From the NCBI RefSeq assembly GCF_020097815.1, contig NZ_CP083663.1:2232001-2296000 (forward strand): 64,000 bases of DNA, written 5' to 3'. Under the pieces are notes generated by a model, which worked only from the letters and a program-made list of their open reading frames with translations, was not told where the DNA came from and did no database searches. Of the stretch, positions 1 to 64,000 are shown piece after piece. How positions within the stretch are numbered: position 1 is the stretch's first letter; each line of letters opens with the position of its first letter. Both the position numbers and the translations under genes were made by a program. Source of the DNA: Haloprofundus salinisoli. Its GTDB lineage: Archaea > Halobacteriota > Halobacteria > Halobacteriales > Haloferacaceae.

Positions 1-1
1 C

Positions 2-349
2 GGCGCGATTCAAAGCGTCGACGAGGGGCAGTTGGAGGCGGCACGCTCGGTCGGGATGAGCAAGTTCGCGGCCATCCGCCACGTCGTCGTTCCGCAGGCG
101 CTTCGACGGTCCATTCCGGGCTTCCAGAACGAAGTGACGATCGTCCTCAAGGACACCAGCGTCGTCTTCGCCATCGGCCTCGCGGAGCTGCTGACGCGGA
201 GCTACGACCTGTTCGTCCGCCAGACGACGGCGGTGTTAGAAGTCGTGCTGTTCGTCAGCGCCATCTACTTCGTGCTGACGTTCGTGACGAATCGGGGACT
301 GGACTTCGTCGGGTCGTACTACGAGATACCGAGCGGTGAGCAGGCGTGA
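2..349 (+). CDS. Amino acid ABC transporter permease, C-terminal part (5' truncated by window)
   Basis: This is the 3' end of an inner-membrane permease of a polar amino acid ABC importer; the reading frame is open from base 2, so the real start lies outside the window. The first residues carry the EAA-loop pattern that docks on the ATPase (EAARSVGMSKFAAIRHVVVPQALR) followed by the conserved P-x-F-x-N-E segment and two hydrophobic membrane segments. It is followed 37 bases later by the transporter's ATPase and then a second permease, so the three form one operon. The substrate (glutamine, glutamate, arginine and similar) cannot be decided from this fragment. Confidence 0.9.
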   Translation, partial: GAIQSVDEGQLEAARSVGMSKFAAIRHVVVPQALRRSIPGFQNEVTIVLKDTSVVFAIGLAELLTRSYDLFVRQTTAVLEVVLFVSAIYFVLTFVTNRGLDFVGSYYEIPSGEQA

Positions 350-386
350 CGGCGGGTTTGAGGCAGTTCGACGGAGGTCGACGCAC

Positions 387-1139
387 ATGAGTGACACGAC
401 ACATCTACTGACGGTGGACCGCGTCTCCCAGAGCTACGGGACCGAGAAAGTGCTCCGCGACATCAGTTTCGAGATGGACCGCGGCGACGTGACGGTGCTC
501 GTCGGCCCGAGCGGGTCGGGGAAGTCGACGATGCTCCGGTGCGTCAACCGACTCACCGAAGTCGACAGCGGGGACATCTACCTCGACGGCGAGCGCGTCA
601 CTGGCCCGGACGTCGACGTCAACGAACTCCGCAAGGAGGTCGGCATGGTGTTTCAGGACTTCAACCTCTTCGCGCACCTCACGGCGCGGCAGAACATCAT
701 GCTCGGGCCGCGCCGCGTGCTCGGCCTGAGCAAGGAGGAGGCGCGCAAACGCGCCGACGAGCATCTGGAGATGGTCGGACTCACGCCGCAAGCGGACTCC
801 TACCCCGGCGAACTCTCCGGCGGGCAGCAGCAGCGCGTCGGCATCGCCCGCGCGCTGGTGATGGAGCCGAAACTGATGCTGTTCGACGAACCGACGAGCG
901 CGCTCGACCCCGAGCTCATCGGGGAAGTGCTGGAGGTGATGCGCGACCTCGCCGAGCGCGGGATGACGATGCTCGTCGTCACTCACGAGATGAGCTTCGC
1001 GCGCGAGGTCGCCTCCGAGATGCTGTTTCTCGACGGCGGGAAAATCGTCGAGCGCGGCCCCCCCGAACAGCTGTTCGATCGCCCCGAACAGGACCGCACG
1101 GCGTCGTTCCTCCGGCGCATCACCGAGATGCACTCATGA
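387..1139 (+). CDS. Polar amino acid ABC transporter ATP-binding protein (GlnQ-type)
   Basis: A 250-residue ATPase that powers uptake of amino acids. It has a Walker A (GPSGSGKST), a Q-loop (MVFQDFNLF), the ABC signature LSGGQQQR, a Walker B ([13 protein letters not shown]) and the switch histidine (VVTHEM), all in order and at normal length. I chose ATG 387 over an in-frame upstream codon at 336 because family similarity begins here and a GGAGG lies nine bases upstream. The stop overlaps the start of the next permease (ATGA), indicating translational coupling. Family identity is firm; substrate is inferred only from the neighbouring permeases. Confidence 0.95.
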
Positions 1140-2068
1140 GCGAGCCCGTCGTCGACGCCGCCCGGGAGGGAGAGGGCGAGACCCGCATCTCGACCGGCGC
1201 GGTCGGACGAGCGCTGCTCGTCGCCGCCGGCGTCCTGTTCTGGGGCTGGCTGCTGCTGCGGTGGGCCAACGACTGGCTCGGCGGCCTGTTCGTACCGGTC
1301 GGACAGCCGTTCGTCGCGCCCGCGACCATCGAGTCGTTCGGCACCGGAATTCCGTTTCTCGCGGGCGCGTTCGAGTCGCTCGCGTTCGCTGCCGAGTATC
1401 TACCGATACTCTCGGAGGGGCTGTGGCTCACGCTCGTACTCACTGTCTTGGGGATCTTCTTCGGCTTCTTCATCGCCGTGCCGCTGAGCGTCGCCCGCGT
1501 CTACGGCGACGTCACGAAGTACGTCTCGCTCGTCTACACCGAACTCCTGCGCGGGACGCCGCTTCTCGCGCAGTTGTTCGTGCTCTACTACGGGCTGAAC
1601 TTCTCGGGGCTCGTCCCCGGCTTCCTCGACGGCGTGTTCGCCAACAACGCCGCGTGGGCCGCGCTCGTCGGGTTCATCCTCAACAGCGCCGCCTACCAGG
1701 CGGAGTACATCCGCTCGGCGCTCCAGAGCGTCGACACCGGACAGCTCACGGCGGGCCGCGCCATCGGTCTCTCGAAAGTGGACGCGATTCGGTACGTCGT
1801 CCTCCCGCAGGGGCTCCGCTTCGCCATCCCCGGGTGGACGAACGAACTCATCTACCTCATCAAGTACTCCTCGCTGGCGGCGTTTATCACCGTCCCCGAG
1901 CTGTTCAAGCGCGCCAACGACATCGCCTCCTCGAACTTCCGCTACACGGCGATGTTCACCATCACCGCAATTCTGTACCTGGCGCTCGTCATCACGGCGT
2001 CGCGGCTGATGAACTACGTCGAAGACCGGACGTCGATTCCGGGTCTCGGCTCGGGGAGCGGGCGGTAG
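1136..2068 (+). CDS. Amino acid ABC transporter permease
   Basis: A 310-residue permease of the His/Glu/Gln transporter family. The N-terminal hydrophobic segment is followed by a long extracytoplasmic stretch, then the typical block of membrane segments with LLRGTPLLAQLFVLYYG and the EAA loop (LTAGRAIGLSKVDAIRYVVLPQ). A longer frame runs upstream inside the ATPase gene, but ATG 1136 overlaps that gene's stop and begins the plausible protein. The operon therefore encodes two different permeases, which fits a heteromeric channel. The solute-binding protein is not in view and presumably lies upstream of the window. Confidence 0.93.
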   Translation: MSEPVVDAAREGEGETRISTGAVGRALLVAAGVLFWGWLLLRWANDWLGGLFVPVGQPFVAPATIESFGTGIPFLAGAFESLAFAAEYLPILSEGLWLTLVLTVLGIFFGFFIAVPLSVARVYGDVTKYVSLVYTELLRGTPLLAQLFVLYYGLNFSGLVPGFLDGVFANNAAWAALVGFILNSAAYQAEYIRSALQSVDTGQLTAGRAIGLSKVDAIRYVVLPQGLRFAIPGWTNELIYLIKYSSLAAFITVPELFKRANDIASSNFRYTAMFTITAILYLALVITASRLMNYVEDRTSIPGLGSGSGR

Positions 2069-2162
2069 AAGGCGTTCTGATTCGCGCTCTCCGCCCGGTT
2101 CTTTTCCCTTCTGTCGATCGATAGTCGAAACTATACCGTGGCTGTCCGGACGGGGATACGAC

Positions 2163-2372
2163 ATGTCGCCCTCCAGTGCGAGCGAGGTTATCACGAACGG
2201 CTACAGAGTCGGGTTGCTGCTGATACTGTACGAAATCGCCCCGATGCACGGACTCGACGGTGTGCTGTTCAGCATCGGGTTCGTGCTCTGTCTCGCGTTC
2301 TCGGGGTTCGGTTTTCTTCGAGTGTTAGTGCGGTGGTCCGAAGAGCGGGACTCGTCCGAACTACCGAGCTAG
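2163..2372 (+). CDS. Small membrane protein of unknown function
   Basis: A 69-residue protein with two hydrophobic stretches (around residues 14-24 and 32-53) and a charged, acidic tail. The ATG at 2163 sits shortly after the transporter operon but is separated by about 95 bases. Its TAG stop lies inside a CTAG shared with the stop codon of the convergent dehydrogenase gene, so the two genes end on the same four bases. I do not recognise the family; the balanced composition and hydrophobic pattern make it a plausible real gene. Confidence 0.55.
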   Translation: MSPSSASEVITNGYRVGLLLILYEIAPMHGLDGVLFSIGFVLCLAFSGFGFLRVLVRWSEERDSSELPS

Positions 2373-3436
2373 AACTCCGTCACGACCTCGATACCCTCCG
2401 TCTCGTAGTTCGTCATCGCCGCCAGTCGCTCCGGGACGTCCGACAGCGCCACCTCGCGGCTCACGAGCGCGCCGGGGTCCACGTCGCCGGTCGCCAGCAG
2501 CCCCAACAGTTCCTCGTAGCGCGTCGGCGGCATCCCGCGAGAGCCCAAGAAGGAAATCTCCTGCATCGTCATCCTGTCCGTCGGTAGCGACACCTCGCCG
2601 CGCTCCTTCTCGGTCGTCAGACCGAGTTGGACGTGCGTGCCGCGCTTTCGGAGCGAAAAGACGGAGTTCCGGCACGTCTCTTCGAGGCCGAGCGCATCCA
2701 CGGAGACGTGCGCGCCGCCGTCGGTCTCCGCCCGAATCGCGCTCGTGACGCCGCGGCCGTCGAGGTCGCTGGCGTCGACGGTGGCGTCCGCGCCGGCCTT
2801 CCGCGCGAGGTCCAGTTTCTGGCTATCGATGTCGACGGCGATTACTCGCGCGCCGACCGCGTTCGCCACCTGAACGGCCGAGAGGCCGACGCCCCCGCAG
2901 CCGTGGACGGCCACCCAGTCGCCCGTCCGGAGGTCGGCGCGGTGGGCGAGCCCGTGGAAGGCGGTCATGAACCGGCAGCCGAGCGCGGCCACGTCGCGGG
3001 CGGCGACGCCCTCTGGGAGCGGCATCGCGTTGTAGTCGGCGTAGGGGACGTGGACCTGCTCGGCGAACGCGCCGGGCGCTTCCGACTGGAAGCCCAGCGA
3101 GAGGCCGTCCGCGCAGACGTTCCCGTGCCCGTTGCGGCAGTACGGGCAGGTGCCGTCGCCGAGGTTGAACGGGACGGCGATTCGGTCGCCCTCGCGGAGA
3201 TGGTCGACGCGCTCGCCGACGGCGACGACGTGACCCGCGGGTTCGTGGCCGAGAATCTGGCCTTTCGGCACCTGGTCGCCGGCCCACTCGCCGTGTCCTT
3301 GCCACGCGTGCCAGTCGCTCCGGCAGATGCCGCAGGCTTCCACGTCGACGACGACGCCGTGTGGGTCGGGGTCGGGGGCGTCTACGTTTTCGACGACAAG
3401 CGGTTCTCCGTACTCGTGCAGGACTGCGGCGCGCAT
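2369..3436 (-). CDS. Zinc-dependent alcohol dehydrogenase (MDR superfamily)
   Basis: A medium-chain zinc dehydrogenase of 355 residues that would oxidise an alcohol or reduce an aldehyde or ketone with NAD(P). The catalytic zinc site (CGICRSDWHAW, then GHEPAGHVV), the Rossmann GCGGVGLSAVQ and the acidic end of beta 2 (VIAVDID) are visible. The structural zinc loop reads DGTCPYCRNGHGNVC: the first of the usual four cysteines is replaced by an acidic/polar segment, so Asp may serve as ligand. A GTG one codon upstream (3439) is an alternative start. Substrate is not predictable. The gene stands alone and converges on the small membrane protein. Confidence 0.9.
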   Translation of the reverse strand: MRAAVLHEYGEPLVVENVDAPDPDPHGVVVDVEACGICRSDWHAWQGHGEWAGDQVPKGQILGHEPAGHVVAVGERVDHLREGDRIAVPFNLGDGTCPYCRNGHGNVCADGLSLGFQSEAPGAFAEQVHVPYADYNAMPLPEGVAARDVAALGCRFMTAFHGLAHRADLRTGDWVAVHGCGGVGLSAVQVANAVGARVIAVDIDSQKLDLARKAGADATVDASDLDGRGVTSAIRAETDGGAHVSVDALGLEETCRNSVFSLRKRGTHVQLGLTTEKERGEVSLPTDRMTMQEISFLGSRGMPPTRYEELLGLLATGDVDPGALVSREVALSDVPERLAAMTNYETEGIEVVTEF

Positions 3437-3594
3437 CACGCCCCGGTATGCGAAGCCATCACAAAAAGCCGCGCGTACACGTCCCGGAGTGCCGGTGTCC
3501 TTCGCTGTGACGACGGGTCGTCACCACCGACACTCCGGTAAGCCGTACGTTCTATCCCAGGCCGAAAAACGTTTAGCACCGACTCGCACCTTGG

Positions 3595-4900
3595 GTGAAC
3601 TATCTTCCCTCAAGACCGTTCCCCGAAGGCGACCCGACGGCAGTATCTGGCGACGGTCGGACTGGCGGCGATTTCGGCACCTAGCGCCGTCGAATCGGCG
3701 ATCGGCGCGACCGACACTCGACGCGCTCGGCAGTCGGACTCCGCCGCGTCGCTCACGAACCGACAACTCGCGGCGGAACTCCGCGCGCTCGCCCGTTCCT
3801 CGCACGTCACGCTCCGCCGAATCGGCCGCTCCGCCGGTCGAAACGATCCTCTCTGGGAGCTTCGAGTCGGGCGGGGTGAGACGAACGTCCACCTCGTGAC
3901 GCAACTGCACGGCGACGAACCCGCCGGAACCGAAGCGATACTCGCCCTCGTCCGCGAGATGGTCTCGAACCCCGAGGCCAACAGGGACCTCCTGAGTCGA
4001 CTCACACTCACCGTCGTTCCCCGGGCGAACCCCGACGGGGCGATGTTCGCCCGCGACGAGGACGACGACGGGACCGAAGAGCGCGTCACCCGTCGCGAGA
4101 ACACCCAGCAGTGGCGAGAGCGCGACTCCCGACACGAACCCGACTACCACACCGCAGACGGACCGCCCGGCTACGACCTGAACCGCGATTTCGACCCGAC
4201 TGCCGAGACGCCGGATGCCGACGGCTCGTCGCAGACTCGGGCGCCCAGCGAATGGACGCGGTACGACGAAGACGGCGAGACGCGGTGGCGACACGACCGG
4301 ACCTACCGGGGGTACACTCTCCGCGGATGCGGCCTCGAACTCGCGCCTGAAACCGCCGCCGTCGCCGACTCGTACCGACGTGCGAACCCCGACGTGGCGA
4401 TAGCGCACCACCACAAGAGCGTCGAGGCCGAGGGGCGCGGCAGCGAGACGTCCTCGCTTCTGAGCGTCATGGCTCCGTTCGGACCGTCGTATCTCGAACG
4501 AGCACCCGCCTACGAGCCGGACGAACCCCCCGAAACCATCGTCAACCCGTTCATCGACGCCGAGACGAGTCGGCGCTCGCTCCGACTCAACTCGTTCGTC
4601 GCCCATCAACTCTCGTCCGTGGGTGGGTTCGGGAGAGTGACGCGCTACGGCTACGAACCGCTCTGGGGGTCGTACCTCGACGCGCTCTCTCCGAGGACGA
4701 ACGCCGCCGGGATGCTGTACGAAGTCGCCGGGCAGTCCGACGAGCGCGACAGTATCGACTACGCCCGAAAAGTCGCCGTCTCGCGGGCGGCGTTCCGACG
4801 GACGCTCGAAGCGCTGGCGTCGGACCCGGACCTCGGAACCGTCGACGAGAACCGGTACTTCGACCTGCCGGTCGAGTCCGGCGGGCCGACGAACCGATAA
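3595..4900 (+). pseudogene. Tat-exported M14 zinc carboxypeptidase-like protein, frameshifted near its start
   Basis: From 3896 on the frame encodes an M14-type peptidase: TQLHGDEPAG supplies the zinc-binding H-x-x-E, VVPRANPDG and DLNRDFDP match the substrate-binding motifs, and AHHHK resembles the third zinc-ligand region. Upstream the same frame stays open back to 3599 and encodes a twin-arginine signal (TRRQYLATVGLAAIS), but contains no ATG, GTG or TTG before GTG 3896. A GTG at 3595 is in the neighbouring frame. Removing one C from the CCCC at 3621-3624 would fuse it to the signal peptide. Either a one-base insertion has inactivated export, or the base call is wrong. The remaining frame to the stop is intact. 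Confidence 0.7.
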
Positions 4901-4906
4901 CCGCGA

Positions 4907-6403
4907 TCAGAAGAAGTCGGTGAGCCCCGACTGACCGTCGTCGCTCTCGTCCTCGTCGTCACCGCCGGCGCTGCTTTCGTTGCCGCCGTCGGCCGCTGAC
5001 TCGGCCGGGTCGTCTTCTTCGGCCGTCTCCGAGACGGCGGCCGGGTCGTCTTCTCTCGGGTCGTCGTCGCCGTCGCTTCCGCCCTCGGAAGTCCCGCTCG
5101 GCGAGCCAGCGAACGCGCCGCCGGAGTGTGCCTCCATCGCCTCCCCGCGGAGTTGCTGGGCGTCCTCGACGATGGACTGGACCTTCTTCGTCGACTCGCC
5201 GCTGCCGGTGACGTGGGCGACGTGTTTCTCCTCGAATTCGTAGTACGCCGCCATTTCGACGGTGAGGTCGCGCGGCTTGCAGTGGTGGGACATCACCGAG
5301 AGGTACGGGACGATGCGTCGCCGGGCGATGCTCATGCTCGTCCCGCTGGATTCGGCGACGCGGCGGGCCACCTCGTCGCCGGTCTTATCCTTCGAGCGCC
5401 AGAACTGCGGGCGGCCGTAGCGCGTCCACCCTCCCTTCGTGCCGTCGCGGGCGGCGGCGACGCCCGCGGCGAGGTTGTCGCCCGCGTAGCGCCAGTAACT
5501 GTAATCCTGACTCGCACGCACGCGACCCAGCCAGCGGTCGGCGTTGGCGAGGAACTCGTAGGCGCGGGCGACCTCTTCGCCCTCGTACACGTCGAGCATG
5601 TTGTCCTCGACCCACTTCGTCAGGTCGTCGGGCGTCTCGTCTACGTCGTAGGAGGTGTACAGCGCCTCCCGCGGCGACTCCTCTTTGAGCACCTGATCCA
5701 GAAACTCGAAGATGCCCACGGAGCGGTCCCGGTCGCTCGTTGCGACGGACTCCTCGGTGATGCTGTCTCGGCCCTCGGCGGCGGCCTGGAGGTCGTTGAC
5801 CGCGCCGCGGAGGTCGCCGCTGTTGACGTCGGCGATTCGCTGGAGCGCCTCAGACTCGTACTCGACACCTTCCTGACGGCAGATGTCGCGGAGGACGGGA
5901 ACGATAGAGCGCGCGCTCACGTCGCGGAACTCGATCGACTCGCAGGCGTTACGCAGACCGCGGCTCATCTCGTAGAACTCGTTGGCGATGAGCACCATCG
6001 GCTGACCCGCCTCCTTGACGAGTTTCGTGATGGCGCGCGCGCCGCCGCGGTCGTAGTTACCGTGGATGTTGTCCGCCTCGTCGAGGACGATTAGCTGTCG
6101 CCCCGACTCGCCTCTGCTCGACCCGCCGAGCGTCTCGTTCATCGCCGCGCGACCCGCGAAGCGTTCGATGACGGCGGCGGTCCGCTGGTCGGAGGCGTTC
6201 AACTCGACGGTTTCCCACCCCATGTCGTTGGCCAGCGCGTGCGCCGCGGAGGTCTTGCCGACGCCGGGACTGCCGTAGATGATGACGGCGTCGCCGTGGT
6301 CGTCCCACGTCTGCGCCCACTCGCGGAACTGGTCGCGGGCTTTGTTGTTGCCGCGTATCGCCGACAGCGACCGAGGGCGATACTTCTCTGTCCAGTCAGT
6401 CAT
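4907..6403 (-). CDS. rfcL: Replication factor C large subunit
   Basis: The 498-residue large subunit of the archaeal clamp loader, which opens the PCNA ring with the small RFC subunits and loads it at primer ends. It starts with the typical WTEKYRP, has Walker A GSPGVGKTS at residues 44-52, Walker B LDEAD at 107-111 and the RFC helical domains, then a long acidic, low-complexity tail ending in a PCNA-interacting box (GQSGLTDFF). The ATG at 6403 is the natural family start. Its upstream region borders the integrase module, so the island begins only about 60 bases from this essential gene's start. Confidence 0.97.
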   Translation of the reverse strand: MTDWTEKYRPRSLSAIRGNNKARDQFREWAQTWDDHGDAVIIYGSPGVGKTSAAHALANDMGWETVELNASDQRTAAVIERFAGRAAMNETLGGSSRGESGRQLIVLDEADNIHGNYDRGGARAITKLVKEAGQPMVLIANEFYEMSRGLRNACESIEFRDVSARSIVPVLRDICRQEGVEYESEALQRIADVNSGDLRGAVNDLQAAAEGRDSITEESVATSDRDRSVGIFEFLDQVLKEESPREALYTSYDVDETPDDLTKWVEDNMLDVYEGEEVARAYEFLANADRWLGRVRASQDYSYWRYAGDNLAAGVAAARDGTKGGWTRYGRPQFWRSKDKTGDEVARRVAESSGTSMSIARRRIVPYLSVMSHHCKPRDLTVEMAAYYEFEEKHVAHVTGSGESTKKVQSIVEDAQQLRGEAMEAHSGGAFAGSPSGTSEGGSDGDDDPREDDPAAVSETAEEDDPAESAADGGNESSAGGDDEDESDDGQSGLTDFF

Positions 6404-6459
6404 ATTATCCGGATACCCTCCCGATACCTTTACAACATTTTAGCGTATCTCGATGCTCC

Positions 6460-6846
6460 ATGGGTGACTCCGTCACTGTCGAGGTAGTAGTGGACGCGGG
6501 TGTTAAAGCCGATTGGAAACACCATGCAGAACAAAATGCTCAGTACGACCACCTAAGCGATCTCGTCCGGACCGCCGTTAGCAAGCAAATTGCGAGAGAC
6601 AAAAGCGAGGATGCCAGAGATGTTCCGGACGGTATCAAGAACATGTTCTACGACATCGAGAGTCAATACGAACGCTTAGAGTCGTTAATGATGTCAGCGA
6701 ACCATTCACTCGAATCCCTTGAGAACCAGCACGTCACGCAAGATGACATCGAGGACACCATCGCCTTCCACACCAGCAAAATCCAGTCCGTCCTCGAAGA
6801 AATGGACGACTCGAACGAAACCGGGGAATCAGAGTCGGATGAGTAA
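6460..6846 (+). CDS. Integrase-associated small protein, possibly DNA-binding accessory factor
   Basis: A 128-residue acidic protein whose stop codon overlaps the start of the integrase (ATG 6839), so the two are co-translated. The N-terminal part (VTVEVVVDAGVKADWKHHA) followed by a helical region around HLSDLVRTAVSKQI looks like a strand-helix-helix arrangement of ribbon-helix-helix type, and the rest is helical and charged with coiled-coil potential. A role in controlling integration or excision is inferred only from the position. I do not recognise a named family. Confidence 0.75.
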   Translation: MGDSVTVEVVVDAGVKADWKHHAEQNAQYDHLSDLVRTAVSKQIARDKSEDARDVPDGIKNMFYDIESQYERLESLMMSANHSLESLENQHVTQDDIEDTIAFHTSKIQSVLEEMDDSNETGESESDE

Positions 6847-7900
6847 CACCAACAACGACACCGATGATGATCCACGCGGGCCATACGCGTCGCTTCCGGA
6901 CGTCGAAACCCTACCCGATCCGGCACAGGAGTACATTGAGGACAGCAAATACACTGTGTCGAAACGCGGGTATTTGAACCGGAAGTCGAGTATTCGGCAC
7001 TACGCAGTGTTCTGTGCGGAGACAGGTCGGGATTTACTGGCGCCCGGGAAGTACGCAATTCGGAAATTCCAAATCGAGCAGCGAAAACATGGGTACAGCG
7101 ACTCAACGATCTCGAATCGAGTGTATGACTTGTCGAAGATGTTCCGGACGTTCCAGGATCGGGCCGAAGACCCGAACGAGACAGTACCGCCAGAGCTTGA
7201 AGGAATCAAGAACCCGATGGATGAAGCCGGGTGGGAGTTGCTCGTGGAACGAGAGGACAATAAGGACCCGCGGTACATCGAAATAGAAGATTACAAAAAA
7301 ATCCTCGAGGTGGTTGAAAAGTTGAGAGATCTCGTGCTTTTGAGATTGTTGTGGGACACGGGGGTGCGGGCGCGGGAATTGGTGTCGCTGCGTCTCGACA
7401 AAATCATCTGGGAAGAACGTGCGATTGAGACGGTAACGGTGAAACAGGAGGGTGAGAGTGAGTGGCGAGAGATTGACGATGAGGATACGGATCGGACAGT
7501 GTATTTCACGCCGAAAACGGAGCGGTATCTCAGGGAGTGGATTGAGGGCGGTGCGCGAGATGGGTTCTTGTCGGCAAGTGAGTCACCGTATATTCTCGTT
7601 GGGAGGCAGAGTATGCAGTTGAATCCACGGCGCCCGACGGAAATCGTGGATGAGTATGCGGAGATGGCGGGTGTGCAGGAGCCTTTGGGTCCGCCGAATG
7701 CGGCGGGGGAGCAGCGGCGTGCTGTGACGGCACACACGTTTAGACACAGCTATGCGGTGCATCGTGTCAAAAAAGGGATGCCGATCCCGTTCTTGAAGGA
7801 GTTGATGGGGCATAGCGATATTGAGCATACCGAGATGTATCTTCGGTTCAAGGGGGAGGATAAGGCGGAGGCAGAAAGGAAGTACAGGCCTATTGTCTAA
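6839..7900 (+). CDS. Tyrosine recombinase / integrase
   Basis: A 353-residue phage-integrase family enzyme with a SAM-like N-terminal DNA-binding region (residues about 30-110) and a C-terminal catalytic domain. The catalytic set is visible: R177 in TGVRARELVSL, H299-x-x-R302 in AHTFRHSYA, H325 in LMGHSD and nucleophile Y334 in HTEMYLRF. The enzyme therefore looks active. The start overlaps the preceding accessory gene. It lies at the left end of the low-GC island and most probably inserted part or all of it. An attachment site could not be located. Confidence 0.93.
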   Translation: MSNTNNDTDDDPRGPYASLPDVETLPDPAQEYIEDSKYTVSKRGYLNRKSSIRHYAVFCAETGRDLLAPGKYAIRKFQIEQRKHGYSDSTISNRVYDLSKMFRTFQDRAEDPNETVPPELEGIKNPMDEAGWELLVEREDNKDPRYIEIEDYKKILEVVEKLRDLVLLRLLWDTGVRARELVSLRLDKIIWEERAIETVTVKQEGESEWREIDDEDTDRTVYFTPKTERYLREWIEGGARDGFLSASESPYILVGRQSMQLNPRRPTEIVDEYAEMAGVQEPLGPPNAAGEQRRAVTAHTFRHSYAVHRVKKGMPIPFLKELMGHSDIEHTEMYLRFKGEDKAEAERKYRPIV

Positions 7901-7909
7901 ACCTACCTA

Positions 7910-7935
7910 GCAAGAGGTTGTTGCAAGAGATTGTG
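7910..7935 (+). repeat. Tandem 13-base imperfect repeat behind the integrase
   Basis: Two adjacent copies, GCAAGAGGTTGTT (7910-7922) and GCAAGAGATTGTG (7923-7935), differ at two positions and begin nine bases after the integrase stop. They are followed by a GTG-rich stretch to about 7990. The place suggests integrase arm sites or part of an attachment site, but no matching copy was found at the other end. Confidence 0.4.
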
Positions 7936-7995
7936 GATTGTGAGTGTGTGCTGTGAGACTCACTTGTGTAGTGTGAATGTGAGGCGTGAGCGAGG

Positions 7996-8190
7996 TTAGT
8001 GTCCTCGGTCAGTGAACGAGTTGCTTCGACACGTCGGGCATCCTTGAGTTCCCCTGTCGGTGTAGTGGCCACATTGTGAACAGCAGATTTTCCCTTTCGG
8101 CGTGTCTTCTTGCAGGTCTTCGAGGTCAGGATCTATTCCGGTGTCATCGGACTCGTTTGGGGGTTTGGGTGGTCGCCGAGTTCGATCCAT
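7996..8190 (-). CDS. Small zinc-ribbon protein
   Basis: A 64-residue protein with a proline-rich, acidic N-terminal half and a C-terminal zinc ribbon built from CCSQCGHY and CPTCRSNSF, a C-x2-C...C-x2-C pattern. Such tiny zinc-finger proteins are abundant in haloarchaeal genomes and often act as regulators or partners; no specific role can be given. Its 5' end overlaps the 3' end of another small frame on the same strand (8133-8354). Confidence 0.65.
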   Translation of the reverse strand: MDRTRRPPKPPNESDDTGIDPDLEDLQEDTPKGKICCSQCGHYTDRGTQGCPTCRSNSFTDRGH

Positions 8191-8354
8191 TGCTGTTGGA
8201 GTTGTTTGATTTCGGTTACCTGCTCTCCCGTTGCTCCACCTTGTTCAGATAGCCGAAATCCGATCCACATTCGAACGAAAGAAAGTCCTATTTCGAATCT
8301 GAAACCCTTGAATACGACAGGTTGAGTCGGTAACCCGACACCGTACATAAACAA
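8133..8354 (-). CDS. Small hypothetical protein
   Basis: A 73-residue frame upstream of, and overlapping by 58 bases, the zinc-ribbon gene. The central part (around FEIGLSFVRMWIGFRLSEQG) is partly hydrophobic and the C-terminal part (EIKQLQQQWIELGDHP) looks like an ordinary helix, so it could be a real upstream partner. The large overlap is unusual, and only one of the two frames may be genuine. No family recognised. Confidence 0.35.
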   Translation of the reverse strand: MFMYGVGLPTQPVVFKGFRFEIGLSFVRMWIGFRLSEQGGATGEQVTEIKQLQQQWIELGDHPNPQTSPMTPE

Positions 8355-8995
8355 TAGAGTTCAGCGGTTTGCGGTCCGCCGTGAACTACCCTTAGAAATT
8401 CTCGGACAAGTGTTGGTCACAGTCAATACTGCATTCGGTGCAATATTGATTGCCTTGTTGGTGTTTGTCCTTGGTCGGCGAGCCGCACGGTAGGCGTGTT
8501 TGGTGCAGTCTTCCAGTTCAGCAGGTTCCCTGAATCGAATAGCTCGTCGACAGTCATCTTGAGAACCAGGTCGTTTTGTGGTAGTGAAGGAGCCTCTGTG
8601 GGAGGACGGTGAAGTGTTCTGATCTTCACTGGGTACTACTGGGAATACACTTATTCATGCCAGTTTATTCGTCTGATATATGCCTGGCATCGAACACGGG
8701 TACGACCGGTAAATTTCGATGGTTGTCGGGGCGCTAATTGTAGCAGTTCTTATCGGAGAAGCTGTACCACGTCTTGTCGAGGCTTCTGCCCAGAATGCTA
8801 TGACCTCGTAGAGGGAGGTGAAGACGGTAGCTTCCAATACGGGGAAAATACCGATTCGAGCGGGATGAGAAAAATCTCCGAGAGGCTGTAGAGGCGATGG
8901 AGGCCAACGAGGATGTGGAATTGTGGTTGAACGAGACGACCCTCGACGAGGCAGCAGACACGCTTGATGAGTAGTTGAGGAAGTATAATCCCGGT
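8355..8995. other. Gene-poor stretch with decayed coding remnants
   Basis: No intact gene is supported here. On the minus strand around 8395-8510 one frame ends with a cysteine-rich piece (QYCTECSIDCDQH), looking like a broken zinc-finger gene; the neighbouring frame gives only a 68-residue open stretch. On the plus strand, 8730-8974 holds a second decayed zinc-binding gene described separately. Stops and frame changes are frequent throughout, as expected for abandoned sequence next to an integrase. Confidence 0.5.
8730..8974 (+). pseudogene. Frameshifted remnant of a zinc-finger protein gene
   Basis: One frame encodes a cysteine cluster (SCTTSCRGFCPECYDLV) followed by an acidic stretch ending near SFQYG. 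Beyond that point sense continues in another frame with KYRFERDEKNLREAVEAMEA and an acidic helical tail ending in LDE at a TAG. Together they read as one small zinc-binding protein broken by a frameshift at about 8840. No start codon was found. The original function is unknown. Confidence 0.4.
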
Positions 8996-9778
8996 TCAAA
9001 TCTCCCTCTCCTGATTATAAACACCGAGCCGGCCTTCCGAAACTTGAAGAGCCAAGGTGTGGAGTGCAAGTAAGCAGACCGCTGCACGCTCATGGGAAAC
9101 CTCGATGATTTCACCATGAGTGATTGTGTTCCTAAGATTTGTGATATCGTCTTGCAGAAAATCACCGAATCCTCGAGGGATGAATTTCTCGATTAACTTA
9201 CCAAGCCCCTTCGGGAACTCGTCATCCTCCTCTCTAGTTTGTCCACTTATACGGACATATGGACGCCCATCACGTTTCGTTACCTCATGTCCGTTTTTCA
9301 ACGCCCAATCCATAATGAAACCCTCAAACTGAGGAGTAGCTCCATACAGAAAGAGGCGATAACGCCCATCACGATACTCATCAGCTAACTCTTCTATTGT
9401 CTCCCATCGTTCGACATGGAGCGGACTCCGCGAGATATCGTCAAGCATCTCTCCGATTTCCTCTTCGTTGAGACGCTCTGCCACAAATTCACGGGCTTCT
9501 TTCTCACTATCTTCATACTGTCCCTGGAACTGTTCGTATTCTTCCGGAGAAAGGAACCATGCCCACGCAAAGTGGTCATCTGGTTCAAGAAGGGTTTGGA
9601 AAGCCTCTTGCGCTGCTTTGTTGTTACAGCGCTCAATTACAGCACGGTCAAGTTTCCTTTGGTCTCGGCGTCGATCTGGGGGGAAAACAATATCATCCAG
9701 TCCGTCATTCAGTGGCCCTATATTGATTGGAAGCTGTTCGAGGTCTCGCACAGTATATCGAGAATGAACTGGAGACAT
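8996..9778 (-). CDS. HEPN-domain protein, candidate ribonuclease effector
   Basis: A 260-residue acidic protein. Its C-terminal region reads DITNLRNTITHGEI, giving R216-N-x3-H221, the R-x4-H signature of HEPN RNases, followed by a hydrophobic helix (AAVCLLALHTLALQ) as in HEPN bundles. The N-terminal 200 residues are mostly charged helices with no recognised domain. It lies 12 bases downstream of a methyltransferase-like gene on the same strand and is almost certainly co-transcribed with it. HEPN proteins in defence islands usually cleave RNA on activation; here that role is inferred from motif and context. The call of HEPN rests on one motif and helix pattern. Confidence 0.65.
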   Translation of the reverse strand: MSPVHSRYTVRDLEQLPINIGPLNDGLDDIVFPPDRRRDQRKLDRAVIERCNNKAAQEAFQTLLEPDDHFAWAWFLSPEEYEQFQGQYEDSEKEAREFVAERLNEEEIGEMLDDISRSPLHVERWETIEELADEYRDGRYRLFLYGATPQFEGFIMDWALKNGHEVTKRDGRPYVRISGQTREEDDEFPKGLGKLIEKFIPRGFGDFLQDDITNLRNTITHGEIIEVSHERAAVCLLALHTLALQVSEGRLGVYNQEREI

Positions 9779-9790
9779 AGTCCGGCCAAG

Positions 9791-11737
9791 TTAGCTGAGA
9801 AGTTGTTGATACGGTTCTGAATTCAGCAGTTTCTGAAGCGCGTTGGGGTCAGTATCACCGCACCAAACACCGTACCAACTCTGGTCGATGATCATACCTT
9901 CCGCTCTATATCGGTACCACTTCCCATCTGAAAACTGGCCGATCACCAGGTCTGGAGGTTTGTTTTCTGGTTGGTTAAACGGGCAGAACCAAACATCAAA
10001 GTGCTGAAAACCCGCGTGGTCTGCCAGGTCTGAATGGTCTTGGATATAAGAGACTAAATTATTATAACCCTGTTCTTGTAATTCCTTCAAGACTTCTTCT
10101 TCTGTTGGGTTATCAAAATCCCTTAGAAATTCTCGAAGATCAAGGACAGAATAATCTGACCGTTTTGTCGTAATCGTGTATGATTCTTCTCCCGTGAAAT
10201 CGGGATTCCGTTTCAACGCTGGCGTTAAGAAGCGATCCGGGATGTCAACTTCAGGGAGTTCGTCTGATGCGAAATAAAAGAAATCGTTGGCACCCGTTCG
10301 AACCCCTCTCCTCACTTTGTCTACTACATCTCCGAATTGATACGTGTCTTCATCACGAAGGAAGGCCGCGAGCTGGGGCTCCTTGAATATGAATCGGGGA
10401 TTCAGAGCTAAGAGGTCAGATGGGGACACCAATTCGAGCGAAACTCCCTCAATCTCTTCAGTATCGGTGTTAGATACCTGATCATCTGGTGCATTCACCA
10501 ACCGATGGATGCGATGGTCGAACTCAGTGGGCTTGGTTTTGATTAGACGAACTCTGTTCGAGTTGACATCGGAATCTTCTTTCTTGAACAGTACGAGAGC
10601 AGGCTCCAGCACTGGACGGTGATTCACACTAAGGTCGTCCTCAGAATTTTCCAACATCATTATCGCATGGATTCGCCCTTCGTCGAAAGCATATTGGAGA
10701 AACGAAGAACGCGATAATTGTGCGAATGGAAGAACGAATGCTCCGAACCCGCCATCTGCTAACGATTTCATTCCCTCTACAGCCAGATATATTGATGGGC
10801 TAACTCTTGGTGGGATACCAAGGCCCAACTTTGATGCCCGCTCTCGAAGGGCGGGAATTATATCAGGAGTATTTGATGAGCAAATACCCGAAGTGACAAC
10901 ATCCGGCGGGTGGGGCCTTTCTGGGGTGTTTATGTCATTGAATACCTCCAGTTCCGTTTGTTCATCCAAGTCACTGAGAACAGTATCGAGATTCAACTTC
11001 GAAATCTGGTCTGAGTATTGCTGTGGGTAGCCGTATGCCGTAACCAATCGGCCAACACGTGCAGTATGCGTAGGCAGGTCCACGACCTGTATTTGGGTAT
11101 TCTTGTCTCGCGTGTTGCAGTACTCAGTTAGACGCGGTACCAGTGGCCATCCATCGGAACAAAAGTCAACTACATTACGTGGATTTTCTCGTAACACCCA
11201 CCGAGTGATGAGATCGACAACCCCTTCCTCGATTTCTGCCGGCCAAGTTGCAGGGAATTCTCCTTGATGCGAATTTGACTGCACCTGCTGTCGTTGCTCG
11301 TTTTCATCTTCGTCGGAGGACAACATACTCGCGAAGAACTTAGCCAAGTCAGAGAAATGGAGTTCTGGATATCCAGCAAATCCTTCACTTAGGAGATGGA
11401 CAGTAAACTCAACTATTTCTTCAACAATCGCACCCGCAGTCAGGGCCATTAACCCCTCCACAGTTCCTCGATTGGGGTCGCCAATACCTAGTGCATACAG
11501 AGCTGGTACTGAAACGAAAACCACCCCAGAATCGGTTTCTTCTAGTAGCTCTGCACCTCGTATTAGTTGATCGGCCCCTCCAACAGCCATGGCGTTTGTA
11601 CAGATGAGCAAGGATTGCTCTGAATCTGTGACTCGAAGCCAATGTTCCTCACAGAAATTGACATCTGTTACCGTGGAGTGCGAATGAAGGACATTTGCGA
11701 GTTCTTTCCTGCTTGGAGCGGGAAAGTGATTGACCAT
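9791..11737 (-). CDS. Methyltransferase-like protein with lost catalytic motifs and a target-recognition-like C-terminus
   Basis: This 648-residue protein has the layout of class I DNA adenine methyltransferases of the Eco57I/TaqI kind: a helical N-terminus, an AdoMet-fold region (about 185-390) including the late strand pattern GGFGAFVLPFAQL and LEPALVLFKK, and a C-terminal region starting RRGVRTGANDFFYF that resembles the start of target-recognition domains. The AdoMet motif I reads VVDFCSDGWP instead of D-x-x-x-G-x-G, and the place of the catalytic NPPY reads VVTSGICSSN. It is therefore predicted not to methylate DNA and may serve as a sensor or DNA-binding scaffold for the HEPN protein encoded just downstream. 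Assignment of the fold is from pattern only. Confidence 0.6.
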   Translation of the reverse strand: MVNHFPAPSRKELANVLHSHSTVTDVNFCEEHWLRVTDSEQSLLICTNAMAVGGADQLIRGAELLEETDSGVVFVSVPALYALGIGDPNRGTVEGLMALTAGAIVEEIVEFTVHLLSEGFAGYPELHFSDLAKFFASMLSSDEDENEQRQQVQSNSHQGEFPATWPAEIEEGVVDLITRWVLRENPRNVVDFCSDGWPLVPRLTEYCNTRDKNTQIQVVDLPTHTARVGRLVTAYGYPQQYSDQISKLNLDTVLSDLDEQTELEVFNDINTPERPHPPDVVTSGICSSNTPDIIPALRERASKLGLGIPPRVSPSIYLAVEGMKSLADGGFGAFVLPFAQLSRSSFLQYAFDEGRIHAIMMLENSEDDLSVNHRPVLEPALVLFKKEDSDVNSNRVRLIKTKPTEFDHRIHRLVNAPDDQVSNTDTEEIEGVSLELVSPSDLLALNPRFIFKEPQLAAFLRDEDTYQFGDVVDKVRRGVRTGANDFFYFASDELPEVDIPDRFLTPALKRNPDFTGEESYTITTKRSDYSVLDLREFLRDFDNPTEEEVLKELQEQGYNNLVSYIQDHSDLADHAGFQHFDVWFCPFNQPENKPPDLVIGQFSDGKWYRYRAEGMIIDQSWYGVWCGDTDPNALQKLLNSEPYQQLLS

Positions 11738-11928
11738 TATTCAGGTGGTAGAAATACAAGGACATAGTCCTGTTTACAGTAAACGGACATCATACTACTA
11801 TGAGAGGCTTACCGGGGACGGGGCTGGATGGTAAGCCTCCTTGGATATAAGAATGATTATACAATTATAAAAATATTGAACTCTGGATGCAACAAATGCA
11901 CTGTCAACGCCTTGGAGGAAGATAACTG
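11738..11928. promoter_or_regulatory. Divergent promoter region with two inverted repeats
   Basis: This 191-base AT-rich gap separates two divergent genes. It contains a near-palindrome GTTTAC-A-GTAAAC (11772-11784) and a 10-base perfect inverted repeat GAGGCTTACC (11804-11813) / GGTAAGCCTC (11830-11839) with a 16-base G-rich spacer. AT-rich, TATA-like sequence follows (TTATAAAAATATT near 11866-11878), and GGAGG at 11913-11917 precedes the plus-strand start. The repeats are well placed to be operators controlling both units, or a structured 5' leader. Confidence 0.5.
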
Positions 11929-13005
11929 ATGCCGTATTCATCGAACGATTTCATGCAGCAGGGTGCCCCAGTCGGTGAGTTCTTCCGATCCGTGAATAAA
12001 GGATACGAGCTTGCTTATGAATGGGATCGGCATGACTATCATCCACGAGTAGAAGACCGGTTCGGGCGGCCCAGTGCCTCCAGGAGCGAATTCGGACTTG
12101 ATCTCTCTCGCATTCGTTGTAATTCCGGTACTTGGGGAACAAATCTCGAAGATATCCAAAATCATGTTCTCTATCATGTTGTTCAAAATGCCAAAAATAA
12201 CAGAATCACAATAGAATCATTCTTTCGAGATAGTATCCCACAGGAGAAGCATGATGAGATTGCTCGAAACATCACGAATGCTTGGCGTGATGAATTTGCG
12301 TTGAATGATCCTGTTGAAGGCGTTGGAGAGGATCGCATGAGGACGACAGAGTGGAGAATTGCACAGTGTTACTACGCGATTTTTAAGGCCCAAAGTGCGT
12401 TAATGCACGCTAATTTTGATGAGATTAGATCAAACGATTCTGGTGGGTCTCATGTCCGGATGTGGAAGAAGCATAGACGTGAAATGATGCCGCAACTCGG
12501 GAATTCGTTGTATGCCTACCCGTTTATGTTCTTCCCTCAAGCAACGACTGGTTCCGACTCTTCGAACTGGTTCGACTGGACAGTACCATTCCCAATCCCT
12601 GATCAGAATTTCGACCGGCAAGAGGATATCCTCCAGCAGAATGCGCGAGATTCTCTGGAGAATCTCTATGGTCAACTCGAAGAATTTGACTGGACAAACG
12701 AGGGTGGTCTAAACACCTTCTATGACGCGTTATTGATGCTCCGAGCATGGGCTAATTACCAGCATGGAGGTGTTTTCAGCCGGCTTTATGGAGAAGGATA
12801 CATTCAAGCGATTGACGAGGCACTTCGATTGCTTGCTTTCACAGGGTTGGCAATAGCTGAGACCGGGATAATTCTTGCACACGGTTGGAGGAGGTTTCTT
12901 GTAATTTGGCAAGTGTTCTGGGCAAATGCCTATGCTGGTATCGCAAATTCATACGAGATCGCTCGACGTCGGCTTCAAGTATATCGAGAGGCCTTTGGTG
13001 ACTAA
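11929..13005 (+). CDS. HEPN-like helical protein of unknown function
   Basis: A 358-residue protein, mostly helical. Around residues 142-160 it has the W-x3-Q-x-YYAIFKAQSAL pattern seen in HEPN/MNT-type helical bundles, and near the C-terminus LRAWANYQHGG gives R272-x6-H279, matching the R-x4-6-H HEPN signature, followed by long amphipathic helices. It is preceded by a GGAGG ribosome-binding site and is divergent from the pseudo-methyltransferase/HEPN pair. A role as RNase or as partner in an abortive-infection module is possible, but unsupported beyond this motif. Confidence 0.5.
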   Translation: MPYSSNDFMQQGAPVGEFFRSVNKGYELAYEWDRHDYHPRVEDRFGRPSASRSEFGLDLSRIRCNSGTWGTNLEDIQNHVLYHVVQNAKNNRITIESFFRDSIPQEKHDEIARNITNAWRDEFALNDPVEGVGEDRMRTTEWRIAQCYYAIFKAQSALMHANFDEIRSNDSGGSHVRMWKKHRREMMPQLGNSLYAYPFMFFPQATTGSDSSNWFDWTVPFPIPDQNFDRQEDILQQNARDSLENLYGQLEEFDWTNEGGLNTFYDALLMLRAWANYQHGGVFSRLYGEGYIQAIDEALRLLAFTGLAIAETGIILAHGWRRFLVIWQVFWANAYAGIANSYEIARRRLQVYREAFGD

Positions 13006-13127
13006 TTCGACTGACTGAATTCACTCCCCGCTGTTCTATCGGACTATCCACTCCCATAGCAGCTCGATTCTTGTGTAGCAGCACATATCGCCCCGCGAAT
13101 ATTTGTGTCCTGAGTGGTAGTAGCGAG

Positions 13128-14306
13128 ATGAACAAGATGGATGGTGGAATCTACCTCGAACAAGATGGCGAACTCGTCGAAATGACTGAACATTCTTATC
13201 CAGAAGAAGACGTCCTCCAAGAACGCCTTGCTGAATTCCCCCGGCTTCTTGCTGGTAATCAAATGAACCCAGAGACCCCCCGAAACTGGGCACTTATTGC
13301 TCGAGAAGCCGGTATTCCGGATCACGAGGGCGGTGGTGGCCGTTGGTCAGCTGACCATCTATTTATTGACCAAGATGCCATTCCGACACTTGTTGAAGTG
13401 AAGCGCGCCTCAGACACCAGAATTCGTCGAGAAGTGGTTGGACAAGCCCTTGACTACATATCACATGCTTGCATCCACTGGGATGCCGACACCCTGGAAA
13501 CACACTTTGGTCAAACTTGGGAGCAACAGGGCCATGATCCTGATCAAGTTCTTGGTGAACTGCTCGTTGACGACTCTCCGAGCCAGTTCTGGGAACAAGC
13601 ACAGTCGAATCTTCGAGCAAAACGTGTTCGCATCCTTTTTGTTGCAGACCAGATCCCGAGTGAGCTCAAGCGTGTCGTTGAATTTCTCAATGAAGGCTTC
13701 TCAGACGCCGAGGTTTTCGCGGTAGAGGTTGCCCAGTACAAAGGGGAGGGTATGAAAGCATTTGTTCCTAGGCTCTACGGTCAAACAGAGGAAGCGCGTG
13801 GAACAAAGAAAACCTCGCGCTACGATGGGGCAATCGAGAACGAAGAGGAGTTTTTCGCAGACATTGATTCCAAACTACAGCAAGGCAAAGTGACGTCGAA
13901 ACTGGCTGAGGCATATCGTGAGCTGTATGATTTTGCTCAAGAACAAGGAAATGTCCAGATCAACAGGGCACAGAATGCCTCGTTCAAACTACTGGTAGAT
14001 GAACATCAAGGGCATGCTGGTGGGAATCCTGGAGTGTTTTCAGCCAATATTAATACAAATCTCCAGATATGGCAGGCGAGCAACCCTCTTCCCGATGAGG
14101 AGGGTGAATCTTCAGATGTCGCATGGTCGCGAGAGGCTTACGAAGAGTACCAAGAAGCATTCTCCAGACTTGAGGGGAATCTTGACGGGAACACAGCATC
14201 GATCGAAATCATCGCACTTGACGGTAATCTTCAACAGTTCAAAGCTGCCTGCAACGAATTTGTGACCCGATGTAAAGAAGCAACACATACAGACGAAAGA
14301 TGGTAG
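13128..14306 (+). CDS. PD-(D/E)XK nuclease-like protein (DUF91/NucS-like N-terminal domain)
   Basis: A 392-residue protein whose N-terminal region carries a restriction-endonuclease-fold core: D76 in WSADHLFID and E90-V-K92 in TLVEVKRASD, followed by the helix VVGQALDYIS, as in DUF91/NucS-type nucleases. The C-terminal 200 residues are charged and unassigned. ATG 13128 is preferred to an upstream in-frame TTG at 13071 because the extra residues look non-native. It probably cuts DNA; target and partners are unknown. It is the first of a group of co-directional genes running to 17.1 kb with gaps of about 90-180 bases. Confidence 0.7.
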   Translation: MNKMDGGIYLEQDGELVEMTEHSYPEEDVLQERLAEFPRLLAGNQMNPETPRNWALIAREAGIPDHEGGGGRWSADHLFIDQDAIPTLVEVKRASDTRIRREVVGQALDYISHACIHWDADTLETHFGQTWEQQGHDPDQVLGELLVDDSPSQFWEQAQSNLRAKRVRILFVADQIPSELKRVVEFLNEGFSDAEVFAVEVAQYKGEGMKAFVPRLYGQTEEARGTKKTSRYDGAIENEEEFFADIDSKLQQGKVTSKLAEAYRELYDFAQEQGNVQINRAQNASFKLLVDEHQGHAGGNPGVFSANINTNLQIWQASNPLPDEEGESSDVAWSREAYEEYQEAFSRLEGNLDGNTASIEIIALDGNLQQFKAACNEFVTRCKEATHTDERW

Positions 14307-14400
14307 TTGTGAACCATCATATCCACTGGTCAATTCTCTAGTTGCGTGCAAACCAGACTTCGTTATCTACTGTTAATTGATGTAGAGGGGCAACTTCACA

Positions 14401-14715
14401 ATGAAGCATCCTGAATCTCAGGGCGTCATGCGAGAAAACGAACCGATTGAGTGTGGAATTTGCGGAAAAGGATTACTTGAGAAACCGGTGCCCTCTGGGC
14501 CAAAAGAAGGAATCGAGAGGATGGTATCATCCGATCAAGCGCGGAAGATGAAAGGGAGTGACAAGACAAAGAGAGAGGCTGGGAAGGCCTGGTCGTTAAA
14601 AATCGGATTCTGCGAGGACTGCACAAAGAAACATAATTTCGACGGGAATAGTAGCCTAGACGAAGTTCTACCAAAGGTTGCACTCTCTCGAGTTGCAAAG
14701 ATTCCAGAAAAGTAG
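14401..14715 (+). CDS. Small zinc-ribbon protein
   Basis: A 104-residue basic protein with ECGICGKGLL near residue 18 and FCEDCTKKH near residue 70, together a C-x2-C...C-x2-C zinc site split by a lysine-rich insertion. It starts with ATG 14401 and lies between two PD-(D/E)XK nuclease genes on the same strand. Function unknown; it could be a nucleic-acid-binding partner of those nucleases. Confidence 0.6.
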   Translation: MKHPESQGVMRENEPIECGICGKGLLEKPVPSGPKEGIERMVSSDQARKMKGSDKTKREAGKAWSLKIGFCEDCTKKHNFDGNSSLDEVLPKVALSRVAKIPEK

Positions 14716-14893
14716 ACTGGCCGTTAATCAGAAAAATGGATCGGATCGTTTCAAACCAACATAGACCGACTTGACTCACGGAATCATCTCGCTGCCAAGA
14801 TCCAATACTCAAAATTCCATCTCCACTTGGCACTATGAAGCCGCCATCGAAGTTATACTTCCAGGATTTGATGACTACTCTGGAAGATGGGAA

Positions 14894-16159
14894 ATGACTC
14901 AATTTGAGCTTGTAAATGAGTTCATAGACGTCTCGAAGGAAGACGACCTCACAAAGGCCGTCTTCGGCTGTCTTGAGCTACTGAGCACGGAGGCGCTCAA
15001 CGAGATATTCAAGCAAGCAGCATTGGGTATCAATGTACAGTCAGAGCCTGAATTCACATTTCACGTGACCGTAGATAGGCGAGAGCCCGACGTTATCATC
15101 GAAGACGGACGGAATCTCACCGTCATGGTTGAGGCCAAGCTCGGTGATCATACTAGGCCGAGCCAACTCTCCGATGAGTATGCAGATCTCATTGAGGGCT
15201 GGAACTCAGAATCCCTTAGACTATGGCACATCACAGATGACAGTCAGCGACCTCGAAATATCAAGGCTCGAACCGGTATACCACGGGACGACTTTCTGTG
15301 GTGCAGTTGGCGAGACCTTGCTTCGGCGTTACTCAATGTTGATTTGAGGGTGGTAAACAGTACAGACCGGAGTGTAATGGCGATGTTGGAGCAGATATTC
15401 GAGGATAACGGGTTTGCTCCGTTTGGAGGGTTCACTCTCATGAAGGATTTACAATCATTGTCAGGACAGTTGCAACAGGCGTATCAGGTACGAAAGCAGT
15501 ACTACAGTGAAATCAATTTGTTCAGAAAAGACGTTGAGAGCTATCTCACTGATGAAGTTCGCTTCTGGCGGTTCTTTAGACGTGGTGTATCTGGAGGGAT
15601 TTCATCGGGCCGGAAAACATTCCCAACGAAGAGTTGGGAGAATATGCCGAGAAACCTGTGGTTCAGTTATGTCCCTCAGGGTAACACCCCGGAACGTGCC
15701 ACCAGACAATCCCACGAAAACTATCTGATTTTGGATTTTAATTCGAGAACTGGCACCATCAGAGCTGGCTATATGATGACTACAGCCACTGGTAAGGTCG
15801 AAGACGATGTCTTCCGGAAGATTCTGCATGAACAGAGAGACTTGGTTCTCGAGATTATTCGAGAGAACCAACTTCAGCCATACACAACCAGCTACAGTCT
15901 GACAGACAGATTAGGCCTCACTGACGACCTTGAGCCCTTCCTTGAGGAGCTCGGAGATTCCTCCTATGATGATTCTGAGTGGGGGCGGCGATTGCTACTC
16001 ACCCGAACCTGGAGTACTGATGAGTTGCCGACCAAAGATGAAGGAGACGGACTATTTGAGCCAGCAGAGGTGACGAAGGAGATCGCAGGCGCATTGAACG
16101 ACATTCACCAATTAACGTATCACGACTACGATCACATCTTCTATCCCAAAACTGAATAA
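14894..16159 (+). CDS. PD-(D/E)XK nuclease-like protein
   Basis: A 421-residue protein with an N-terminal restriction-endonuclease-type core: D66 in REPDVIIEDG and E80-A-K82 in LTVMVEAKLGD, followed by a helix and an RE-like strand (RLWHITDD). The remaining three-quarters is unassigned, with mixed alpha/beta character. An in-frame TTG exists at 14771, but ATG 14894 removes residues that do not look like protein core. It is a probable DNA nuclease of a defence locus; the trigger and specificity are unknown. Confidence 0.65.
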   Translation: MTQFELVNEFIDVSKEDDLTKAVFGCLELLSTEALNEIFKQAALGINVQSEPEFTFHVTVDRREPDVIIEDGRNLTVMVEAKLGDHTRPSQLSDEYADLIEGWNSESLRLWHITDDSQRPRNIKARTGIPRDDFLWCSWRDLASALLNVDLRVVNSTDRSVMAMLEQIFEDNGFAPFGGFTLMKDLQSLSGQLQQAYQVRKQYYSEINLFRKDVESYLTDEVRFWRFFRRGVSGGISSGRKTFPTKSWENMPRNLWFSYVPQGNTPERATRQSHENYLILDFNSRTGTIRAGYMMTTATGKVEDDVFRKILHEQRDLVLEIIRENQLQPYTTSYSLTDRLGLTDDLEPFLEELGDSSYDDSEWGRRLLLTRTWSTDELPTKDEGDGLFEPAEVTKEIAGALNDIHQLTYHDYDHIFYPKTE

Positions 16160-16324
16160 CTGCACCAAGTTCCGCCAGTATGGTAGTTTCCTCTGAGCGC
16201 ACACTAGACAGACTTCGATGCATGCTGTAGCTGTTAGTTAGGTGTGTGCCTACTACACGTGACTGTGATGCGTAGGTGTGAATCGACACTGTGACGTATG
16301 GTTGTGTGAAGTGTCAGACAACAG

Positions 16325-17140
16325 ATGGCACGTCTCTACGAGTACGCCGCCTCAAACACCAAGTCAGGCTACTTCCTCCGCGGTGGCTCCAGTGACGGCA
16401 ACTATACTATGCGGGCAACCGACCTCGGTAGGCGACTCTTCGACAGTCTAGACTACGACCCCGGAATCGTCAATAGGGAGCGCGGCCCGCGTATCCCATC
16501 GCAACTACAGTGGGCGATGTATGATGTGGGGCTGCTCAAGACTGGTGATTCTGAACCATCTGGTACCGGAATTGACGGGGGTCTCGATGCTGAGGACGCG
16601 GAGATCACCGAGGAGATGATCGCCCAACTCGAAGAATTCGTTCTTGGCGAGGACTCCGACCGTGAGGAAATACTGAAACTTGCCGAAATTCTAGACATCG
16701 ACCCCAAGGACGACTCCCTCACTCCTATCTGGGAGCTTTCCAAGTTCGAGGGGCAGGGAATCGTGAGCATCTTCGAGAGCAAGTTGGATGAAATAATTTG
16801 CACCGAAGACGCGCCCAACTGGGAAATCGACGTCAGGCACACACCCGAAATCCCCGGCCCTGAAGGCACGACGACCTTCCACGTCGACATCAAACATCCC
16901 GAAGACGGAGACGAGATCTACACGCATCAGATGTACTACGTTGCAGATGAAAACTCGGACACACCGGGGTTGGCAACGATGACGAAGGTACCCGTGGATG
17001 TCGACCGCCGCCTCCGAATCGATCGGCAGCGCGGGCGGGTACTTGAGGCTATGAGTCACGTCCCTCAGCTGGCCGGTATCTACGCTGGTGACCCGACGGT
17101 GGAATTGAACTGCATCATTCTGGAAGAAGTGCTGGACTGA
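16325..17140 (+). CDS. Hypothetical acidic protein
   Basis: A 271-residue protein with no recognised domain. The N-terminal 80 residues contain DNA-binding-like basic segments (TDLGRRLFDSLDYD), the middle is highly acidic, and the C-terminal half looks like a beta-rich domain (WEIDVRHTPEIPG, TTTFHVDIKHPEDG). It closes the co-directional group that began with the DUF91-like nuclease; a GTG-rich 80-base stretch lies just upstream. Its reading frame is clean and its codon use is ordinary, so it is very likely expressed. Confidence 0.55.
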   Translation: MARLYEYAASNTKSGYFLRGGSSDGNYTMRATDLGRRLFDSLDYDPGIVNRERGPRIPSQLQWAMYDVGLLKTGDSEPSGTGIDGGLDAEDAEITEEMIAQLEEFVLGEDSDREEILKLAEILDIDPKDDSLTPIWELSKFEGQGIVSIFESKLDEIICTEDAPNWEIDVRHTPEIPGPEGTTTFHVDIKHPEDGDEIYTHQMYYVADENSDTPGLATMTKVPVDVDRRLRIDRQRGRVLEAMSHVPQLAGIYAGDPTVELNCIILEEVLD

Positions 17141-17575
17141 TAGGCCATCGTTACACCAGCCGATCCTCCCGCTTCCTCCGCTCAACCATCAGCCAGTCCC
17201 GGGCGGTAATCCACTCAGTCTTCACCGACCCTGACAGCCGTTGTTAACAGAGGAGATGGTGCTACCGGTGGGAGGGCTTTCGACTACTTGAGAACCGGAT
17301 AGTTCGCAGGCGTAAAGGTCACTCTGAGGTCGTTAAAACGCGTCATCAAGAGCTGGTAACCCACGAAGGACTATTATCGGTGATACAAAACTAGTTGGTC
17401 GAGTTCTCTTCACCAACGACATCGTATGAATGACCGTGCCCGTGGGCTGAGATCGTGAACTGTGGGCTATTGATTATGGAGAGGCTGGGCGAACAGTGGC
17501 CCGAGGAATCGCGGTTTTACTTTCAGGATGGTATACTCAAGCTTATCAGTACAGCAATTAGTACATTCAATCGAA
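17141..17575. other. Intergenic region before the Mre11-Rad50-like operon
   Basis: No gene, tRNA or clear repeat was found in these 435 bases. Short open frames occur, but none has a start, length and composition that support coding. The AT-richer end (about 17530-17575) is likely to hold the promoter of the downstream four-gene operon. Confidence 0.5.
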
Positions 17576-18736
17576 ATGTCAACCCGTCTTCTTCATATCA
17601 GCGATACTCATCTCGGAAACCGGCAGTATGGGAGTGATATCCGCCGGGATGACTTCGCTGACGCATTCGAGAAAGCCATAGAGTATGCCGTTGAGCAAGA
17701 TGTCGACGCGGTCATACACACGGGCGACCTGTTCGACTCGCGTGATCCGAGCCTTCCCGACCTGAACCGCTGTATAGACATCCTACAGCGCCTCGAAACT
17801 GCGGGAATTCCGTTCTACGGCATCGTCGGAAACCACGAGCGGAAGATGGACGATCAATACCTCGACCTAATCGAGAAGACGGGAGCAGCCGAACGCCTCA
17901 CGAAACATCCCACACAGGCAACAGATGAGGTTGTCCTTTATGGCATTGACGCCGTAACCAAGCCGGCGTGGCACGCCGAGGACTTCCAACTCAAAGCACC
18001 ACCAGAAGGCACGTTCACGATCCTCTGTATGCACCAACTCCTCGATCCGCCGGTGCCGGAACTATTTGCTGAGCACCCTCTTGACGACGTTCTCGAACGG
18101 GTCAACGTCGATCTTGACGCCGTTGCACTCGGAGACTACCACGAGACCGTCGGTACAGTCGAAGCCGGGACGAAGGTCTGGTACGCCGGGTCGACGGAGC
18201 GATGCGCGAAGGATGAGATAGAGCCCAGGACGGTGAGTCTCCTAGAGATCGATGGTGGTGAGTTGACCCGTCGAGAGCGAGAATTGGACACTCGGGACTT
18301 CATCACCATCGGAATCACGTTCGCCGAGGATGACGACCACTCGTACGCCGAAAATGTGATTGACCGCCACCACGTGGAGGATAAGGTCGTCTCGGTGGTA
18401 CTCAACGGGGAATCGACGTCAGTCACCTCCCGCGACGTGCGCAAGGCCGTCATCAACCGCGGCGCCGCTGTGTGTCGCGTCGATGACGAGCGTGGAGGGC
18501 CCGACATCGATCTCTCTGAAGGGCCGCGCGGCGAAATAGAGAGCGTCGACCGCTTGATCGAAGAGAAACTGAGCGAACAGAACCTCAGCGAAATTTCGCT
18601 GGAGATCGAGGAACGCATCCGTACCGATTCCGTCGCTCGGTCTGGGTTCGACAATGAGGTGGAGGAACTCCTCATGGAGGCGCAAGACGAGGCGTTCGAC
18701 GGACAAGCTGTGACAGAAGTGGAGGGCCAAGAATGA
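17576..18736 (+). CDS. Mre11/SbcD-like DNA repair exonuclease
   Basis: A 386-residue calcineurin-like phosphoesterase of the Mre11 group. The two-metal motifs are intact: D10 and H12 in ISDTHLG, G50-D51 in HTGDLFD, N86-H87 in VGNHER, then MHQ and GDYHE. Partnered with the Rad50-like protein it would process DNA ends with 3'-5' exonuclease and endonuclease activity. I chose ATG 17576 because the family begins with this strand; a longer in-frame start at 17528 adds nothing recognisable. The stop overlaps the next start (ATGA). The protein looks like a mobile paralogue rather than the chromosomal mre11. Confidence 0.9.
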   Translation: MSTRLLHISDTHLGNRQYGSDIRRDDFADAFEKAIEYAVEQDVDAVIHTGDLFDSRDPSLPDLNRCIDILQRLETAGIPFYGIVGNHERKMDDQYLDLIEKTGAAERLTKHPTQATDEVVLYGIDAVTKPAWHAEDFQLKAPPEGTFTILCMHQLLDPPVPELFAEHPLDDVLERVNVDLDAVALGDYHETVGTVEAGTKVWYAGSTERCAKDEIEPRTVSLLEIDGGELTRRERELDTRDFITIGITFAEDDDHSYAENVIDRHHVEDKVVSVVLNGESTSVTSRDVRKAVINRGAAVCRVDDERGGPDIDLSEGPRGEIESVDRLIEEKLSEQNLSEISLEIEERIRTDSVARSGFDNEVEELLMEAQDEAFDGQAVTEVEGQE

Positions 18737-21700
18737 GGATGCAGCACCTCCGCCTCCAGAACATCCGAAGCTACGCCGACCAGACGGTCGAGTTCCCCGA
18801 GGGGACGATCCTCATCCACGGCGACAACGGAGCGGGAAAGACATCGCTATTGATGGGCCTGTTCGGGGGTCTCTTCCTCTCGGAGATTCGGAACGTCGGC
18901 AACAACTCGTTCAACCTCGAGGAGATTGTCCGGCGTGGAGAGACCAAGGGAACCGTCGGGCTCGTCTTCGGAGTCGGCGACGTGGAGTACACCGTCGAGT
19001 GGAAAATTTATACGACCGGTACACCGAACAGCGCGACGCTCACTTCACCGGCGCTGTCCGAGCCTGTGACAGGAATCACAGACGTTCACGACGAAGTGAG
19101 GCGCATCATCGGAATGGACGAGGATGACTTCGCCAACTCAGTCTATGTCAAGCAGGGTGAGATCGACCGCTTGATCGACGCAAGCAACCGGGCGGGAATG
19201 ATTGACGGTCTTCTTGGACTCGACGAGATCGACGACTACATCGAGACGATGAAGATAGCCCGTCGGGGGGCGGGACGCGTGCGGGATCGTAAGCGCGACA
19301 ACGCCGAGAGCCGCCGCAAGGAACTCCGTGAGAATTTCAAACGCGACGAGGATGACTTCGAAGATGAAATCACCGAACTCACTAAAGACATCGACCGATT
19401 CGACTCGCAGGTCAACAAGGTGGAAGACTACTTGGATGACCTGCGAGACACACGTGCTAACCTCGCAGGTGACATAGACGACTATGAGGATGCCGTCGAG
19501 CAGAAGCGCGAGAAGGAGCACCAGATCAAGGAAACAAAGGAGAAGCGAACGGAGAGGCAGCAGCAAATTGAGGAGTGCGAGGCCACCATCGATGACCTCG
19601 GTGTAGTCATTGATGACCTCGAAGACGATATTGACGAACTCGCCGCTACGGTCGACATGGATGTCGACACCGTGGACACGGCCAAGACCTCACTCGATGA
19701 TACGCAAGACGCACTCCAAGCGACGTCGGTCGAGGAGGCAAATCGCAAAAACGACCTCGAGCAGGCGAAGGAGGCACTCGACGACCTCGAAGCGGAGTTG
19801 GACGAGGCACAGAAAGAACTAGAGGAACTCCAGGACGAGCGCGATACCTTCGAGAGGGAACTCGACACCTGCGAGGACAACCTCGATGCGGCGGGGGACG
19901 GTCTCGAAGACGCCGTCGACGAGCGAAACAAGATGGCGGTGGAATTCCTACCTGATGTTGACTTCGGCGACGAGATCGACGCCGAGACAATCGACCATGT
20001 GGAGGAGCGGATTGACACACTCGACGACCGACACGGAGAGATCGAGACCGAACTGGCCCAGCGCGAGACTACGCTCTCCGAACGCGAGAGTGATCTTGAA
20101 GACGAACGGGAGGCAGTGGACGATGCTCGGGACGCCCTCGAGGAGAAGCGACAAGAACTCGACTCGCTTGGGGACGACATCGACGCAGCCGAGCAACGAC
20201 TCGACGAGGCCACTGACGAGTTCGAGAACCGGCTCTCGTCACTGGACGAATGCGCTGGCGAGTACGACATCGAGCTGTCCGCCGAGGAACTACAGGCCGC
20301 TGCCGACACCCGACTACCCGACCGAATCGAGGCGCTGAACGACGGCCTCGACAAGGTCGGCAACAGCATCTCGGCGCTCGAGGAGCGCGAGAGCAGTTTG
20401 GTCGACGAGCGCGAAGAGCTACGCGAACTCGACCAGGAGGGCAAGTGTCCACGGTGCAGGCAGCCTGTGGATGAGAACCACATCGAGGCTGAGGTCGATG
20501 AGATAGAGACCACTCTCGAAGAAACCCGCGAGGAGTTGGACGAACTGCTTGACGAACGAGAGACGCTCCAGCAGGAGAAGGCCGCGCTCGGCGACCTCCG
20601 CGACGGTGTCCTCGACGTCGTGGAGTTCCGCCGTGAGGAGGTCAAGACTGCCGAGGACGAACTCGAAGGCCTCGGCGACGAAAGAGACGATCTCCAAGCG
20701 AACATCGATGACCTCGAGATGGAGGTTGAGTCACACGAGGACGAGATTGATACGCTCGAAGACGACATCGTTGACCTCGAGGATGAGATTGAGCAGCTCG
20801 AAACCGACCGTGACGAGCTGGCAGAAGCGATTGAACGCGGTGAGGTTGTCGTTGACCAGTTCGAGACGGTCGCAGAACACCACGAGCGCGTAGAAGACAT
20901 AGCGGAGGAAGTCGACCAGTTACGCACGGTAGTGGAAGAGAAAGAGGACGACATCACCGAGACACGCGACCGGATTGAATCGCTCCAGTCAGAGATCAAC
21001 GAGCAAGAGGGTACCGTCGAAGACTGCGAGGCAGCGCTCCGCGAGGCTAAAGCAGAGGTCGACACCCTCGAAGATCGAAGAGAGACGCTGGAGGAAATCG
21101 TCGACCTCTACGACGAGATTGACGAGAAACAGTCTGAAATTTCTGACGAGCAGCAGAGCATCGAGGCCCACCGCGAGATGATCCAGACGCTCAACGAACA
21201 GCTCACAGACCTTCGAGAGGAGCGTGAAGGCCTCAAGGAGCAACTGGGCGATACCAATCTCGAGGAACTGAAGGCCAAGCTTGAACAGGTGGAAGACAAG
21301 ATTGAGGAGCGAAAGGAGACGCGAGACAAGCTACAGGCCGAGGCCCTCAAGCTTCGAGAGGAGCGGAACACGCTCCAGAACGAGTTGTCGAACTTGCGTG
21401 ACCTGAAGGAACGCATCGAGGAGTTCGAGCAGCGGGCGGAGTGGGCCGACGCCGTTCACGGCGAACTCGACACCACCCTCAGTGTCTACGAAAACGTCAA
21501 GTCGGAACTCCGTGAGAAGTACCTCGCGTACATCAACGAGTACACGAACGATATCTTCCAGAACATCTACCTGAACAGTAGCTACCAGCGGGTAGTTGTC
21601 TCTGAAACCTACGATGAGCGCAGCGACAGCTACGACTATGAAATCCAACTTCTGTGCGACGACGGCACCACCGAAGACCCGAGCAACGCCAGTGGCGGGG

Positions 21701-22005
21701 AGCGGGCGATCGTCAACCTCGCGCTCCGGGCGGGCATCTACAAACTCATCGCCGAACTGGAGGGCGGCGACCGTGGCCGACTTCCCCCGTTCATCCTCGA
21801 CGAACCGACCACCTTCCTCGATGAGGGACACGTCGGCCAACTTGAGGAGATGCTCGACCGAATTCGGGAGTGGGATGTCCCGCAGGTTATTGTCGTCTCC
21901 CATGACGAGACGCTGATTGATGGCGCCGACCACGCTTGCCACGTCGAAATCGACGAGGTGACGAACACCAGCCGTGTCACGATGCGTTCCGCGGGGGCCG
22001 ACTGA
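18733..22005 (+). CDS. Rad50/SbcC-like SMC ATPase
   Basis: A 1090-residue SMC-type ATPase. Walker A GDNGAGKTS lies at 30-38, long heptad-rich acidic coiled coils fill about 170-930, the zinc hook CPRC is at 572-575, the ABC signature ASGGERAIVNLALR starts at about 986 and Walker B FILDEPTTFLD at about 1020. It would bridge and clamp DNA ends for the Mre11-like nuclease. Its start overlaps the mre11-like stop by four bases, and its stop is two bases before the nurA-like start. All functional motifs are present, so the complex should be active. Confidence 0.93.
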   Translation: MRMQHLRLQNIRSYADQTVEFPEGTILIHGDNGAGKTSLLMGLFGGLFLSEIRNVGNNSFNLEEIVRRGETKGTVGLVFGVGDVEYTVEWKIYTTGTPNSATLTSPALSEPVTGITDVHDEVRRIIGMDEDDFANSVYVKQGEIDRLIDASNRAGMIDGLLGLDEIDDYIETMKIARRGAGRVRDRKRDNAESRRKELRENFKRDEDDFEDEITELTKDIDRFDSQVNKVEDYLDDLRDTRANLAGDIDDYEDAVEQKREKEHQIKETKEKRTERQQQIEECEATIDDLGVVIDDLEDDIDELAATVDMDVDTVDTAKTSLDDTQDALQATSVEEANRKNDLEQAKEALDDLEAELDEAQKELEELQDERDTFERELDTCEDNLDAAGDGLEDAVDERNKMAVEFLPDVDFGDEIDAETIDHVEERIDTLDDRHGEIETELAQRETTLSERESDLEDEREAVDDARDALEEKRQELDSLGDDIDAAEQRLDEATDEFENRLSSLDECAGEYDIELSAEELQAAADTRLPDRIEALNDGLDKVGNSISALEERESSLVDEREELRELDQEGKCPRCRQPVDENHIEAEVDEIETTLEETREELDELLDERETLQQEKAALGDLRDGVLDVVEFRREEVKTAEDELEGLGDERDDLQANIDDLEMEVESHEDEIDTLEDDIVDLEDEIEQLETDRDELAEAIERGEVVVDQFETVAEHHERVEDIAEEVDQLRTVVEEKEDDITETRDRIESLQSEINEQEGTVEDCEAALREAKAEVDTLEDRRETLEEIVDLYDEIDEKQSEISDEQQSIEAHREMIQTLNEQLTDLREEREGLKEQLGDTNLEELKAKLEQVEDKIEERKETRDKLQAEALKLREERNTLQNELSNLRDLKERIEEFEQRAEWADAVHGELDTTLSVYENVKSELREKYLAYINEYTNDIFQNIYLNSSYQRVVVSETYDERSDSYDYEIQLLCDDGTTEDPSNASGGERAIVNLALRAGIYKLIAELEGGDRGRLPPFILDEPTTFLDEGHVGQLEEMLDRIREWDVPQVIVVSHDETLIDGADHACHVEIDEVTNTSRVTMRSAGAD

Positions 22006-22007
22006 AG

Positions 22008-23285
22008 ATGGACTCCGAAGCTGTCGGCACCGTTCGGGAGCTGTTCGCCGAGATCGACGCAGCAGTTCCCCGCGAACTTGAGTCACAGTCCGAACACGCG
22101 CGTCGGCTGTTCGAGTTGCTGGGGCTCGACGGAGGCTTAGTGAAGCCGATAGGCGATCCGACCTACCAGCGGACGCGAATCGATGAGCTAGGAACGTGGG
22201 CCGAAGACCCGTGGAGCAGCAGGAACTACGGAGTCGACGCTAGCACGACCCGTCCGATGGAGTACAACAACGGGATGGTCATCGACGCCGCCTACGCAAA
22301 GACTGCCGCCGTTGGCGACTCGGCTAATCGCACGGTCGAACAGTCAGGACGGATTGTTGGCGTGACATACCTCAACGACGCCGAAACCACTCTCCACCGG
22401 AAGACCATCGAGGGGGAGTACGTTGTGGGCGAGTTGGTACGGTTCCCCGAGTCAACCGAAGAGCCACGCAACATCTCGAAGTCGGTGGGGGCAGTCGCCC
22501 AGCGCCTAAGCGAGGGGCAGCAAGCGGTCAATTCGCTTAACAGCGTCAACGGGGCGATGTTCCTTGACGGGTCTGTCCTGCCGTTGGGAATCATCTACTG
22601 GGTGCTACTCGACTACGCAGGCGGAAGGTCGCCAGCCGGATCGTGGGGACTCCCAGCTGACATTGTCCGCAACTACGTTGAGGTTATCGACCGACAGTAC
22701 GAGCGCAATCAACCCGTAATCGGAATTGTCAAGACATCGACGATGTCGCAGGTGGTCTCCTCGCTCAACGAGAAGCTTGATCAACACGACATCGTTGAGG
22801 ATGGGCGGAAGCCGGAGGTGCCGTGGATTCGAGACCACCAGTTCCTTTCCGAGGTGCTTCGATTCGAGGATTTAGACTATCTTACCTACACGTCGTGGTT
22901 CGTCAGTGACGGGCAGAAAATCTCCGACAATGTCTATCAACTTCTGGAACCGTTGTCGGGCGACTTGCAGCACGGTGGCCCGGACGACTACCGGCGGGCG
23001 TTCTGCTTTGTCCGCCTCCCAAAGACCGGCGATTTGCTCCGAATCGAGACGCCTTACCTGATGGTGCGGGAGGAGGAGATGCGCCGGAAGATTCAGCTTA
23101 AGGCACTAAAGGCCATCGCGCAGCGGCGTGGCATTCCGCGTGCTATCCACCGAGCCGACAGACTCGCCCGTATCAGCCAGGAGAATCGAGAGAAAATACG
23201 CGGCATGATCAAGCGTACTGAGGCCGCATACGACCATAACTGGGATGGTCGCTGGCGCGACCTCACCGACGATATAGACCTATGA
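22008..23285 (+). CDS. NurA-like 5'-3' nuclease
   Basis: A 425-residue protein of the NurA family. The key element is the metal-binding strand AMFLDGSVLPLGIIYW near residue 185, with a second acidic region around WIRDHQFLSEVL, and a C-terminal region rich in basic residues and helices. NurA nucleases work with the HerA translocase to degrade or resect DNA. The gene lies two bases after the rad50-like stop and overlaps the herA-like start, so all four products are made together. An upstream open extension to 21936 is a shadow within the ATPase gene. Confidence 0.8.
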   Translation: MDSEAVGTVRELFAEIDAAVPRELESQSEHARRLFELLGLDGGLVKPIGDPTYQRTRIDELGTWAEDPWSSRNYGVDASTTRPMEYNNGMVIDAAYAKTAAVGDSANRTVEQSGRIVGVTYLNDAETTLHRKTIEGEYVVGELVRFPESTEEPRNISKSVGAVAQRLSEGQQAVNSLNSVNGAMFLDGSVLPLGIIYWVLLDYAGGRSPAGSWGLPADIVRNYVEVIDRQYERNQPVIGIVKTSTMSQVVSSLNEKLDQHDIVEDGRKPEVPWIRDHQFLSEVLRFEDLDYLTYTSWFVSDGQKISDNVYQLLEPLSGDLQHGGPDDYRRAFCFVRLPKTGDLLRIETPYLMVREEEMRRKIQLKALKAIAQRRGIPRAIHRADRLARISQENREKIRGMIKRTEAAYDHNWDGRWRDLTDDIDL

Positions 23286-25168
23286 CAGACGACGTAGACG
23301 AACTCCTCAATAACGACCCCATCGCCAACGAACAACAAACCGACCAGTCGATTAACGCGGACGACACCGACGGACAAGATGACTCCTTGTCGCGGGAAGA
23401 GACCTCTATCCCCGAATCTCCCGTGCCTAACAACGGATCAGCACCCGTAGATGGAGAAGTTGGGCACGTACTCGCGAGCGAGGAGATTCGCGTGGCTCGC
23501 GACGAATACAACGTCAACACCTTCGTGACGACGAGTCGGCGCGATGACGTGCGGGTAGGCGACTACGTGGAAATTCCGTACCCCGGCGGCGACGATGAAC
23601 TGTTCTCGGTCATCGACGGCCTACGATATGAGCCGTACACGGAACTGGACGACAAGTCGGACACGCACAACATCATCAGCAAGGCCCGCACCCTCGACGA
23701 GTCCGAGTACGTCCTCGTGGCAGAACTCGACCCGATAGCGATCCTCCGCGATCGAGGTGAGGAACTGGAGCGGGGCATTGTGAACCGTATCCCCAAACCG
23801 AACACCCCGGTCAGCCTCTCTCGCGACGACGAGCACCTCCGTACCGGGCTCAACATCCCACAGGAGGGCATCTTCGCTGGTTACCTCTCGGTCGGTGGTG
23901 ACAGGATGGAAATCGACGGCGACCCGTTCCCATACTATATCCAAAACCCCGGTATTGATCCCGACACCGGCGAGGTTGAGGACGGCGAACCGGCGGTGTT
24001 CCGGCATGCACTCGTCGCTGGATCGACTGGCACCGGCAAGACCCATTTCACGAAGAACCTCCTGAGGCAGTTCGTCAGTGGCAAGCGGTATCCCGTGGAT
24101 GTAGGTTCGGACGGCGAAGTGGAGCGTAGCAGGCTCAATGTCGTCATCTTCGATCCGGAGAACGAGTACTGGGAAATGCGCGACGACAACCCGACGCTGA
24201 CTGACGAGCTGCGTCAACGGCTGCGCAACCAAGACATCAAGTTCGACGGCGTCGACGACTTGGAGGTGTTCGTTCCGGATGTTGACCACACACGGAGCCC
24301 CTCGACTGAGGAGAGTCAGCAGCTCACCATCCCGTTCTCCGTTGCGAAGCACGAACCACAACTCCTGATGCCATTCAACCAGATGTCGGACGTCACTCGC
24401 GGGGCCATCACCAGCTGTCTCGACGCCTATTTCAGCTGCTTCGAAAAGGACAACAACGACTGGACTACGCGCCCCATTCCCGAGCCGACGTACGAGGACT
24501 TCGTCCAGTTCCTCAACGAGCATGAACACGAGGACAGTCAGCTCCGCCAGTGGAACAGTATCGGCGATGGAACGTGGGACGCGATGTGCCGGCGCACGAA
24601 ACAACGCGATTATTTCGATGTCTTCGACACAGGCACGAACCCGTTCCCCAACATCTCCGACCAAATCTTCCGCGAGGGACAAGTCACAATCATCCCTACG
24701 AGCCACCTTCGGGGGGAGAAGGAGTACCTCGTCGTGTTGTCCATCCTCTCGTACATAATCGAGAACAAGATCGACGACTTCGGTGTCGACCCCGCAGTCA
24801 AGCGTACACCGATGCTCGTGGCGGTCGACGAGGCCCACAACTACTTCTCGAACCCATCGAACGTCCGCGAGGCCTACATCGTAGGGAAGGCCCGCGAGGC
24901 CGTCAAACAGGGTCGGAAGGACAAGCTTGGCCTGCTGATGATTACGCAGAATCCCGGCGACATCGACGGAGACATCCTCAAGCAGGTCAACACCAACGTC
25001 TTCCTCCAGCTCCGCAGCGAAGTTGTTGAGGATGTGCCGTCAGTCCCGCGCGGTTTCCGGAAGGACATCCCGAAGTTTGCAAAGGGACAGGCCGTCGTCA
25101 AGGCTCCTGACGTGGAGGTTGTGGAAGTAGTCGGACTCCCATACTGCCTTACGCGTCACGACAACTGA
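23282..25168 (+). CDS. HerA-like DNA translocase ATPase
   Basis: A 628-residue ATPase with an acidic, disordered N-terminus (1-60), a beta-barrel HAS domain around 60-110, Walker A AGSTGTGKT at 246-254, IFDPENEY at the beta-2 position and a Walker B with DEAH at 516-519, then the arginine-finger region near TNVFLQLRSE. It matches the HerA/FtsK-like hexameric pumps that drive NurA nuclease. It is the last gene of the Mre11-Rad50-NurA-HerA operon, and its ATG overlaps the nurA-like stop. Confidence 0.9.
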   Translation: MTDDVDELLNNDPIANEQQTDQSINADDTDGQDDSLSREETSIPESPVPNNGSAPVDGEVGHVLASEEIRVARDEYNVNTFVTTSRRDDVRVGDYVEIPYPGGDDELFSVIDGLRYEPYTELDDKSDTHNIISKARTLDESEYVLVAELDPIAILRDRGEELERGIVNRIPKPNTPVSLSRDDEHLRTGLNIPQEGIFAGYLSVGGDRMEIDGDPFPYYIQNPGIDPDTGEVEDGEPAVFRHALVAGSTGTGKTHFTKNLLRQFVSGKRYPVDVGSDGEVERSRLNVVIFDPENEYWEMRDDNPTLTDELRQRLRNQDIKFDGVDDLEVFVPDVDHTRSPSTEESQQLTIPFSVAKHEPQLLMPFNQMSDVTRGAITSCLDAYFSCFEKDNNDWTTRPIPEPTYEDFVQFLNEHEHEDSQLRQWNSIGDGTWDAMCRRTKQRDYFDVFDTGTNPFPNISDQIFREGQVTIIPTSHLRGEKEYLVVLSILSYIIENKIDDFGVDPAVKRTPMLVAVDEAHNYFSNPSNVREAYIVGKAREAVKQGRKDKLGLLMITQNPGDIDGDILKQVNTNVFLQLRSEVVEDVPSVPRGFRKDIPKFAKGQAVVKAPDVEVVEVVGLPYCLTRHDN

Positions 25169-25620
25169 CCCACTTCACCTGAACAGCCGGCCCAGGAATC
25201 CGCCCGGGACTATACCCAAAAAGGTGCGAATCCTCATTTTGAGGTATTATTTACCGGTAATTCTAGCCGAGCAGTGGCGGCGGTCGCGGGTGATGTCGCG
25301 CGCGCTGTTGGCCAATCACGTGCGACCGTGATCTGGAGGTGTGGGGTGTGGATGCGAGTCGAGACTGTGATTTGTGGGAGACACAACTAAATGTCATTCA
25401 AGAGATTGCCATGAGATAGTGCATTCCGCAAGCGCTCATCGAAATTTCAGGACACGAATTACGCCGAGCGATAATTACACAATATGCTAACCATATTGAT
25501 TTGATTGATTTTCATGAAGTACAGGCTATAGCTGACCATAAGCAGATTTCTCAAACGCGTGATTGTGTGAAAGATGATTAGAGCGTGATCAAGCCGAAGA
25601 TGCGCCAAGTAACGTTTAGC
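25169..25620. other. Intergenic stretch with a short coding remnant
   Basis: A GTG-rich segment (about 25330-25380) resembles those behind the integrase and before 16325. From 25420 to 25581 an uninterrupted plus frame of 53 codons without a start reads as sensible protein (ALIEISGHELRRAIITQY then DFHEVQAIADHKQIS) and ends in TAG, which looks like the tail of a gene whose 5' part has been lost. Nothing else was recognised. The base composition drops sharply toward the AT-rich gene that follows. Confidence 0.45.
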
Positions 25621-26823
25621 TCATTTATGGTAAATGAGACTCATGAGAAACTTACTGAACATTGAACCACCAATTTTCGAAATTGCTTTCTTGAGCTCAG
25701 AATCATGTTCAATCATCCAATTAGCCATCTCTGCAATCCGTTCCTTGATGTGATCTCTATTCTCGGGAACTAGCGTCCTACAAGCCTTTCCGCGGAGTTC
25801 CTCTAAATTATCGGCGAGAAGTAGTGAGTCGTCTAGTACAGCAAGTTGCCAGTGTTCAATTGGATGGCCGATCAATGTTTTGCGATTGGGACGGTTCGTT
25901 AGTGACGCTTGTATTTCTCTGAACTTCCGTTGAATGGAGAACATACTGTTTTGTTCATATTTTGAAACATCTAAAGCGACCAATATATTATTCAGAATCT
26001 GTAGTCGTTTTCTTCGTCGTTGCTGAATATGATTGTCTGAGAACTCTGGAGTATAAATGAATGCACCTCTGTCCGTTATAACCAATTTATCGTCTGCAAG
26101 AAGGCCAAAATTACTATTTGTTATTTCATCTTGGATATGTTCTGCAAGGTCTTTTGGTTGGCCAGAAACGACTTTTGACACAGCGGGGTCATCGACGTTT
26201 TCCCCCGAATACACGTAAGATATGAAGAATAAATCACTGTAAGAGGGGGTATCATCATGATGATTTTTTCCGCCAATTATTAGCTCGTCGATTAGTGTAC
26301 CACGAATATATGAGAAAGGGTCCACTGAGGATTCAATTGAATTCCCTGTGACAGAGACTTCATATGGAATATCATTTATAAACTTGATATATTCGGTCGT
26401 GGAAAGGGTTTCAGAAACTCGGTAATAAAGCTTCAATCGAATAGAAAATAGGCCAAATGCATAGTATACTATCTCACATTCGGACTTGTAATCTTCTATA
26501 CCATACTTATCTATGAGTGAATTACTGATCTCTACTTTGAATTCTGGATTTATATACAGTGGGCGAAGGTTTTTTGACGAGAATTCTACTTCATTTGGTT
26601 TACAATTATCCCAGAACTGCCAGTAGCCATCAATATCTCCAATGCCAAGTATATTTGTGCGATTAATCTCCTCAGGGAGTTCATCATAAGGATCATACCG
26701 ACTACCATCAAGAACAGCTTTGTTCAGTTTGGTGAACCAATCGTCAACCGATATTTGTTCAAGAATTATTTCTGGAAAAAACATATTGTTTCCAATTACT
26801 ACTGTTCCTTCCGAAATCTCCAT
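25621..26823 (-). CDS. Hypothetical protein, strikingly AT-rich gene
   Basis: A 400-residue protein with no recognised domain. It contains many Asn, Ile and Tyr residues and uses AT-ending codons, unlike every neighbour, so it is a recent transfer from a lower-GC source. The N-terminal 260 residues look alpha/beta (YYAFGLFSIRLKLYYRV); the C-terminal part is helical with a basic stretch (QQRRRKRLQILNNILVAL) and ends in a helix. It is monocistronic on the minus strand between the HerA-like gene and a small membrane protein. A stand-alone defence gene would fit its place, but that is a guess. Confidence 0.65.
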   Translation of the reverse strand: MEISEGTVVIGNNMFFPEIILEQISVDDWFTKLNKAVLDGSRYDPYDELPEEINRTNILGIGDIDGYWQFWDNCKPNEVEFSSKNLRPLYINPEFKVEISNSLIDKYGIEDYKSECEIVYYAFGLFSIRLKLYYRVSETLSTTEYIKFINDIPYEVSVTGNSIESSVDPFSYIRGTLIDELIIGGKNHHDDTPSYSDLFFISYVYSGENVDDPAVSKVVSGQPKDLAEHIQDEITNSNFGLLADDKLVITDRGAFIYTPEFSDNHIQQRRRKRLQILNNILVALDVSKYEQNSMFSIQRKFREIQASLTNRPNRKTLIGHPIEHWQLAVLDDSLLLADNLEELRGKACRTLVPENRDHIKERIAEMANWMIEHDSELKKAISKIGGSMFSKFLMSLIYHK

Positions 26824-26934
26824 GACTAAAGTGGAACAGTATCAGTTAAGTAGTTAGCGGTCAAACACTTTGTGGACTCGACAGCCCGTAATGGGCTGTA
26901 TAGGGTCCATCGACCGTTACCACCTGAATCGGCT

Positions 26935-27114
26935 CTACCAGATGTCGGTCGACGTCCGACCGAGGTCGAACGCCAGAATGAGTGCTACGATGAGGAGGGT
27001 CACGGCGAGTGCCGGTCTGGGAGTCAGGATTTCCGCCAGTCCGAGCGCGCCGACAGCCACCATCCCGACGGCGAGTGCGAATAGCGAGAGTGGACGGGGA
27101 CCGATTGCGGACAT
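26935..27114 (-). CDS. Small two-helix membrane protein (paralogue of 45415-45597)
   Basis: A 59-residue protein starting MSAIGPRPLS, with two hydrophobic helices (LFALAVGMVAVGALGL and ALAVTLLIVALILAF) and ending GRTSTDIW. It is clearly homologous to the 60-residue protein at 45415-45597, sharing IGPR at the start, G-x-x-G spacing and GRTST-acidic-x-W at the end. The conserved ends show that the frame is real. Function is unknown; small membrane proteins of this size in defence islands can be membrane-damaging effectors or regulators. Confidence 0.7.
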   Translation of the reverse strand: MSAIGPRPLSLFALAVGMVAVGALGLAEILTPRPALAVTLLIVALILAFDLGRTSTDIW

Positions 27115-27549
27115 AATACCACTAATTGACGCAGAACCGCCTTAGAACCCGTCACCACTGAGAGCCGCCCAGACAATCCCCACCGCAATCAGGATTAGTA
27201 CCATTGAGGAATCGAGGACTCGTAGAGTTCGCGGCGGTGTTCGATGTTGGTTCTTCGTTGATGCGGCGGTGCGTGGCGGTTGTGAGCGGGGTTCAGTGCT
27301 TGCCTCGCGCTCAGGGAGTTCGCAATAGGGCGACCGCTGTTCGGCGTCGTATGGAGCGGAATTGCACTCGCGTACGTGTGGCTATTGCGCCAGCAGGACC
27401 CGCCGCGTCCGCGAGCCCTCACGCTCGGCAGAAAGATAATGCAGTATCAGAAGTGGTCATGGGATCACGTTCGGTCCTAATGGTGCCGACGGCACCGTGG
27501 GGCCATCTTAACAGCGGTTTTTTGTCCGTCGGTGAAACATGATACTCGA
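27115..27549. other. Gene-poor gap with short frames and a hairpin
   Basis: A 20-codon minus frame at 27142-27204 (MVLILIAVGIVWAALSGDGF) would make a tiny one-helix membrane peptide upstream of the small membrane protein; support is weak. On the plus strand near 27438-27500 a frame reads DNAVSEVV...LMV, like the conserved start of archaeal type IV pilins, but broken. A perfect hairpin GGTGCC-GAC-GGCACC sits at 27482-27496, just before the start of the next gene. Otherwise nothing was identified. Confidence 0.4.
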
Positions 27550-28314
27550 ATGGATCAGCTGACGAAGTGGCAGTTGGCGACGGTCAAATCAATCCAAGTG
27601 CTGTATGAGGACGATGATCTTCCGGAAAATGCCGATGAGCAACTCGAGACACTCGACAGACAGTCGGTTCTGCTAGGGGATGGCCCCGAATTGGAGGCGA
27701 TGATACGGCTGGTTCGGGCACGAGATGGCCGACGACTTGCGCTTTCAAATCTGTATAACATGTTCTCCCAATATTGCCAAGCCGGCGGCAAGCTTGACCG
27801 ATGGCACTTTCTGCATACTGCTGAGCTGTTCGAAGTACAACGACTGTTCGGAGAACAGGAAGTGGAGGCCTCACTCATCCGAGGAACGTCAGCACTAGAA
27901 CATACCTTAGAGGAGGAAGTCGACATCACTGCACATTGGCCAGACTATGACCCAGACGAAGATTACACCCGATTCGTGAAGCTCATCGACTGGGCGTTTG
28001 AGGACGGCGTGATGACGTATCAAGATTTGAAACTCCATCATTTCGTGCGAACCGTTCGGAACCGGTTCGCTCACCACACTTGGTTGGATCGTGGCGACGA
28101 TTTTGATATCCTGGTGCTGTCGGGTCGGGTCATCATCTATCTGCTGGATGCCCATGTGCAAGCGCGGTTCAACGCGATTGAGGAGGTGGAGCTTGAGAAC
28201 TTCATCGAAGGGCTCGACCCCGACGAGGCGTATCTCGGAGTTATTGAGGACGACCACGGGTGGGAGTTCAGGGAATTCCAGAAACGATGGCGCGTCCCGG
28301 ATAGTCAGTCCTAG
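27550..28314 (+). CDS. HEPN-domain protein, candidate RNase
   Basis: A 254-residue acidic protein. FVRTVRNRFAHHTW gives R170-N-x3-H175, the canonical R-x4-H of HEPN ribonucleases, placed after an acidic, helical first half and followed by the usual hydrophobic helix (ILVLSGRVIIYLLDAHVQ). A GTG 18 bases upstream (27532) is an alternative start. It stands alone, without a recognisable nucleotidyltransferase antitoxin beside it, so it may be a stand-alone effector or the surviving half of a pair. RNase activity is inferred from the motif. Confidence 0.65.
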   Translation: MDQLTKWQLATVKSIQVLYEDDDLPENADEQLETLDRQSVLLGDGPELEAMIRLVRARDGRRLALSNLYNMFSQYCQAGGKLDRWHFLHTAELFEVQRLFGEQEVEASLIRGTSALEHTLEEEVDITAHWPDYDPDEDYTRFVKLIDWAFEDGVMTYQDLKLHHFVRTVRNRFAHHTWLDRGDDFDILVLSGRVIIYLLDAHVQARFNAIEEVELENFIEGLDPDEAYLGVIEDDHGWEFREFQKRWRVPDSQS

Positions 28315-28590
28315 CGGCGCTACGTGTCTCCATCACAGAACCCGGTTTATCGGTGCGAAAGGGGGTGTTTGTTGTTGAGAGTCGAAGAAACGGCTCTGAC
28401 ACTATATTCACCGCTGTTCGCTGAAGGGACGACGGCGTCGACCGGACAGTCAGAGCGCAGTTTCGTCCCACGCCTCCTGTACGCGATCGTGGTTCGCCCT
28501 AGCATCAAGGTACCTGCGCCGCTGGTCCTCGTTCTTGTCGATGTCCATTAAACTCACACGATTGAGACCCGAGTCCAATGCCACGCTCCG

Positions 28591-29185
28591 CTAGGAATCT
28601 CCAGTGTCGATACGTTCGAGGGCGGCGACAACCGTGAGGTAGCTTGTTTCCACCGTCCCGTCTTCTTTCTCACGTGGTTCAATGACGGGTTCAAGGTATC
28701 CATCAGTAACGCGGAAGCCGAGCGGTGGTTTAGTGGTCCACTTGCCTTGGCGTGTAGCTTCACGCCGGCCCCGAAGAGCACGGCGGTGTGCCTGCTTTGC
28801 CTCTTCCTCGTACCAGAGAGAACTGCTTAGCGAAGAACGCGCTCATTGGATTGTCTGGATCGATAGCATCGCTCATGTCACCAAGAAGATATATGGTAGT
28901 GCCTGTCTCGACTGCGGAGTCAATGAAATCAGCACTAGTTGCGAGGATGCGAGAGATCCAACTGATTTCTACCATGACCACGTCGGTGTACTTGCCGCGT
29001 TCAACTGAATCGACGAGGTGGAGGAATTATTCTCGGGTTGAGTCGGCCCCACTTTGCTCAAGGTCAACGTAGACGTCAGCTTGGGTGATGTCGAAGTCCT
29101 GTTCCTTGAGCCAGTCTTCGATGCTCCCTTCTGGGATTGGCTTCCAGATTCTTGTTTGGGCGTAATATGCTGCTTTGGAGGGCAT
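28591..29185 (-). pseudogene. Serine recombinase (resolvase family), inactivated
   Basis: The minus frame from ATG 29185 begins MPSKAAYYAQTR and continues with EDWLKEQDFDITQADVYVD, the N-terminal resolvase fold of haloarchaeal serine recombinases. An in-frame TAA interrupts it after STRE, then sense resumes (VVMVEISWISRILATSADF), and a further frameshift near 28800 leads to the recombinase domain in another frame (QAHRRALRGRREATRQGKW, GFRVTDGYLEP) ending at 28591. The catalytic serine segment is degraded to YYAQTR. It is therefore a dead gene marking an earlier mobile element. Confidence 0.8.
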
Positions 29186-29197
29186 ATCGTCGTAATG

Positions 29198-29467
29198 GAA
29201 GCTACAGATCTACTAGATATAAAGCTCGTGACTAACCTACAGTGTGAAAGCTTCCCTGTTGAGTCGAGCCCACTATCCTACAGGGGAAATTCAGAAATTT
29301 CCAGTATTGCAAGTGAACTTATCAGAAAATACCCACTAGAAACGCCCAGTAATGCTGCGCTTTCACTTCCACTCCGGATGGGGAACTCATATACTCGTAT
29401 CCGTCGTTTGTCTCAACAAACCGACTCCGATACCCAGTTCGAGCCCACTTCCCGTCGACGTACCTGA
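29198..29467 (+). CDS. Possible small hypothetical protein
   Basis: An 89-residue frame from ATG 29198, with MEATDLLDIKLVTNLQ and a central helix (ISSIASELIRKYPLE) that reads as plausible protein. It is divergent from the recombinase pseudogene, and its end overlaps the 3' end of the minus-strand frame 29387-29830. No family is recognised, and it may be a remnant. Confidence 0.25.
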   Translation, partial: EATDLLDIKLVTNLQCESFPVESSPLSYRGNSEISSIASELIRKYPLETPSNAALSLPLRMGNSYTRIRRLSQQTDSDTQFEPTSRRRT

Positions 29468-29830
29468 CTTCCACGCAACCTCCGACTCTGTAATGCTCCC
29501 GGCCACATCTCTATTTGTGAGCACATGGGTACCATCCTCTGTCGATTGAGAGTCAGCAGGCTGTAACGGCGTCCCCTCGGCCTCCTCCGCATCCGCGTCA
29601 ATGTCCTCCACCGTGGTGACTGTCCCGCCAATACGGTGGAATCGTAGCGATCCCATTTTGACACGCGGCCCGATGTTCATCATCCCACGATCCTTGACGG
29701 TGTCACGGAACATGTCCTGTTCCGCTTCAACGATAGAGGCAGGAATCGTCTCCTCCACAGATCTAATCTCAACCTCTGTCGAAGGGTACTCCATTCCCTC
29801 TGTGAAATCCCAAACCGTTTCATCTGTCAT
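29387..29830 (-). CDS. Hypothetical protein
   Basis: A 147-residue frame starting MTDETVWDFTEGMEYPS. The first 75 residues (VEIRSVEETIPASIVEAEQD, then GPRVKMGSLRFHRIGG) look like genuine protein, while the C-terminal third is low in complexity (GSGLELGIGVGLL) and may be the result of truncation or a frame change. The start codon is followed by an acidic segment typical of haloarchaea. No function can be suggested. Confidence 0.45.
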   Translation of the reverse strand: MTDETVWDFTEGMEYPSTEVEIRSVEETIPASIVEAEQDMFRDTVKDRGMMNIGPRVKMGSLRFHRIGGTVTTVEDIDADAEEAEGTPLQPADSQSTEDGTHVLTNRDVAGSITESEVAWKSGTSTGSGLELGIGVGLLRQTTDTSI

Positions 29831-30119
29831 CTTACTATACTATGCTATTGAATTCGATTTCATTTCGCGTACTTATCCATGTACGTGATTGTCTGACAGC
29901 ACATACTAATTTGAAGGTATTGGAACACCTACTGGGCTAATAGAGACTAGAGTGAAGCAATGGGTGCGAGCCATACACTCTCAATGAAAATAGAAAATAG
30001 TCAATTAGGAAGGAGATAGTTCTGATCACAACGCTTTTGATCAAGGCATGGGAGGGATTGTGTATGCATACGATTAGAAACCGAGTGAGTGATGCCCAAC
30101 ATCCAGGAGAACTATATTC

Positions 30120-31742
30120 ATGAGTCAGTCGCTCAGAGAGCGGATTCAGGAGCAGGGAAGTACGATGATATTGGGTGACTCTACTAACCTTCGTCAACTC
30201 CTTGAGTCAGAGTACGATGCTGAAGAAGTAGAGGGAGCGGTCGATGTGACCATTACCTCACCACCGTATGCAGACCGGAAAATCTACGAGGCAGCTCGGG
30301 AGGACCAGATTGGCATTGATGAGCCATATAATGAATACCTATCCAATCTTAAACGCGTCTTCGAGGATGTCTATCAAGTCACTAATGATACAGGGACACT
30401 GTGGGTTGTCGTCAACACGTTCAAAGAGGACCATCGCATGGTCGACCTACCTGGCGACATCATAGACATCTGCAATGGGGCAAATACGCCTTCGTACTGT
30501 CCGAAGTGTGAAACCCAGGGTCTGACAGTGCCAGTTGAGTCTAGTGCCGACGGGTCACGAAAATACTGTCCGAACTGTAATGCTCCTCTCGGAGGGGATG
30601 GGTGGCTATTGCAGGACATCGTAGTTTGGGACAAGAAGCGAGCCCTACCATACAGCTCGAAAGGGAGCTTCAGGAACGTCTTCGAATATGTTCTGTGTTT
30701 CAGCAAGACCAAGACCTTCGAGTTCAACTTAGATAAGATTCGAAATCCGAACCTGGAAGACCTCAAAGAGTGGTGGGTGAACTACCCGGAGCGGTATCAT
30801 CCCCGAGGTAAACTACCGGACAATATCTGGTCTATGGTGACACCCTCACAGGGAGCGTTTGCGGATACGTCGGTCGACCATCCTGCGCCGTTCCCACCGC
30901 GACTCGTTGAGCGCATCCTTGATCTGACGACGAAAACTGATGATGTTGTGTTGGATCCATTCGCAGGTTCGGGGATGGTCTGTGCACAGGCCAAAGCGAT
31001 GGGCCGGCATGCTATCGGTGTGGAGCTGAGTGAAGCGTACCTAGAGCGCTACAGCAAGTTGGAGACCGAAATTGCCGAAAAGTGGGCTACACGATTGGAG
31101 AATAATAAGGTTCTCCAAAAAAAGCAAAAGGAGTTTACCCGAGCCATCAGTGGTCTGCGTCAAATTCGGTTCTGTCGGGAACTCATTCGGTCACTTGGTA
31201 AAAACTATGACCTACCGGTGGGGAAGCTGGGGGTCGAAGGTATCCTCCACGACTCAACGGCGATTGGTGATCCAACAGCGAATCCGCAGGCGTTCATCGA
31301 AATGGAGGTCGAACTGTTGTGTGACGAACATAATCTCCCCGAACCCTTGGCTGCATTTAGCGAGACTGTCCATACGGTCATGAATGAAAAACCATGCAAT
31401 TCCTTTGGCATCGATTCGAACGTGAATTTGACGCCCGTAGAAGGGGATAGGGTGACTCTTAAGGCCAGCCAGCTGTTCAACGACCGAAAGGAGAAGCAAC
31501 GTGGCTACTTGTACACCGGTGGTGCTCATAACCAGTACAAAGACCAAGCTCCACTGATAGAACTCGTGGCGACTATTGAGGAGCACAGAGATAGCAGGAA
31601 TGTCTTTCCGCCAATCATCAGCACTGTCGGGGTAGATATCCCCCAGCCAGGGAATGTGTGTCTGGAGTGTGGTGAGTACACCTACAGCGTTGAGTACAGT
31701 TCCGAAGACATCCCCGAGATGAAAGTTCCCCTGTCACAGTAG
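30120..31742 (+). CDS. DNA methyltransferase, beta class (N4-cytosine/N6-adenine), with zinc-ribbon insert
   Basis: A 540-residue AdoMet-dependent DNA methyltransferase with the catalytic TSPPY at 46-50 ahead of AdoMet-binding DPFAGSG at 279-285, the circularly permuted order of the beta class; S-P-P-Y favours N4-cytosine. Between the motifs is a zinc ribbon (C127-x2-C130, C150-x2-C153) likely to take part in target recognition. The last 220 residues are unassigned and may bind DNA or partners; another CxxC (CLECGEY) lies near the end. It converges on a second, related methyltransferase. It probably protects host DNA from the nuclease operon at 34.1-44.6 kb. Confidence 0.9.
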   Translation: MSQSLRERIQEQGSTMILGDSTNLRQLLESEYDAEEVEGAVDVTITSPPYADRKIYEAAREDQIGIDEPYNEYLSNLKRVFEDVYQVTNDTGTLWVVVNTFKEDHRMVDLPGDIIDICNGANTPSYCPKCETQGLTVPVESSADGSRKYCPNCNAPLGGDGWLLQDIVVWDKKRALPYSSKGSFRNVFEYVLCFSKTKTFEFNLDKIRNPNLEDLKEWWVNYPERYHPRGKLPDNIWSMVTPSQGAFADTSVDHPAPFPPRLVERILDLTTKTDDVVLDPFAGSGMVCAQAKAMGRHAIGVELSEAYLERYSKLETEIAEKWATRLENNKVLQKKQKEFTRAISGLRQIRFCRELIRSLGKNYDLPVGKLGVEGILHDSTAIGDPTANPQAFIEMEVELLCDEHNLPEPLAAFSETVHTVMNEKPCNSFGIDSNVNLTPVEGDRVTLKASQLFNDRKEKQRGYLYTGGAHNQYKDQAPLIELVATIEEHRDSRNVFPPIISTVGVDIPQPGNVCLECGEYTYSVEYSSEDIPEMKVPLSQ

Positions 31743-31795
31743 GACACAGACCATAGATGACATAAATACCGTCATTAGGTGTTTGCAATCACTGT

Positions 31796-33448
31796 TCAGA
31801 AAAAATTCGACAAGGACGTATTGATGTGGTCCTCTGTGGATTGAATCTGAGTAGTTCCGAACTCAGTGTCCGACGCAGGAGGATTGTCAAGGAGTTGCTC
31901 GGAGAACTTCGGTCCGGAATCGCTTCGCTCAACGTAGACGAGAACATTGCTCACAAGCGCCGGGCAGTAGTTGCTTGCTGTGTGGCTGCGCCACCGTTCA
32001 GGGTCATTCCTGGCATCACCCCAAGCTTGTTCCGAGAGGGCTCTAGCCACTTGTTCGTGCTGGCCATTGGTGTAAATATAGGGCCCTCCATTGTAAGTTG
32101 GGAGTGACCCGTAATCGATATTTAACAGCGATTTAGTCCGAATAGTCGGATTGATCTTGAAGCCGTTCCAAGGCTCTTCGGCGGCCATGGCTTCCAGCCG
32201 GTCGAGATACTGACTGCCATCGACATCAGGATCGAAGACATAGGTGTAGGCAGTTTCCATAGTCTTGACGACGCCCTCGACCATCGATGGATCAGGTATC
32301 TCTGAATCTACGATGATGGAATGCAACCCGAGGTCAGCAATCGTATCGATGGATGAATCGCGGTCTCGTATTTCGGTACGGAGCTGTGTAGAGGCTTTCT
32401 TCGCGTAGACTAGCTGGCGAAGACCCCATATCGTTCGCGCCAGACGATCCTGTTGAAGTTCCAGTGTCTCATTGCTGGCTTGGCGCTCTTGCCAACGCTT
32501 ACGCAGGTACTCCAGAACGTCTCCATAGTTCGCGAGATATGTATCGCTGATCTCAAAACCCAGACCCCGACGGCCCATGAGCATCGCTTGAGCAACTGTC
32601 GTGCCGGAACCGCCGAAAGGGTCAAACACCATTCCCCCTTCTTCAGTTGTCAGTTGTACAATTCGTTCGACCAATTGTGGTGGAAATGGTGCGGGATGAC
32701 CTGGCCAGTTTTGATTCCAGCCCCCTTGGGTCGGAGTAACCATCTCCCAGACGTTATCGGGGATTTTGCCCCGCGGGTTGTATCGCTCGGGCCAATCAAC
32801 CCACCACTGTTCTAGTTCGCTCTCGTCGGCAATACGAACGCTGTCGAAGTCAAATGCTGGGCCGTCCGATTTAGTGAAACAGAGGATGTACTCAAAGACA
32901 TTGCGGAACGTCTTGTTCGCGTAGGGGCGCGCTCGCACCTTGTCCCATATGATCGTGTCGTGATGACTCCAGGAATCTTCAATTGTGGCATAGCCACAGG
33001 CATGACAGGTTGGACTCATGGAGTGTAGGTTAGCAGCGAGTTTTGTGCCACAATCAGGACACAATTCCATACCTTGAATATTCTCACAAATTTGGACGAT
33101 GTCACCTGGGAGGTCAACGAATCGACCGCGCTCACGGAAGGAGTTGACTATGACCCAGAGTGACCCGTCCAGTTTGGTCAGCTCGTAGGTTTGCCGGAAT
33201 ATGGTACGGAGGTCTTCAATATAGTCCTCGTAGGCATCACCGAACCCAACTTGAGTATCTCGGTCTGTATCATACTCTATCAAATCCGAATATGGTGGGG
33301 AAGTGATTGTCACATCGATAAACTTGGAATCGGCGACTGCATCACCGAAGAGTTCACGGATGTTCGACCGGAGCTGGCGGCTGTCTCCCTGCTGGAGCCC
33401 ATCGATGTCGTTAGATAAGGAAGGGAGAGAACGCTCATTATCGCCCAT
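31796..33448 (-). CDS. Second DNA methyltransferase, beta class, with zinc-ribbon insert
   Basis: A 550-residue paralogue of the preceding enzyme, with SPPY at 50-53, zinc ribbon cysteines C130, C133, C148 and C151, and DPFGGSG at 276-282. The two share layout and phrases such as LPGDI, FRNVFEY and PAPFPP-x-LVERI, but differ across the zinc region and C-terminus, suggesting different target sequences or opposite strands of one asymmetric site. It starts at ATG 33448 opposite a winged-helix gene. A likely role is self-protection within the adjacent restriction system. Confidence 0.9.
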   Translation of the reverse strand: MGDNERSLPSLSNDIDGLQQGDSRQLRSNIRELFGDAVADSKFIDVTITSPPYSDLIEYDTDRDTQVGFGDAYEDYIEDLRTIFRQTYELTKLDGSLWVIVNSFRERGRFVDLPGDIVQICENIQGMELCPDCGTKLAANLHSMSPTCHACGYATIEDSWSHHDTIIWDKVRARPYANKTFRNVFEYILCFTKSDGPAFDFDSVRIADESELEQWWVDWPERYNPRGKIPDNVWEMVTPTQGGWNQNWPGHPAPFPPQLVERIVQLTTEEGGMVFDPFGGSGTTVAQAMLMGRRGLGFEISDTYLANYGDVLEYLRKRWQERQASNETLELQQDRLARTIWGLRQLVYAKKASTQLRTEIRDRDSSIDTIADLGLHSIIVDSEIPDPSMVEGVVKTMETAYTYVFDPDVDGSQYLDRLEAMAAEEPWNGFKINPTIRTKSLLNIDYGSLPTYNGGPYIYTNGQHEQVARALSEQAWGDARNDPERWRSHTASNYCPALVSNVLVYVERSDSGPKFSEQLLDNPPASDTEFGTTQIQSTEDHINTSLSNFF

Positions 33449-33506
33449 GTTGACTTCACCCTATAGGTTCTGCGTACATGAGTCTGTAGATTTGCAAGAC
33501 AGGAAT

Positions 33507-33520
33507 ATGTTAATCAACAT
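33507..33520. promoter_or_regulatory. Palindromic operator candidate between methyltransferase and winged-helix genes
   Basis: ATGTT-AATC-AACAT forms an inverted repeat with 5-base arms in the 104-base divergent gap between the methyltransferase start (33448) and the winged-helix start (33553). The position fits autoregulation by the winged-helix protein and control of the methyltransferase. Confidence 0.4.
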
Positions 33521-33552
33521 GTTTATGATGTCAGTATCGTGACTCTCAGGTC

Positions 33553-34104
33553 ATGTCAAACGCTTCCAAGCCTAAAGAAACGGGCGAGAAGATTGAAGTC
33601 GCGATGCCGCTCTTCGGGGGTGGAGATGCCTACCTAGAGACGCTAAAACGTGTCTTGGAATTCGTTGAGATGGCGTCGCCTGAAGAGCAGAAGTTGATTC
33701 AATGGTTCAAGACTTCCTTCTCCAACGTTTCCAGCGATTATTCAATTCATCGCCGGTTGCAGTTCCTCCAGTCGTTGCGGTTTATAGCTGAAGAAGACGG
33801 TGTGTTCACGCTTGGCGCAGCTGGTCGGCGATTGCGAGCCACCGAGTCAGCGGACGTGGTGTACAATATACTGAAATCGAAAGTCACTGCCGTTGAGGAG
33901 ATATTGGGATACCTCTGTCGCGGCCAGGTTGAAATTGAGACGCTCGAAAATGCCTTGGACCACGATTATGACCGTGTGAAATGGAAGCTGAACTGGCTTC
34001 GAAGCCTGGGTTTCGTAAATCAGGTTAATGGCGAGATTTACATCGCAACCGCGGAAGGTCAAGACGCTTTTCGAGTATATTCTGAGCCCGATTTTAGCCA
34101 TTAA
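33553..34104 (+). CDS. Double winged-helix DNA-binding protein
   Basis: A 183-residue protein with two consecutive winged-helix-like units: residues about 40-100 (SIHRRLQFLQSLRFIAEEDGVFTLG) and about 115-175 (VKWKLNWLRSLGFVNQVNGEIYI). Each has the recognition helix plus beta-wing pattern. It lies between the methyltransferase pair and the long nuclease operon and is transcribed divergently from the second methyltransferase, so it is a good candidate regulator of both, like the controller proteins of restriction-modification systems. It could alternatively be a structural DNA-binding subunit. Confidence 0.65.
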   Translation: MSNASKPKETGEKIEVAMPLFGGGDAYLETLKRVLEFVEMASPEEQKLIQWFKTSFSNVSSDYSIHRRLQFLQSLRFIAEEDGVFTLGAAGRRLRATESADVVYNILKSKVTAVEEILGYLCRGQVEIETLENALDHDYDRVKWKLNWLRSLGFVNQVNGEIYIATAEGQDAFRVYSEPDFSH

Positions 34105-34160
34105 TCCTTCAGACCCGTCATCAGGGTTCTATAGTCCTCGCTAGGCACTACGTCCGTAGC

Positions 34161-34589
34161 TTACAGGTCATCGTCGAAGATGTCTTGTGAGAGTCGTATA
34201 ATATCTGTCGAGAGGTGACTCCACATGTTCTCGGGGCTCGTGCGAAGGTCGTCTAGATACGCGACTCCACCTGTAGCGAATTCGCCAGCGATTTTGTAGA
34301 TTTCGCGTTTATTGTCAAGGATGTCGATGTGGTTGGATTTCTTGATAGCAATAGCCTTGAGGACCCAGCGTTGGTCATCCGACAGCGACGATAAATTCGC
34401 TAAGGCGTGACGTGATTCAATCTTCTGCTGGAGGCCTTGGTCGAAGCCGATGGCCGCTGCCAGCACAAAAAGATCTTTGCGGGTCATACCCTTGAAGGCC
34501 GAATCAGACTCGGTCGTCAATGCCTCAAAGGTGTCTGCAACAGAGTTGTCGATGATGATGTCTCGGGGTGCACTGGTTTGGTCATTCAC
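34161..34589 (-). CDS. Small defence-operon protein, similar in pattern to Dnd-associated small proteins
   Basis: A 142-residue protein, last gene of the eight-gene minus operon, overlapping the DndD-like gene by eight bases. It contains GMTRKDLFVLAAAIGFDQG followed by LKAIAIKKSNHIDIL and YKIAGEFATGGVAYLDDL, a pattern I associate with small proteins found beside Dnd-type systems (recollection, not verified). It is probably a regulator or adaptor of the ATPase encoded just upstream. No catalytic residues are evident. Confidence 0.6.
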   Translation of the reverse strand: MNDQTSAPRDIIIDNSVADTFEALTTESDSAFKGMTRKDLFVLAAAIGFDQGLQQKIESRHALANLSSLSDDQRWVLKAIAIKKSNHIDILDNKREIYKIAGEFATGGVAYLDDLRTSPENMWSHLSTDIIRLSQDIFDDDL

Positions 34590-36582
34590 GGGGAATCACC
34601 TCGGTTGTCTGGTTCTTGTAATTAAGCAGGTATTCATTTGCAACGCTACTAATCAAAAGTGATCTGACGCTGTCGGTGTACTCTTCATCGGTCATGAGGA
34701 ATGTAATCTGTGTGTTATCTAGGTACTGTGGGAGATTCTCAGCAATGCGCTTGCGGGGCTCACTAGAAATACGTCCCAATGGCGTGTCGATGATGACTGG
34801 AGCATCGAACCCGGAGATTTGCGAGAGAGCCGCCATGAATGACAGCGCCAGGACCTGAGTCTCCCCTGCGGATAGCGACCCGATCTTGTTGTCGCCGTGA
34901 GGGTCCAAGACTTCGATGGAATAGTCGTCGTTCAATACAAGGTCGTATTCCTCATTCTTCCAAATCAGAGTATTGAAGTAATCCTCGAGATTCTCCTCAG
35001 TCTCCTGGCGGATCTCGGCCAGGATGTCGGCTTTGATATGTTCGAGTTCGTCGACGGCCTCTTCAGTGAACTCTATTTGGGCAACTAATCCGCGGTAGCG
35101 ATCGTGTTTGTCGAGTTCGCGCTTGAGCCCCTTATCTTTCTGCTCAAGTTCGCTTTCAATTTCTGCAATTTCGTTTTCTAGAATCGCAATTTCACCATTC
35201 AGGTTGTCGCGCGTATCCTCTAAGCGCTCGAGTTGGTCTTCCAAGGAGCCGACATCAACGTCATCGTCAGGTAGCTCGTACGCCTGAAGTTCTGAGGAAA
35301 TGTCCTTGACCCGCTGCTGGTCACTGTCGATTTCGTCTTCCAACTCGGCGATGAGCTGGCGCCTCGAACGAATTTGCTTGACCTTATCCTTGGCGGCGTC
35401 GATGATTGAAGGGATACGCGTCTTGCCCTCCATCCCTTCCTCAGTAGCCTCTGGAATTTCATCTCGGAGGTTCTGTAGGCGTTGCCTGTGGGCCTCGATC
35501 TCGTTGCGTTCTTCCTCGGACTCTGCCCACTCAGGGTCTAGGGGCTGCCCACACATGCATTCACCTTCCTCGATAAGTTCGTCGATAAACCATCGCCGTA
35601 TTTTGGGAGGAAGTTCTCCTTTGCTCTCTTTCTCGGAGAATTCTTCCTTGGCATAGTGCAGCGCTCTGTGGGCGTACACGGTTGGCCCGGCCTCCAACAT
35701 GAGCTCGGTAACCTCCTTTTGAAGGCGTAGGACTCGCTTTTCTTTGGCTTCGATATCCTCACGGAGGTCATCACGCTCCTTGTAGCGGCGACGGACCTCT
35801 TCGTTGCTGATATCCGCCATCTTGTTACGGACGTTTCGGATGTTCTGCTCTGTTTCCTCAAGGTCACGCTCCTTCAGGCTTTTTTCCTCTTTGGTCTCCT
35901 CAATCTCGGCTTCTAGTGCCTCGATTTCGTCCTGTAGCTCACCGACCTCACCCTCGGCATCTTCGGCGTCGTTCTGAAGATCACTTTTGGTTTTCTTCAG
36001 ATGGTCGACCGATCGGTTCAGGAGCTGGGTGTGTGAGACATCTAAGATTGCGTCCTTGACATCTGTCGGGTAACCCTCCGAGAAGAATCCCTCGAGGTCC
36101 TCACCATCAAAGAGGAAATAGTCAGAGACGTTTCCGGGCAGGATCTGGGTGAGGTACGTGTTGGGGTTATTCTCGGTGACCCAGTTTCGGTTGTCGTAAC
36201 GCTGGAGTGTGAGGTCGTCTCTAACGTCCTCAAACCCGCCATCGTCCCGTTTGTATGTCTCGAAGTCGCGGCGGAACCGGTACTTTGGGTTATCGTATCC
36301 TAATGTAATCTCGACGAAGCCCGAAGCGGATTCGCCTGGCTCTAATTCACTCAGCTTTGGCTGGGAGACGTAGGGAAGCTGCTCCTCTTCGGAATCTCCG
36401 TTGTGCTCTTCTTTACCGTAGAAGCACAGTGTCACCGCATTGAGTAGATTGGATTTGCCCGCCCCGTTTTGTCCTTCGAGGATGTTGATACGGCTGTGTT
36501 CGGGACAGGATAGATCGATAGCCTGTTCGCCAGCGTACTGGCGGTAGTTCTTGATTCGAATTTCGTGGATTTCCAAGCTCAT
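34582..36582 (-). CDS. DndD-like SMC-family ATPase
   Basis: A 666-residue SMC/Rad50-type ATPase with Walker A GQNGAGKS at 37-44, central coiled coils (about 195-300 and 370-530) around a short hook with C342-x-C344, the ABC signature LSAGETQVLALSF and a Walker B IIDTPLGRI. The wording around Walker B (DTPLGR) and the overall size are those of DndD, the ATPase of DNA phosphorothioation. No DndC-type sulfurtransferase or DndA is present nearby, so here it probably works with the methyltransferases or nucleases instead. It overlaps both neighbouring genes. Confidence 0.8.
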   Translation of the reverse strand: MSLEIHEIRIKNYRQYAGEQAIDLSCPEHSRINILEGQNGAGKSNLLNAVTLCFYGKEEHNGDSEEEQLPYVSQPKLSELEPGESASGFVEITLGYDNPKYRFRRDFETYKRDDGGFEDVRDDLTLQRYDNRNWVTENNPNTYLTQILPGNVSDYFLFDGEDLEGFFSEGYPTDVKDAILDVSHTQLLNRSVDHLKKTKSDLQNDAEDAEGEVGELQDEIEALEAEIEETKEEKSLKERDLEETEQNIRNVRNKMADISNEEVRRRYKERDDLREDIEAKEKRVLRLQKEVTELMLEAGPTVYAHRALHYAKEEFSEKESKGELPPKIRRWFIDELIEEGECMCGQPLDPEWAESEEERNEIEAHRQRLQNLRDEIPEATEEGMEGKTRIPSIIDAAKDKVKQIRSRRQLIAELEDEIDSDQQRVKDISSELQAYELPDDDVDVGSLEDQLERLEDTRDNLNGEIAILENEIAEIESELEQKDKGLKRELDKHDRYRGLVAQIEFTEEAVDELEHIKADILAEIRQETEENLEDYFNTLIWKNEEYDLVLNDDYSIEVLDPHGDNKIGSLSAGETQVLALSFMAALSQISGFDAPVIIDTPLGRISSEPRKRIAENLPQYLDNTQITFLMTDEEYTDSVRSLLISSVANEYLLNYKNQTTEVIPRE

Positions 36583-36782
36583 TTGGAATCCCCCTCTTCG
36601 GGGTTGGGAGCGTACTGCTTCAGCAGTTTGCGGTAAGTGCTTTTGAAGTGTGGCTGGTCGCGGTCCATCTTCGAGCGTTCGAACGCCAGGGCTTCCTGGA
36701 TGAACTCACGAAGGTCACCGTCGCCTATCTTGTCGACTTCGGCGGTAATTCGTCGATTGACGTCTTCTTTTTCCATTGTCAT
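36579..36782 (-). CDS. Small helical protein
   Basis: A 67-residue, charged, probably all-helical protein (DLREFIQEALAFERSKMDRD) encoded directly upstream of, and overlapping by four bases, the DndD-like ATPase gene. The tight coupling suggests a subunit or regulator of that ATPase. No family recognised. A 75-base gap separates it from the helicase gene, possibly with its own ribosome-binding site. Confidence 0.6.
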   Translation of the reverse strand: MTMEKEDVNRRITAEVDKIGDGDLREFIQEALAFERSKMDRDQPHFKSTYRKLLKQYAPNPEEGDSK

Positions 36783-36857
36783 AAGGTGATGTGGTATCTT
36801 TTGTTCGTAGACGGAACGGACAGAGTTCTCGTTCGCGTGATGCTCTGTCCCGTAATT

Positions 36858-38903
36858 TTATAATTCATACTGAGTTCGAAGTGGTTCAATACGGTTACGT
36901 GCTTGGACTGCGTTTTTGGCGAGTCCTGCAAACTCCTCAAAGCGTCTGAGTTCCTTACGGAGTAGTCCTTTTTCAGATTTGATGAGCGTCCGATCAGGTT
37001 TCAGACTTGGCACAACAATGATGTCATAGATGTCTGCGTAGTCCTTTCCGAATTCATCGGCCCGACGGAGGACTCGCCCGCGGCGCTGGACGAACTGCAT
37101 GGGATTGTTACTGTTGGACATCAGAATCGCCCGCTGAGTAGAGGGAACGTTGACTCCTTCGTCTAGGCATTTCATCGCTACCAGAGCGTCGTATCGGCCA
37201 TCGGCAAAGCTCTTCAACAACTCGGCTCGTTCCTCGGTCTCCTCTTCAGCAGTGAACCGATGTTGTATAATGCCTTCCTCGTTGAGCACGTCCTGGACGT
37301 AATCGAACTGCTGGGGGTTCGTGTAGACTAACAGGTGGTCTCGTTCATGCTCAGCTATATCGCGAATGATGCGCCGGAGTTGCGGAATCTTGTTATTGGC
37401 AGCCTTGACCATACGTGCTCGCTTGAGCATCAGTCGTTCCAGTAGCTCTTGGTCTGGATCTTCTTTGGAGAATTCTGTGGCAATCTTCCGAGAGATGTTT
37501 CGATATATCGCCAGCTCTTCCTCGGTTAGTTCGACGATGACCGGGTAGTAGTTGTAAGGCACTAGGTACTCCGGAATGGCGTCTTTCAGCGGAAATTCAT
37601 AGATAATATCGCCGAAGTACTCTAAGAGGTACTCTGTGCCGGTCTCGTCGTACTGGCGTTCAGGCGTCGCCGAGAGGCCCAGTCGGAAGTTGTACCCTCG
37701 GTGGAGCCCCTTTCGTCGATTTTCAGAACCTAGACCATGGACTTCATCGGCGATGAGTAACGCCTCGCAGGGTGCCTGCTTGGTCTGTTCGATGAAGTAG
37801 TCGTGACTCATCGAGGTATGGGTCGTCAGGACGATTTCGCAATCTCTAATCCCGATTGTGAGGTCATCAATGGCCTTCGAAAGGTCCTGCTTCCAGTTGC
37901 GGTTGGCGCTCCCGTAGACATGCTTGCTGCGCGAATAGCCCCACTCCTCAAGTGACTCTTCCCATTGTGTCGCGAGATGCGTGTAGGGAACGCTCACCAC
38001 GATGAGCAACGGGTCGGTCCGATCCTCAATGAACTCATGCATTGCGCCTAGAGCAGTGTATGTTTTGCCAGTCCCAGTGGCCATTCGAAAGAGCCCGTGG
38101 TAGCCGTTAGTCTTCCAAGCATCGACCGCCTCTTGCTGGTAGTCTCTAAGTTCGATATCCGGTGTGTTCATATCTGGAAGTGTGTATGGTCGCTGAGTGG
38201 TGGTTCGTAGCGAGATAATCTCCTCGTAGACAGCGTCTGGTATGGAGTAGATGCTGACGTTGTCGTCCTCATCATTCCAAAGTCGCTCGAACCGCCGGTC
38301 GTGTTGCATAACTCGTTGGGTCTCGCGATCGTCAATCCAGTCTGCGAACACATCATATGATTCGTAGTTGCGGAATCCACGTTCGGAATCGTTCTGTGAG
38401 CCGTGGACAGCGACCCTATCGCCTGTCGCCGACTCGAATATTGCCCATTTGTCATGGAACTCACCGTCGAGGCGATTAGTTGGGACCGCAAAGCGGATCT
38501 TAATGATCCCGTCAGCAATGAGCCAGCCGAGCGCGTTCTTAGTGTCCTCGGAGAGGCATTGGTGTAGATCTGTAACCTGGTCCTTTAGTCTGTTTCGGAG
38601 TATTTGGTCCTGCTGAGCCTGTGAGCCGGTTTTGATGGCCTGCCAATCGGACTCGCTGAGTTGCGGGCTAGTGATGATCTTAGCCTTACCGCCATGCTTG
38701 GCGAGTGTTGTCATACCGGCTGCGTTTTCTCGCAACCACCCACTGGTGAAGTAGCCTACCCCCCGTTTATACTCTGCCGTCCGTTCTAACAGGGGGACAT
38801 ACAGTTCTGAGACGAAATCCGTCCGACTAGTGTCGATGACGGCAGGAAGGTCCAAGTCTCGAAAGGATGTTTGCTCCCGTCGGTTAGGGTGGGTCCCAGT
38901 CAT
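36858..38903 (-). CDS. PLD-family nuclease fused to SF2 helicase
   Basis: A 681-residue protein. The N-terminal 230 residues form a phospholipase-D-like nuclease domain with H150-D-K152 (FHDKWAIFE) and the following GSQND, and residues 250-650 form a superfamily 2 helicase: motif I MATGTGKT at 274-281, DEVH at 386-389, SATPERQ, and the motif VI region FVQRRGRVLR. Such fusions act as the DNA-unwinding and cutting component of several restriction-like defence systems. Its start overlaps the end of the RecB-like gene, placing it in the same operon as the AddAB-like proteins and the DndD-like ATPase. Confidence 0.85.
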   Translation of the reverse strand: MTGTHPNRREQTSFRDLDLPAVIDTSRTDFVSELYVPLLERTAEYKRGVGYFTSGWLRENAAGMTTLAKHGGKAKIITSPQLSESDWQAIKTGSQAQQDQILRNRLKDQVTDLHQCLSEDTKNALGWLIADGIIKIRFAVPTNRLDGEFHDKWAIFESATGDRVAVHGSQNDSERGFRNYESYDVFADWIDDRETQRVMQHDRRFERLWNDEDDNVSIYSIPDAVYEEIISLRTTTQRPYTLPDMNTPDIELRDYQQEAVDAWKTNGYHGLFRMATGTGKTYTALGAMHEFIEDRTDPLLIVVSVPYTHLATQWEESLEEWGYSRSKHVYGSANRNWKQDLSKAIDDLTIGIRDCEIVLTTHTSMSHDYFIEQTKQAPCEALLIADEVHGLGSENRRKGLHRGYNFRLGLSATPERQYDETGTEYLLEYFGDIIYEFPLKDAIPEYLVPYNYYPVIVELTEEELAIYRNISRKIATEFSKEDPDQELLERLMLKRARMVKAANNKIPQLRRIIRDIAEHERDHLLVYTNPQQFDYVQDVLNEEGIIQHRFTAEEETEERAELLKSFADGRYDALVAMKCLDEGVNVPSTQRAILMSNSNNPMQFVQRRGRVLRRADEFGKDYADIYDIIVVPSLKPDRTLIKSEKGLLRKELRRFEEFAGLAKNAVQARNRIEPLRTQYEL

Positions 38904-41065
38904 AGCTGATCACCGCCCTCGTCCGTCACAGGCCCACAGCCGAGGTAGCTGTACGGGCAGCCCGCACAGTGATCGCCCGGCGTGTAATTGTCGAAAGAGA
39001 CGGTTGCAAGAGTCTCGACGTACGGGCGTGCGTGGGTAGCCGACGTCTTGGCCAAGGACTCGCCCCTACTGGCACGCTCGTAGGTGCTGACACCTACGTT
39101 GTCGGGATGAACTTGTAGGAACTCACCTGGTAACACCGTCGCATCAGGCCAGCGTTGTTGGAGTGTTTCGTCCTTGCAAAGGGCCAGTTGGTAGATGGCC
39201 AATTGCAGGTGATCTGGCTCCTTTGCTCCGGTCTTTAGGTCAATAGGGCGTATGCCCTCTGACGTCCTTTCCACGGCATCGATGGAACCGACGATTTCTC
39301 GGCCACCGAGAACTACCTTGAAGGGGACTTCTGTTGCGACAACGGGCCATTCGTTCCCGTCCATGTCGAACAATATCCGAATCCGCTGCTCGACCGCCTC
39401 AATAGTCTCTGTATCTTGGTGCTTGTGACTGGTTGCCACTGCATCGAGGCGATCCAACCAATCAGCCAAGTCCTGACTTTGAGGCCACTCATGTTCTGCG
39501 ACTGCGTGAGTCAGGATTCCGACAGTCCGGGGCGAGGGCCCGTCAGTAGCTGTTGAGCTCGACGACGAATCGTCGATGCCCGGTGCCTCAAGTACACCCT
39601 CTAACAAAGCCCGACGTTCGCAGTTTGCACCGGCGCTGACAGCCGTGAACGAGTAGCTACGGTCTAGACTCCGCGGCTTACTCCGCGTACGATCCAGCGC
39701 GGTCACGTCAACCTCTGGATCGGTAGTCTCGGCGGCAGTCCGTGTCTCCTGAATGGTGGCAATAAGCGCTTCCGTCTCGGTCGAGACTCCCTCTCCACGG
39801 ACGCTTAGGTCCGATGGTTCACTGTCCGGCGGCTGCCAGGTCTTTGTCCCGGAGGGCAACACCGACTGAAGTTCAGTCCAAATATCGAAATCGGCGGAGG
39901 CTGTGGACGTCTCCAAAGCGTCGTTCAGATACGGGTCCACGTCTGGGAGCAACTGGGATGGGGCTGTCGAACCTGTCGAGTGTCCAATCATAACCAGCAG
40001 ATCACGGGGGCGGGTGATGCCTACATAAGCCAAGCGGCGCTGGTTATTGATTCGGCGAGCGGCCACGCTCTGCTCAGCAGTGTCAGTGAAACGCCGGAGT
40101 CCCCGAGCGACGTGTTCAAGTTGTTCCTTGGAATGCCATACTGGCCAATCAGCCGAAGTCAGATCTGGCATGACGACTACCGGTGCCTCACTACCCTTGG
40201 CCTTGTGTATCGTGGAGATGCGGACACCGACCTGCGACGCCGGCACAGTCGCAAAGGTTCGGACATTTCTGATGGCTGTCACCGAACACTGTGCAGCATT
40301 ATCGTCGACCCCAGTCAACTCGGTCGCTTGCTGAAGTGCATTTAGACTCGGTATCTCGGTTGAGATGCTATCTAGTCCCAGGTACTCTACCGTTCGACCC
40401 GATGCCCCTACCAGTGATTGGTGGGCTGCCTCGGAGGCAATCGTTTCCACGTCGGCGAGAAACGCGGTCACGCGTTTGCGGACATCCATCGGATCCATGT
40501 CAATGGCCGAATCCGGCAGTATCGCTTGACCCGTCGCGATGTCCTCTTTGATATACTCATAGGGTCGTTTCATGCTGTCCAGTGTCCCATCCCGAATAGC
40601 ATTCGTAGGATCTTTGGGGATACCGTATAGTACGGTCAAGATATTAGCGATGCCAGCTGCTTGGTCGTCGATACTGTTGCTGTTCGTGATGTGCGAGGCG
40701 TTGCAGTCCTTGATACGGATGGCCGAGTCCTCCTCTAAGCACCCGACTGGCTCATCGTGTCTGCGGAGGGCCGTCGCCAGTTCCAGAAGGTCCAGCACAG
40801 CGCCGCCGACGGTACCTTTGAGACCCCTATCGCCTACTCGATAGGCGGGAATACCGAGACTGAGGAGCGCCTCTAGGCAATCCTTAGCACGGTCGTTCGT
40901 TCGGACAACCACTAGTATGTCCTCCGGAGAGACGGGCGTCGACACCCCAGCGGCCTCTCCTGTCAGGAGATCACATACTGCATGTTGGAAGGGGGTCTCG
41001 AAAGACCTGTAATTACTGCTGTCGATAACTGCAATCTGAGCGTCTGTCATGTCGAATTCAGTCAT
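38900..41065 (-). CDS. UvrD/AddA-like helicase C-terminal half fused to RecB-type PD-(D/E)XK nuclease with Fe-S cysteines
   Basis: A 721-residue protein. Residues about 280-360 hold the late helicase motifs of UvrD/AddA (ISTIHKAKGSEAPVVVM; RRLAYVGITRPRDLLVM), but there is no Walker A; that lies in the gene just upstream. From about 490 on is a RecB-like nuclease: CERRALLEG, H at TVGILTHA, D in VGSIDAVE, D-L-K in IRPIDLKTGAK, and a terminal CAGCPYSYLGC. The four cysteines match the iron-sulfur staple of AddB/Cas4-type nucleases. With the 491-residue partner it would rebuild one helicase-nuclease. Confidence 0.8.
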   Translation of the reverse strand: MTEFDMTDAQIAVIDSSNYRSFETPFQHAVCDLLTGEAAGVSTPVSPEDILVVVRTNDRAKDCLEALLSLGIPAYRVGDRGLKGTVGGAVLDLLELATALRRHDEPVGCLEEDSAIRIKDCNASHITNSNSIDDQAAGIANILTVLYGIPKDPTNAIRDGTLDSMKRPYEYIKEDIATGQAILPDSAIDMDPMDVRKRVTAFLADVETIASEAAHQSLVGASGRTVEYLGLDSISTEIPSLNALQQATELTGVDDNAAQCSVTAIRNVRTFATVPASQVGVRISTIHKAKGSEAPVVVMPDLTSADWPVWHSKEQLEHVARGLRRFTDTAEQSVAARRINNQRRLAYVGITRPRDLLVMIGHSTGSTAPSQLLPDVDPYLNDALETSTASADFDIWTELQSVLPSGTKTWQPPDSEPSDLSVRGEGVSTETEALIATIQETRTAAETTDPEVDVTALDRTRSKPRSLDRSYSFTAVSAGANCERRALLEGVLEAPGIDDSSSSSTATDGPSPRTVGILTHAVAEHEWPQSQDLADWLDRLDAVATSHKHQDTETIEAVEQRIRILFDMDGNEWPVVATEVPFKVVLGGREIVGSIDAVERTSEGIRPIDLKTGAKEPDHLQLAIYQLALCKDETLQQRWPDATVLPGEFLQVHPDNVGVSTYERASRGESLAKTSATHARPYVETLATVSFDNYTPGDHCAGCPYSYLGCGPVTDEGGDQL

Positions 41066-42537
41066 TTATCAGTCTCCGCCTCATTGTTTGTCTGGCTATT
41101 CTCTGTACGGTAGGCCAACGTATCGCGGGAGTCCTCACCGTCGATGAGACCGCGAAATCGGTCGCTGAACTCGACGATTTTGGCGCGAGAACGGTAATTC
41201 GTATCTAGACAGTCCGTATGGATCTTCTGGAAACCCTGTTCGATACCGCGTTCGAAGAGGTCCCGGTCGCCGCCGCGGAATTCGTTAACCGTCTGGGCGG
41301 AATCACCGATAAAGACGACCCTGTCCTCGCCCAATAGCGACACCAACCAAAACTCTAGAAGATTGATATCTTGGGCCTCGTCCACGAACACGATGTCGTA
41401 GCTCCCCTGAAACGACTCTGGATTCTGTGCGACTGCCACCGCTGCGTAATAGGTCAAGTCCTGGAAATCAGCCAAGCCTGCCTCGGCACGTACTGACTCG
41501 TAGGCTTGATATGCGGCTACCCAATTCGTTAGCTCCAAGGCCTCTGAGGCGAAGTTTCTAAACTCTTCACCAACAGGGAATGAGGTAGGCGCCGATTCTA
41601 GGTCGGTGTTCAGATACTCTGTCGGACTGTCGGCGTCAAGCATCGCTGCTGGGACAGCAGCAGTTGCCACAGGATCGGTCGGCTGCTCAGGCCAGTTGTC
41701 GTAGGTGTATGACACCATGGCTTCGCAGGTCGCTCGCAAGGTTATCAAGTTCCGTGTCACGAGGGCCTCAGTCCGACTACTGGGTCGAAACGACTCGGCG
41801 AGCGCGTTGGTATGAGTCCGCAGCTTTTCGAGTCCATTCAGGACCGCCATTTTGTCTTCCCGGCTCGTGCCACCAGGCACGATTTCCGTCTCGACGATGT
41901 CTGACATCTGTTCGAGGAACCCGTCAAGGCGGTCGGCCAGCGACTCTGAGAGTTCTAACTCCGCCGCATCGATTACGGGGTCGTCGACAGGCAGGCGGCT
42001 AGTATCCAGCTCGTTGAGCGAGACGGGGTCTACCCTGATACCGGCTGACTTTAATGCGTTTACAACGCTCAATAACCGCTGGGAGCCGATGTCGACGTCG
42101 ATCTCCTCACACGCTTGGACCGCGATGGCAGCTTGCTTGGCTTCGTCCGCAATGTCGAAGTCTATCGGTAGATCGACCGTCGAGGCTGCTGCCCCGCCAA
42201 TATCTAGTTTCTCGCGGGCCTGCTTGTGCAGTGTTTGGATAGTTAAATCCGGAACTACCTCGGGTAGCTGTGTGGCGAATTCGGCACGTAGGTCTGCCGG
42301 AACTGAGACGTTGAACGCCACTACGAGCATCGAGTCTGGGGAGATTCCCTGCTGCACGTGGTAGTCTACTGCAAGCACGATGGACGTCGATTTTCCAGCG
42401 CCTGCCGGGCTCTCTATCTTGATGGTTTTGTTGTCTACCTTACGGGGAGCCCGCTGAGGTATGGGGATATGCGAGATCTCATACTCGTAGACCCTTCGAC
42501 TGTACTCCGCGTCGTCCGTTGAGGGTGATTCACTCAT
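41062..42537 (-). CDS. UvrD/AddA-like helicase N-terminal half
   Basis: A 491-residue SF1 helicase fragment: Walker A ESPAGAGKST near residue 45, motif Ia (MLVVAFNVSV), TLHKQAR, Walker B FVDEAQDIN near 390, motif III (VFIGDSAQTVNEFRGG) and motif IV (DTNYRS). The later motifs V and VI are missing and occur in the next gene, which overlaps this one by four bases. Because both halves are otherwise intact and in order, this looks like a natural split of a single helicase into two polypeptides, not a decay product. Confidence 0.85.
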   Translation of the reverse strand: MSESPSTDDAEYSRRVYEYEISHIPIPQRAPRKVDNKTIKIESPAGAGKSTSIVLAVDYHVQQGISPDSMLVVAFNVSVPADLRAEFATQLPEVVPDLTIQTLHKQAREKLDIGGAAASTVDLPIDFDIADEAKQAAIAVQACEEIDVDIGSQRLLSVVNALKSAGIRVDPVSLNELDTSRLPVDDPVIDAAELELSESLADRLDGFLEQMSDIVETEIVPGGTSREDKMAVLNGLEKLRTHTNALAESFRPSSRTEALVTRNLITLRATCEAMVSYTYDNWPEQPTDPVATAAVPAAMLDADSPTEYLNTDLESAPTSFPVGEEFRNFASEALELTNWVAAYQAYESVRAEAGLADFQDLTYYAAVAVAQNPESFQGSYDIVFVDEAQDINLLEFWLVSLLGEDRVVFIGDSAQTVNEFRGGDRDLFERGIEQGFQKIHTDCLDTNYRSRAKIVEFSDRFRGLIDGEDSRDTLAYRTENSQTNNEAETDK

Positions 42538-43810
42538 GACTATTGTCCTCGCTTGGCTGCTGTTCTATCACCGACTCCCTCGATAGTGTTGCCAGTGCCT
42601 CAGTGAGTTCTTGGCGTACGTTGTCTTTTATCTCTGAGGGCGCCGTTTCGACGCTGTTACGGAGCTCTATACAGAGTGCTCGCAACTCCGAAACGTCGTA
42701 ATCTCCCTCTTCGATAGTCTCTCGAATTTCTCTAGCTGTGGCGATATCATTGTGAACGGCAGTCGTCACAGGCAGGGCGTCTTCGATGGCACTTACCAGC
42801 GTTGAGGGCATGGCGTCGCTCTCGTCGTCGGGCGCGAAGAGATGGACTTCGGCGGTGGCTCTGTCAATGGCCGTTCCCAGCTGTCTGGCATGCAGCGCTA
42901 ACCAATACTGGCTGCGGAGGTTGCTCCGTTGAGGGGCGTGGCCGAATGTCTCCCTGATGGCCGCTTTGGTCGGAGCGGTCATTGTCGGGTGAGCTTGCCA
43001 GCCCGGCGACCCCGGTGGGAAGAGCTTCGTGGGCTCGGGAGAGTCGTCGAAGGAGTCCATGGAGACGTCCATGACGCAGATAACGTCGTAGTCCCGGTCC
43101 AGTTGCATGATGGAGGTCAGTGTCACTCCGTCGTTCTGAACTCCGTCGAGTTGATAACGTTGACCCCAGTCATCGTCGCCGAGGGCGTCTAACTGATTGT
43201 CAAATTCTTCCCAGGCCCCCTCGAAGAGGTCGTCGTTATCCATGAAGGAGGCGACCGACAATGCACGCGCATAGTGTTCGATAGCCGCTTGTTGCTCTGG
43301 GGTCCCCGTCGATTCCACAAAGACGGAGGAGTCGGCTTCACCCAGAAGACGCTCCAGAACATTCGCTGTCGTCCAGTAGGTTTCTAGCCCCGTTACGAGA
43401 GAGTCGGCCTGACGAACATCCTGAATCAATTGCTGAGTATCAACCACCGTCTGCCGGAATCGCTCGAAGACTCGGATGGTCCTTTCGGTGTCGCCTACTG
43501 CGGCTCCTACTAGAAGCTGGAGCTCTAAACGAACCGGGTTCGTGCGTGATGCTGTCGGCACCTCTACGGCCACATTGATACCCACCGCTCTCAAAGCATC
43601 GATAAGAGTACCGAAATCACCTGATTCGTCTTTCAGTACGATGGCAATCGACTTGTCAGAAGATGCCTGTCTGATGACCGACCCGACAGCTGTTGCTTGG
43701 GCCTTTAAATTGCCAACGCGATGGAGTATAACGTCACATTCGCTCACCACCGAGTCGGCTTTAGGGAGACCACGGCGGAGCCATGCGCCTACCTCGTAAG
43801 TTTTACTCAC
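42530..43810 (-). CDS. AddB/RecC-like inactive helicase subunit, C-terminal part (tentative)
   Basis: A 426-residue protein without Walker motifs. The segment RDYDVICVMDVSMDSF followed by TKLFPPG resembles the strand and loop of AddB/RecC where active helicases carry motif V, and AIDRATAEVHLFAPDDE resembles the motif VI region with lost catalytic residues. It sits directly upstream of the AddA-like halves and overlaps them, as expected for the partner subunit of an AddAB/RecBCD-type complex. The assignment depends on these weak matches and on context. Confidence 0.5.
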   Translation of the reverse strand: MSKTYEVGAWLRRGLPKADSVVSECDVILHRVGNLKAQATAVGSVIRQASSDKSIAIVLKDESGDFGTLIDALRAVGINVAVEVPTASRTNPVRLELQLLVGAAVGDTERTIRVFERFRQTVVDTQQLIQDVRQADSLVTGLETYWTTANVLERLLGEADSSVFVESTGTPEQQAAIEHYARALSVASFMDNDDLFEGAWEEFDNQLDALGDDDWGQRYQLDGVQNDGVTLTSIMQLDRDYDVICVMDVSMDSFDDSPEPTKLFPPGSPGWQAHPTMTAPTKAAIRETFGHAPQRSNLRSQYWLALHARQLGTAIDRATAEVHLFAPDDESDAMPSTLVSAIEDALPVTTAVHNDIATAREIRETIEEGDYDVSELRALCIELRNSVETAPSEIKDNVRQELTEALATLSRESVIEQQPSEDNSHE

Positions 43811-44571
43811 TTAACACCACACTCCGTCAAGGATGCCGCGATAGCACTGGCGCCTCCAGGTTCGGTGTAAGGTCGGCGGATGGCCACGTTTGAGGTGAGT
43901 ATGACAGTTACAGACGTGTGTTCGGCCAAAGCCCTCACCAAGCGTTCGTCCATCGGCACGAACTCCTCACCTTGGGTCATAACGAGTGGGCGCAGGGCTA
44001 ATGACTCTGCGTCACGGAGCAAATCTATTGTCCAAGGAATAACCCGGTCAGGCGGCATATACCCGTGCGTCTGGCAACGCTGGATATAGTCCTGAGCGAC
44101 TCTTCCGATTTGGTTTAGAGGTGACGGTTTGGCTATCAAGTCAAGGTCTCGCCAAAGTGCTTGTTGGAGAACCTTGTTGACCTCCTTGATTACTCCGTTC
44201 GGGTCTTTCCGGTAGGCATTGGCGAGTACACCTGAGTGCCAGCTATCCTGCGCGTGAGACTCGATTAGCTTGCACCGCAGAGCGTTTGCTTCTTCCTGAC
44301 CTAACACTTGGAGTTCGCTCCGTTGGGACGCCAGAAGGTTTCGACACCAGGCAGGGAGTGACATCGCCGAGCCCTGGACTGCTTGTGTGAGAGTCTCAAC
44401 CCCACTGGGGTATCGACTGACACCAATTGGTAAGCCATTGATGCTCTCATGGGCTTCGCGGACCGTCTTCTCGACCTCGTCCGGTGCGCATCGGACGACG
44501 GTGAGCGTAGACTCCTTATTCCGAGTTGCTGGTGGTGGATACACGGGTATTAGATGTCGGTGGCTCTGCAA
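43807..44571 (-). CDS. AddB-like operon protein, N-terminal part (tentative); first gene of the operon
   Basis: A 254-residue protein overlapping the 426-residue gene by four bases. It shows no motif that I can name; the mix of helices and the closing strand VTVILTSNVAIRRPY would fit the early helicase-like domain of an AddB-type subunit split from its C-terminal part. The start is unusual: TTG 44571 is the only start codon in the frame, yet the frame continues open and protein-like upstream to about 44637 (NIRQNILLGEELL). True translation may begin at a non-standard codon upstream. Confidence 0.5.
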   Translation of the reverse strand: MQSHRHLIPVYPPPATRNKESTLTVVRCAPDEVEKTVREAHESINGLPIGVSRYPSGVETLTQAVQGSAMSLPAWCRNLLASQRSELQVLGQEEANALRCKLIESHAQDSWHSGVLANAYRKDPNGVIKEVNKVLQQALWRDLDLIAKPSPLNQIGRVAQDYIQRCQTHGYMPPDRVIPWTIDLLRDAESLALRPLVMTQGEEFVPMDERLVRALAEHTSVTVILTSNVAIRRPYTEPGGASAIAASLTECGVK

Positions 44572-45008
44572 TAGTTCTTCACCTAACAGAATATTTTGCC
44601 GGATGTTGGCTGATGTAATTCGTGTCCGTATAGCCTGCTATGAGTTATCTATCAACTAACCTTTTACAGTCTTCTTAGTAACTGGGGCCGCACGAACTCC
44701 ACTGAAAATTTTTGCGAGAATTTTGGGCGCTTTGCTATTTGGTAATCAGACCCATGGGAACTATTCCTTTACAGGAGATATTTCTTACTCATAGTTTTGC
44801 CCGACCGTGAGAAAGCTCACGAGAAAATTTTGGCCTGAATTTTGGATTTCTTATTAACCACAATTTAGTATTACTCTATTAGCTTATAATATATACGCCT
44901 GTTCGCCTTTCAGAGAGGATAAAGAACCGCTAACCGGAGTTAATAACATTCAAAGACGATTTCACCATTTTGGCTCTTTGATACCATCAGACAATGTAAC
45001 GACACAAA
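44572..45008. promoter_or_regulatory. AT-rich upstream region of the eight-gene operon with direct and inverted repeats
   Basis: This 437-base gap, among the most AT-rich in the window, has no gene. It contains an imperfect direct repeat, GAAAATTTTTGCGAGAATTTTGGGC (44704-44728) and a second copy starting GAAAATTTTGGCCTGAATTTTGG (44823-44845), about 119 bases apart. Directly before the second copy lies a perfect hairpin CGTGAG-AAAG-CTCACG (44806-44821). Placed 130-280 bases before the operon's first gene, these are candidate binding sites for its regulator. Confidence 0.45.
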
Positions 45009-45302
45009 TCAGCGAATTTTATAAATCCAGTCTAGAGGCCCGATACTATTCAAGTATACGTGGCGATCCTGTAGAAAAATCACTAGTAGCGCTAAAATAG
45101 AGTATAAAATTCCCCATACATACATTTCTATGGTGCGAACGTAGATCGCGATTACGGGTCCATTTTGTTGATGAAGGGGGTGCGAGATGGCAAGTAATTT
45201 AAACGAGTTTATAGGCGATTTTATTGGAGGATATTCGAAGAAATAATCCGGCATCAACTTCACTGCGTTCGCACCGGGAATTACGCTCCAAACATAAAGC
45301 AC
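45009..45302 (-). CDS. Possible small membrane protein
   Basis: A 97-residue protein if started at GTG 45302; the frame is open further upstream to 45533, but that part overlaps the well-supported membrane-protein gene at 45415-45597. It has a hydrophobic segment near the middle/end (VWGILYSILALLVIFL) and an aromatic-rich region (MPDYFFEYPP). Its low GC matches the surrounding region. Start and reality are uncertain; it would follow the small membrane protein as a second gene. Confidence 0.35.
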   Translation of the reverse strand: MLYVWSVIPGANAVKLMPDYFFEYPPIKSPINSFKLLAISHPLHQQNGPVIAIYVRTIEMYVWGILYSILALLVIFLQDRHVYLNSIGPLDWIYKIR

Positions 45303-45414
45303 CGTGACCCGCCGCCTGAATCTCTCCCAAGTAGCGAATCCAACGGAATACGCGATTACTAGCCTGACAATAACCGTTGAAGACGATGGGGAGAACTCCC
45401 ATCGCCGCTGTAAC

Positions 45415-45597
45415 TCATCGCCAGAGTTCGGTCGACGTCCGACCTGCGCTGAATGCGAGTGATATCGCGACGACGAACAACACCACCCCAAACTGCGGTG
45501 TGGGGTCAAGGTGCCCAGAGATCCCGGCGACACCGACAGTACTCATTGCGGCAGCGAGAAGGATTGTCGAGAGTTGTCGAGGGCCGATTTCGCGCAT
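45415..45597 (-). CDS. Small two-helix membrane protein (paralogue of 26935-27114)
   Basis: A 60-residue protein beginning MREIGPRQLS, with two hydrophobic helices and the ending GRTSTELWR. It shares IGPR-x-LS, internal glycines and GRTST-x-x-W with the protein at 26935-27114, so both frames are conserved coding sequence. Function unknown. Two divergent copies on one island imply either two related modules or an ancient duplication. Confidence 0.7.
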   Translation of the reverse strand: MREIGPRQLSTILLAAAMSTVGVAGISGHLDPTPQFGVVLFVVAISLAFSAGRTSTELWR

Positions 45598-45694
45598 ATA
45601 GTAGCTACATGCACGCGTCTACTTATCAGTAGTTGGTAGTGCGGTTTTTATTGATAAACATCAGACAAAGTAGCCAACGCACGACATCCAATTC

Positions 45695-45988
45695 TTGGAC
45701 CAAGTAATCGATGAGTGTATCGACATTCACGGTTGGGCTATGCATTTCCGTGAATGGCGTCCGCATATTGCGTCTCCCAGCGGATTCTCTCTCGACAAGA
45801 AAACAGAAGGGGTGACGGTGCCCCACGTTAATCTCGAGAATCTCCTTGCTTACCGAGCAGCACTCCAGCGTATCGATGATGGCCAATCAAAACATCGAGT
45901 CGTAAACGAAACGGGATTGGACCGGCGCACCCTCGATAACTCTACAATCATCGATAACGTGCTCTACAGGTTCGACGAATCGACGTAA
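45695..45988 (+). pseudogene. C-terminal fragment of a serine recombinase (tentative)
   Basis: A 97-residue frame whose second half (LENLLAYRAALQRIDDGQSK, then HRVVNETGLDRRTLDN) resembles the linker and helix-turn-helix end of haloarchaeal serine recombinases, where ALxRIxxGxS precedes the DNA-binding helix. The catalytic N-terminal domain is absent. The beginning (MDQVIDECIDIHGWAMHF) does not fit the family, so it is probably a leftover of a deleted recombinase. It could instead be a small HTH protein. Confidence 0.4.
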
Positions 45989-46000
45989 AGTCAGCAGGAA

Positions 46001-46366
46001 CTAACGAAGGATGTGTTCGACGAAATTATCGACTTCGTAGACAGTATCAAGCGGGGCAAGTGGACGTACTGTCTTCTGACGTTCGTCGTAATCGATGAGG
46101 CCAGCTTTAGCCATCCGAGGGAGTTGCACTTGTATGCACGATATGTAGGCCGGTGTACGATCATCACCGATCGACGAAAGATAGTCCGCAATTTCTCCAG
46201 CATCTGTGGTCGACATGTCCATGTCCGCCAGATAGGCGATAATGACCCGACGACGTTCGTTCGCCAGAAGTGCGTAGGCTTCGGACGGGGATACTGATGG
46301 AGTAGTAGCCGAAGAAGTGTGGTTCGAGGGTCTGAGTACACTTATGAGGTGCTTGAGCAGATGCAT
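46001..46366 (-). CDS. Winged-helix protein (DUF7344-type)
   Basis: A 121-residue protein with the typical haloarchaeal winged-helix start SEAYALLANERRRVIIAYLAD and a following recognition region (GEIADYLSS...YISCIQVQLPRMAKAGLIDYDE), ending with a wing and short tail. Proteins of this group are transcription regulators encoded in many copies in haloarchaea. It stands alone here, divergent from the nuclease-like gene at 46558, and might control it. Confidence 0.75.
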   Translation of the reverse strand: MHLLKHLISVLRPSNHTSSATTPSVSPSEAYALLANERRRVIIAYLADMDMSTTDAGEIADYLSSIGDDRTPAYISCIQVQLPRMAKAGLIDYDERQKTVRPLAPLDTVYEVDNFVEHILR

Positions 46367-46557
46367 CGTGAATCTCTATCTGCATCTGCTCAAGGGACTA
46401 GAATAAAGCCAAGGACCAGCACCAGTCATTACCCCCTCCTCGCCTTAACAGACTCATCAGTAGCAGATATACCTACTAGTTTGTGTTTGTGCTAAGTACG
46501 GCTAGGCTTCCCCAAAACGTGATAGAGTACTGTTTTGTGTGAGTCTAGCTATATCCT

Positions 46558-47307
46558 GTGGCTGATTATAGACTTGAAATGACTGAATGGGTCGATATCC
46601 ACCCGACGGTTAACCTAGACCCGCTAGTAGAACGAAAGAACGAGTCACACCATCACTGGGCTATCAAAGCAGCAATTGTCAGCATTCTACGGTCCAATCC
46701 AGAGCTTGTTGGCGAGATTGAGACGGAGCGAAAAACGGGAGAACGAATCGCTGACATCCGGTGTTGCCTTTCGGATTCGCCACCGGACTTTCCTCGACGC
46801 TTTGCAATCGAAATTGAAACGCCGGCATCGAACAAGGACCGATTCCAAGCGACCAGAGACCATCTCGTCTATGGACACTCTGTCTATTGGGTATTCACGG
46901 TTGATGCAATAGAGAATCGACGAACTACCGAGAATCTACTGAGTGAGTATCTATCGTCTCCACCATCACTAGGTGTTGCAGCACTCTCTGACGGTGAGCT
47001 TTCACTTGGATCCCCGATTACGTGGGACGATTTTGCGTATGAACCGCCGTGGTTGGCGCGATCTGAGATTTACATCCCAACGTATGATCGATACAAGGAT
47101 TGGTACTGTCACGGTGACTTTAGATTCGATGACGAGCGAGTTTCGATAATCCGCAAACCGCGACGCAAGGAGCTTTACATCAGCCGATACACTAAGGGTG
47201 GTCAGCAGACGCTACCCCAACCTTCCGCTCTGTCGATGGAAGAGCTACTGCAACGTATCGACGATGGCACCATCGAACGAGAATCACCAGTGCGAGGCCC
47301 ACCCTGA
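46558..47307 (+). CDS. Nuclease-like protein with PD-(D/E)XK-type core (tentative)
   Basis: A 249-residue protein starting at GTG 46558. The region HHHWAIKAAIVSIL, then RIADIRCCL (D66) and RFAIEIETPASNKDRF (E85, E87) gives the helix-strand-strand pattern of CoiA/VSR-like endonuclease folds, followed by an extended strand (HSVYWVFTVD). The usual lysine is missing from the third position (E-I-E), so activity is uncertain. The C-terminal third is basic. It is possibly a defence or DNA-uptake nuclease; the context gives no partner. Confidence 0.5.
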   Translation: MADYRLEMTEWVDIHPTVNLDPLVERKNESHHHWAIKAAIVSILRSNPELVGEIETERKTGERIADIRCCLSDSPPDFPRRFAIEIETPASNKDRFQATRDHLVYGHSVYWVFTVDAIENRRTTENLLSEYLSSPPSLGVAALSDGELSLGSPITWDDFAYEPPWLARSEIYIPTYDRYKDWYCHGDFRFDDERVSIIRKPRRKELYISRYTKGGQQTLPQPSALSMEELLQRIDDGTIERESPVRGPP

Positions 47308-47578
47308 GAGGAAATCTGTCAAACCGAAAACGTTCTCGTCGTCCGAGTATATATGTCTACAACAATTGCCGACACAACGTGACAAAACCTCTTTGAGAGG
47401 TACTTCCAGCACAAACACCCGTTACTTGACAAGCTGTATGATTAGAGTTTGGCACTTACAGCTTGGGTAGCTGGTGCTGTATCTCGCTGAATTATCTCGT
47501 AAGCTTCGCCCCTGCTGTATGGTCTAAAACCAACTATTCTACAATGAATTTATACATTTCTAGCACGCAATTTACAGC

Positions 47579-48532
47579 ATGGCTAATCACAGAAACAACT
47601 TCGATAAGCCCAATCAACACGAACTAACCCTCCTACGGAAAATTGAGCAAGACGCCCAAGTAGGGCTGTGGAACGTCCGAAAAAAGCATCTCCGCGAACT
47701 CTACAGGCTCAGTAAGGCGGAACATGACGTGTTAGAGAGAATGGCGACACTAGAGACACCCGACTGGACAACTACCTACCATGGTCAAGTGCATCACTTG
47801 CTTGAGGGACACACATGGTTGCGAAAGAAGAGTGGTGTCGACTTTGAATCTCTCCAAGATCGAGGGCTCTTAGAACGGCCTCGAGTTGACGGCAAACCAC
47901 GGCAGAGGATCTATCATCGAGAATTCTGGAATTTGACGAGCGAAGCCCGAGACTTACTAGATACTGCAAAGGTCGGGGAAGGAATTGGTGACCTCAATGA
48001 GTCGGTAGTTCATAGTATTGGTGTTGCTCTAACATGCCTTTACGCAAAGCATGTGATAGAACCAGAGGTCGATGTTACCTACACACTTGATACATATGCC
48101 CCAGAGATGGGTGTGGTCTATGATTTGCTGACACGGGACGCTGATAGTGGCGATATTTTGGCAAGTGCCGAAGTTGAAACAACAGTACCTGCATACTCCC
48201 GACTACGCGACGAAGCAACTAAACTCGCATATCAGCCTGGGCCAACTATTTGGGTTGCTCCGAACCGTGATGTGCTCGTCCGAATCATGAATACACTTCG
48301 TGAATTAGGCCTTCTCACCCTTCCCCGTCCTCTACCACGGACTTTAGCCTTAACATCATCCGACTCTGTTCGTGGTATACGCGAACGGATTCATATGGCG
48401 GTGAGCGAAAGTGACGCTGAACTTGACTTCGTCTCTGATGTTGCAACATACGAATTTCTAGCTAACGAATTGAAGAAGGTTCGTCCAGAGTTCTTCTACA
48501 CTAATACTCAGTCAGCATCTTTCACCCAATAA
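47579..48532 (+). CDS. Winged-helix plus nuclease-like protein (plasmid/virus type, unknown function)
   Basis: A 317-residue protein. The first 120 residues look like a winged-helix domain (SKAEHDVLERMATLE, FESLQDRGLLERPRV), and the second half has an alpha/beta region with GDILASAEVETTVPAYSRLRDE and PTIWVAPNRDVLVRIM that resembles a restriction-endonuclease-like fold. Its 3' end overlaps by 11 bases the end of the convergent 878-residue gene. The family may be linked to haloarchaeal plasmids, but I cannot name it. Confidence 0.5.
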   Translation: MANHRNNFDKPNQHELTLLRKIEQDAQVGLWNVRKKHLRELYRLSKAEHDVLERMATLETPDWTTTYHGQVHHLLEGHTWLRKKSGVDFESLQDRGLLERPRVDGKPRQRIYHREFWNLTSEARDLLDTAKVGEGIGDLNESVVHSIGVALTCLYAKHVIEPEVDVTYTLDTYAPEMGVVYDLLTRDADSGDILASAEVETTVPAYSRLRDEATKLAYQPGPTIWVAPNRDVLVRIMNTLRELGLLTLPRPLPRTLALTSSDSVRGIRERIHMAVSESDAELDFVSDVATYEFLANELKKVRPEFFYTNTQSASFTQ

Positions 48533-51158
48533 CCACAGTTCTCGTTGGTGTGGACCGTATGTATTGGCTCATCTGGTGCGCCTGTATTTGGGCTGAGAGA
48601 AGGTGCTGATACATAATCAGAGTCTGCCCCTTGCTCGGTGTTTGAGTGAGCGATTGGACATACCTCCTAGGCCACTGACCAGGGACACATGCCTCGTAGT
48701 AATGGGTCTTCGGCTCTACCAGCAGACCTGCATTCGCGAGCTGTCCTCGGTGGCGGTCGTACGATGAGTCAGAGATACCAGATGCAGCAAGGATTTCGGA
48801 CCGTTTTATGGGTTCATCAGCCTCAAAGAGGGTCTTCATCATCTTCCGAGCTGCTGGCGATAGCCACGGATAGATTTTCTTCGGTGAAGTAGCTCCAATT
48901 CCCTGAATCAAGTATTCCGTTGTAAGTGGCTTACGTGACGGTGCAAGACGGTCAGCGGCGAGTAACGCTTCAGCAATATCAAAGGGAGAACACGTGAGTG
49001 TGGAGTGTAAAACGTCGGCAAAAGCATGCAGATAGAGTCGAATCACGGACTCAAGTGTGAGTTCATCAGATAGGCACCGGTTGGTTCGACGAAGCGTCGA
49101 CTCTACAGTTCTCCGCAAGCCACTGATTGTATTCGCGCGGCAAATCTCGATGGGGATTCGAATACCCCTCTCGACACCAGTAGCAATTTGTTCTCGAATT
49201 GGGACCGATTGGAGTGCATCTGCGAGATCGTCCTCAAAGCCGGTGGCTCCGGGACCAATAATAACCCAATTGGTTGTGAGTTCTGCATCCTGGTCGTTTG
49301 CATCAATGTCGACAGGAAATCGGAAACTAAGTTTGTCACCATCTCTCTCAAGTAACATCCTATGGGCTGAGTTCCCTCGGTACACAGCGTTCTTCGGCAC
49401 CGTCGTTTTCACGAAATCGATGAAGCGCTGGTACCGTCGGTCGTCACGTGTGAGTTGGTCAGTGTCGGGGACACGGATGTGAATAGTAACGTCAAGGTTA
49501 GCGGCATCATAGAGGCTCGTTGCCGAGGCTAATAGTCCGTGTGCTTCTGAACAAATCCACGCCCAGGTATCAGGGTCTCTATCGCGGTACCATAGACGTT
49601 GAAGTAAGGCATCACCAACACGTCCGTACCGGGCCTGGATATGGTCGTAGTCGGCGTCAGAGATCCAACCCATCTGACGTTCAAGTCGTAAGGTGTCGAC
49701 GGCGGTGGAACTTGTGAGGAGTGGGTCGACACGAGAGGGAGTTATAATCTCATCGAATGCCCGAGTGCTTAGTAAGGTAGTTGCAATACGCACAAGGGTG
49801 GGTATGGGGCCTCCCCATTGGACGACCACGTGAACCTCCCCGCCAGAGAACCCAAGGTGAGTTTCGCGTCCATCGTCAAACTCCGTAATGCGATCATTCA
49901 CGAGGGTCACACCACGCGCGTGGGTGCCAACAGCGAGTCGATTCACGAGGTCTTGCTCACTAAGCCAACACTCATCTGGCGATAGCTCGCTCGGTTGGGG
50001 ACCCTGAGAAATAGTGCGTTTGCCATCGAGACTATCCTCGTAGGGTCGACCCTCCATAGTAGGATGCGGTCGACCGGTCCCACACACTATACCTGTATTC
50101 GATTGAGGGGGTCTGGTAAGGTGGTGGTCCAACCGTGCTTGCTGGGGGTGACGGACCCGCAAGTCGGTGGTCAGGAAGCTTTGTGCATAGCGTCCTTCTG
50201 GAGTTAGTGTAACGGAGTTACGGAGGCCATCGAGCGATTCAACTGCGATGAAACCGTGATCACGTTCAAGCTCGCGGTAGTAGCGGTCAATCGTACCATC
50301 GCTCAATTCGACTCTACTATCATTCTTCAAATCACGGAGTTCGATATACTCCCCCTCTTCGGAGGGTATCGCACCGAGTAACTGGAGTTTGCCGTCGCCA
50401 GGAGCGAATTCTCGAAGACGGTCATAGACCTTCTGGGGATCTACCTCCTCTGGATCCGACAAAGGGGCGGTGTTACTATGCTCGACTGTATTGTTGTTCT
50501 GAGTAAGGTGCTCCTCACACCAGGTCGGATGCCGATCTCGAATGAATTGCTCCAGCGTTGGTGCGACAACGAGATCAATATCACATACTGTTGCGAGGAG
50601 GGAGAACGTTCGGAGAGCCTCTTTGCGTTGGGACCGGCGTTCGCCCCGCCATCGAGACTCGTCGAGAGAGAGTGCTATTGAGGGCGTCTCTGAGCAGATC
50701 TGCAACAATCGAATGGGCCCCGGTGCGAGTTCATCAAAGCTGCTACTGGATTCATCAGTCCCAGTACCGATTCGTATTAGATTCGCAAGTGTGTCATTCT
50801 TCTCTGGCGCTGGCCACTCCTCAGGACAAAGATCGCCGAATTTCAGAGTGAACGAGGTCACTGCAAAAGCATACCACCCTCCGAGGGCAGTAACATCGTA
50901 CTCCTCGTTGAGAATAACATCAACCATACCTGGTCTTTGTACTCTCAAAAGTCTAGAATCATGGCGAAATGAGACTTCTTTCACGGCTTTTGTCATCCAT
51001 GGAAGCAGGTCCTTGAGTAGTGGTGGGAGGAACTCACGACGAGATGTGGACACTGCGGGAGAAATAACATTGTATTGTTCTGTTGAACTGAATGCAGAGG
51101 CAAACTGTATCGACCCTGAATCAGCAGATGCTGATGATTTGGCGCTCGGGGAGGGCAT
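48522..51158 (-). CDS. Large helix-turn-helix protein of unknown function
   Basis: An 878-residue protein without recognised catalytic motifs. A winged-helix-like region lies near residues 275-330 (SDGTIDRYYRELERDHGFIAVE), and a clear HTH is near the C-terminus (PIKRSEILAASGISDSSYDRHRGQLANAGLLVE). The middle 400 residues are mixed alpha/beta, with VHVVVQWGGPIPTLVRIA as a hydrophobic core. Size and tandem HTH units would fit a replication or transposition-control protein of an integrated plasmid, but no such function is demonstrated. It converges with the preceding gene and ends on overlapping bases. Confidence 0.55.
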   Translation of the reverse strand: MPSPSAKSSASADSGSIQFASAFSSTEQYNVISPAVSTSRREFLPPLLKDLLPWMTKAVKEVSFRHDSRLLRVQRPGMVDVILNEEYDVTALGGWYAFAVTSFTLKFGDLCPEEWPAPEKNDTLANLIRIGTGTDESSSSFDELAPGPIRLLQICSETPSIALSLDESRWRGERRSQRKEALRTFSLLATVCDIDLVVAPTLEQFIRDRHPTWCEEHLTQNNNTVEHSNTAPLSDPEEVDPQKVYDRLREFAPGDGKLQLLGAIPSEEGEYIELRDLKNDSRVELSDGTIDRYYRELERDHGFIAVESLDGLRNSVTLTPEGRYAQSFLTTDLRVRHPQQARLDHHLTRPPQSNTGIVCGTGRPHPTMEGRPYEDSLDGKRTISQGPQPSELSPDECWLSEQDLVNRLAVGTHARGVTLVNDRITEFDDGRETHLGFSGGEVHVVVQWGGPIPTLVRIATTLLSTRAFDEIITPSRVDPLLTSSTAVDTLRLERQMGWISDADYDHIQARYGRVGDALLQRLWYRDRDPDTWAWICSEAHGLLASATSLYDAANLDVTIHIRVPDTDQLTRDDRRYQRFIDFVKTTVPKNAVYRGNSAHRMLLERDGDKLSFRFPVDIDANDQDAELTTNWVIIGPGATGFEDDLADALQSVPIREQIATGVERGIRIPIEICRANTISGLRRTVESTLRRTNRCLSDELTLESVIRLYLHAFADVLHSTLTCSPFDIAEALLAADRLAPSRKPLTTEYLIQGIGATSPKKIYPWLSPAARKMMKTLFEADEPIKRSEILAASGISDSSYDRHRGQLANAGLLVEPKTHYYEACVPGQWPRRYVQSLTQTPSKGQTLIMYQHLLSAQIQAHQMSQYIRSTPTRTVVIG

Positions 51159-51562
51159 AATGTGGTTTACAGAAGCCTACCTCCGTATTTAACGGCTTGT
51201 CAGACAATACTCAGAAAAAGAACGGTTGTCCACCTTGCTTGACATCCACGACGTGCCCTTCGACTGGAATGGTGACCCCGACAAATCAATCCGGACCTAC
51301 CCGAACGCACGAAAACAGTTCGGGGGCGGCCTACTATGAGGACGATAGCTGGATAAAACCGCTCCACTGACGGACGGGTAACTCCAACTCAGCAAGTTTT
51401 TTGACATTGATACTGACCGCGCGCCGTGGCTGGCGTACTAGAATGCTCTCTTGGTAGCAGCGTCTTTCGCTAAGGCCCATGACGTGGACTGTATCGAAGG
51501 TTATATCCTGACTTCGTTATTCCCCAAATCGTTTTAAGAGACTAATGCCGCTATAGAGTCAG
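51159..51562. other. Decayed gene remnant
   Basis: On the plus strand from about 51190 sense protein appears in pieces: RLSTLLDIHDVPFDWNGDPD followed by RTYPNARKQFGGGLL and a stop, then KFFDIDTDRAPWLAY, a stop, and ALLVAASFAKAHDVDCIEG to about 51535. The stops and frame breaks show a dead gene whose family I do not recognise. The promoter of the gene at 51563 must lie at its end. Confidence 0.4.
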
Positions 51563-52090
51563 ATGACATCGGATTTAAAGAACCTGATTGCTACGAGTTC
51601 AGAAAAGGAACCTGAACCGGTGCGGTATCGTATGCAGTGTCCAGAATGTGGTTCAACCTGGGAGAGATCACGTGACTGCAAATTCGTAGAACAGACTCGC
51701 CAGGGTGTCCGTTTCTGTGCTCGTTGTGAGGAAAGCCTCATACTTACCAAGGACGCCAAGAGTATCCACCCGGAGTTCGTCGCTCAAATCATACCGGAGC
51801 TCAACCTGGATCAAAACGTTACAATCGGCGTTGATGAATACGGAACCCACCATGGAGATGTTGCCGAGAAGGAACAGTTCGACGACGGATACTACGTACT
51901 GGTTGTTGGCGATATCGTCCAGAAGGAGCACCCAAGCCCTCCTGACTGGGTCAACGTATTAGTCTCAGAGACAGAAGACGGGTGGCAAGCCGAAATCACA
52001 ATCGAAGTGACGGTGCACGACGGAAACGGGAAATTCTTGGAAAAGTACGAGACAGACGCCACACTGACTGAGTTGTGTCCTACATCTTAA
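51563..52090 (+). CDS. Zinc-ribbon hypothetical protein
   Basis: A 175-residue acidic protein with an N-terminal zinc ribbon (MQCPECGSTW and FCARCEESL, a C-x2-C...C-x2-C site at residues about 26-54) followed by a beta-rich domain containing VTIGVDEYGTHHGDV and DGYYVLVVGDIV. The start ATG 51563 follows an AT-rich gap. Function unknown; the zinc ribbon points to nucleic-acid or protein binding. Confidence 0.6.
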   Translation: MTSDLKNLIATSSEKEPEPVRYRMQCPECGSTWERSRDCKFVEQTRQGVRFCARCEESLILTKDAKSIHPEFVAQIIPELNLDQNVTIGVDEYGTHHGDVAEKEQFDDGYYVLVVGDIVQKEHPSPPDWVNVLVSETEDGWQAEITIEVTVHDGNGKFLEKYETDATLTELCPTS

Positions 52091-52232
52091 TTCGTAGCTG
52101 ATTGCCGCGCACGTGGAGCAGAGATGTAGACCTTGATGTGCGGTGCGTGTTCACTAAAACTACTTCCCGGAGAGCTATCGCGGATTCACGGTTTTTCTCA
52201 ATGGGAAGTTGAGTTCCACGAACGGGAAAACA

Positions 52233-52390
52233 ATGAGTAAGGCGCTCGCGTGGATGCGCATGTCAAAAGGGTCCGATGACGACATCGGCCTCGAAGACCA
52301 GCACGAACTGGTTCACGGACTCGCCAACGAATTCGACCCAGACCACGACACCTCGAAGCAGAGCTTGATGCGACCATCGATGAATAGCTC
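52233..52390 (+). pseudogene. N-terminal fragment of a serine recombinase
   Basis: From ATG 52233 the frame reads MSKALAWMRMSKGSDDDIG then LEDQHELVHGLANEFDPDHD, the beginning of a haloarchaeal serine recombinase including the serine of the catalytic R-x-S segment (RMSK). Similarity stops after about 45 residues, and the rest of the frame overlaps the end of the convergent glycosylase-fold gene in the wrong frame. Only the 5' stub survives. Confidence 0.6.
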
Positions 52391-52399
52391 ACGACACAC

Positions 52400-53167
52400 C
52401 TATTCCGGGGTAGGGCCGACGATGCCATGCTGGTCGAGTTGCTCGCTGATTATCCGCCCTAGCTCCTCTATATAGTGGTTCTCTCCTTGCAACTCCATGT
52501 CGACGTGTTTGTAGTTGGAACCCAATCGGTTCCAGTGATACGATGGGATAACAGTGTATTCGCCAATCTTGCGTGGTTTTAGTGCAAATTCTTTCCCGAA
52601 ATTGCCTGATGAGCTTTCTGAGAACACGTTGCAAAGTGCTTTCCAAGGTCGTTTTCCGGCAGTAACAATCACTTTGGGATTGACGAATTCAAGTTCGGGC
52701 TTGAGGTACTGATGACACGTGTTGTACGCTTGTGCGTTATTGTAAGCGGCCAACTTCCCCTTAGAACCAAATGTGTCATCATCAGCAGGTGCTTTGATGT
52801 CAGCGCATTTCTTCCCGTTCGTATAGTATATCTCTTCGTTGAGGGCCTGTTTAACGTTTGAATTGTACTGAGGGACCGATTCAAGCACAGGAATGAGGAA
52901 TCGAGAAAACATCTTCCGACTGCGATCCACATTCCAATTGTCTAGGTCTATGTGGCGTTCTGGTCGGTTCTTGGCGGCGTCTGGCTCAACTGACTGAACC
53001 TTTCGATTTCCTCCAGGAGTGATTGCGATAAAAGCCAAGTCAGCATCTTTCGATCCGCCACCATAGAATGGTCGCCACCGGTGGTTTTGGTCGCGATTGG
53101 GGCATTCCTCACACGGTCCAGTACCCTCTAGGTAGTTTGACCAGATGTGTTCTACAACGTCTTGCAT
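52400..53167 (-). CDS. Uracil-DNA-glycosylase-fold protein
   Basis: A 255-residue protein with the alpha/beta order of the uracil-DNA glycosylase superfamily: DLAFIAITPGGNRKV near the start (position of the G-E-x-P/water-activating motif), KVIVTAGKRPWKAL in the middle and a late IPSYHWNRLGSNYK in place of the H-P-x-x-R intercalation loop. EECPNRDQNHRW near the N-terminus recalls the first Cys region of Fe-S family members. The key motifs are altered, so substrate and activity are uncertain. GTG 53176 is an alternative start; ATG 53167 is preferred. Confidence 0.6.
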   Translation of the reverse strand: MQDVVEHIWSNYLEGTGPCEECPNRDQNHRWRPFYGGGSKDADLAFIAITPGGNRKVQSVEPDAAKNRPERHIDLDNWNVDRSRKMFSRFLIPVLESVPQYNSNVKQALNEEIYYTNGKKCADIKAPADDDTFGSKGKLAAYNNAQAYNTCHQYLKPELEFVNPKVIVTAGKRPWKALCNVFSESSSGNFGKEFALKPRKIGEYTVIPSYHWNRLGSNYKHVDMELQGENHYIEELGRIISEQLDQHGIVGPTPE

Positions 53168-53600
53168 AGTCTCCACGAGAAGATTCTTTCACATATCTAT
53201 TCTGGTATGTTAGCCTGAGACTGAATGGAACACCAACTTGATTACACGAGCATCAACTAGGTGACCAACCAGAAATCCTCTTCGCAGCGAGTGCATTGCC
53301 GTCGACCGACTTTCGAAGAAGTAACGGCAACACTAGCCGTGAATCTCTGCGGGAACGGCGCGCGCGAGCCGAGCGCCCCAGATTTGGTGCTAGGAGAGAC
53401 GACTTTTACACCCGTACATCGGGATACTACCCGGGTATTTCAACATCATGCTCCGTCCAATCCATTACTCGGACAGAGGCGAGTGCCGCGTTTAGTGGTT
53501 CCGGAGCGTCGGCCAGCGCGTCTCACTTTCCCCCGGCGACGGCGTTTCGGCCTCGAACGGTTCGACGGCCCGACTGTGTCGTGCGGGAGTACGAAGCGGT
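53168..53600. other. Right-edge transition of the island
   Basis: No gene is supported in this 433-base stretch. GC content rises from island-like to chromosome-like within it, roughly at 53.3-53.4 kb, so the right boundary probably lies here. I searched by eye for a copy of the sequence beside the integrase or of a tRNA end and found none that convinces. Open frames across this region are GC-rich shadows. Confidence 0.5.
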
Positions 53601-54422
53601 ATGGCATCCTCTCTGGACTACCCCCACATGGAGGACCACTCGACACACGACCACGGCGAATCGTCGCCGGAGACGACCGAACCCGTCCGAGGATACGCAC
53701 CGAACGGACACGCCGCGCCGGGCGGGTTGGCCGTCGCGGCGAACGGAGTTCGACTCGACCCCGCAGAGACCCGCTTCACCCCGGGAACGAGCGCCGGGTG
53801 GACGTTCCGCATCGTCGACGACGACGGGGCGGTCGTCACCGACTTCGAGGAGGCGCACGGCGAGCGGAGCCACCTCGTCGTCGTCGGGCGGGATCTGACT
53901 CGGTTCCAGCATCTCCACCCGGAACTGAAGTCGGACGGCACGTGGCGCGTCGACGACTTTGCACTTCCCGACCCGGGAGTGTACCGGGCGTTCGTCGACA
54001 TCGTTGTGGGCGGGCAGCCGACGACGCTCGGGTTCGACCTCTTCGCGTCGGGACCAGGAACCGAAACGGTCGCCGAACGGCCCGACTCCTCGCGCCGGGC
54101 GACCGCAGACGGGTACGACGTCGAACTGCTCACCGACGAGGTTGCGGCCCGAGAATCGAGTCGGCTGACGTTCGAGGTTCGGCGTGACGGCGACCCCGTC
54201 TCGAAACTGGAGGAGTACCTCGGCGCGCTCGGTCACCTCGTCGCGCTCCGCGAAGGCGACCTCGCGTACCTGCACGTTCACCCGGAGGAGACGGAGCCTG
54301 GGGGCGGCCGCGTCGCGTTCCACGCACGGTTTCCGACGCCCGGGCGGTACCGATTGTTCCTCCAGACGAGGCCGGAAGGAGAGTTGGTGACGACGGCGTT
54401 CGACGTTCGTATCCGTCGGTAA
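53601..54422 (+). CDS. Predicted beta-sandwich, histidine-rich protein (metal-related, tentative)
   Basis: A 273-residue acidic protein with a histidine-rich start (MEDHSTHDHGESS) and two similar halves, each with an immunoglobulin-like strand pattern that includes FQHLHPELKSDGTW and YLHVHPEETEPGGG followed by PGxYRxF. The duplicated HxHPE-PGxY pattern is that of YtkA/CopC-like domains seen next to copper transporters. No signal peptide is evident from ATG 53601 (an internal ATG at 53628 is an alternative), so the N-terminus may have been altered near the island edge. Confidence 0.6.
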   Translation: MASSLDYPHMEDHSTHDHGESSPETTEPVRGYAPNGHAAPGGLAVAANGVRLDPAETRFTPGTSAGWTFRIVDDDGAVVTDFEEAHGERSHLVVVGRDLTRFQHLHPELKSDGTWRVDDFALPDPGVYRAFVDIVVGGQPTTLGFDLFASGPGTETVAERPDSSRRATADGYDVELLTDEVAARESSRLTFEVRRDGDPVSKLEEYLGALGHLVALREGDLAYLHVHPEETEPGGGRVAFHARFPTPGRYRLFLQTRPEGELVTTAFDVRIRR

Positions 54423-54586
54423 TCGTCGAACCGACGGCCCGTTTCCCGCCCGGAAGGAGGCGCGCAGACGGAGCGTTGAACGACGGGCGATGCGGACGTT
54501 CTACGTTTCGTTCTGTTCGCCGGCGTCGTCGGGACCGACTGACACACCCGAGCAAACCTTTTTGTCCTCTGACGTGACTCCGGAGT

Positions 54587-54682
54587 ATGTTCCCCGAGAC
54601 GGTCGAGACCGAACGGCTCCGTCTGGAGCGCCTCGGTCCCGACACGGTCGACACGCCGGAGGTACGCGTCAGCGATGAGTAG
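54587..54682 (+). pseudogene. Truncated duplicate of a GNAT acetyltransferase start
   Basis: From ATG 54587, 31 codons encode MFPETVETERLRLERLGPD and a short tail, then stop inside the next gene's start. The sequence closely parallels the start of the adjacent acetyltransferase (LFPTVIETERLRLEPRTPD), as expected for a second paralogue of which only the first strand remains. It may be the leftover of a deletion between tandem copies, or could act as a small leader frame, since its TAG overlaps ATG 54675. Confidence 0.55.
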
Positions 54683-55316
54683 CGACCTCTTTCCGACGGT
54701 CATCGAGACGGAACGCCTCCGACTCGAACCCAGAACGCCCGACTACGTCGACGTACACGAACTGTACCGCATCTGCTCGTCGTCGCCGGAGATGGGCGAA
54801 GTCACTCGGTATCTGCCGTGGTCGCCGCACGAAACGCCGAAGGAGACGTTCGACTTCCTGCGCCGGGGGCGGCAGCAGCGCGAGAACCACGAGATGGCCG
54901 ACTACGTCGTCCGCCTCCGCGAGGGCGAAGACGGGGCGGGCGAACTCGCCGGGTTCGGTGGCTTGACCCTCCAGTGGGACCGCCGCAGCGCCGAACTCGG
55001 TCTCTGGCTCCGCAGGCGCTTCTGGGGTCGCGGCTACTCCGGCGAGCGCGCGGCGGCGCTGCTCGAACTCGCGTTCGAGCGTCTGGACCTCGAACTCGTC
55101 CGCGTCGCTCACGACCCAGAGAACGAAAAGTCACGGCTCGCCATCGAGAAGTACATCGGCAGATTCGGCGGCCAGCGCGACGGCACGTTCCGCAACGCGG
55201 CGGTCGGGATGGACGGCAGCGTCGTCGACCAGACGCACTACACAGTGACGCAGACACAGTGGCGGGAGGCGACGACCGGCGAACGGACGGCGACGATGCG
55301 ATGGGGCGACGGCTGA
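54675..55316 (+). CDS. GNAT N-acetyltransferase (RimJ/RimL-like)
   Basis: A 213-residue acetyl-CoA-dependent N-acetyltransferase: the start ETERLRLEP, the strand ELAGFGGLTLQWD, AELGLWLRRRFWGRGYSGERA carrying the acetyl-CoA-binding R/Q-x-x-G-x-G/A-like turn, and LELVRVAHDPENEKSRLAIEKYIGRFGG. Such enzymes acetylate N-termini of ribosomal proteins or small molecules; the substrate is unknown. It is preceded by a truncated copy of its own N-terminus and is convergent with the amidohydrolase. Confidence 0.88.
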   Translation: MSSDLFPTVIETERLRLEPRTPDYVDVHELYRICSSSPEMGEVTRYLPWSPHETPKETFDFLRRGRQQRENHEMADYVVRLREGEDGAGELAGFGGLTLQWDRRSAELGLWLRRRFWGRGYSGERAAALLELAFERLDLELVRVAHDPENEKSRLAIEKYIGRFGGQRDGTFRNAAVGMDGSVVDQTHYTVTQTQWREATTGERTATMRWGDG

Positions 55317-55343
55317 ATCTGCTCGGTCGGCGCGACTGCCGAC

Positions 55344-56522
55344 TTACTCCGCCGGCGGCAGCGACCCGGCGACGACCCCGCCGCCTTTCAGCACCGCCTC
55401 CGGGTTGTTGAGGCGCGTCACGTCGTCGGTGGGGTCGCCGTCGACGACGAGCAGGTCCGCGTCGGTGCCGGGTTCGAGCGTCCCCGACCCCTCCAGCCCG
55501 ACTACGTCGGCGGCCGTCTCGGTCATCGCCCGAATGGCCTCCGTCTCGGTCATGCCGTACTCGGCCATGAACGAGATTTCGGTCGCGTTCGACCCGTGGG
55601 CGTTGAACGGCGTCCCGGCGTCGGTGCCGCCGGCGATTTTCACACCCGCTTCGACGGCCCGGCGGTACGAGTCGATGTGACGCTCGTACACGTCGCGCGT
55701 CTTTCTGGCGCTCTCCTCGGTCGCCATCTCCGTGTTGCGGATGATGTGGTACGGCGCGGAGAGCGTCGGCACGAGCGTCACGTCCTCGGCGACGAGCATC
55801 TCGATGGCCTCGTCGTCCAGGAACGTGCCGTGTTCGACCGTGTCGACCCCCGCTTCGACGGCGGCTTTGACGCCCTCACCGCCGTGGGCGTGCGTCGCCG
55901 CGTGGACGCCGCGGCGGTGCGCCTCGTCGACGAGCGCGTGCAGTTCCTCGTCGGTCATCGCCACCGCGTCGGGGTCGCTGCCGGGGGTCGTCACCCCGCC
56001 GGTGGTCATGAACTTGATGAACTCGGCCCCTCGTTTGACCTGCTCGCGGACCGCCTGCCGGGCGTCGTCGGGGCCGTCTATCTCCCGGCCGAGATGGTGG
56101 CCGTGGCCGCCGGTGATGGTGATGGAGCGGCAGTTTGCGACCATCCGCGGGCCGGACACGTCGCCGTTTTCGACGGCGCGTTTCACCACGGTGTCGACGT
56201 CGCGTGCGCCCATCGCGCGGACGCCCGTCACGCCGGATTCGAGCGTCTTTCGGGCGTTTCGGGCCTCGACCAGCGCGAGTTCCGCGTCGCTCATGCCGAC
56301 GACCTCCTCGACGCTCACCTCCCCCGAGAGCGAGAAGTGAACGTGCGCGTCGACCAGCCCCGGCAGCACCGTACGACCCGGCAGCGAGATGACCGGTTCG
56401 TCCGCGTCGGCGTCGGCCTCCGCGTCGCCGACGGCACGTATCTCTCCCGCGTCGACGTCGACGCGGATCGACCCTTCACGGGACTCTCCTCGGTCGAACA
56501 ACAGCACGTCTCGAAGAATCAT
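55344..56522 (-). CDS. Metal-dependent amidohydrolase (Xaa-Pro dipeptidase-like)
   Basis: A 392-residue amidohydrolase-superfamily enzyme. The metal site is visible as H-V-H in LVDAHVHFS near residue 62, a lysine in EFIKFMTTGG, histidines in ATHAHGGEG and TVEHGTF and the terminal aspartate in GGTDAGTPFNAHGSNA. This subgroup includes imidazolonepropionase- and prolidase-like enzymes that cleave C-N bonds of cyclic or peptide substrates. ATG 56522 was preferred to GTG 56528. The exact substrate cannot be deduced. Confidence 0.88.
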   Translation of the reverse strand: MILRDVLLFDRGESREGSIRVDVDAGEIRAVGDAEADADADEPVISLPGRTVLPGLVDAHVHFSLSGEVSVEEVVGMSDAELALVEARNARKTLESGVTGVRAMGARDVDTVVKRAVENGDVSGPRMVANCRSITITGGHGHHLGREIDGPDDARQAVREQVKRGAEFIKFMTTGGVTTPGSDPDAVAMTDEELHALVDEAHRRGVHAATHAHGGEGVKAAVEAGVDTVEHGTFLDDEAIEMLVAEDVTLVPTLSAPYHIIRNTEMATEESARKTRDVYERHIDSYRRAVEAGVKIAGGTDAGTPFNAHGSNATEISFMAEYGMTETEAIRAMTETAADVVGLEGSGTLEPGTDADLLVVDGDPTDDVTRLNNPEAVLKGGGVVAGSLPPAE

Positions 56523-56648
56523 CGTCACCCCTTAACGGCGGCGTAGGTTTGAACGTGTCTTTCTACGGTATGTGTTCCCGCACGACACATATTGACGACG
56601 TATCAGGTGGCCAGAAAGCACTTTTGACCCCGCCAGTTCCGAGTGGAT

Positions 56649-57245
56649 ATGACAGAGGCGGACAGCGGCCGGTTCGGTGCTCTCGCCGTTGCGGGGGGTG
56701 CCCTCGCCGGGGCCGCCGCGTACGCGTTCGGCTACGCGGTGACGTACGCGCTCACGAGTTCGGAGATTCGAGACTCCGGCGCACAGCAGCTTCTGGAGCT
56801 GTTCACCGGCGAATCGGCCACCTGGAAAGCCGTCGGCTGGGTGTTCTACAACGCCCACTTCGTCGACACGCAGATACCCGGACTGTTCGGCGTGTCGCGC
56901 GCGATCAACTTCGTGGCGGAAGTCGAAGCGTTCCCGTCCGTGCTGTACGTCCTGCCGCCGGTGTTGCTCCTGCTCGCGGGCGTCGGCGTCGCGCGGTCGG
57001 CCGGCGTCACGGACGCGGCGGACGGAGCGAAAGCGGGCGCGGCGGTGCTTCTCGGCTACTTCGCGCTCTCGGTCGCCGGTGCGTTCGTCTTCGCCGTCCC
57101 GGTCGGTCAGACGGCGACAGCCGAACCGGACTTCGTCGCCGCCGTACTCGTCGCCGGCGTCGTCTACCCCGCCGTCTTCGGTACGCTCGGCGGGGTCGTC
57201 GCCGGAACGGTTCAGAGCTCTCGGGCGACCATCTCGCCCCAGTGA
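56649..57245 (+). CDS. Multi-pass membrane protein of unknown function
   Basis: A 198-residue protein with about five hydrophobic segments (ALAVAGGALAGAAAYAFGYAV, SVLYVLPPVLLLLAGVGVA, AAVLLGYFALSVAGAFVFAV, FVAAVLVAGVVYPAVFGTLG) and a polar loop between the first two. Similar proteins of unknown function are widespread in haloarchaea. GTG 56643 is an alternative start. Its 3' end overlaps by 34 bases the end of the convergent acetyltransferase. Confidence 0.75.
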   Translation: MTEADSGRFGALAVAGGALAGAAAYAFGYAVTYALTSSEIRDSGAQQLLELFTGESATWKAVGWVFYNAHFVDTQIPGLFGVSRAINFVAEVEAFPSVLYVLPPVLLLLAGVGVARSAGVTDAADGAKAGAAVLLGYFALSVAGAFVFAVPVGQTATAEPDFVAAVLVAGVVYPAVFGTLGGVVAGTVQSSRATISPQ

Positions 57246-57700
57246 GTGAAACCGAATCGCTCGTAGAACGCCTGCGCCCGCCCGTTCTCGCCGTCGACGT
57301 CGAGCACCATCCGGTCGAGCGGCAGGTCCTGCGCCCGCGCCGCGTCGAGCGCTGCTTCCAGTAACTCGTCGGCGACGCCCGTCCCGCGGTGATCGGGGGC
57401 GACGTAAATCTCGTTGAGCACGGCGGCGTCCCAGATCATCGACAGCGACGCCGGGAGGACGAACGCGTAACCGACCAGTTCACCCTCGTCGCTCTCGGCG
57501 ACGTGAATCGCGCGTTCGTCCTCTTCGACGCAACGCCCGACCCACTCGCGGTAGTTCTCGCGGTAGTCGTCGGTGAGCTTCGCCTCGTACCTCTCGCGCT
57601 TGTCGTCGCCGCCGGTGCCGTCGCCGAGTCCGAGTTCGAAACCGCGTTTCAGTCGCCACAGTGCACTGTACTCCTCGGTCGCGTACGGTCGAATCTCCAT
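57212..57700 (-). CDS. GNAT N-acetyltransferase
   Basis: A 162-residue GNAT enzyme starting MEIRPYATEEYSALWRLKRG, with VGYAFVLPASL, AVLNEIYVAPDHRGTGVADELLEAA (acetyl-CoA-binding H-R-G-T-G) and NGRAQAFYERFGF as the closing motif. A much longer open frame extends upstream to 58492, but it only shadows the gene on the same strand in another frame; ATG 57700 gives the normal family length. Substrate unknown. Confidence 0.88.
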   Translation of the reverse strand: MEIRPYATEEYSALWRLKRGFELGLGDGTGGDDKRERYEAKLTDDYRENYREWVGRCVEEDERAIHVAESDEGELVGYAFVLPASLSMIWDAAVLNEIYVAPDHRGTGVADELLEAALDAARAQDLPLDRMVLDVDGENGRAQAFYERFGFTHWGEMVAREL

Positions 57701-57738
57701 GCCGAGGAGTCGACCAGCGACGGTATCAGTGGTTCGAG

Positions 57739-58377
57739 TCAGTGGTTTCGGCGGCTTCGTCCGTTCTCTCGCAAGCGCGTTCCGACGACGACGGCGCTCA
57801 CGAGCACGAGCATCAACTGCGTGCCCGAGGAGACGACCGGGAAGACGCGCTCGACGTTCTCGGGTTCCGCGCCGGGGGAGGGGTCGACGCCCGTCCGGTA
57901 GTGACGCGTCTCCGTCGTCGCCCTCGGTTCCTCGGGCGCGAACTCGGCGAACGTCTGCACGACGCCCCGCTGATTCGAGAGGTACAGGTGGCCGTTTATC
58001 GAGTAGAAGCCGTCGTACAGCGGATAGAACGCGTTGATACCGTTCGTGAACAGGTCGGGACAGATGCCGCCGAGCGTGAGCGACCCGAGCGCGGCCCACC
58101 CGAGGCGAACGCCGCGGCCGCCGAACCAGTCGCGGAGCCGAGAGCGTCCACGGAGGCGCGTATCGTAGACGAGCACACCGCCCAGAAGCGCCGGCAGCAA
58201 CAGCGTGTGGAGCAGCGAGCGATGCGCACCCGCCAGGACGAACCCGAAGAACGTGTCGAGGTCGGGAATCGCGGCGGCGACGAGGACGACGGCGAGCGCG
58301 CGGCGGTCGAGCTCGTCGCCGAGGAGCGCAACCCCGACGAGCGCGCCGAGAGCGAGGTGGACGACGGTCGATGGCAC
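57739..58377 (-). CDS. Membrane-bound metal-dependent hydrolase (YdjM/LexA-binding type)
   Basis: A 212-residue membrane protein with the early metal-binding set of the YdjM family: H in MPSTVVHLALGAL, D in AAIPDLDTFFGF and the H-x4-H of AHRSLLHTL, all embedded in hydrophobic helices, with a further NGHLYLSNQ and a C-terminal membrane segment. The biological substrate of the family is unknown. It lies just upstream of the acetyltransferase on the same strand. Confidence 0.82.
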   Translation of the reverse strand: MPSTVVHLALGALVGVALLGDELDRRALAVVLVAAAIPDLDTFFGFVLAGAHRSLLHTLLLPALLGGVLVYDTRLRGRSRLRDWFGGRGVRLGWAALGSLTLGGICPDLFTNGINAFYPLYDGFYSINGHLYLSNQRGVVQTFAEFAPEEPRATTETRHYRTGVDPSPGAEPENVERVFPVVSSGTQLMLVLVSAVVVGTRLRENGRSRRNH

Positions 58378-58578
58378 GTCCGGAGGTGGCAGAGCGAGCG
58401 TATGTACGTTGCGCCGCCGTCGGCGCGTCGGTGCAGTGATCAGCGCATCGGTGCGGTGGTCGGCACGTCGAGGCCGCGGTCGGACTCGTCATTCGTCGAA
58501 CCCCCCTTTCGATACCCTTTTGTCCGGTCGCCGACCCACACCGCCTATGTGGCAGTCCGTCCGCGGAGGGCTTCGCCG

Positions 58579-59286
58579 ATGACCGAAACGCCGAGAGAGG
58601 ACCTCGCGCGCCGAATCGCCGGCGAAGTGACGCTCAGCGGCGAGCCCGGAGCGACGCTCCGCAAGTGGCGAACAGACTTCGACGTCTCGCAGACCGAACT
58701 CGCGGCGCAGTTGGACGTCTCCTCGTCGGTCATCTCCGACTACGAGAGCGGCCGCCGCGAGAGTCCGGGCATCGGCGTCATCCGGCGGATGGTCAACTCG
58801 CTGCTCGACATCGACGAACAGCGCGGCGGCGGGCGGATACGTCAGTACGCTCGCGTTCTCTCGGCGGGGTTCGAGAGCGACATCGTCCACGACCTCCGGG
58901 AGTACTCCACGACGATTCCGCTGGACCGCCTCTACGGAGCGATGGACGCGACCGAACTCGTCCGCGGCGACGACGACACGGTCAGCGGACACACCGTCAT
59001 CGACAGCATCCAAGCGATTACGCGTCTCTCCTCCGACGAGTTCTATCGCCTCTACGGGCAGAGCACGAACCGAGCGCTCGTCTTCACCGGCGTCACTCGC
59101 GGGGAATCACCGCTGGTGGCGATGCGCGTCGTCAACCCGACGCCGAACGCCGTCGTCCTCCACGGCGTCGAGGAGGCCGACCTCTGGGAGCACGCCCCGG
59201 CGCTGGCGCGCATCGACGGCTTCTCGCTCGCCGTCTCGAACCGCGACCTCGACGAGATGCTCGACGACCTGCGCGAGCTGCCGTAG
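58579..59286 (+). CDS. XRE-type helix-turn-helix transcription regulator
   Basis: A 235-residue regulator. Residues about 28-70 form a Cro/C1-type HTH (LRKWRTDFDVSQTELAAQLD, SSSVISDYESGRRESPG). The C-terminal 150 residues form an unassigned alpha/beta domain (RALVFTGVTRGESPLVAMRV) that may bind a ligand. Proteins with this layout are conserved in haloarchaea. ATG 58579 was chosen because upstream sequence in the frame is a shadow of the opposite strand. It is divergent from the hydrolase gene. Confidence 0.87.
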   Translation: MTETPREDLARRIAGEVTLSGEPGATLRKWRTDFDVSQTELAAQLDVSSSVISDYESGRRESPGIGVIRRMVNSLLDIDEQRGGGRIRQYARVLSAGFESDIVHDLREYSTTIPLDRLYGAMDATELVRGDDDTVSGHTVIDSIQAITRLSSDEFYRLYGQSTNRALVFTGVTRGESPLVAMRVVNPTPNAVVLHGVEEADLWEHAPALARIDGFSLAVSNRDLDEMLDDLRELP

Positions 59287-59304
59287 CCCGCGCTGCTCTC
59301 GGCT

Positions 59305-59535
59305 TCAGTACCGACGCCGTCGCTCGGTCTCCGCCGGGTCGGTGTCGATGTGGTGTATCGCCTCCGGCGAGAGCAATCGGCCGCTCGGGAGTTCGACCCA
59401 CCCGGTCGCCAGCAGACGAAGCCGACCCTCGTGTAGCACCGTCTCCTGCTCGAAATCGGCGTAGACGACGGCGTCTCGGTACTCGCGTTCGAACAGGTCG
59501 GTGAACAGCTCCCAGAGCGAAGCGGTCGGAATCAT
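59305..59535 (-). CDS. Small hypothetical protein
   Basis: A 76-residue protein with mixed strands and helices (WELFTDLFEREYRDAVVYAD, LLATGWVELPSGRLLSPEAI) ending in a basic ERRRRY. Clear start and ordinary haloarchaeal composition support a real gene. It is downstream of the thioredoxin gene on the same strand, about 67 bases away. Function unknown. Confidence 0.65.
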   Translation of the reverse strand: MIPTASLWELFTDLFEREYRDAVVYADFEQETVLHEGRLRLLATGWVELPSGRLLSPEAIHHIDTDPAETERRRRY

Positions 59536-59602
59536 GCAGCGAGGTCACGTCGACTGACAAAAAGCGTAGCGTCCCCACCGTTTTCGTCGGGCCGACTGTC
59601 GT

Positions 59603-59977
59603 TCACTCGACCGTAATCGCCCGACTGCTGTGTTCTTCGACGAACCCGACTATCGCGTCGGTCCCCTGAAAGCCCTCCGCGAGTCGCCCGACGAGCTCGC
59701 CGTCCTCGAACAGCAGCAGCGTCGGGACGCTTCGGATGTCGAATCGCGCGACGAGGTCGAGGTCGTCGCGGGGGTTCAGCATCGCCACCGTGACGTCGGT
59801 GGCGCGGGCGACGTTGCCGACGACGGGTTCGATGGACTGACAGAGCGTACAGCCCTTCGTGTAGAAGTCGACGAGCGCGAGGTCCTCCGCGGCGACGAGG
59901 CGGTCGAGTTCCTCGCCGGAGGAGAGCCGAATCGGTCTGCGTCGCTGCGCGTCGGCGTCAACGGAGTCTGCGGTCAC
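59603..59977 (-). CDS. Thioredoxin-family protein
   Basis: A 124-residue thioredoxin-fold protein with active site C-T-L-C in DFYTKGCTLCQSIEPVV, the cis-proline strand RSVPTLLLFEDGELVGR and the usual length after a 20-residue polar lead. The C-x-x-C should be redox active, reducing disulfides or supporting another enzyme. The motif differs from the classical CGPC. It is followed by a small hypothetical gene. Confidence 0.9.
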   Translation of the reverse strand: MTADSVDADAQRRRPIRLSSGEELDRLVAAEDLALVDFYTKGCTLCQSIEPVVGNVARATDVTVAMLNPRDDLDLVARFDIRSVPTLLLFEDGELVGRLAEGFQGTDAIVGFVEEHSSRAITVE

Positions 59978-60085
59978 GCCTTTCGATACTTGTCGTGCGG
60001 TAAAAGCGGTTGCGCGGTTCGGTCGGCGGGTCGCACGGCTGCCGGGAACCTGACCGACTCCCGATTCGTCGGCCGGTCGCCGCTC

Positions 60086-60388
60086 TCACCCGAACAGCGA
60101 CTTGTTCCGAGCGGCCTGGATGGCGTATGCGGTTCCCAGAGCCGCCACCCCGAAGAACACCTCGGTGTACCCCGATGGCGTCGGGTTCGGTAGCAACGAC
60201 CACGCGAAGATGCCGAGACTGAACAGGACGACGAGCCAGACGCGCCACTGGCCGAGAAGTCGCCTTCCGAACCCGGCGTCGTTCGACTCCTCTTTCACCC
60301 TCCCGGTACCAGCGTCGGCGTCAGCGCCGGTGTCCGTCTCCCCAGTCCCCGCGTCCGCGTCGGTTTCGGTGTCGGTGTGAAGGGACAT
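60086..60388 (-). CDS. Small membrane protein with acidic repetitive N-terminus
   Basis: A 100-residue protein: an Asp/Thr/Gly-rich repetitive N-terminal 35 residues, then two membrane helices (VWLVVLFSLGIFAWSLL and VFFGVAALGTAYAIQAA). The second half is typical of small haloarchaeal membrane proteins of unknown function. The repeats (TETDADAGTGETDTGADADA) are low in complexity and probably disordered. Confidence 0.7.
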   Translation of the reverse strand: MSLHTDTETDADAGTGETDTGADADAGTGRVKEESNDAGFGRRLLGQWRVWLVVLFSLGIFAWSLLPNPTPSGYTEVFFGVAALGTAYAIQAARNKSLFG

Positions 60389-60471
60389 CTGTTCCCACCG
60401 ACCGAATCTATGCTATCGAATGGCATAGGCTCGGGGCAGGAATACGAAAGCGTTTGAATCGGGTCGGGAAG

Positions 60472-61809
60472 TTACTCGATGTAGTCGTACTTCCGCTCGT
60501 TCATCCGTCCCCACCCGGTGAAGACGAACTCGTCGGACGGCGCGGTGAACTCCTCGACTTCGATCTCTTTCATCTGGTTGTGAACGTCGTGGACCTGCTC
60601 GTACTCGCTGTAGCTGAGTTCGTAGCGGCGTTCGAGTTGGTCGTTGACGTTGAGCGCACGTATCTCGTCCAACCAGCCCTCGCAGACGGTCTCGGCGTGA
60701 ATCTCGGCCTGCGCGCCGGAGCCGTACGACCCGACGAGCAGCCGGTCGCCTTCGAGCGTCCGCCCCGCCTCGGCGGCGTTTTTCAGGGCACTGATGCGAG
60801 CGATATGTACCGACCCGGTGTACCAGTTTCCGACCTGCTCAGAGATAGCGAGCGTCGGTTCGATGGCGCGGGCGTACCACTCGCGGTACTCTTCGGTCTC
60901 CTTCAGCGTGCCCATGTAGTCGCGGATGGCCGACTCGTACTCCTCCCACGACTCGAAGTCGGCCTCGCGGGGCTGGCGGCCGATCTCGTCTGTCATCGCG
61001 TCCTCGACGTCGGTGCCGCGGGTCATGTGGCGGTAGCCGAGCAGCGCCGCCTTCCGGACCATCCCGGGGAACGGCGTGTGGAACGGAATGTACTCGAAAT
61101 CGTCGGGGTGGGTGTCGCCCGCGACGCTCTCGTAATCTTCGAGCGCCTCGCGCATCCGGGCGAGGTACACCTGCACCGAGCGCTTGCCGTCGACGCTCGG
61201 GAACTGCTGGTTCGGCTTCAGGAAGTCAGTCTCGTCGGCGCTGCCGTAGCCCTGCTCGGTCGAGAGTTCGACGAGGTCGGGGTCCTCGGAGATGAGCATC
61301 GCCACCGCGCCCGCACCCTGCGTCGCCTCGCCGGGGTCGCCGCGCTCGTACAGCGCGGTGTCCGTGGCGATGACGAGCGCCGAGCGCCCGCGGTTGCGAC
61401 CCGCCTTAATCCAGTTGTACGCGTCGTCGAGACTCTGCGTTCCGGCGATGCAGGCGAACTTCCGTTCACCCTTGTTCGCGTGGTGGAAGTCCTCGTCGTA
61501 CAGTTGTTCGAGGCAGCCGGCGATGTACGTCGAGACGGGCTTGGAGTTGTCGAAGGCGCTCTCGGTGGCCACGTCGATGCGACCGATATCGTCGGGGGTG
61601 AGGCCGCGGCGCTCCATCAGGCGCTTGGCCGCGTTCGCGCCCATTGTGACGATGTCCTCGTACACGTCGGGGAACGAGGAGGCCGCGAGGCCGATACCCT
61701 TCGTGTACTTCTCGGGGTCTTCGCCCTTCACCGGGGCGAACGTTCCGGGAAGGTCGAGGACGAGCTTTCCCGTCCAGATTTCGACGGCGTCGATACCGAC
61801 TGCGGTCAT
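60472..61809 (-). CDS. Hydroxymethylglutaryl-CoA synthase
   Basis: A 445-residue HMG-CoA synthase that condenses acetyl-CoA with acetoacetyl-CoA in the mevalonate pathway, which supplies archaeal isoprenoid lipids. The catalytic glutamate (E83 in VATESAFDNSKP), cysteine (C120 in KFACIAGTQ) and histidine (H244 in IPFHTPFPGM) are all present. Start ATG 61809 and length fit the family. The gene appears to be transcribed alone. Confidence 0.96.
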   Translation of the reverse strand: MTAVGIDAVEIWTGKLVLDLPGTFAPVKGEDPEKYTKGIGLAASSFPDVYEDIVTMGANAAKRLMERRGLTPDDIGRIDVATESAFDNSKPVSTYIAGCLEQLYDEDFHHANKGERKFACIAGTQSLDDAYNWIKAGRNRGRSALVIATDTALYERGDPGEATQGAGAVAMLISEDPDLVELSTEQGYGSADETDFLKPNQQFPSVDGKRSVQVYLARMREALEDYESVAGDTHPDDFEYIPFHTPFPGMVRKAALLGYRHMTRGTDVEDAMTDEIGRQPREADFESWEEYESAIRDYMGTLKETEEYREWYARAIEPTLAISEQVGNWYTGSVHIARISALKNAAEAGRTLEGDRLLVGSYGSGAQAEIHAETVCEGWLDEIRALNVNDQLERRYELSYSEYEQVHDVHNQMKEIEVEEFTAPSDEFVFTGWGRMNERKYDYIE

Positions 61810-61902
61810 GGATGAGGGATAATGAACGTTGGTATATGGGCTTGTCGATGGGTGGTTCGTCGTGTGTCGAAACGGGGACGGATGCTTCGGCTCCGAACGC
61901 GA

Positions 61903-63639
61903 TTAGCCGCTTTGGTTCGGTGATTTGGTCGGGCTCTGACCCGGATACTGGGTGTCAGCGTCGTCGATGGCTCCACCGGCGGTGTAAGTCACACCGCTGT
62001 CGCCGTCGACGATAGCCGACTGTATCGTGATACTACCGCCCGCATCGAGCGTGACTTCGCCTTTGTTGCTCGCCCAAAGCTCGGCGTCGCTCGCGCTGAT
62101 GCTCCCACCGGCTGTCATCGATATGTCTCCCTGGTTCTGCGTGGAGATCGTCGCCTCACGAGCGTCGATATCTTCGCCCGCTTCGATACGGACGTCGGCG
62201 TTGGAGCCCGTCGTTTCGAGCGAGGCACCGAAGACGACGACGTCCTCGACGGCGGTGATGCTGATTGTCTCCCCGTTCCCGCTGGCGGTCGCCGTGAGGT
62301 CGGGTTCGACGTAGACGTTCTTCGCGTTGAAGTCGATAGTGTCGGTCCGAAGGTCGCTTCCGTCTTCGATGTACAGGTCCACCGTCTCGTCGTCGAACTG
62401 TCCGTCGCTCACGTCGACGGACTCGTCCGGGTCCTTCTGCCCATTCTCGTTGGCGTCCTGCCACGCCGACCCGCTGCCGTCGTCCCCGCTGCTGCTACCG
62501 TCGACCACGCTCAAGTCGAATCTCACTCGCTCCTGGTCGCTATCACCGTATCCCACGGTGACTTCGACATCGTCGTTGTTCTCCGGAGCCTCGTAGACGA
62601 CGGTGACGCGTCCCTCCGAGCCCGTCGTCGTCCCCTCCGGCGTACTGACGCTCCCACCGCCGGACGTTACCTCGGGGTCGACGTCGACGCCGCTCACCGG
62701 ATTCCCGAATCGGTCGCGTACCTCGACGGTGAGCCGCTGCGTCGCTCCGCTCTGCACGGTCGCTCCATCGCCCTCGATGTCGATTACGTAGGCTCTCGTC
62801 TCCTCAGCCACGCCCGACCCCACGCCGACCCTCGCCATCCGAAGCGAGTACGTTTCGTCGCCTTCGAGCGTAATCGTCAGGACGCCCTCAGTGACACTGA
62901 CGTCCGCGACGTACCCCTCGTCTTCGAGGAGCGCCTCCCACTGTTCCTGGGAGAGTCTCGTCGCCAACGAGATTCGAATCGGCTCCCCGTCGCTCGTCAC
63001 CGTCGTCGTCCGCGTCGAAGCGCTCACCGGCCGCACGTCGAGCGGTTCCGTCCCGGTTCGTTCCGTCGACAACTCTCCGTCGAGCGACACCAACGAAATT
63101 CGTCGTCCGTCGATAAGCGTCTGCTCGCTCCGCGGAAGCGTCGCTCCATTGTCGAAGCGGTTGTACAGCACCGAGTTCTCGTACACCGTCGTCGGCGGGT
63201 TCTGGTACCGGGTGTAGTCGGGCGTGTACTCCAGCGACCGCGTCTCGAACGCTCGGGGGTCCTCGCCCGTCCAGTAGTCTGCCGTCTCGGTATCGATGGC
63301 TCGCGCGTTTCTGATCACGATACCGTCGGCGACGCTCTCTGTGGTCGAGAGACGTCCGCTCGCCGGCGGCGGGTTGACGAACAACACCCGGTTCGGATAC
63401 CGTGCCCCGAGAGAGACCGAAACCGGCTGCGTCGTCCCGGTGCCCGCGCTCTGCAGAATCGCGTTTCTGGCGTCCAGCAGATCCGCCTGGACGCGCTGGT
63501 TGTGGTCGAACTCGACCTGCTCGTTGTCCGCCGGGACGACCTGGGCCTGATACATCGACAGCGAGAGTATCAGCACACCGAACAGGAGGATGAAACCCAC
63601 CTGGACGGTGACCGCACGTTGGTCGTCCCGGAAGTTCAT
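61903..63639 (-). CDS. Pilin-like secreted protein with Ig-like domain and repetitive beta region
   Basis: A 578-residue protein with a short basic start (MNFRDDQRAVTVQ) and one hydrophobic helix (VGFILLFGVLILSLSMYQAQ), as in haloarchaeal pilin-like membrane-anchored proteins. Around 290-375 is an invasin-type (Big_1) immunoglobulin-like domain: TVQSGATQRLTVEVRDRFGN, PVSGVDVDPEV and SEGRVTVVYEAP. The C-terminal 200 residues are acidic, with short repeats suited to a beta-helix (VRIEAGEDIDAREATIS, MTAGGSISASDAELWAS). Probably a cell-surface protein; function unknown. Confidence 0.75.
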   Translation of the reverse strand: MNFRDDQRAVTVQVGFILLFGVLILSLSMYQAQVVPADNEQVEFDHNQRVQADLLDARNAILQSAGTGTTQPVSVSLGARYPNRVLFVNPPPASGRLSTTESVADGIVIRNARAIDTETADYWTGEDPRAFETRSLEYTPDYTRYQNPPTTVYENSVLYNRFDNGATLPRSEQTLIDGRRISLVSLDGELSTERTGTEPLDVRPVSASTRTTTVTSDGEPIRISLATRLSQEQWEALLEDEGYVADVSVTEGVLTITLEGDETYSLRMARVGVGSGVAEETRAYVIDIEGDGATVQSGATQRLTVEVRDRFGNPVSGVDVDPEVTSGGGSVSTPEGTTTGSEGRVTVVYEAPENNDDVEVTVGYGDSDQERVRFDLSVVDGSSSGDDGSGSAWQDANENGQKDPDESVDVSDGQFDDETVDLYIEDGSDLRTDTIDFNAKNVYVEPDLTATASGNGETISITAVEDVVVFGASLETTGSNADVRIEAGEDIDAREATISTQNQGDISMTAGGSISASDAELWASNKGEVTLDAGGSITIQSAIVDGDSGVTYTAGGAIDDADTQYPGQSPTKSPNQSG

Positions 63640-63704
63640 GGACGGGACAAGTCGTCGAGGCAGTAAAAGTTACTGCTACGGCGACTGTCCGTTCGTCGAA
63701 AACG

Positions 63705-64000
63705 TCACTCGTCGTCTTCGACGACTTCGGGGTCGCTCATCGCGCTTTGGAGGCTGTCGAGACCGTTGACCCACTCGGAAACGAGACCGTACTCCAGCTC
63801 CTCGGCGACCGACATGTCGAGTTCTTCGCCGTCGATGACGTGCGTGCCCGCCTGGACGAGATACCCGAGGGCGGCGTCGAGATCGTCTTCGGCCTCGGCG
63901 TCGGCGGCGGCGAGGACGTACTCGTCGACGGGTGCGTCGCCGACGGTGCCGCTGTTGACGTACTCCTCGGCGGCGTAGAAGACGCAGACGAGGCTCGTCT
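63705..64000 (-). CDS. DUF2150-type conserved protein, C-terminal part (5' end outside the window)
   Basis: The last 98 codons of an acidic haloarchaeal protein: TSLVCVFYAAEEYVNSG, AAADAEAEDDLDAALGYL and ELDMSVAEELEYGLVSEWVN, ending in Asp-Glu-rich residues. The wording matches the conserved DUF2150 family as I remember it. Function is unknown. The gene continues beyond base 64000. Confidence 0.8.
   Translation of the reverse strand, partial: TSLVCVFYAAEEYVNSGTVGDAPVDEYVLAAADAEAEDDLDAALGYLVQAGTHVIDGEELDMSVAEELEYGLVSEWVNGLDSLQSAMSDPEVVEDDE

Follow-up and report, generated by a model that had tools for sequence, protein, structure and literature searches.

An operon of mre11, rad50, nurA and herA is known from thermophilic archaea (Constantinesco 2002, 2004, as cited in PMC7776575). 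HerA and NurA have been said to be absent from Haloferax volcanii (PMC7776575) and 'not apparent' in halophilic archaea (PMC12977600). Among defence systems, PbeA and PbeC belong to one that protects archaea against viruses (PMC6459918), and Hachiman becomes active upon DNA damage and in the presence of free single-stranded ends (PMC12278908). Here we describe a cassette of all four genes in what we call the window, the whole 64,000-nucleotide stretch of Haloprofundus salinisoli DNA that was analysed. On balance, we lean towards viewing it as a mobile paralogue, specific to haloarchaea and spread by horizontal transfer, of the Mre11-Rad50 and NurA-HerA machine, and we propose for it an end-processing mechanism and a benefit in defence.

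The four-gene unit and its island

The cassette lies on the forward strand and begins with genes for an Mre11 nuclease (17576..18736, 386 aa; Pfam Metallophos, 1e-14; PDB Mre11 1ii7, 1e-18) and a Rad50 ATPase (18733..22005, 1090 aa; AAA_23, 4e-19), followed by those for a NurA nuclease (22008..23285, 425 aa; PF09376, 3e-14) and the hexameric DNA translocase HerA (23282..25168, 628 aa; PF01935 (DUF87/HerA), 6e-13; PF05872, 1e-7). The genes are tightly packed: Mre11 and Rad50 overlap by 4 bp, as do NurA and HerA, and two bases separate the Rad50 stop codon (22003-22005) from the NurA ATG at 22008. Mre11 motifs I-V, the Walker A and B motifs, signature and CPRC zinc hook of Rad50, the conserved acidic residues of NurA, and Walker A and B of HerA are intact. 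A sequence search of NurA against the PDB retrieved no NurA, while a fold search with its AlphaFold2 model (pLDDT 86) gave solved NurA-type structures as the sole PDB matches at E<=1e-3, namely those from T. kodakarensis (9x1m, 8e-10) and S. solfataricus (2ygk, 1e-8), and 3tal (2e-7). In its single-operon arrangement of mre11, rad50, nurA and herA, its catalytic residues and its predicted NurA fold, the cassette conforms to the archaeal Mre11-Rad50-NurA-HerA (MRNH) operon. Open reading frames, Pfam matches, motifs and junctions all agree with the initial annotation, which had described four end-processing proteins with key motifs in a single tight unit. The gene set is far beyond chance, because 29 of 293 haloarchaeal genomes (NurA search, counted by hand from the search results) have these four genes in this order.

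The best start for Mre11 is ATG 17576 rather than the in-frame ATG 17528, since the latter is overlapped by a conserved upstream element, ACTTTCAGGATGGTA (17519..17533, +), which lies 43-57 nt before the Mre11 ATG. The element is the window's variant, with two mismatches, of a cassette motif, ACTTTCACnnnGGTT, and taken alone this variant is not distinguishable from chance in the window. The exact core, CTTTCACnnnGGTT, closely precedes mre11 at about 15 distinct cassette loci, and neither core nor motif was found at the housekeeping mre11 loci fetched. The element may have a regulatory role. We rejected a host regulon for the motif, its match count in the genome being near chance.

The cassette is carried by an integrated island of 47.05 kb (6398..53450). 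Empty sites are found in three genomes of the same genus (G084, G222 and G144), in which the counterpart of the sequence preceding 6398 directly abuts that of 53451 onward, and the GC content drops from ~0.66 to ~0.5 inside the island. These two observations bear out the earlier claim that the cassette sits in an integrated island. The insertion point is the 5' end of rfcL, whose gene start the element restores. An imperfect 12-bp attachment core is present at both ends, on the left as CTCTGTCCAGTC (6386..6397), inside the 5' end of rfcL, and on the right as CTCCGTCCAATC (53451..53462); no exact flanking repeats longer than 12 bp were found at the island ends. A tyrosine integrase gene (6719..7900, +; PF00589, 9e-23) adjoins the left junction. 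A related genome (G204, L301; compare 6386-6403) has unrelated sequence 5' of rfcL, which might belong to a different element inserted there.

Distribution, mobility and ancestry

Cassettes of this class are located in islands, on chromosomes and on plasmids. The gene order is constant wherever the fetched region contains all four genes; one genome (G092) has a second nurA-herA copy with rad50 farther away (L055), and in another (G011) herA is on a different contig. Some relatives have an interrupted HerA or Rad50. A pattern scan across genome contigs of 84,980 species gave 30 loci, all of them haloarchaeal. The cassette is present on four plasmids, and one more plasmid gave a distant NurA-like match; phage records and IMG/VR yielded no copies.

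The nearest relative, in Haloferax elongans, shares 89% (Mre11), 90% (NurA) and 94% (HerA) protein identity with the window copy. The block common to the two (17512..25343, +), which we take as the mobile unit, is 86.9% identical at the nucleotide level, and the flanking DNA compared is unrelated. For many pairs at different sites, DNA similarity ends at the four genes and a short upstream stretch, the transferred block being ~7.7 kb. Transfer also reaches across families, with a cassette from another family (G233) matching that of H. massiliensis at 94.7% over 8.6 kb. The four proteins co-vary over 43 cassettes (r 0.93-0.97), values as high being reached in 0/2000 permutations. A fifth gene conserved throughout was considered and rejected, as common blocks between different sites stop at the four genes. 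Two cassettes of one genome (L060 and L061 in G292), 99.7% identical over ~20 kb near both ends of one contig, were counted once as a probable assembly overlap, and we give little weight to the cross-family near-identity of L064 and L065 (99.99% over 12.8 kb), which reflects either recent transfer or contamination. Patchy presence, block transfer, plasmid copies and the empty island sites mark the cassette as a mobile accessory unit of the defence-island kind, and its mobility, asserted from the outset, stands.

The host also carries ordinary versions of all four genes. A housekeeping mre11-rad50 pair lies beside pan and polB (C1:587310-591385), and a housekeeping nurA-herA pair occupies a separate locus (C1:2040132-2043584, L037); their products share about 27-38% identity with the cassette proteins. 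Each of the four same-genus genomes searched has a single NurA match, with an E-value of the size typical for the housekeeping copy. Of the 293 haloarchaeal genomes, 281 have NurA matches, and the family is also detected in the Haloferax volcanii control genome. The widespread haloarchaeal nurA-herA pair runs counter to the published statements of absence. Four genomes (G099, G111, G121 and G133; f5 g58) have a housekeeping-like Mre11 at about 41-55% identity and, at a completeness of only 77-90%, gave no NurA or HerA matches.

Phylogeny places the cassette apart from both potential sources. The Mre11 proteins of the cassettes make up a single clade (SH-aLRT 97-99), set apart from thermophile-type operons with support of 100, and housekeeping haloarchaeal Mre11 groups outside this clade with family f19 (98), which is probably Methanosarcinaceae. 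The NurA and HerA trees likewise keep the cassette distinct from both the thermophile operons and the housekeeping group; cassette monophyly is well supported for Mre11 alone and weak for NurA (57) and HerA (20). Direct transfer of a thermophile cassette was rejected, as all three trees separate the two strongly. The cassette thus falls outside the thermophile MRNH lineage, with the haloarchaeal/f19 type, and outside the clade of housekeeping haloarchaeal mre11-rad50 and herA-nurA, the window copy being located in an island. The initial annotation had proposed a paralogous set, and had named as contrary outcomes that this be the only mre11-rad50 set in the genome or that it group with housekeeping copies. 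Because ordinary host sets are present at 27-38% identity, neither outcome is realised, and the three trees show no grouping with housekeeping copies. We also rejected GDxH in Mre11 as a cassette signature, for housekeeping haloarchaeal and f19 Mre11 carry it too.

Two further observations concern diversity. A rarer, thermophile-like MRNH class occurs in a few haloarchaea (L177, L179, L182, L183; G034:C1:144091-151966). In G003 and, judged by Mre11, in several genomes of genus g23, no other set was found. Within one cassette subclass (L062, L063, L066, L067, L103), Rad50 is without the CxxC zinc hook and has WPLD or WPID there instead; three of these loci (L062, L066, L067) have the gene for a PLD-type nuclease 24-46 bp after HerA.

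Defence and repair settings

The initial annotation had placed the cassette among defence genes, and its surroundings are in keeping with this. Its island neighbours include PbeC, the SMC-like subunit of the phosphorothioate-dependent Pbe defence system (34582..36582, -; PADLOC, 7e-222), PbeA, the SF2 helicase of Pbe (36858..38903, -; PADLOC, 3e-226), and two N6/N4 DNA methyltransferases (30120-31742, +, and 31796-33448, -; PF01555, 2e-43 and 1e-37). No PbeB, PbeD or Dnd genes were identified alongside the island's PbeA and PbeC. The methyltransferases, PbeC, PbeA and a UvrD/PD-(D/E)XK gene group span 30120-44571 and perhaps form a further defence module; a tRNA-Glu call antisense within pbeC (36138-36233) is probably false. 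Across the class, 211 PADLOC families (1e-10) were counted near cassettes, 26 near housekeeping copies and 80 near related integrases elsewhere, figures that are rough because one protein matches many models. As generic integrase neighbourhoods already reach 80 families, hitchhiking may account for part of the defence association. Cassette neighbours include OLD/Gabija-like TOPRIM ATPases, Piwi and PLD nucleases, and a plasmid copy in Halocatena salina has metabolic genes as its only neighbours. In two lineages, Halorussus ruber and one metagenome-assembled genome (MAG), HamA lies 48-49 bp after HerA and is followed in the same direction by a HamB-like helicase (L056:12491-16061, L096:8010-11568), an arrangement that has the appearance of a six-gene operon.

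Elsewhere the cassette class occupies a repair setting. For genera g23 and g64, and for G011, no Mre11/Rad50/NurA/HerA set other than this class was found. Five g23 genomes (G005, G061, G077, G092 and G105; 95-99% complete) have Mre11, HerA and NurA matches at cassette level only, with the exception of weak extra matches and of a thermophile-like set in G061; other g23 genomes have Mre11 of the thermophile-like type only. Genomes of this genus thus carry the cassette class, the thermophile-like class or both, and never the ordinary set. Four g23 loci (L052, L053, L054, L059) have the cassette at the housekeeping site itself, flanked by polB and pan, and two orientations of it occur there. Its standing as sole set at this site implies that the cassette class can probably carry out ordinary end processing, and its occurrence as sole set in g23, g64 and G011, at the housekeeping locus in the first of these, argues that it is not defence-only. 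In g23, we infer replacement rather than retention.

Proposed function and relation to known systems

We favour the view that the cassette would act as a mobile end-processing machine in both defence and repair settings, here mainly in defence, and would not be a dedicated virus killer. Mre11-Rad50 would recognise free or protein-blocked DNA ends and open them endonucleolytically. The HerA ring would then load and feed duplex to NurA, which would degrade or resect it processively. The likely benefit in the island would be that broken or linear foreign DNA is destroyed or processed, ends generated by neighbouring defence systems included; that the cassette would destroy invading linear DNA is a plausible proposal. 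The same chemistry could furnish the repair set where housekeeping genes have been lost.

The initial annotation leaned towards a dedicated antiviral system, in which the four genes alone would be a stand-alone immunity module degrading incoming linear viral or plasmid DNA. We consider this unlikely. Patchy occurrence on plasmids and in islands, block transfer, the partial decay of some copies, the defence neighbours and the Hachiman operons would all suit such a module, as would the restriction of linear viral DNA by the eukaryotic Rad50 complex (review, PMC10586767). However, the unit has no evident self/non-self component, PADLOC holds no family for NurA, the defence-rich context is shared with integrase neighbourhoods and so is not specific, and in g23 the cassette is the sole set and sits at the housekeeping locus. 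The g23 placement at polB-pan in two orientations, the lack of an ordinary set there and full catalytic conservation would instead suit a role in repair only, in which the cassette improves double-strand break repair or tolerance, occasionally displaces housekeeping genes and has defence neighbours by coincidence; its redundancy with intact housekeeping sets in most genomes and the apparent Hachiman operon in two lineages make this, too, quite improbable.

We give very little credence to the remaining readings. Cargo serving a mobile element's own replication, recombination or maintenance would be expected in islands and on plasmids, and one plasmid copy does lie near an integrase, but the four-gene block alone is common to the elements, with differing flanks, and no copy turned up in phage records or IMG/VR. 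It is similarly doubtful in the extreme that the cassette is a decaying, functionless passenger here: although HerA or Rad50 is broken in some relatives, all four frames and their motifs are intact in the window copy, and 87% nucleotide against 89-94% protein identity to H. elongans (Mre11, NurA, HerA) suggests purifying selection.

Returning to the mobile end-processing machine, a bolder version can be entertained tentatively: an ancient, separate mobile MRNH lineage might constitute an immunity module that is triggered by DNA ends, directly joined with Hachiman in some lineages as sensor or amplifier, and repeatedly domesticated into the housekeeping repair locus. If this were so, traffic between DNA repair and antiviral defence would run in both directions. 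The mobile four-gene version travels between families and sits at the housekeeping locus in one genus, and tractable Haloferax strains open the way to asking whether repair and immunity are both served by a single end-processing machine.

As in the MRNH operon of thermophilic archaea, the four proteins are clustered, in an order also seen in several non-haloarchaeal genomes of the sampled phylum; unlike that operon, the cassette is mobile and accessory, its Mre11, NurA and HerA belong to another clade, next to the haloarchaeal/f19 type, and its Mre11 motif V reads GDxH, not GHxH. The housekeeping haloarchaeal mre11-rad50 and nurA-herA sets are the nearest family of all and share GDxH, but they are near-universal, occupy two separate loci and are only 27-38% identical. 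The thermophile-like haloarchaeal MRNH class (L177, L182, L183) also keeps the four genes together, sometimes without a housekeeping set (G003, several g23 genomes), yet groups with other non-haloarchaeal operons. Lamassu and MADS similarly feature a Rad50-like SMC or HerA-like ATPase in a defence setting, and cassette proteins match the LmuB (1e-43), Mad3 (4e-27) and Mad8 (2e-14) profiles. Among ten proteins, those of the cassette and six near neighbours, there is no LmuA or LmuC, and of mad1-mad8 only mad3- and mad8-like matches appear; the profile matches reflect family resemblance among the ATPases. Finally, the cassette shares with HerA-based defence systems (SIR2-HerA and HerA-DUF, as cited in PMC12977600) the pairing of a HerA ring with an effector, and differs from them in that its partner nuclease is NurA and Mre11-Rad50 is part of the same unit.

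Follow-up and report, generated by a model that had tools for sequence, protein, structure and literature searches.

AddAB and RecBCD enzymes unwind and degrade DNA from its ends, and the multi-gene restriction-modification systems of the helicase-methylase-ATPase and DISARM types combine methylation with an SF2/PLD-type helicase, a logic in common with the locus described here. Its best family matches are, however, PbeA and PbeC, which are not components of those systems. In DndCDEA-PbeABCD, a phosphorothioate (PT)-based archaeal antiviral system, the block that PbeABCD imposes on unmodified virus depends on PT (Xiong 2019, PMC6459918); the locus has the same PbeA-B-C-D order and families, but lacks dndCDEA and carries two DNA methyltransferases (MTases) and a four-gene AddAB-like block upstream of pbeA. 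The CxC ABC ATPase-DndE systems with methylases (Rakesh 2024, PMC10853773) resemble it in their HKD-SF2 helicase, small protein, CxC ATPase, DndE cognate and nearby DNA methylases, whereas its operon also includes an SF1 helicase-nuclease, and the main text of that study names no AddA, AddB, RecB or UvrD partner. Finally, haloarchaeal AddB-nuclease-AddA loci (L104-L123) and the solved AddAB and AdnAB enzymes share with it collinear AddB- and AddA-like parts, an Fe-S PD-(D/E)XK nuclease and the SF1 motifs, but its proteins are only about 20-25% identical to those of the haloarchaeal loci, both subunits are split, a separate AddB nuclease gene is lacking, and the genes are linked to Pbe.

Our main reading, to which we give a probability of about one half (0.52), is that the locus encodes a methylation-linked PbeABCD (CxC ATPase-DndE) restriction-type defence with an added DNA-degrading arm. 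A preliminary description had presented the whole as an undescribed system. In that form the proposal was rejected, as PbeA and PbeC match curated models at E < 1e-200: half of the locus is the known PbeABCD, and its link with MTases is in print. The novel part is the operon coupling of a split AddAB-like machine to Pbe, which is unmatched in the papers and genomes examined.

Genomic setting and organization of the locus

The window, i.e. the whole stretch of 64,000 nucleotides that was analysed (G000:C1:2232001-2296000), belongs to a genome of 3.42 Mb in three contigs that is 99.4% complete. From about 6.4 to 54 kb of the window the GC content is 0.47-0.59, against 0.64-0.69 for the chromosome, and this region is an integrated island, although no convincing pair of attachment repeats was found at its edges. 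The locus lies in the middle of the island and comprises two convergent MTase genes, a short gene for a predicted winged-helix protein, and an operon of eight genes on the minus strand (34161-44571). The features are as follows:

6719-7900: tyrosine integrase, at the left edge of the low-GC island
30120-31742, plus strand: M1, beta-class DNA methyltransferase with a zinc-ribbon-like insert (PF01555 N6_N4_Mtase, 2e-43; TSPPY, DPFAGSG)
31796-33448, minus strand: M2, beta-class DNA methyltransferase paralogous to M1 (PF01555, 1e-37; TSPPY)
33553-34104, plus strand: wH, predicted winged-helix protein (HTH_45, 8.5e-5, under cut-off)
34161-34589, minus strand: PbeD, 142 aa, DndE-like, with two ribbon-helix-helix units (dnd_assoc_4, 2.6e-6, under cut-off)
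34582-36582, minus strand: PbeC, DndD-like CxC Zn-hook ABC ATPase (PADLOC PbeC, 6.7e-222)
36579-36782, minus strand: PbeB, small protein of 67 aa between PbeA and PbeC (assigned by position and size)
36858-38903, minus strand: PbeA, PLD/HKD nuclease fused to an SF2 helicase (PADLOC PbeA, 2.8e-226)
38900-41065, minus strand: AdC, AddA-like second half, RecA-2 with motifs V-VI and an Fe-S PD-(D/E)XK nuclease (UvrD_C; PDDEXK_1, 2.5e-17)
41062-42537, minus strand: AdN, AddA-like first half, RecA-1 with motifs I-IV (UvrD-helicase, 6.6e-26; GAGKS at 46 and VFVDEAQ at 383, Walker A and B)
42530-43810, minus strand: BdC, AddB-like second half with a RecA-2 fold, collinear with other haloarchaeal AddB (AF2 model)
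43807-44571, minus strand: BdN, AddB-like first half without Walker A, collinear with the N-terminal third of other haloarchaeal AddB

The AddB-like pair, the AddA-like helicase in two pieces with an Fe-S RecB nuclease, the PLD-SF2 fusion, the 67-aa protein and the DndD-like ATPase of the preliminary description were thus all identified. It had also described the eight minus-strand genes as tightly overlapping, and overlaps of 4-8 nt are indeed present at all operon junctions except pbeA/pbeB, where there is a 75-bp gap. In transcription order they are BdN/BdC (GTGA, 4 nt), BdC/AdN (8 nt), AdN/AdC and AdC/pbeA (both ATGA) and, beyond the gap, pbeB/pbeC (ATGA) and pbeC/pbeD (8 nt). An open reading frame is present where a double winged-helix protein had been proposed, but its domain match is weak; wH is perhaps a regulator or DNA binder, and a small number of Pbe or AddAB loci contain relatives of it (L102, L117, L064, L070).

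The PbeABCD half

The four genes nearest the MTases (34161-38903) are the known PbeABCD (CxC-DndE) set, in agreement with its published definition. In PbeA, H150-x-K152, N171 and E181 as well as GTGKT, DExH and QRRGR are invariant in a 16-member alignment, and PbeC displays a Walker A motif (GQNGAGKS), an LSAGE signature and CMC at residue 342. PbeD had been called a Dnd-associated-like small protein; a match of this kind exists, but is weak. Its AF2 model (pLDDT 85) shows two strand-helix-helix units (E-H-H, E-H-H), and among solved structures three DndE entries are nearest (Z 9.7-10.1) and the next family is at Z 7.2, so that PbeD is predicted to fold like DndE. The NCBIfam models dnd_restrict_1, DndD and dnd_assoc_4 all match under their equivalog cut-offs, which is what proteins not belonging to the PT-linked type should show. 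A nuclease-less variant is found at L217:6486-16265, where the pbeA-like helicase (475 aa) lacks the PLD part and is accompanied by a PbeC-like ATPase and two MTases.

PbeB is 37-54% identical to the PbeB of most loci of its clade and is a small, variable protein. This would fit a suicide mode of the kind put forward for HKD-nuclease CxC-DndE systems (Rakesh 2024, PMC10853773), which counts against a degradation reading: PbeA would be restrained by PbeB and PbeC-D until an invader triggers the nuclease on host DNA too, the AddAB-like part speeding destruction of the cell's DNA. Such a mode is improbable here, as the two MTases retained beside the operon point to self-marking, and PT-modified virus is spared by PT-linked PbeABCD (PMC6459918), which amounts to self/non-self discrimination.

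Methyltransferases as putative modification partners of Pbe

The restriction-type reading that we prefer requires a mark on host DNA, for which the two MTases are candidates. M1 and M2 are 36% identical over 465 aa, and each has the order TSPPY ... DPF[AG]GSG together with a C-x2-C...C-x2-C insert. This motif order places both in the beta class, and together with the PF01555 matches it bears out their earlier description as beta-class enzymes. The SPPY motif suggests that M1 probably methylates N4-cytosine. Elsewhere in haloarchaea, Pbe-linked MTases are about 970 aa long and carry an N-terminal GHKL-type ATPase domain (L125:16991-19918, L064:15152-18058, L102:5941-8874), which is absent from M1 and M2. 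In several MTase-linked loci pbeD is followed by two conserved proteins of unknown family, of about 377 and 330 aa (L125:14742-16861; relatives in L067, L070, L071, L124); a Pfam search with the first gave no match.

PbeABCD was discovered with DndCDEA (PMC6459918) and some relatives of the present set are so linked; it might therefore still use phosphorothioate made elsewhere in the cell. DndC was, however, not found anywhere in the 99.4% complete host genome, and the close clade is MTase-linked. The earlier observation that a sulfur-modification gene is absent thus extends genome-wide for DndC, and we rejected PT dependence, an alternative that is largely refuted.

The clade in question was defined on a PbeA tree, with partner labels from home-made HMMs (DndC > 200 bits, N4/N6 MTase > 150 bits) assigned to 46 PbeA loci; 53 further loci, mostly bacterial, carried neither label, C5 methylases and distant MTases lying outside the search and some contigs ending nearby. 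The window falls inside a fully supported haloarchaeal clade of 16 rows, 15 MTase-linked and one PT-linked (L078), whereas the rows outside it comprise 29 with a PT link and one with an MTase link. Over the whole tree the labels need to change only three times, whereas 200 shuffles required 13.5 changes on average and never fewer than 10. Consistently, M1-like MTases were found in 12 of 391 genomes and pbeA lies within about 12 kb in 10 of these (Fisher p 2e-7, a value that ignores relatedness of the genomes), nine of the 10 having two such MTases. The remaining two genomes have M1-like genes without pbeA; in one such neighbourhood (L215) the gene next to the MTase looks like a separate, stand-alone GHKL ATPase, while GHKL and MTase are fused in Pbe-linked relatives (L125).

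The link between Pbe and MTases is therefore real and recurrent. The pattern is already in print and thus known: of 320 solitary pbeAC, 155 have MTases no more than 10 kb away (Xiong 2019, PMC6459918), a study that noted that most pbe operons lack dnd genes and left a methylation partnership open, and CxC-DndE loci contain methylases (Rakesh 2024, PMC10853773). The locus and its clade nevertheless provide a clean, DndC-free haloarchaeal case for testing methylation-linked Pbe.

A reduced AddAB-like machine split at equivalent hinges

The first four genes of the operon are predicted to encode a divergent, reduced AddAB/AdnAB-like helicase-nuclease. AdN plus AdC align end to end with haloarchaeal AddA proteins of about 1155 residues (about 25% identity), and BdN plus BdC with AddB proteins of about 700 residues (about 20%). 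All AddA-like SF1 motifs I-VI and the nuclease motif are present, distributed on two polypeptides, the cut falling within the linker between motif IV and RecA-2; AdC retains the nuclease residues D596 and D609/K611 and the cysteines C482/C700/C703/C710. Walker A is absent from BdN and likewise from the haloarchaeal AddB proteins examined. The AF2 model of BdC (pLDDT 66, moderate confidence) matches UvrD 286-647 and AddB 281-768 with Z of about 15, and places the AddB-like cut at the hinge equivalent to the AddA-like one, between the RecA-1 and RecA-2 halves. Other haloarchaeal loci have the order AddB, X, AddA, where X is a PD-(D/E)XK protein of about 330 aa (PDDEXK_1) whose cysteine positions suit an Fe-S cluster. 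This second nuclease, whether as X or as an AddB nuclease domain, is absent in the window, where BdC and AdN overlap by 8 nt, and the Fe-S nuclease of AdC is the single one left in the AddAB-like half. A search of the host genome for a housekeeping AddAB revealed no AddAB-like genes besides the copy in the locus.

The splitting of both subunits and the loss of the AddB nuclease gene could reflect decay, both genes having been broken by frameshifts with pbeABCD alone still working, and there is no close relative to show selection. We consider this highly improbable. The breaks lie at the equivalent RecA hinge with exact 4-nt start/stop overlaps (GTGA and ATGA), motifs I-VI, the PD-(D/E)XK residues and the four cysteines are intact, and third-position GC is like that of the neighbours, an outcome that would be rare from two accidental frameshifts. 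Cuts at the same hinge with such overlaps and no motif lost argue for evolved gene fission over frameshift damage.

A union found at a single locus

An operonic union of PbeABCD with a doubly split AddAB-like machine was not described in the literature searched. About 110 PbeA loci, of haloarchaeal, bacterial and other archaeal origin, were compared, and only in the window did an HMM of AddA or AddB match within some 10 kb of PbeA. A full PbeA is lacking in the 20 AddAB loci that were fetched, as are matches to MTase and DndC. Searches with BdC gave nothing above 27% identity (391 class-wide genomes and two samples from other families, of 146 and 125 genomes) and with AdN nothing above 25% (170 genomes of the host's family), all matches being of 22-27%; since these samples hold one genome per species, other strains may carry the union. 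A plasmid search gave five distant AdN matches and one BdC match. A BdC-only scan of genome contigs and an AdC scan of viral contigs found none, but were seeded with unconserved 8-residue words and say little.

The preliminary description had looked to conserved co-occurrence of the whole gene set in other haloarchaea. The pairing of M1-like MTases with pbeA stands, but AddAB-like genes occur apart from Pbe elsewhere, so that the ten-gene set as a whole is not a conserved unit. A union seen once in about 110 PbeA loci does not allow selection to be demonstrated from conservation, and functional unity is thus proposed for a single instance. It is possible, but rather unlikely, that the locus consists of two neighbours, PbeABCD and the MTases forming the defence and the AddAB-like genes a module of their own that serves repair, recombination or a separate helicase-nuclease defence and came to lie upstream by insertion, under a common promoter. 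The separate occurrence of AddAB-like and pbe loci elsewhere is in line with this, as is the fact that pbeA is usually the first gene of its own operon. However, the ATGA overlap of AdC and pbeA predicts translational coupling of the AddAB-like half to pbeA, and the absence of AddAB from the other Pbe loci means that the two have no known habit of sharing islands. GC3 is moreover uniform over all 11 genes (0.56-0.65), giving no sign of different compositional histories for the two halves; codon position 2 accounts for most of the excess in overall GC of the AddAB half.

Proposed mode of action

Under the reading of a methylation-linked Pbe defence with a degradation arm, M1 and M2 would methylate host sites as a self mark in place of PT, possibly as N4-methylcytosine given the SPPY motif. 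By Dnd precedent, PbeC-PbeD would scan the DNA, and PbeA, as an SF2 translocase and HKD nuclease whose catalytic residues are in place, would attack DNA with unmarked sites, making or exposing ends. The four-polypeptide AddAB-like complex could then load on the ends so produced. In it, AdN and AdC would rebuild one SF1 motor with a single Fe-S nuclease, and the split AddB part, which lacks Walker A, would act as an ATP-dead structural partner. The complex would unwind and degrade the invader, perhaps adding the destruction of DNA that the sulfur-linked PbeABCD did not show in Haloterrigena jeotgali.

That methylation marks self and that the operon attacks unmarked DNA, as proposed in the preliminary description, is the best reading by analogy and fits the Pbe precedents (PMC6459918, PMC10853773). 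The self-marking and Pbe attack steps would thus rest on known systems, whereas degradation by the AddAB-like complex is our own suggestion. Viral DNA is not visibly degraded by PT-linked PbeABCD (PMC6459918), which counts against such an arm and would also make it a clear functional difference. More tentatively, the Pbe complex may sense modification and directly load a dedicated four-polypeptide helicase-nuclease; the division of each SF1 fold at the hinge of RecA-1 and RecA-2 could then serve to restrict assembly or activation of the motor to targeted DNA. If the AddAB half is functional, this would be a restriction system equipped with a RecBCD-type machine for degradation, and a naturally split SF1 helicase with ATP-binding and arginine-finger motifs on different proteins.

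Other features of the window

The pbeA-pbeB gap (36783-36857, minus strand), which relatives also have, contains an inverted repeat (GGACAGAG ... CTCTGTCC) that may form an RNA hairpin. An ARAGORN call of a tRNA-Glu antisense in pbeC (36138-36233, plus strand) is probably spurious, with no Rfam match in the window. A scan for Sigma-70 type promoters and terminators showed no excess over shuffles, the model being the wrong one for archaea. An AAA clamp-loader-like gene adjoins the island, which also harbors a four-gene Mre11-Rad50-NurA-HerA operon (17528-25168, plus strand; Rad50-like protein of 1090 aa, NurA domain 3.7e-14). Copies of two of its proteins occur in another genus (L101:10-2324), with identities of 93% for HerA and 92% for NurA; they lie about 6.6 kb from another pbeA, and the operon is apparently a mobile end-processing cassette.
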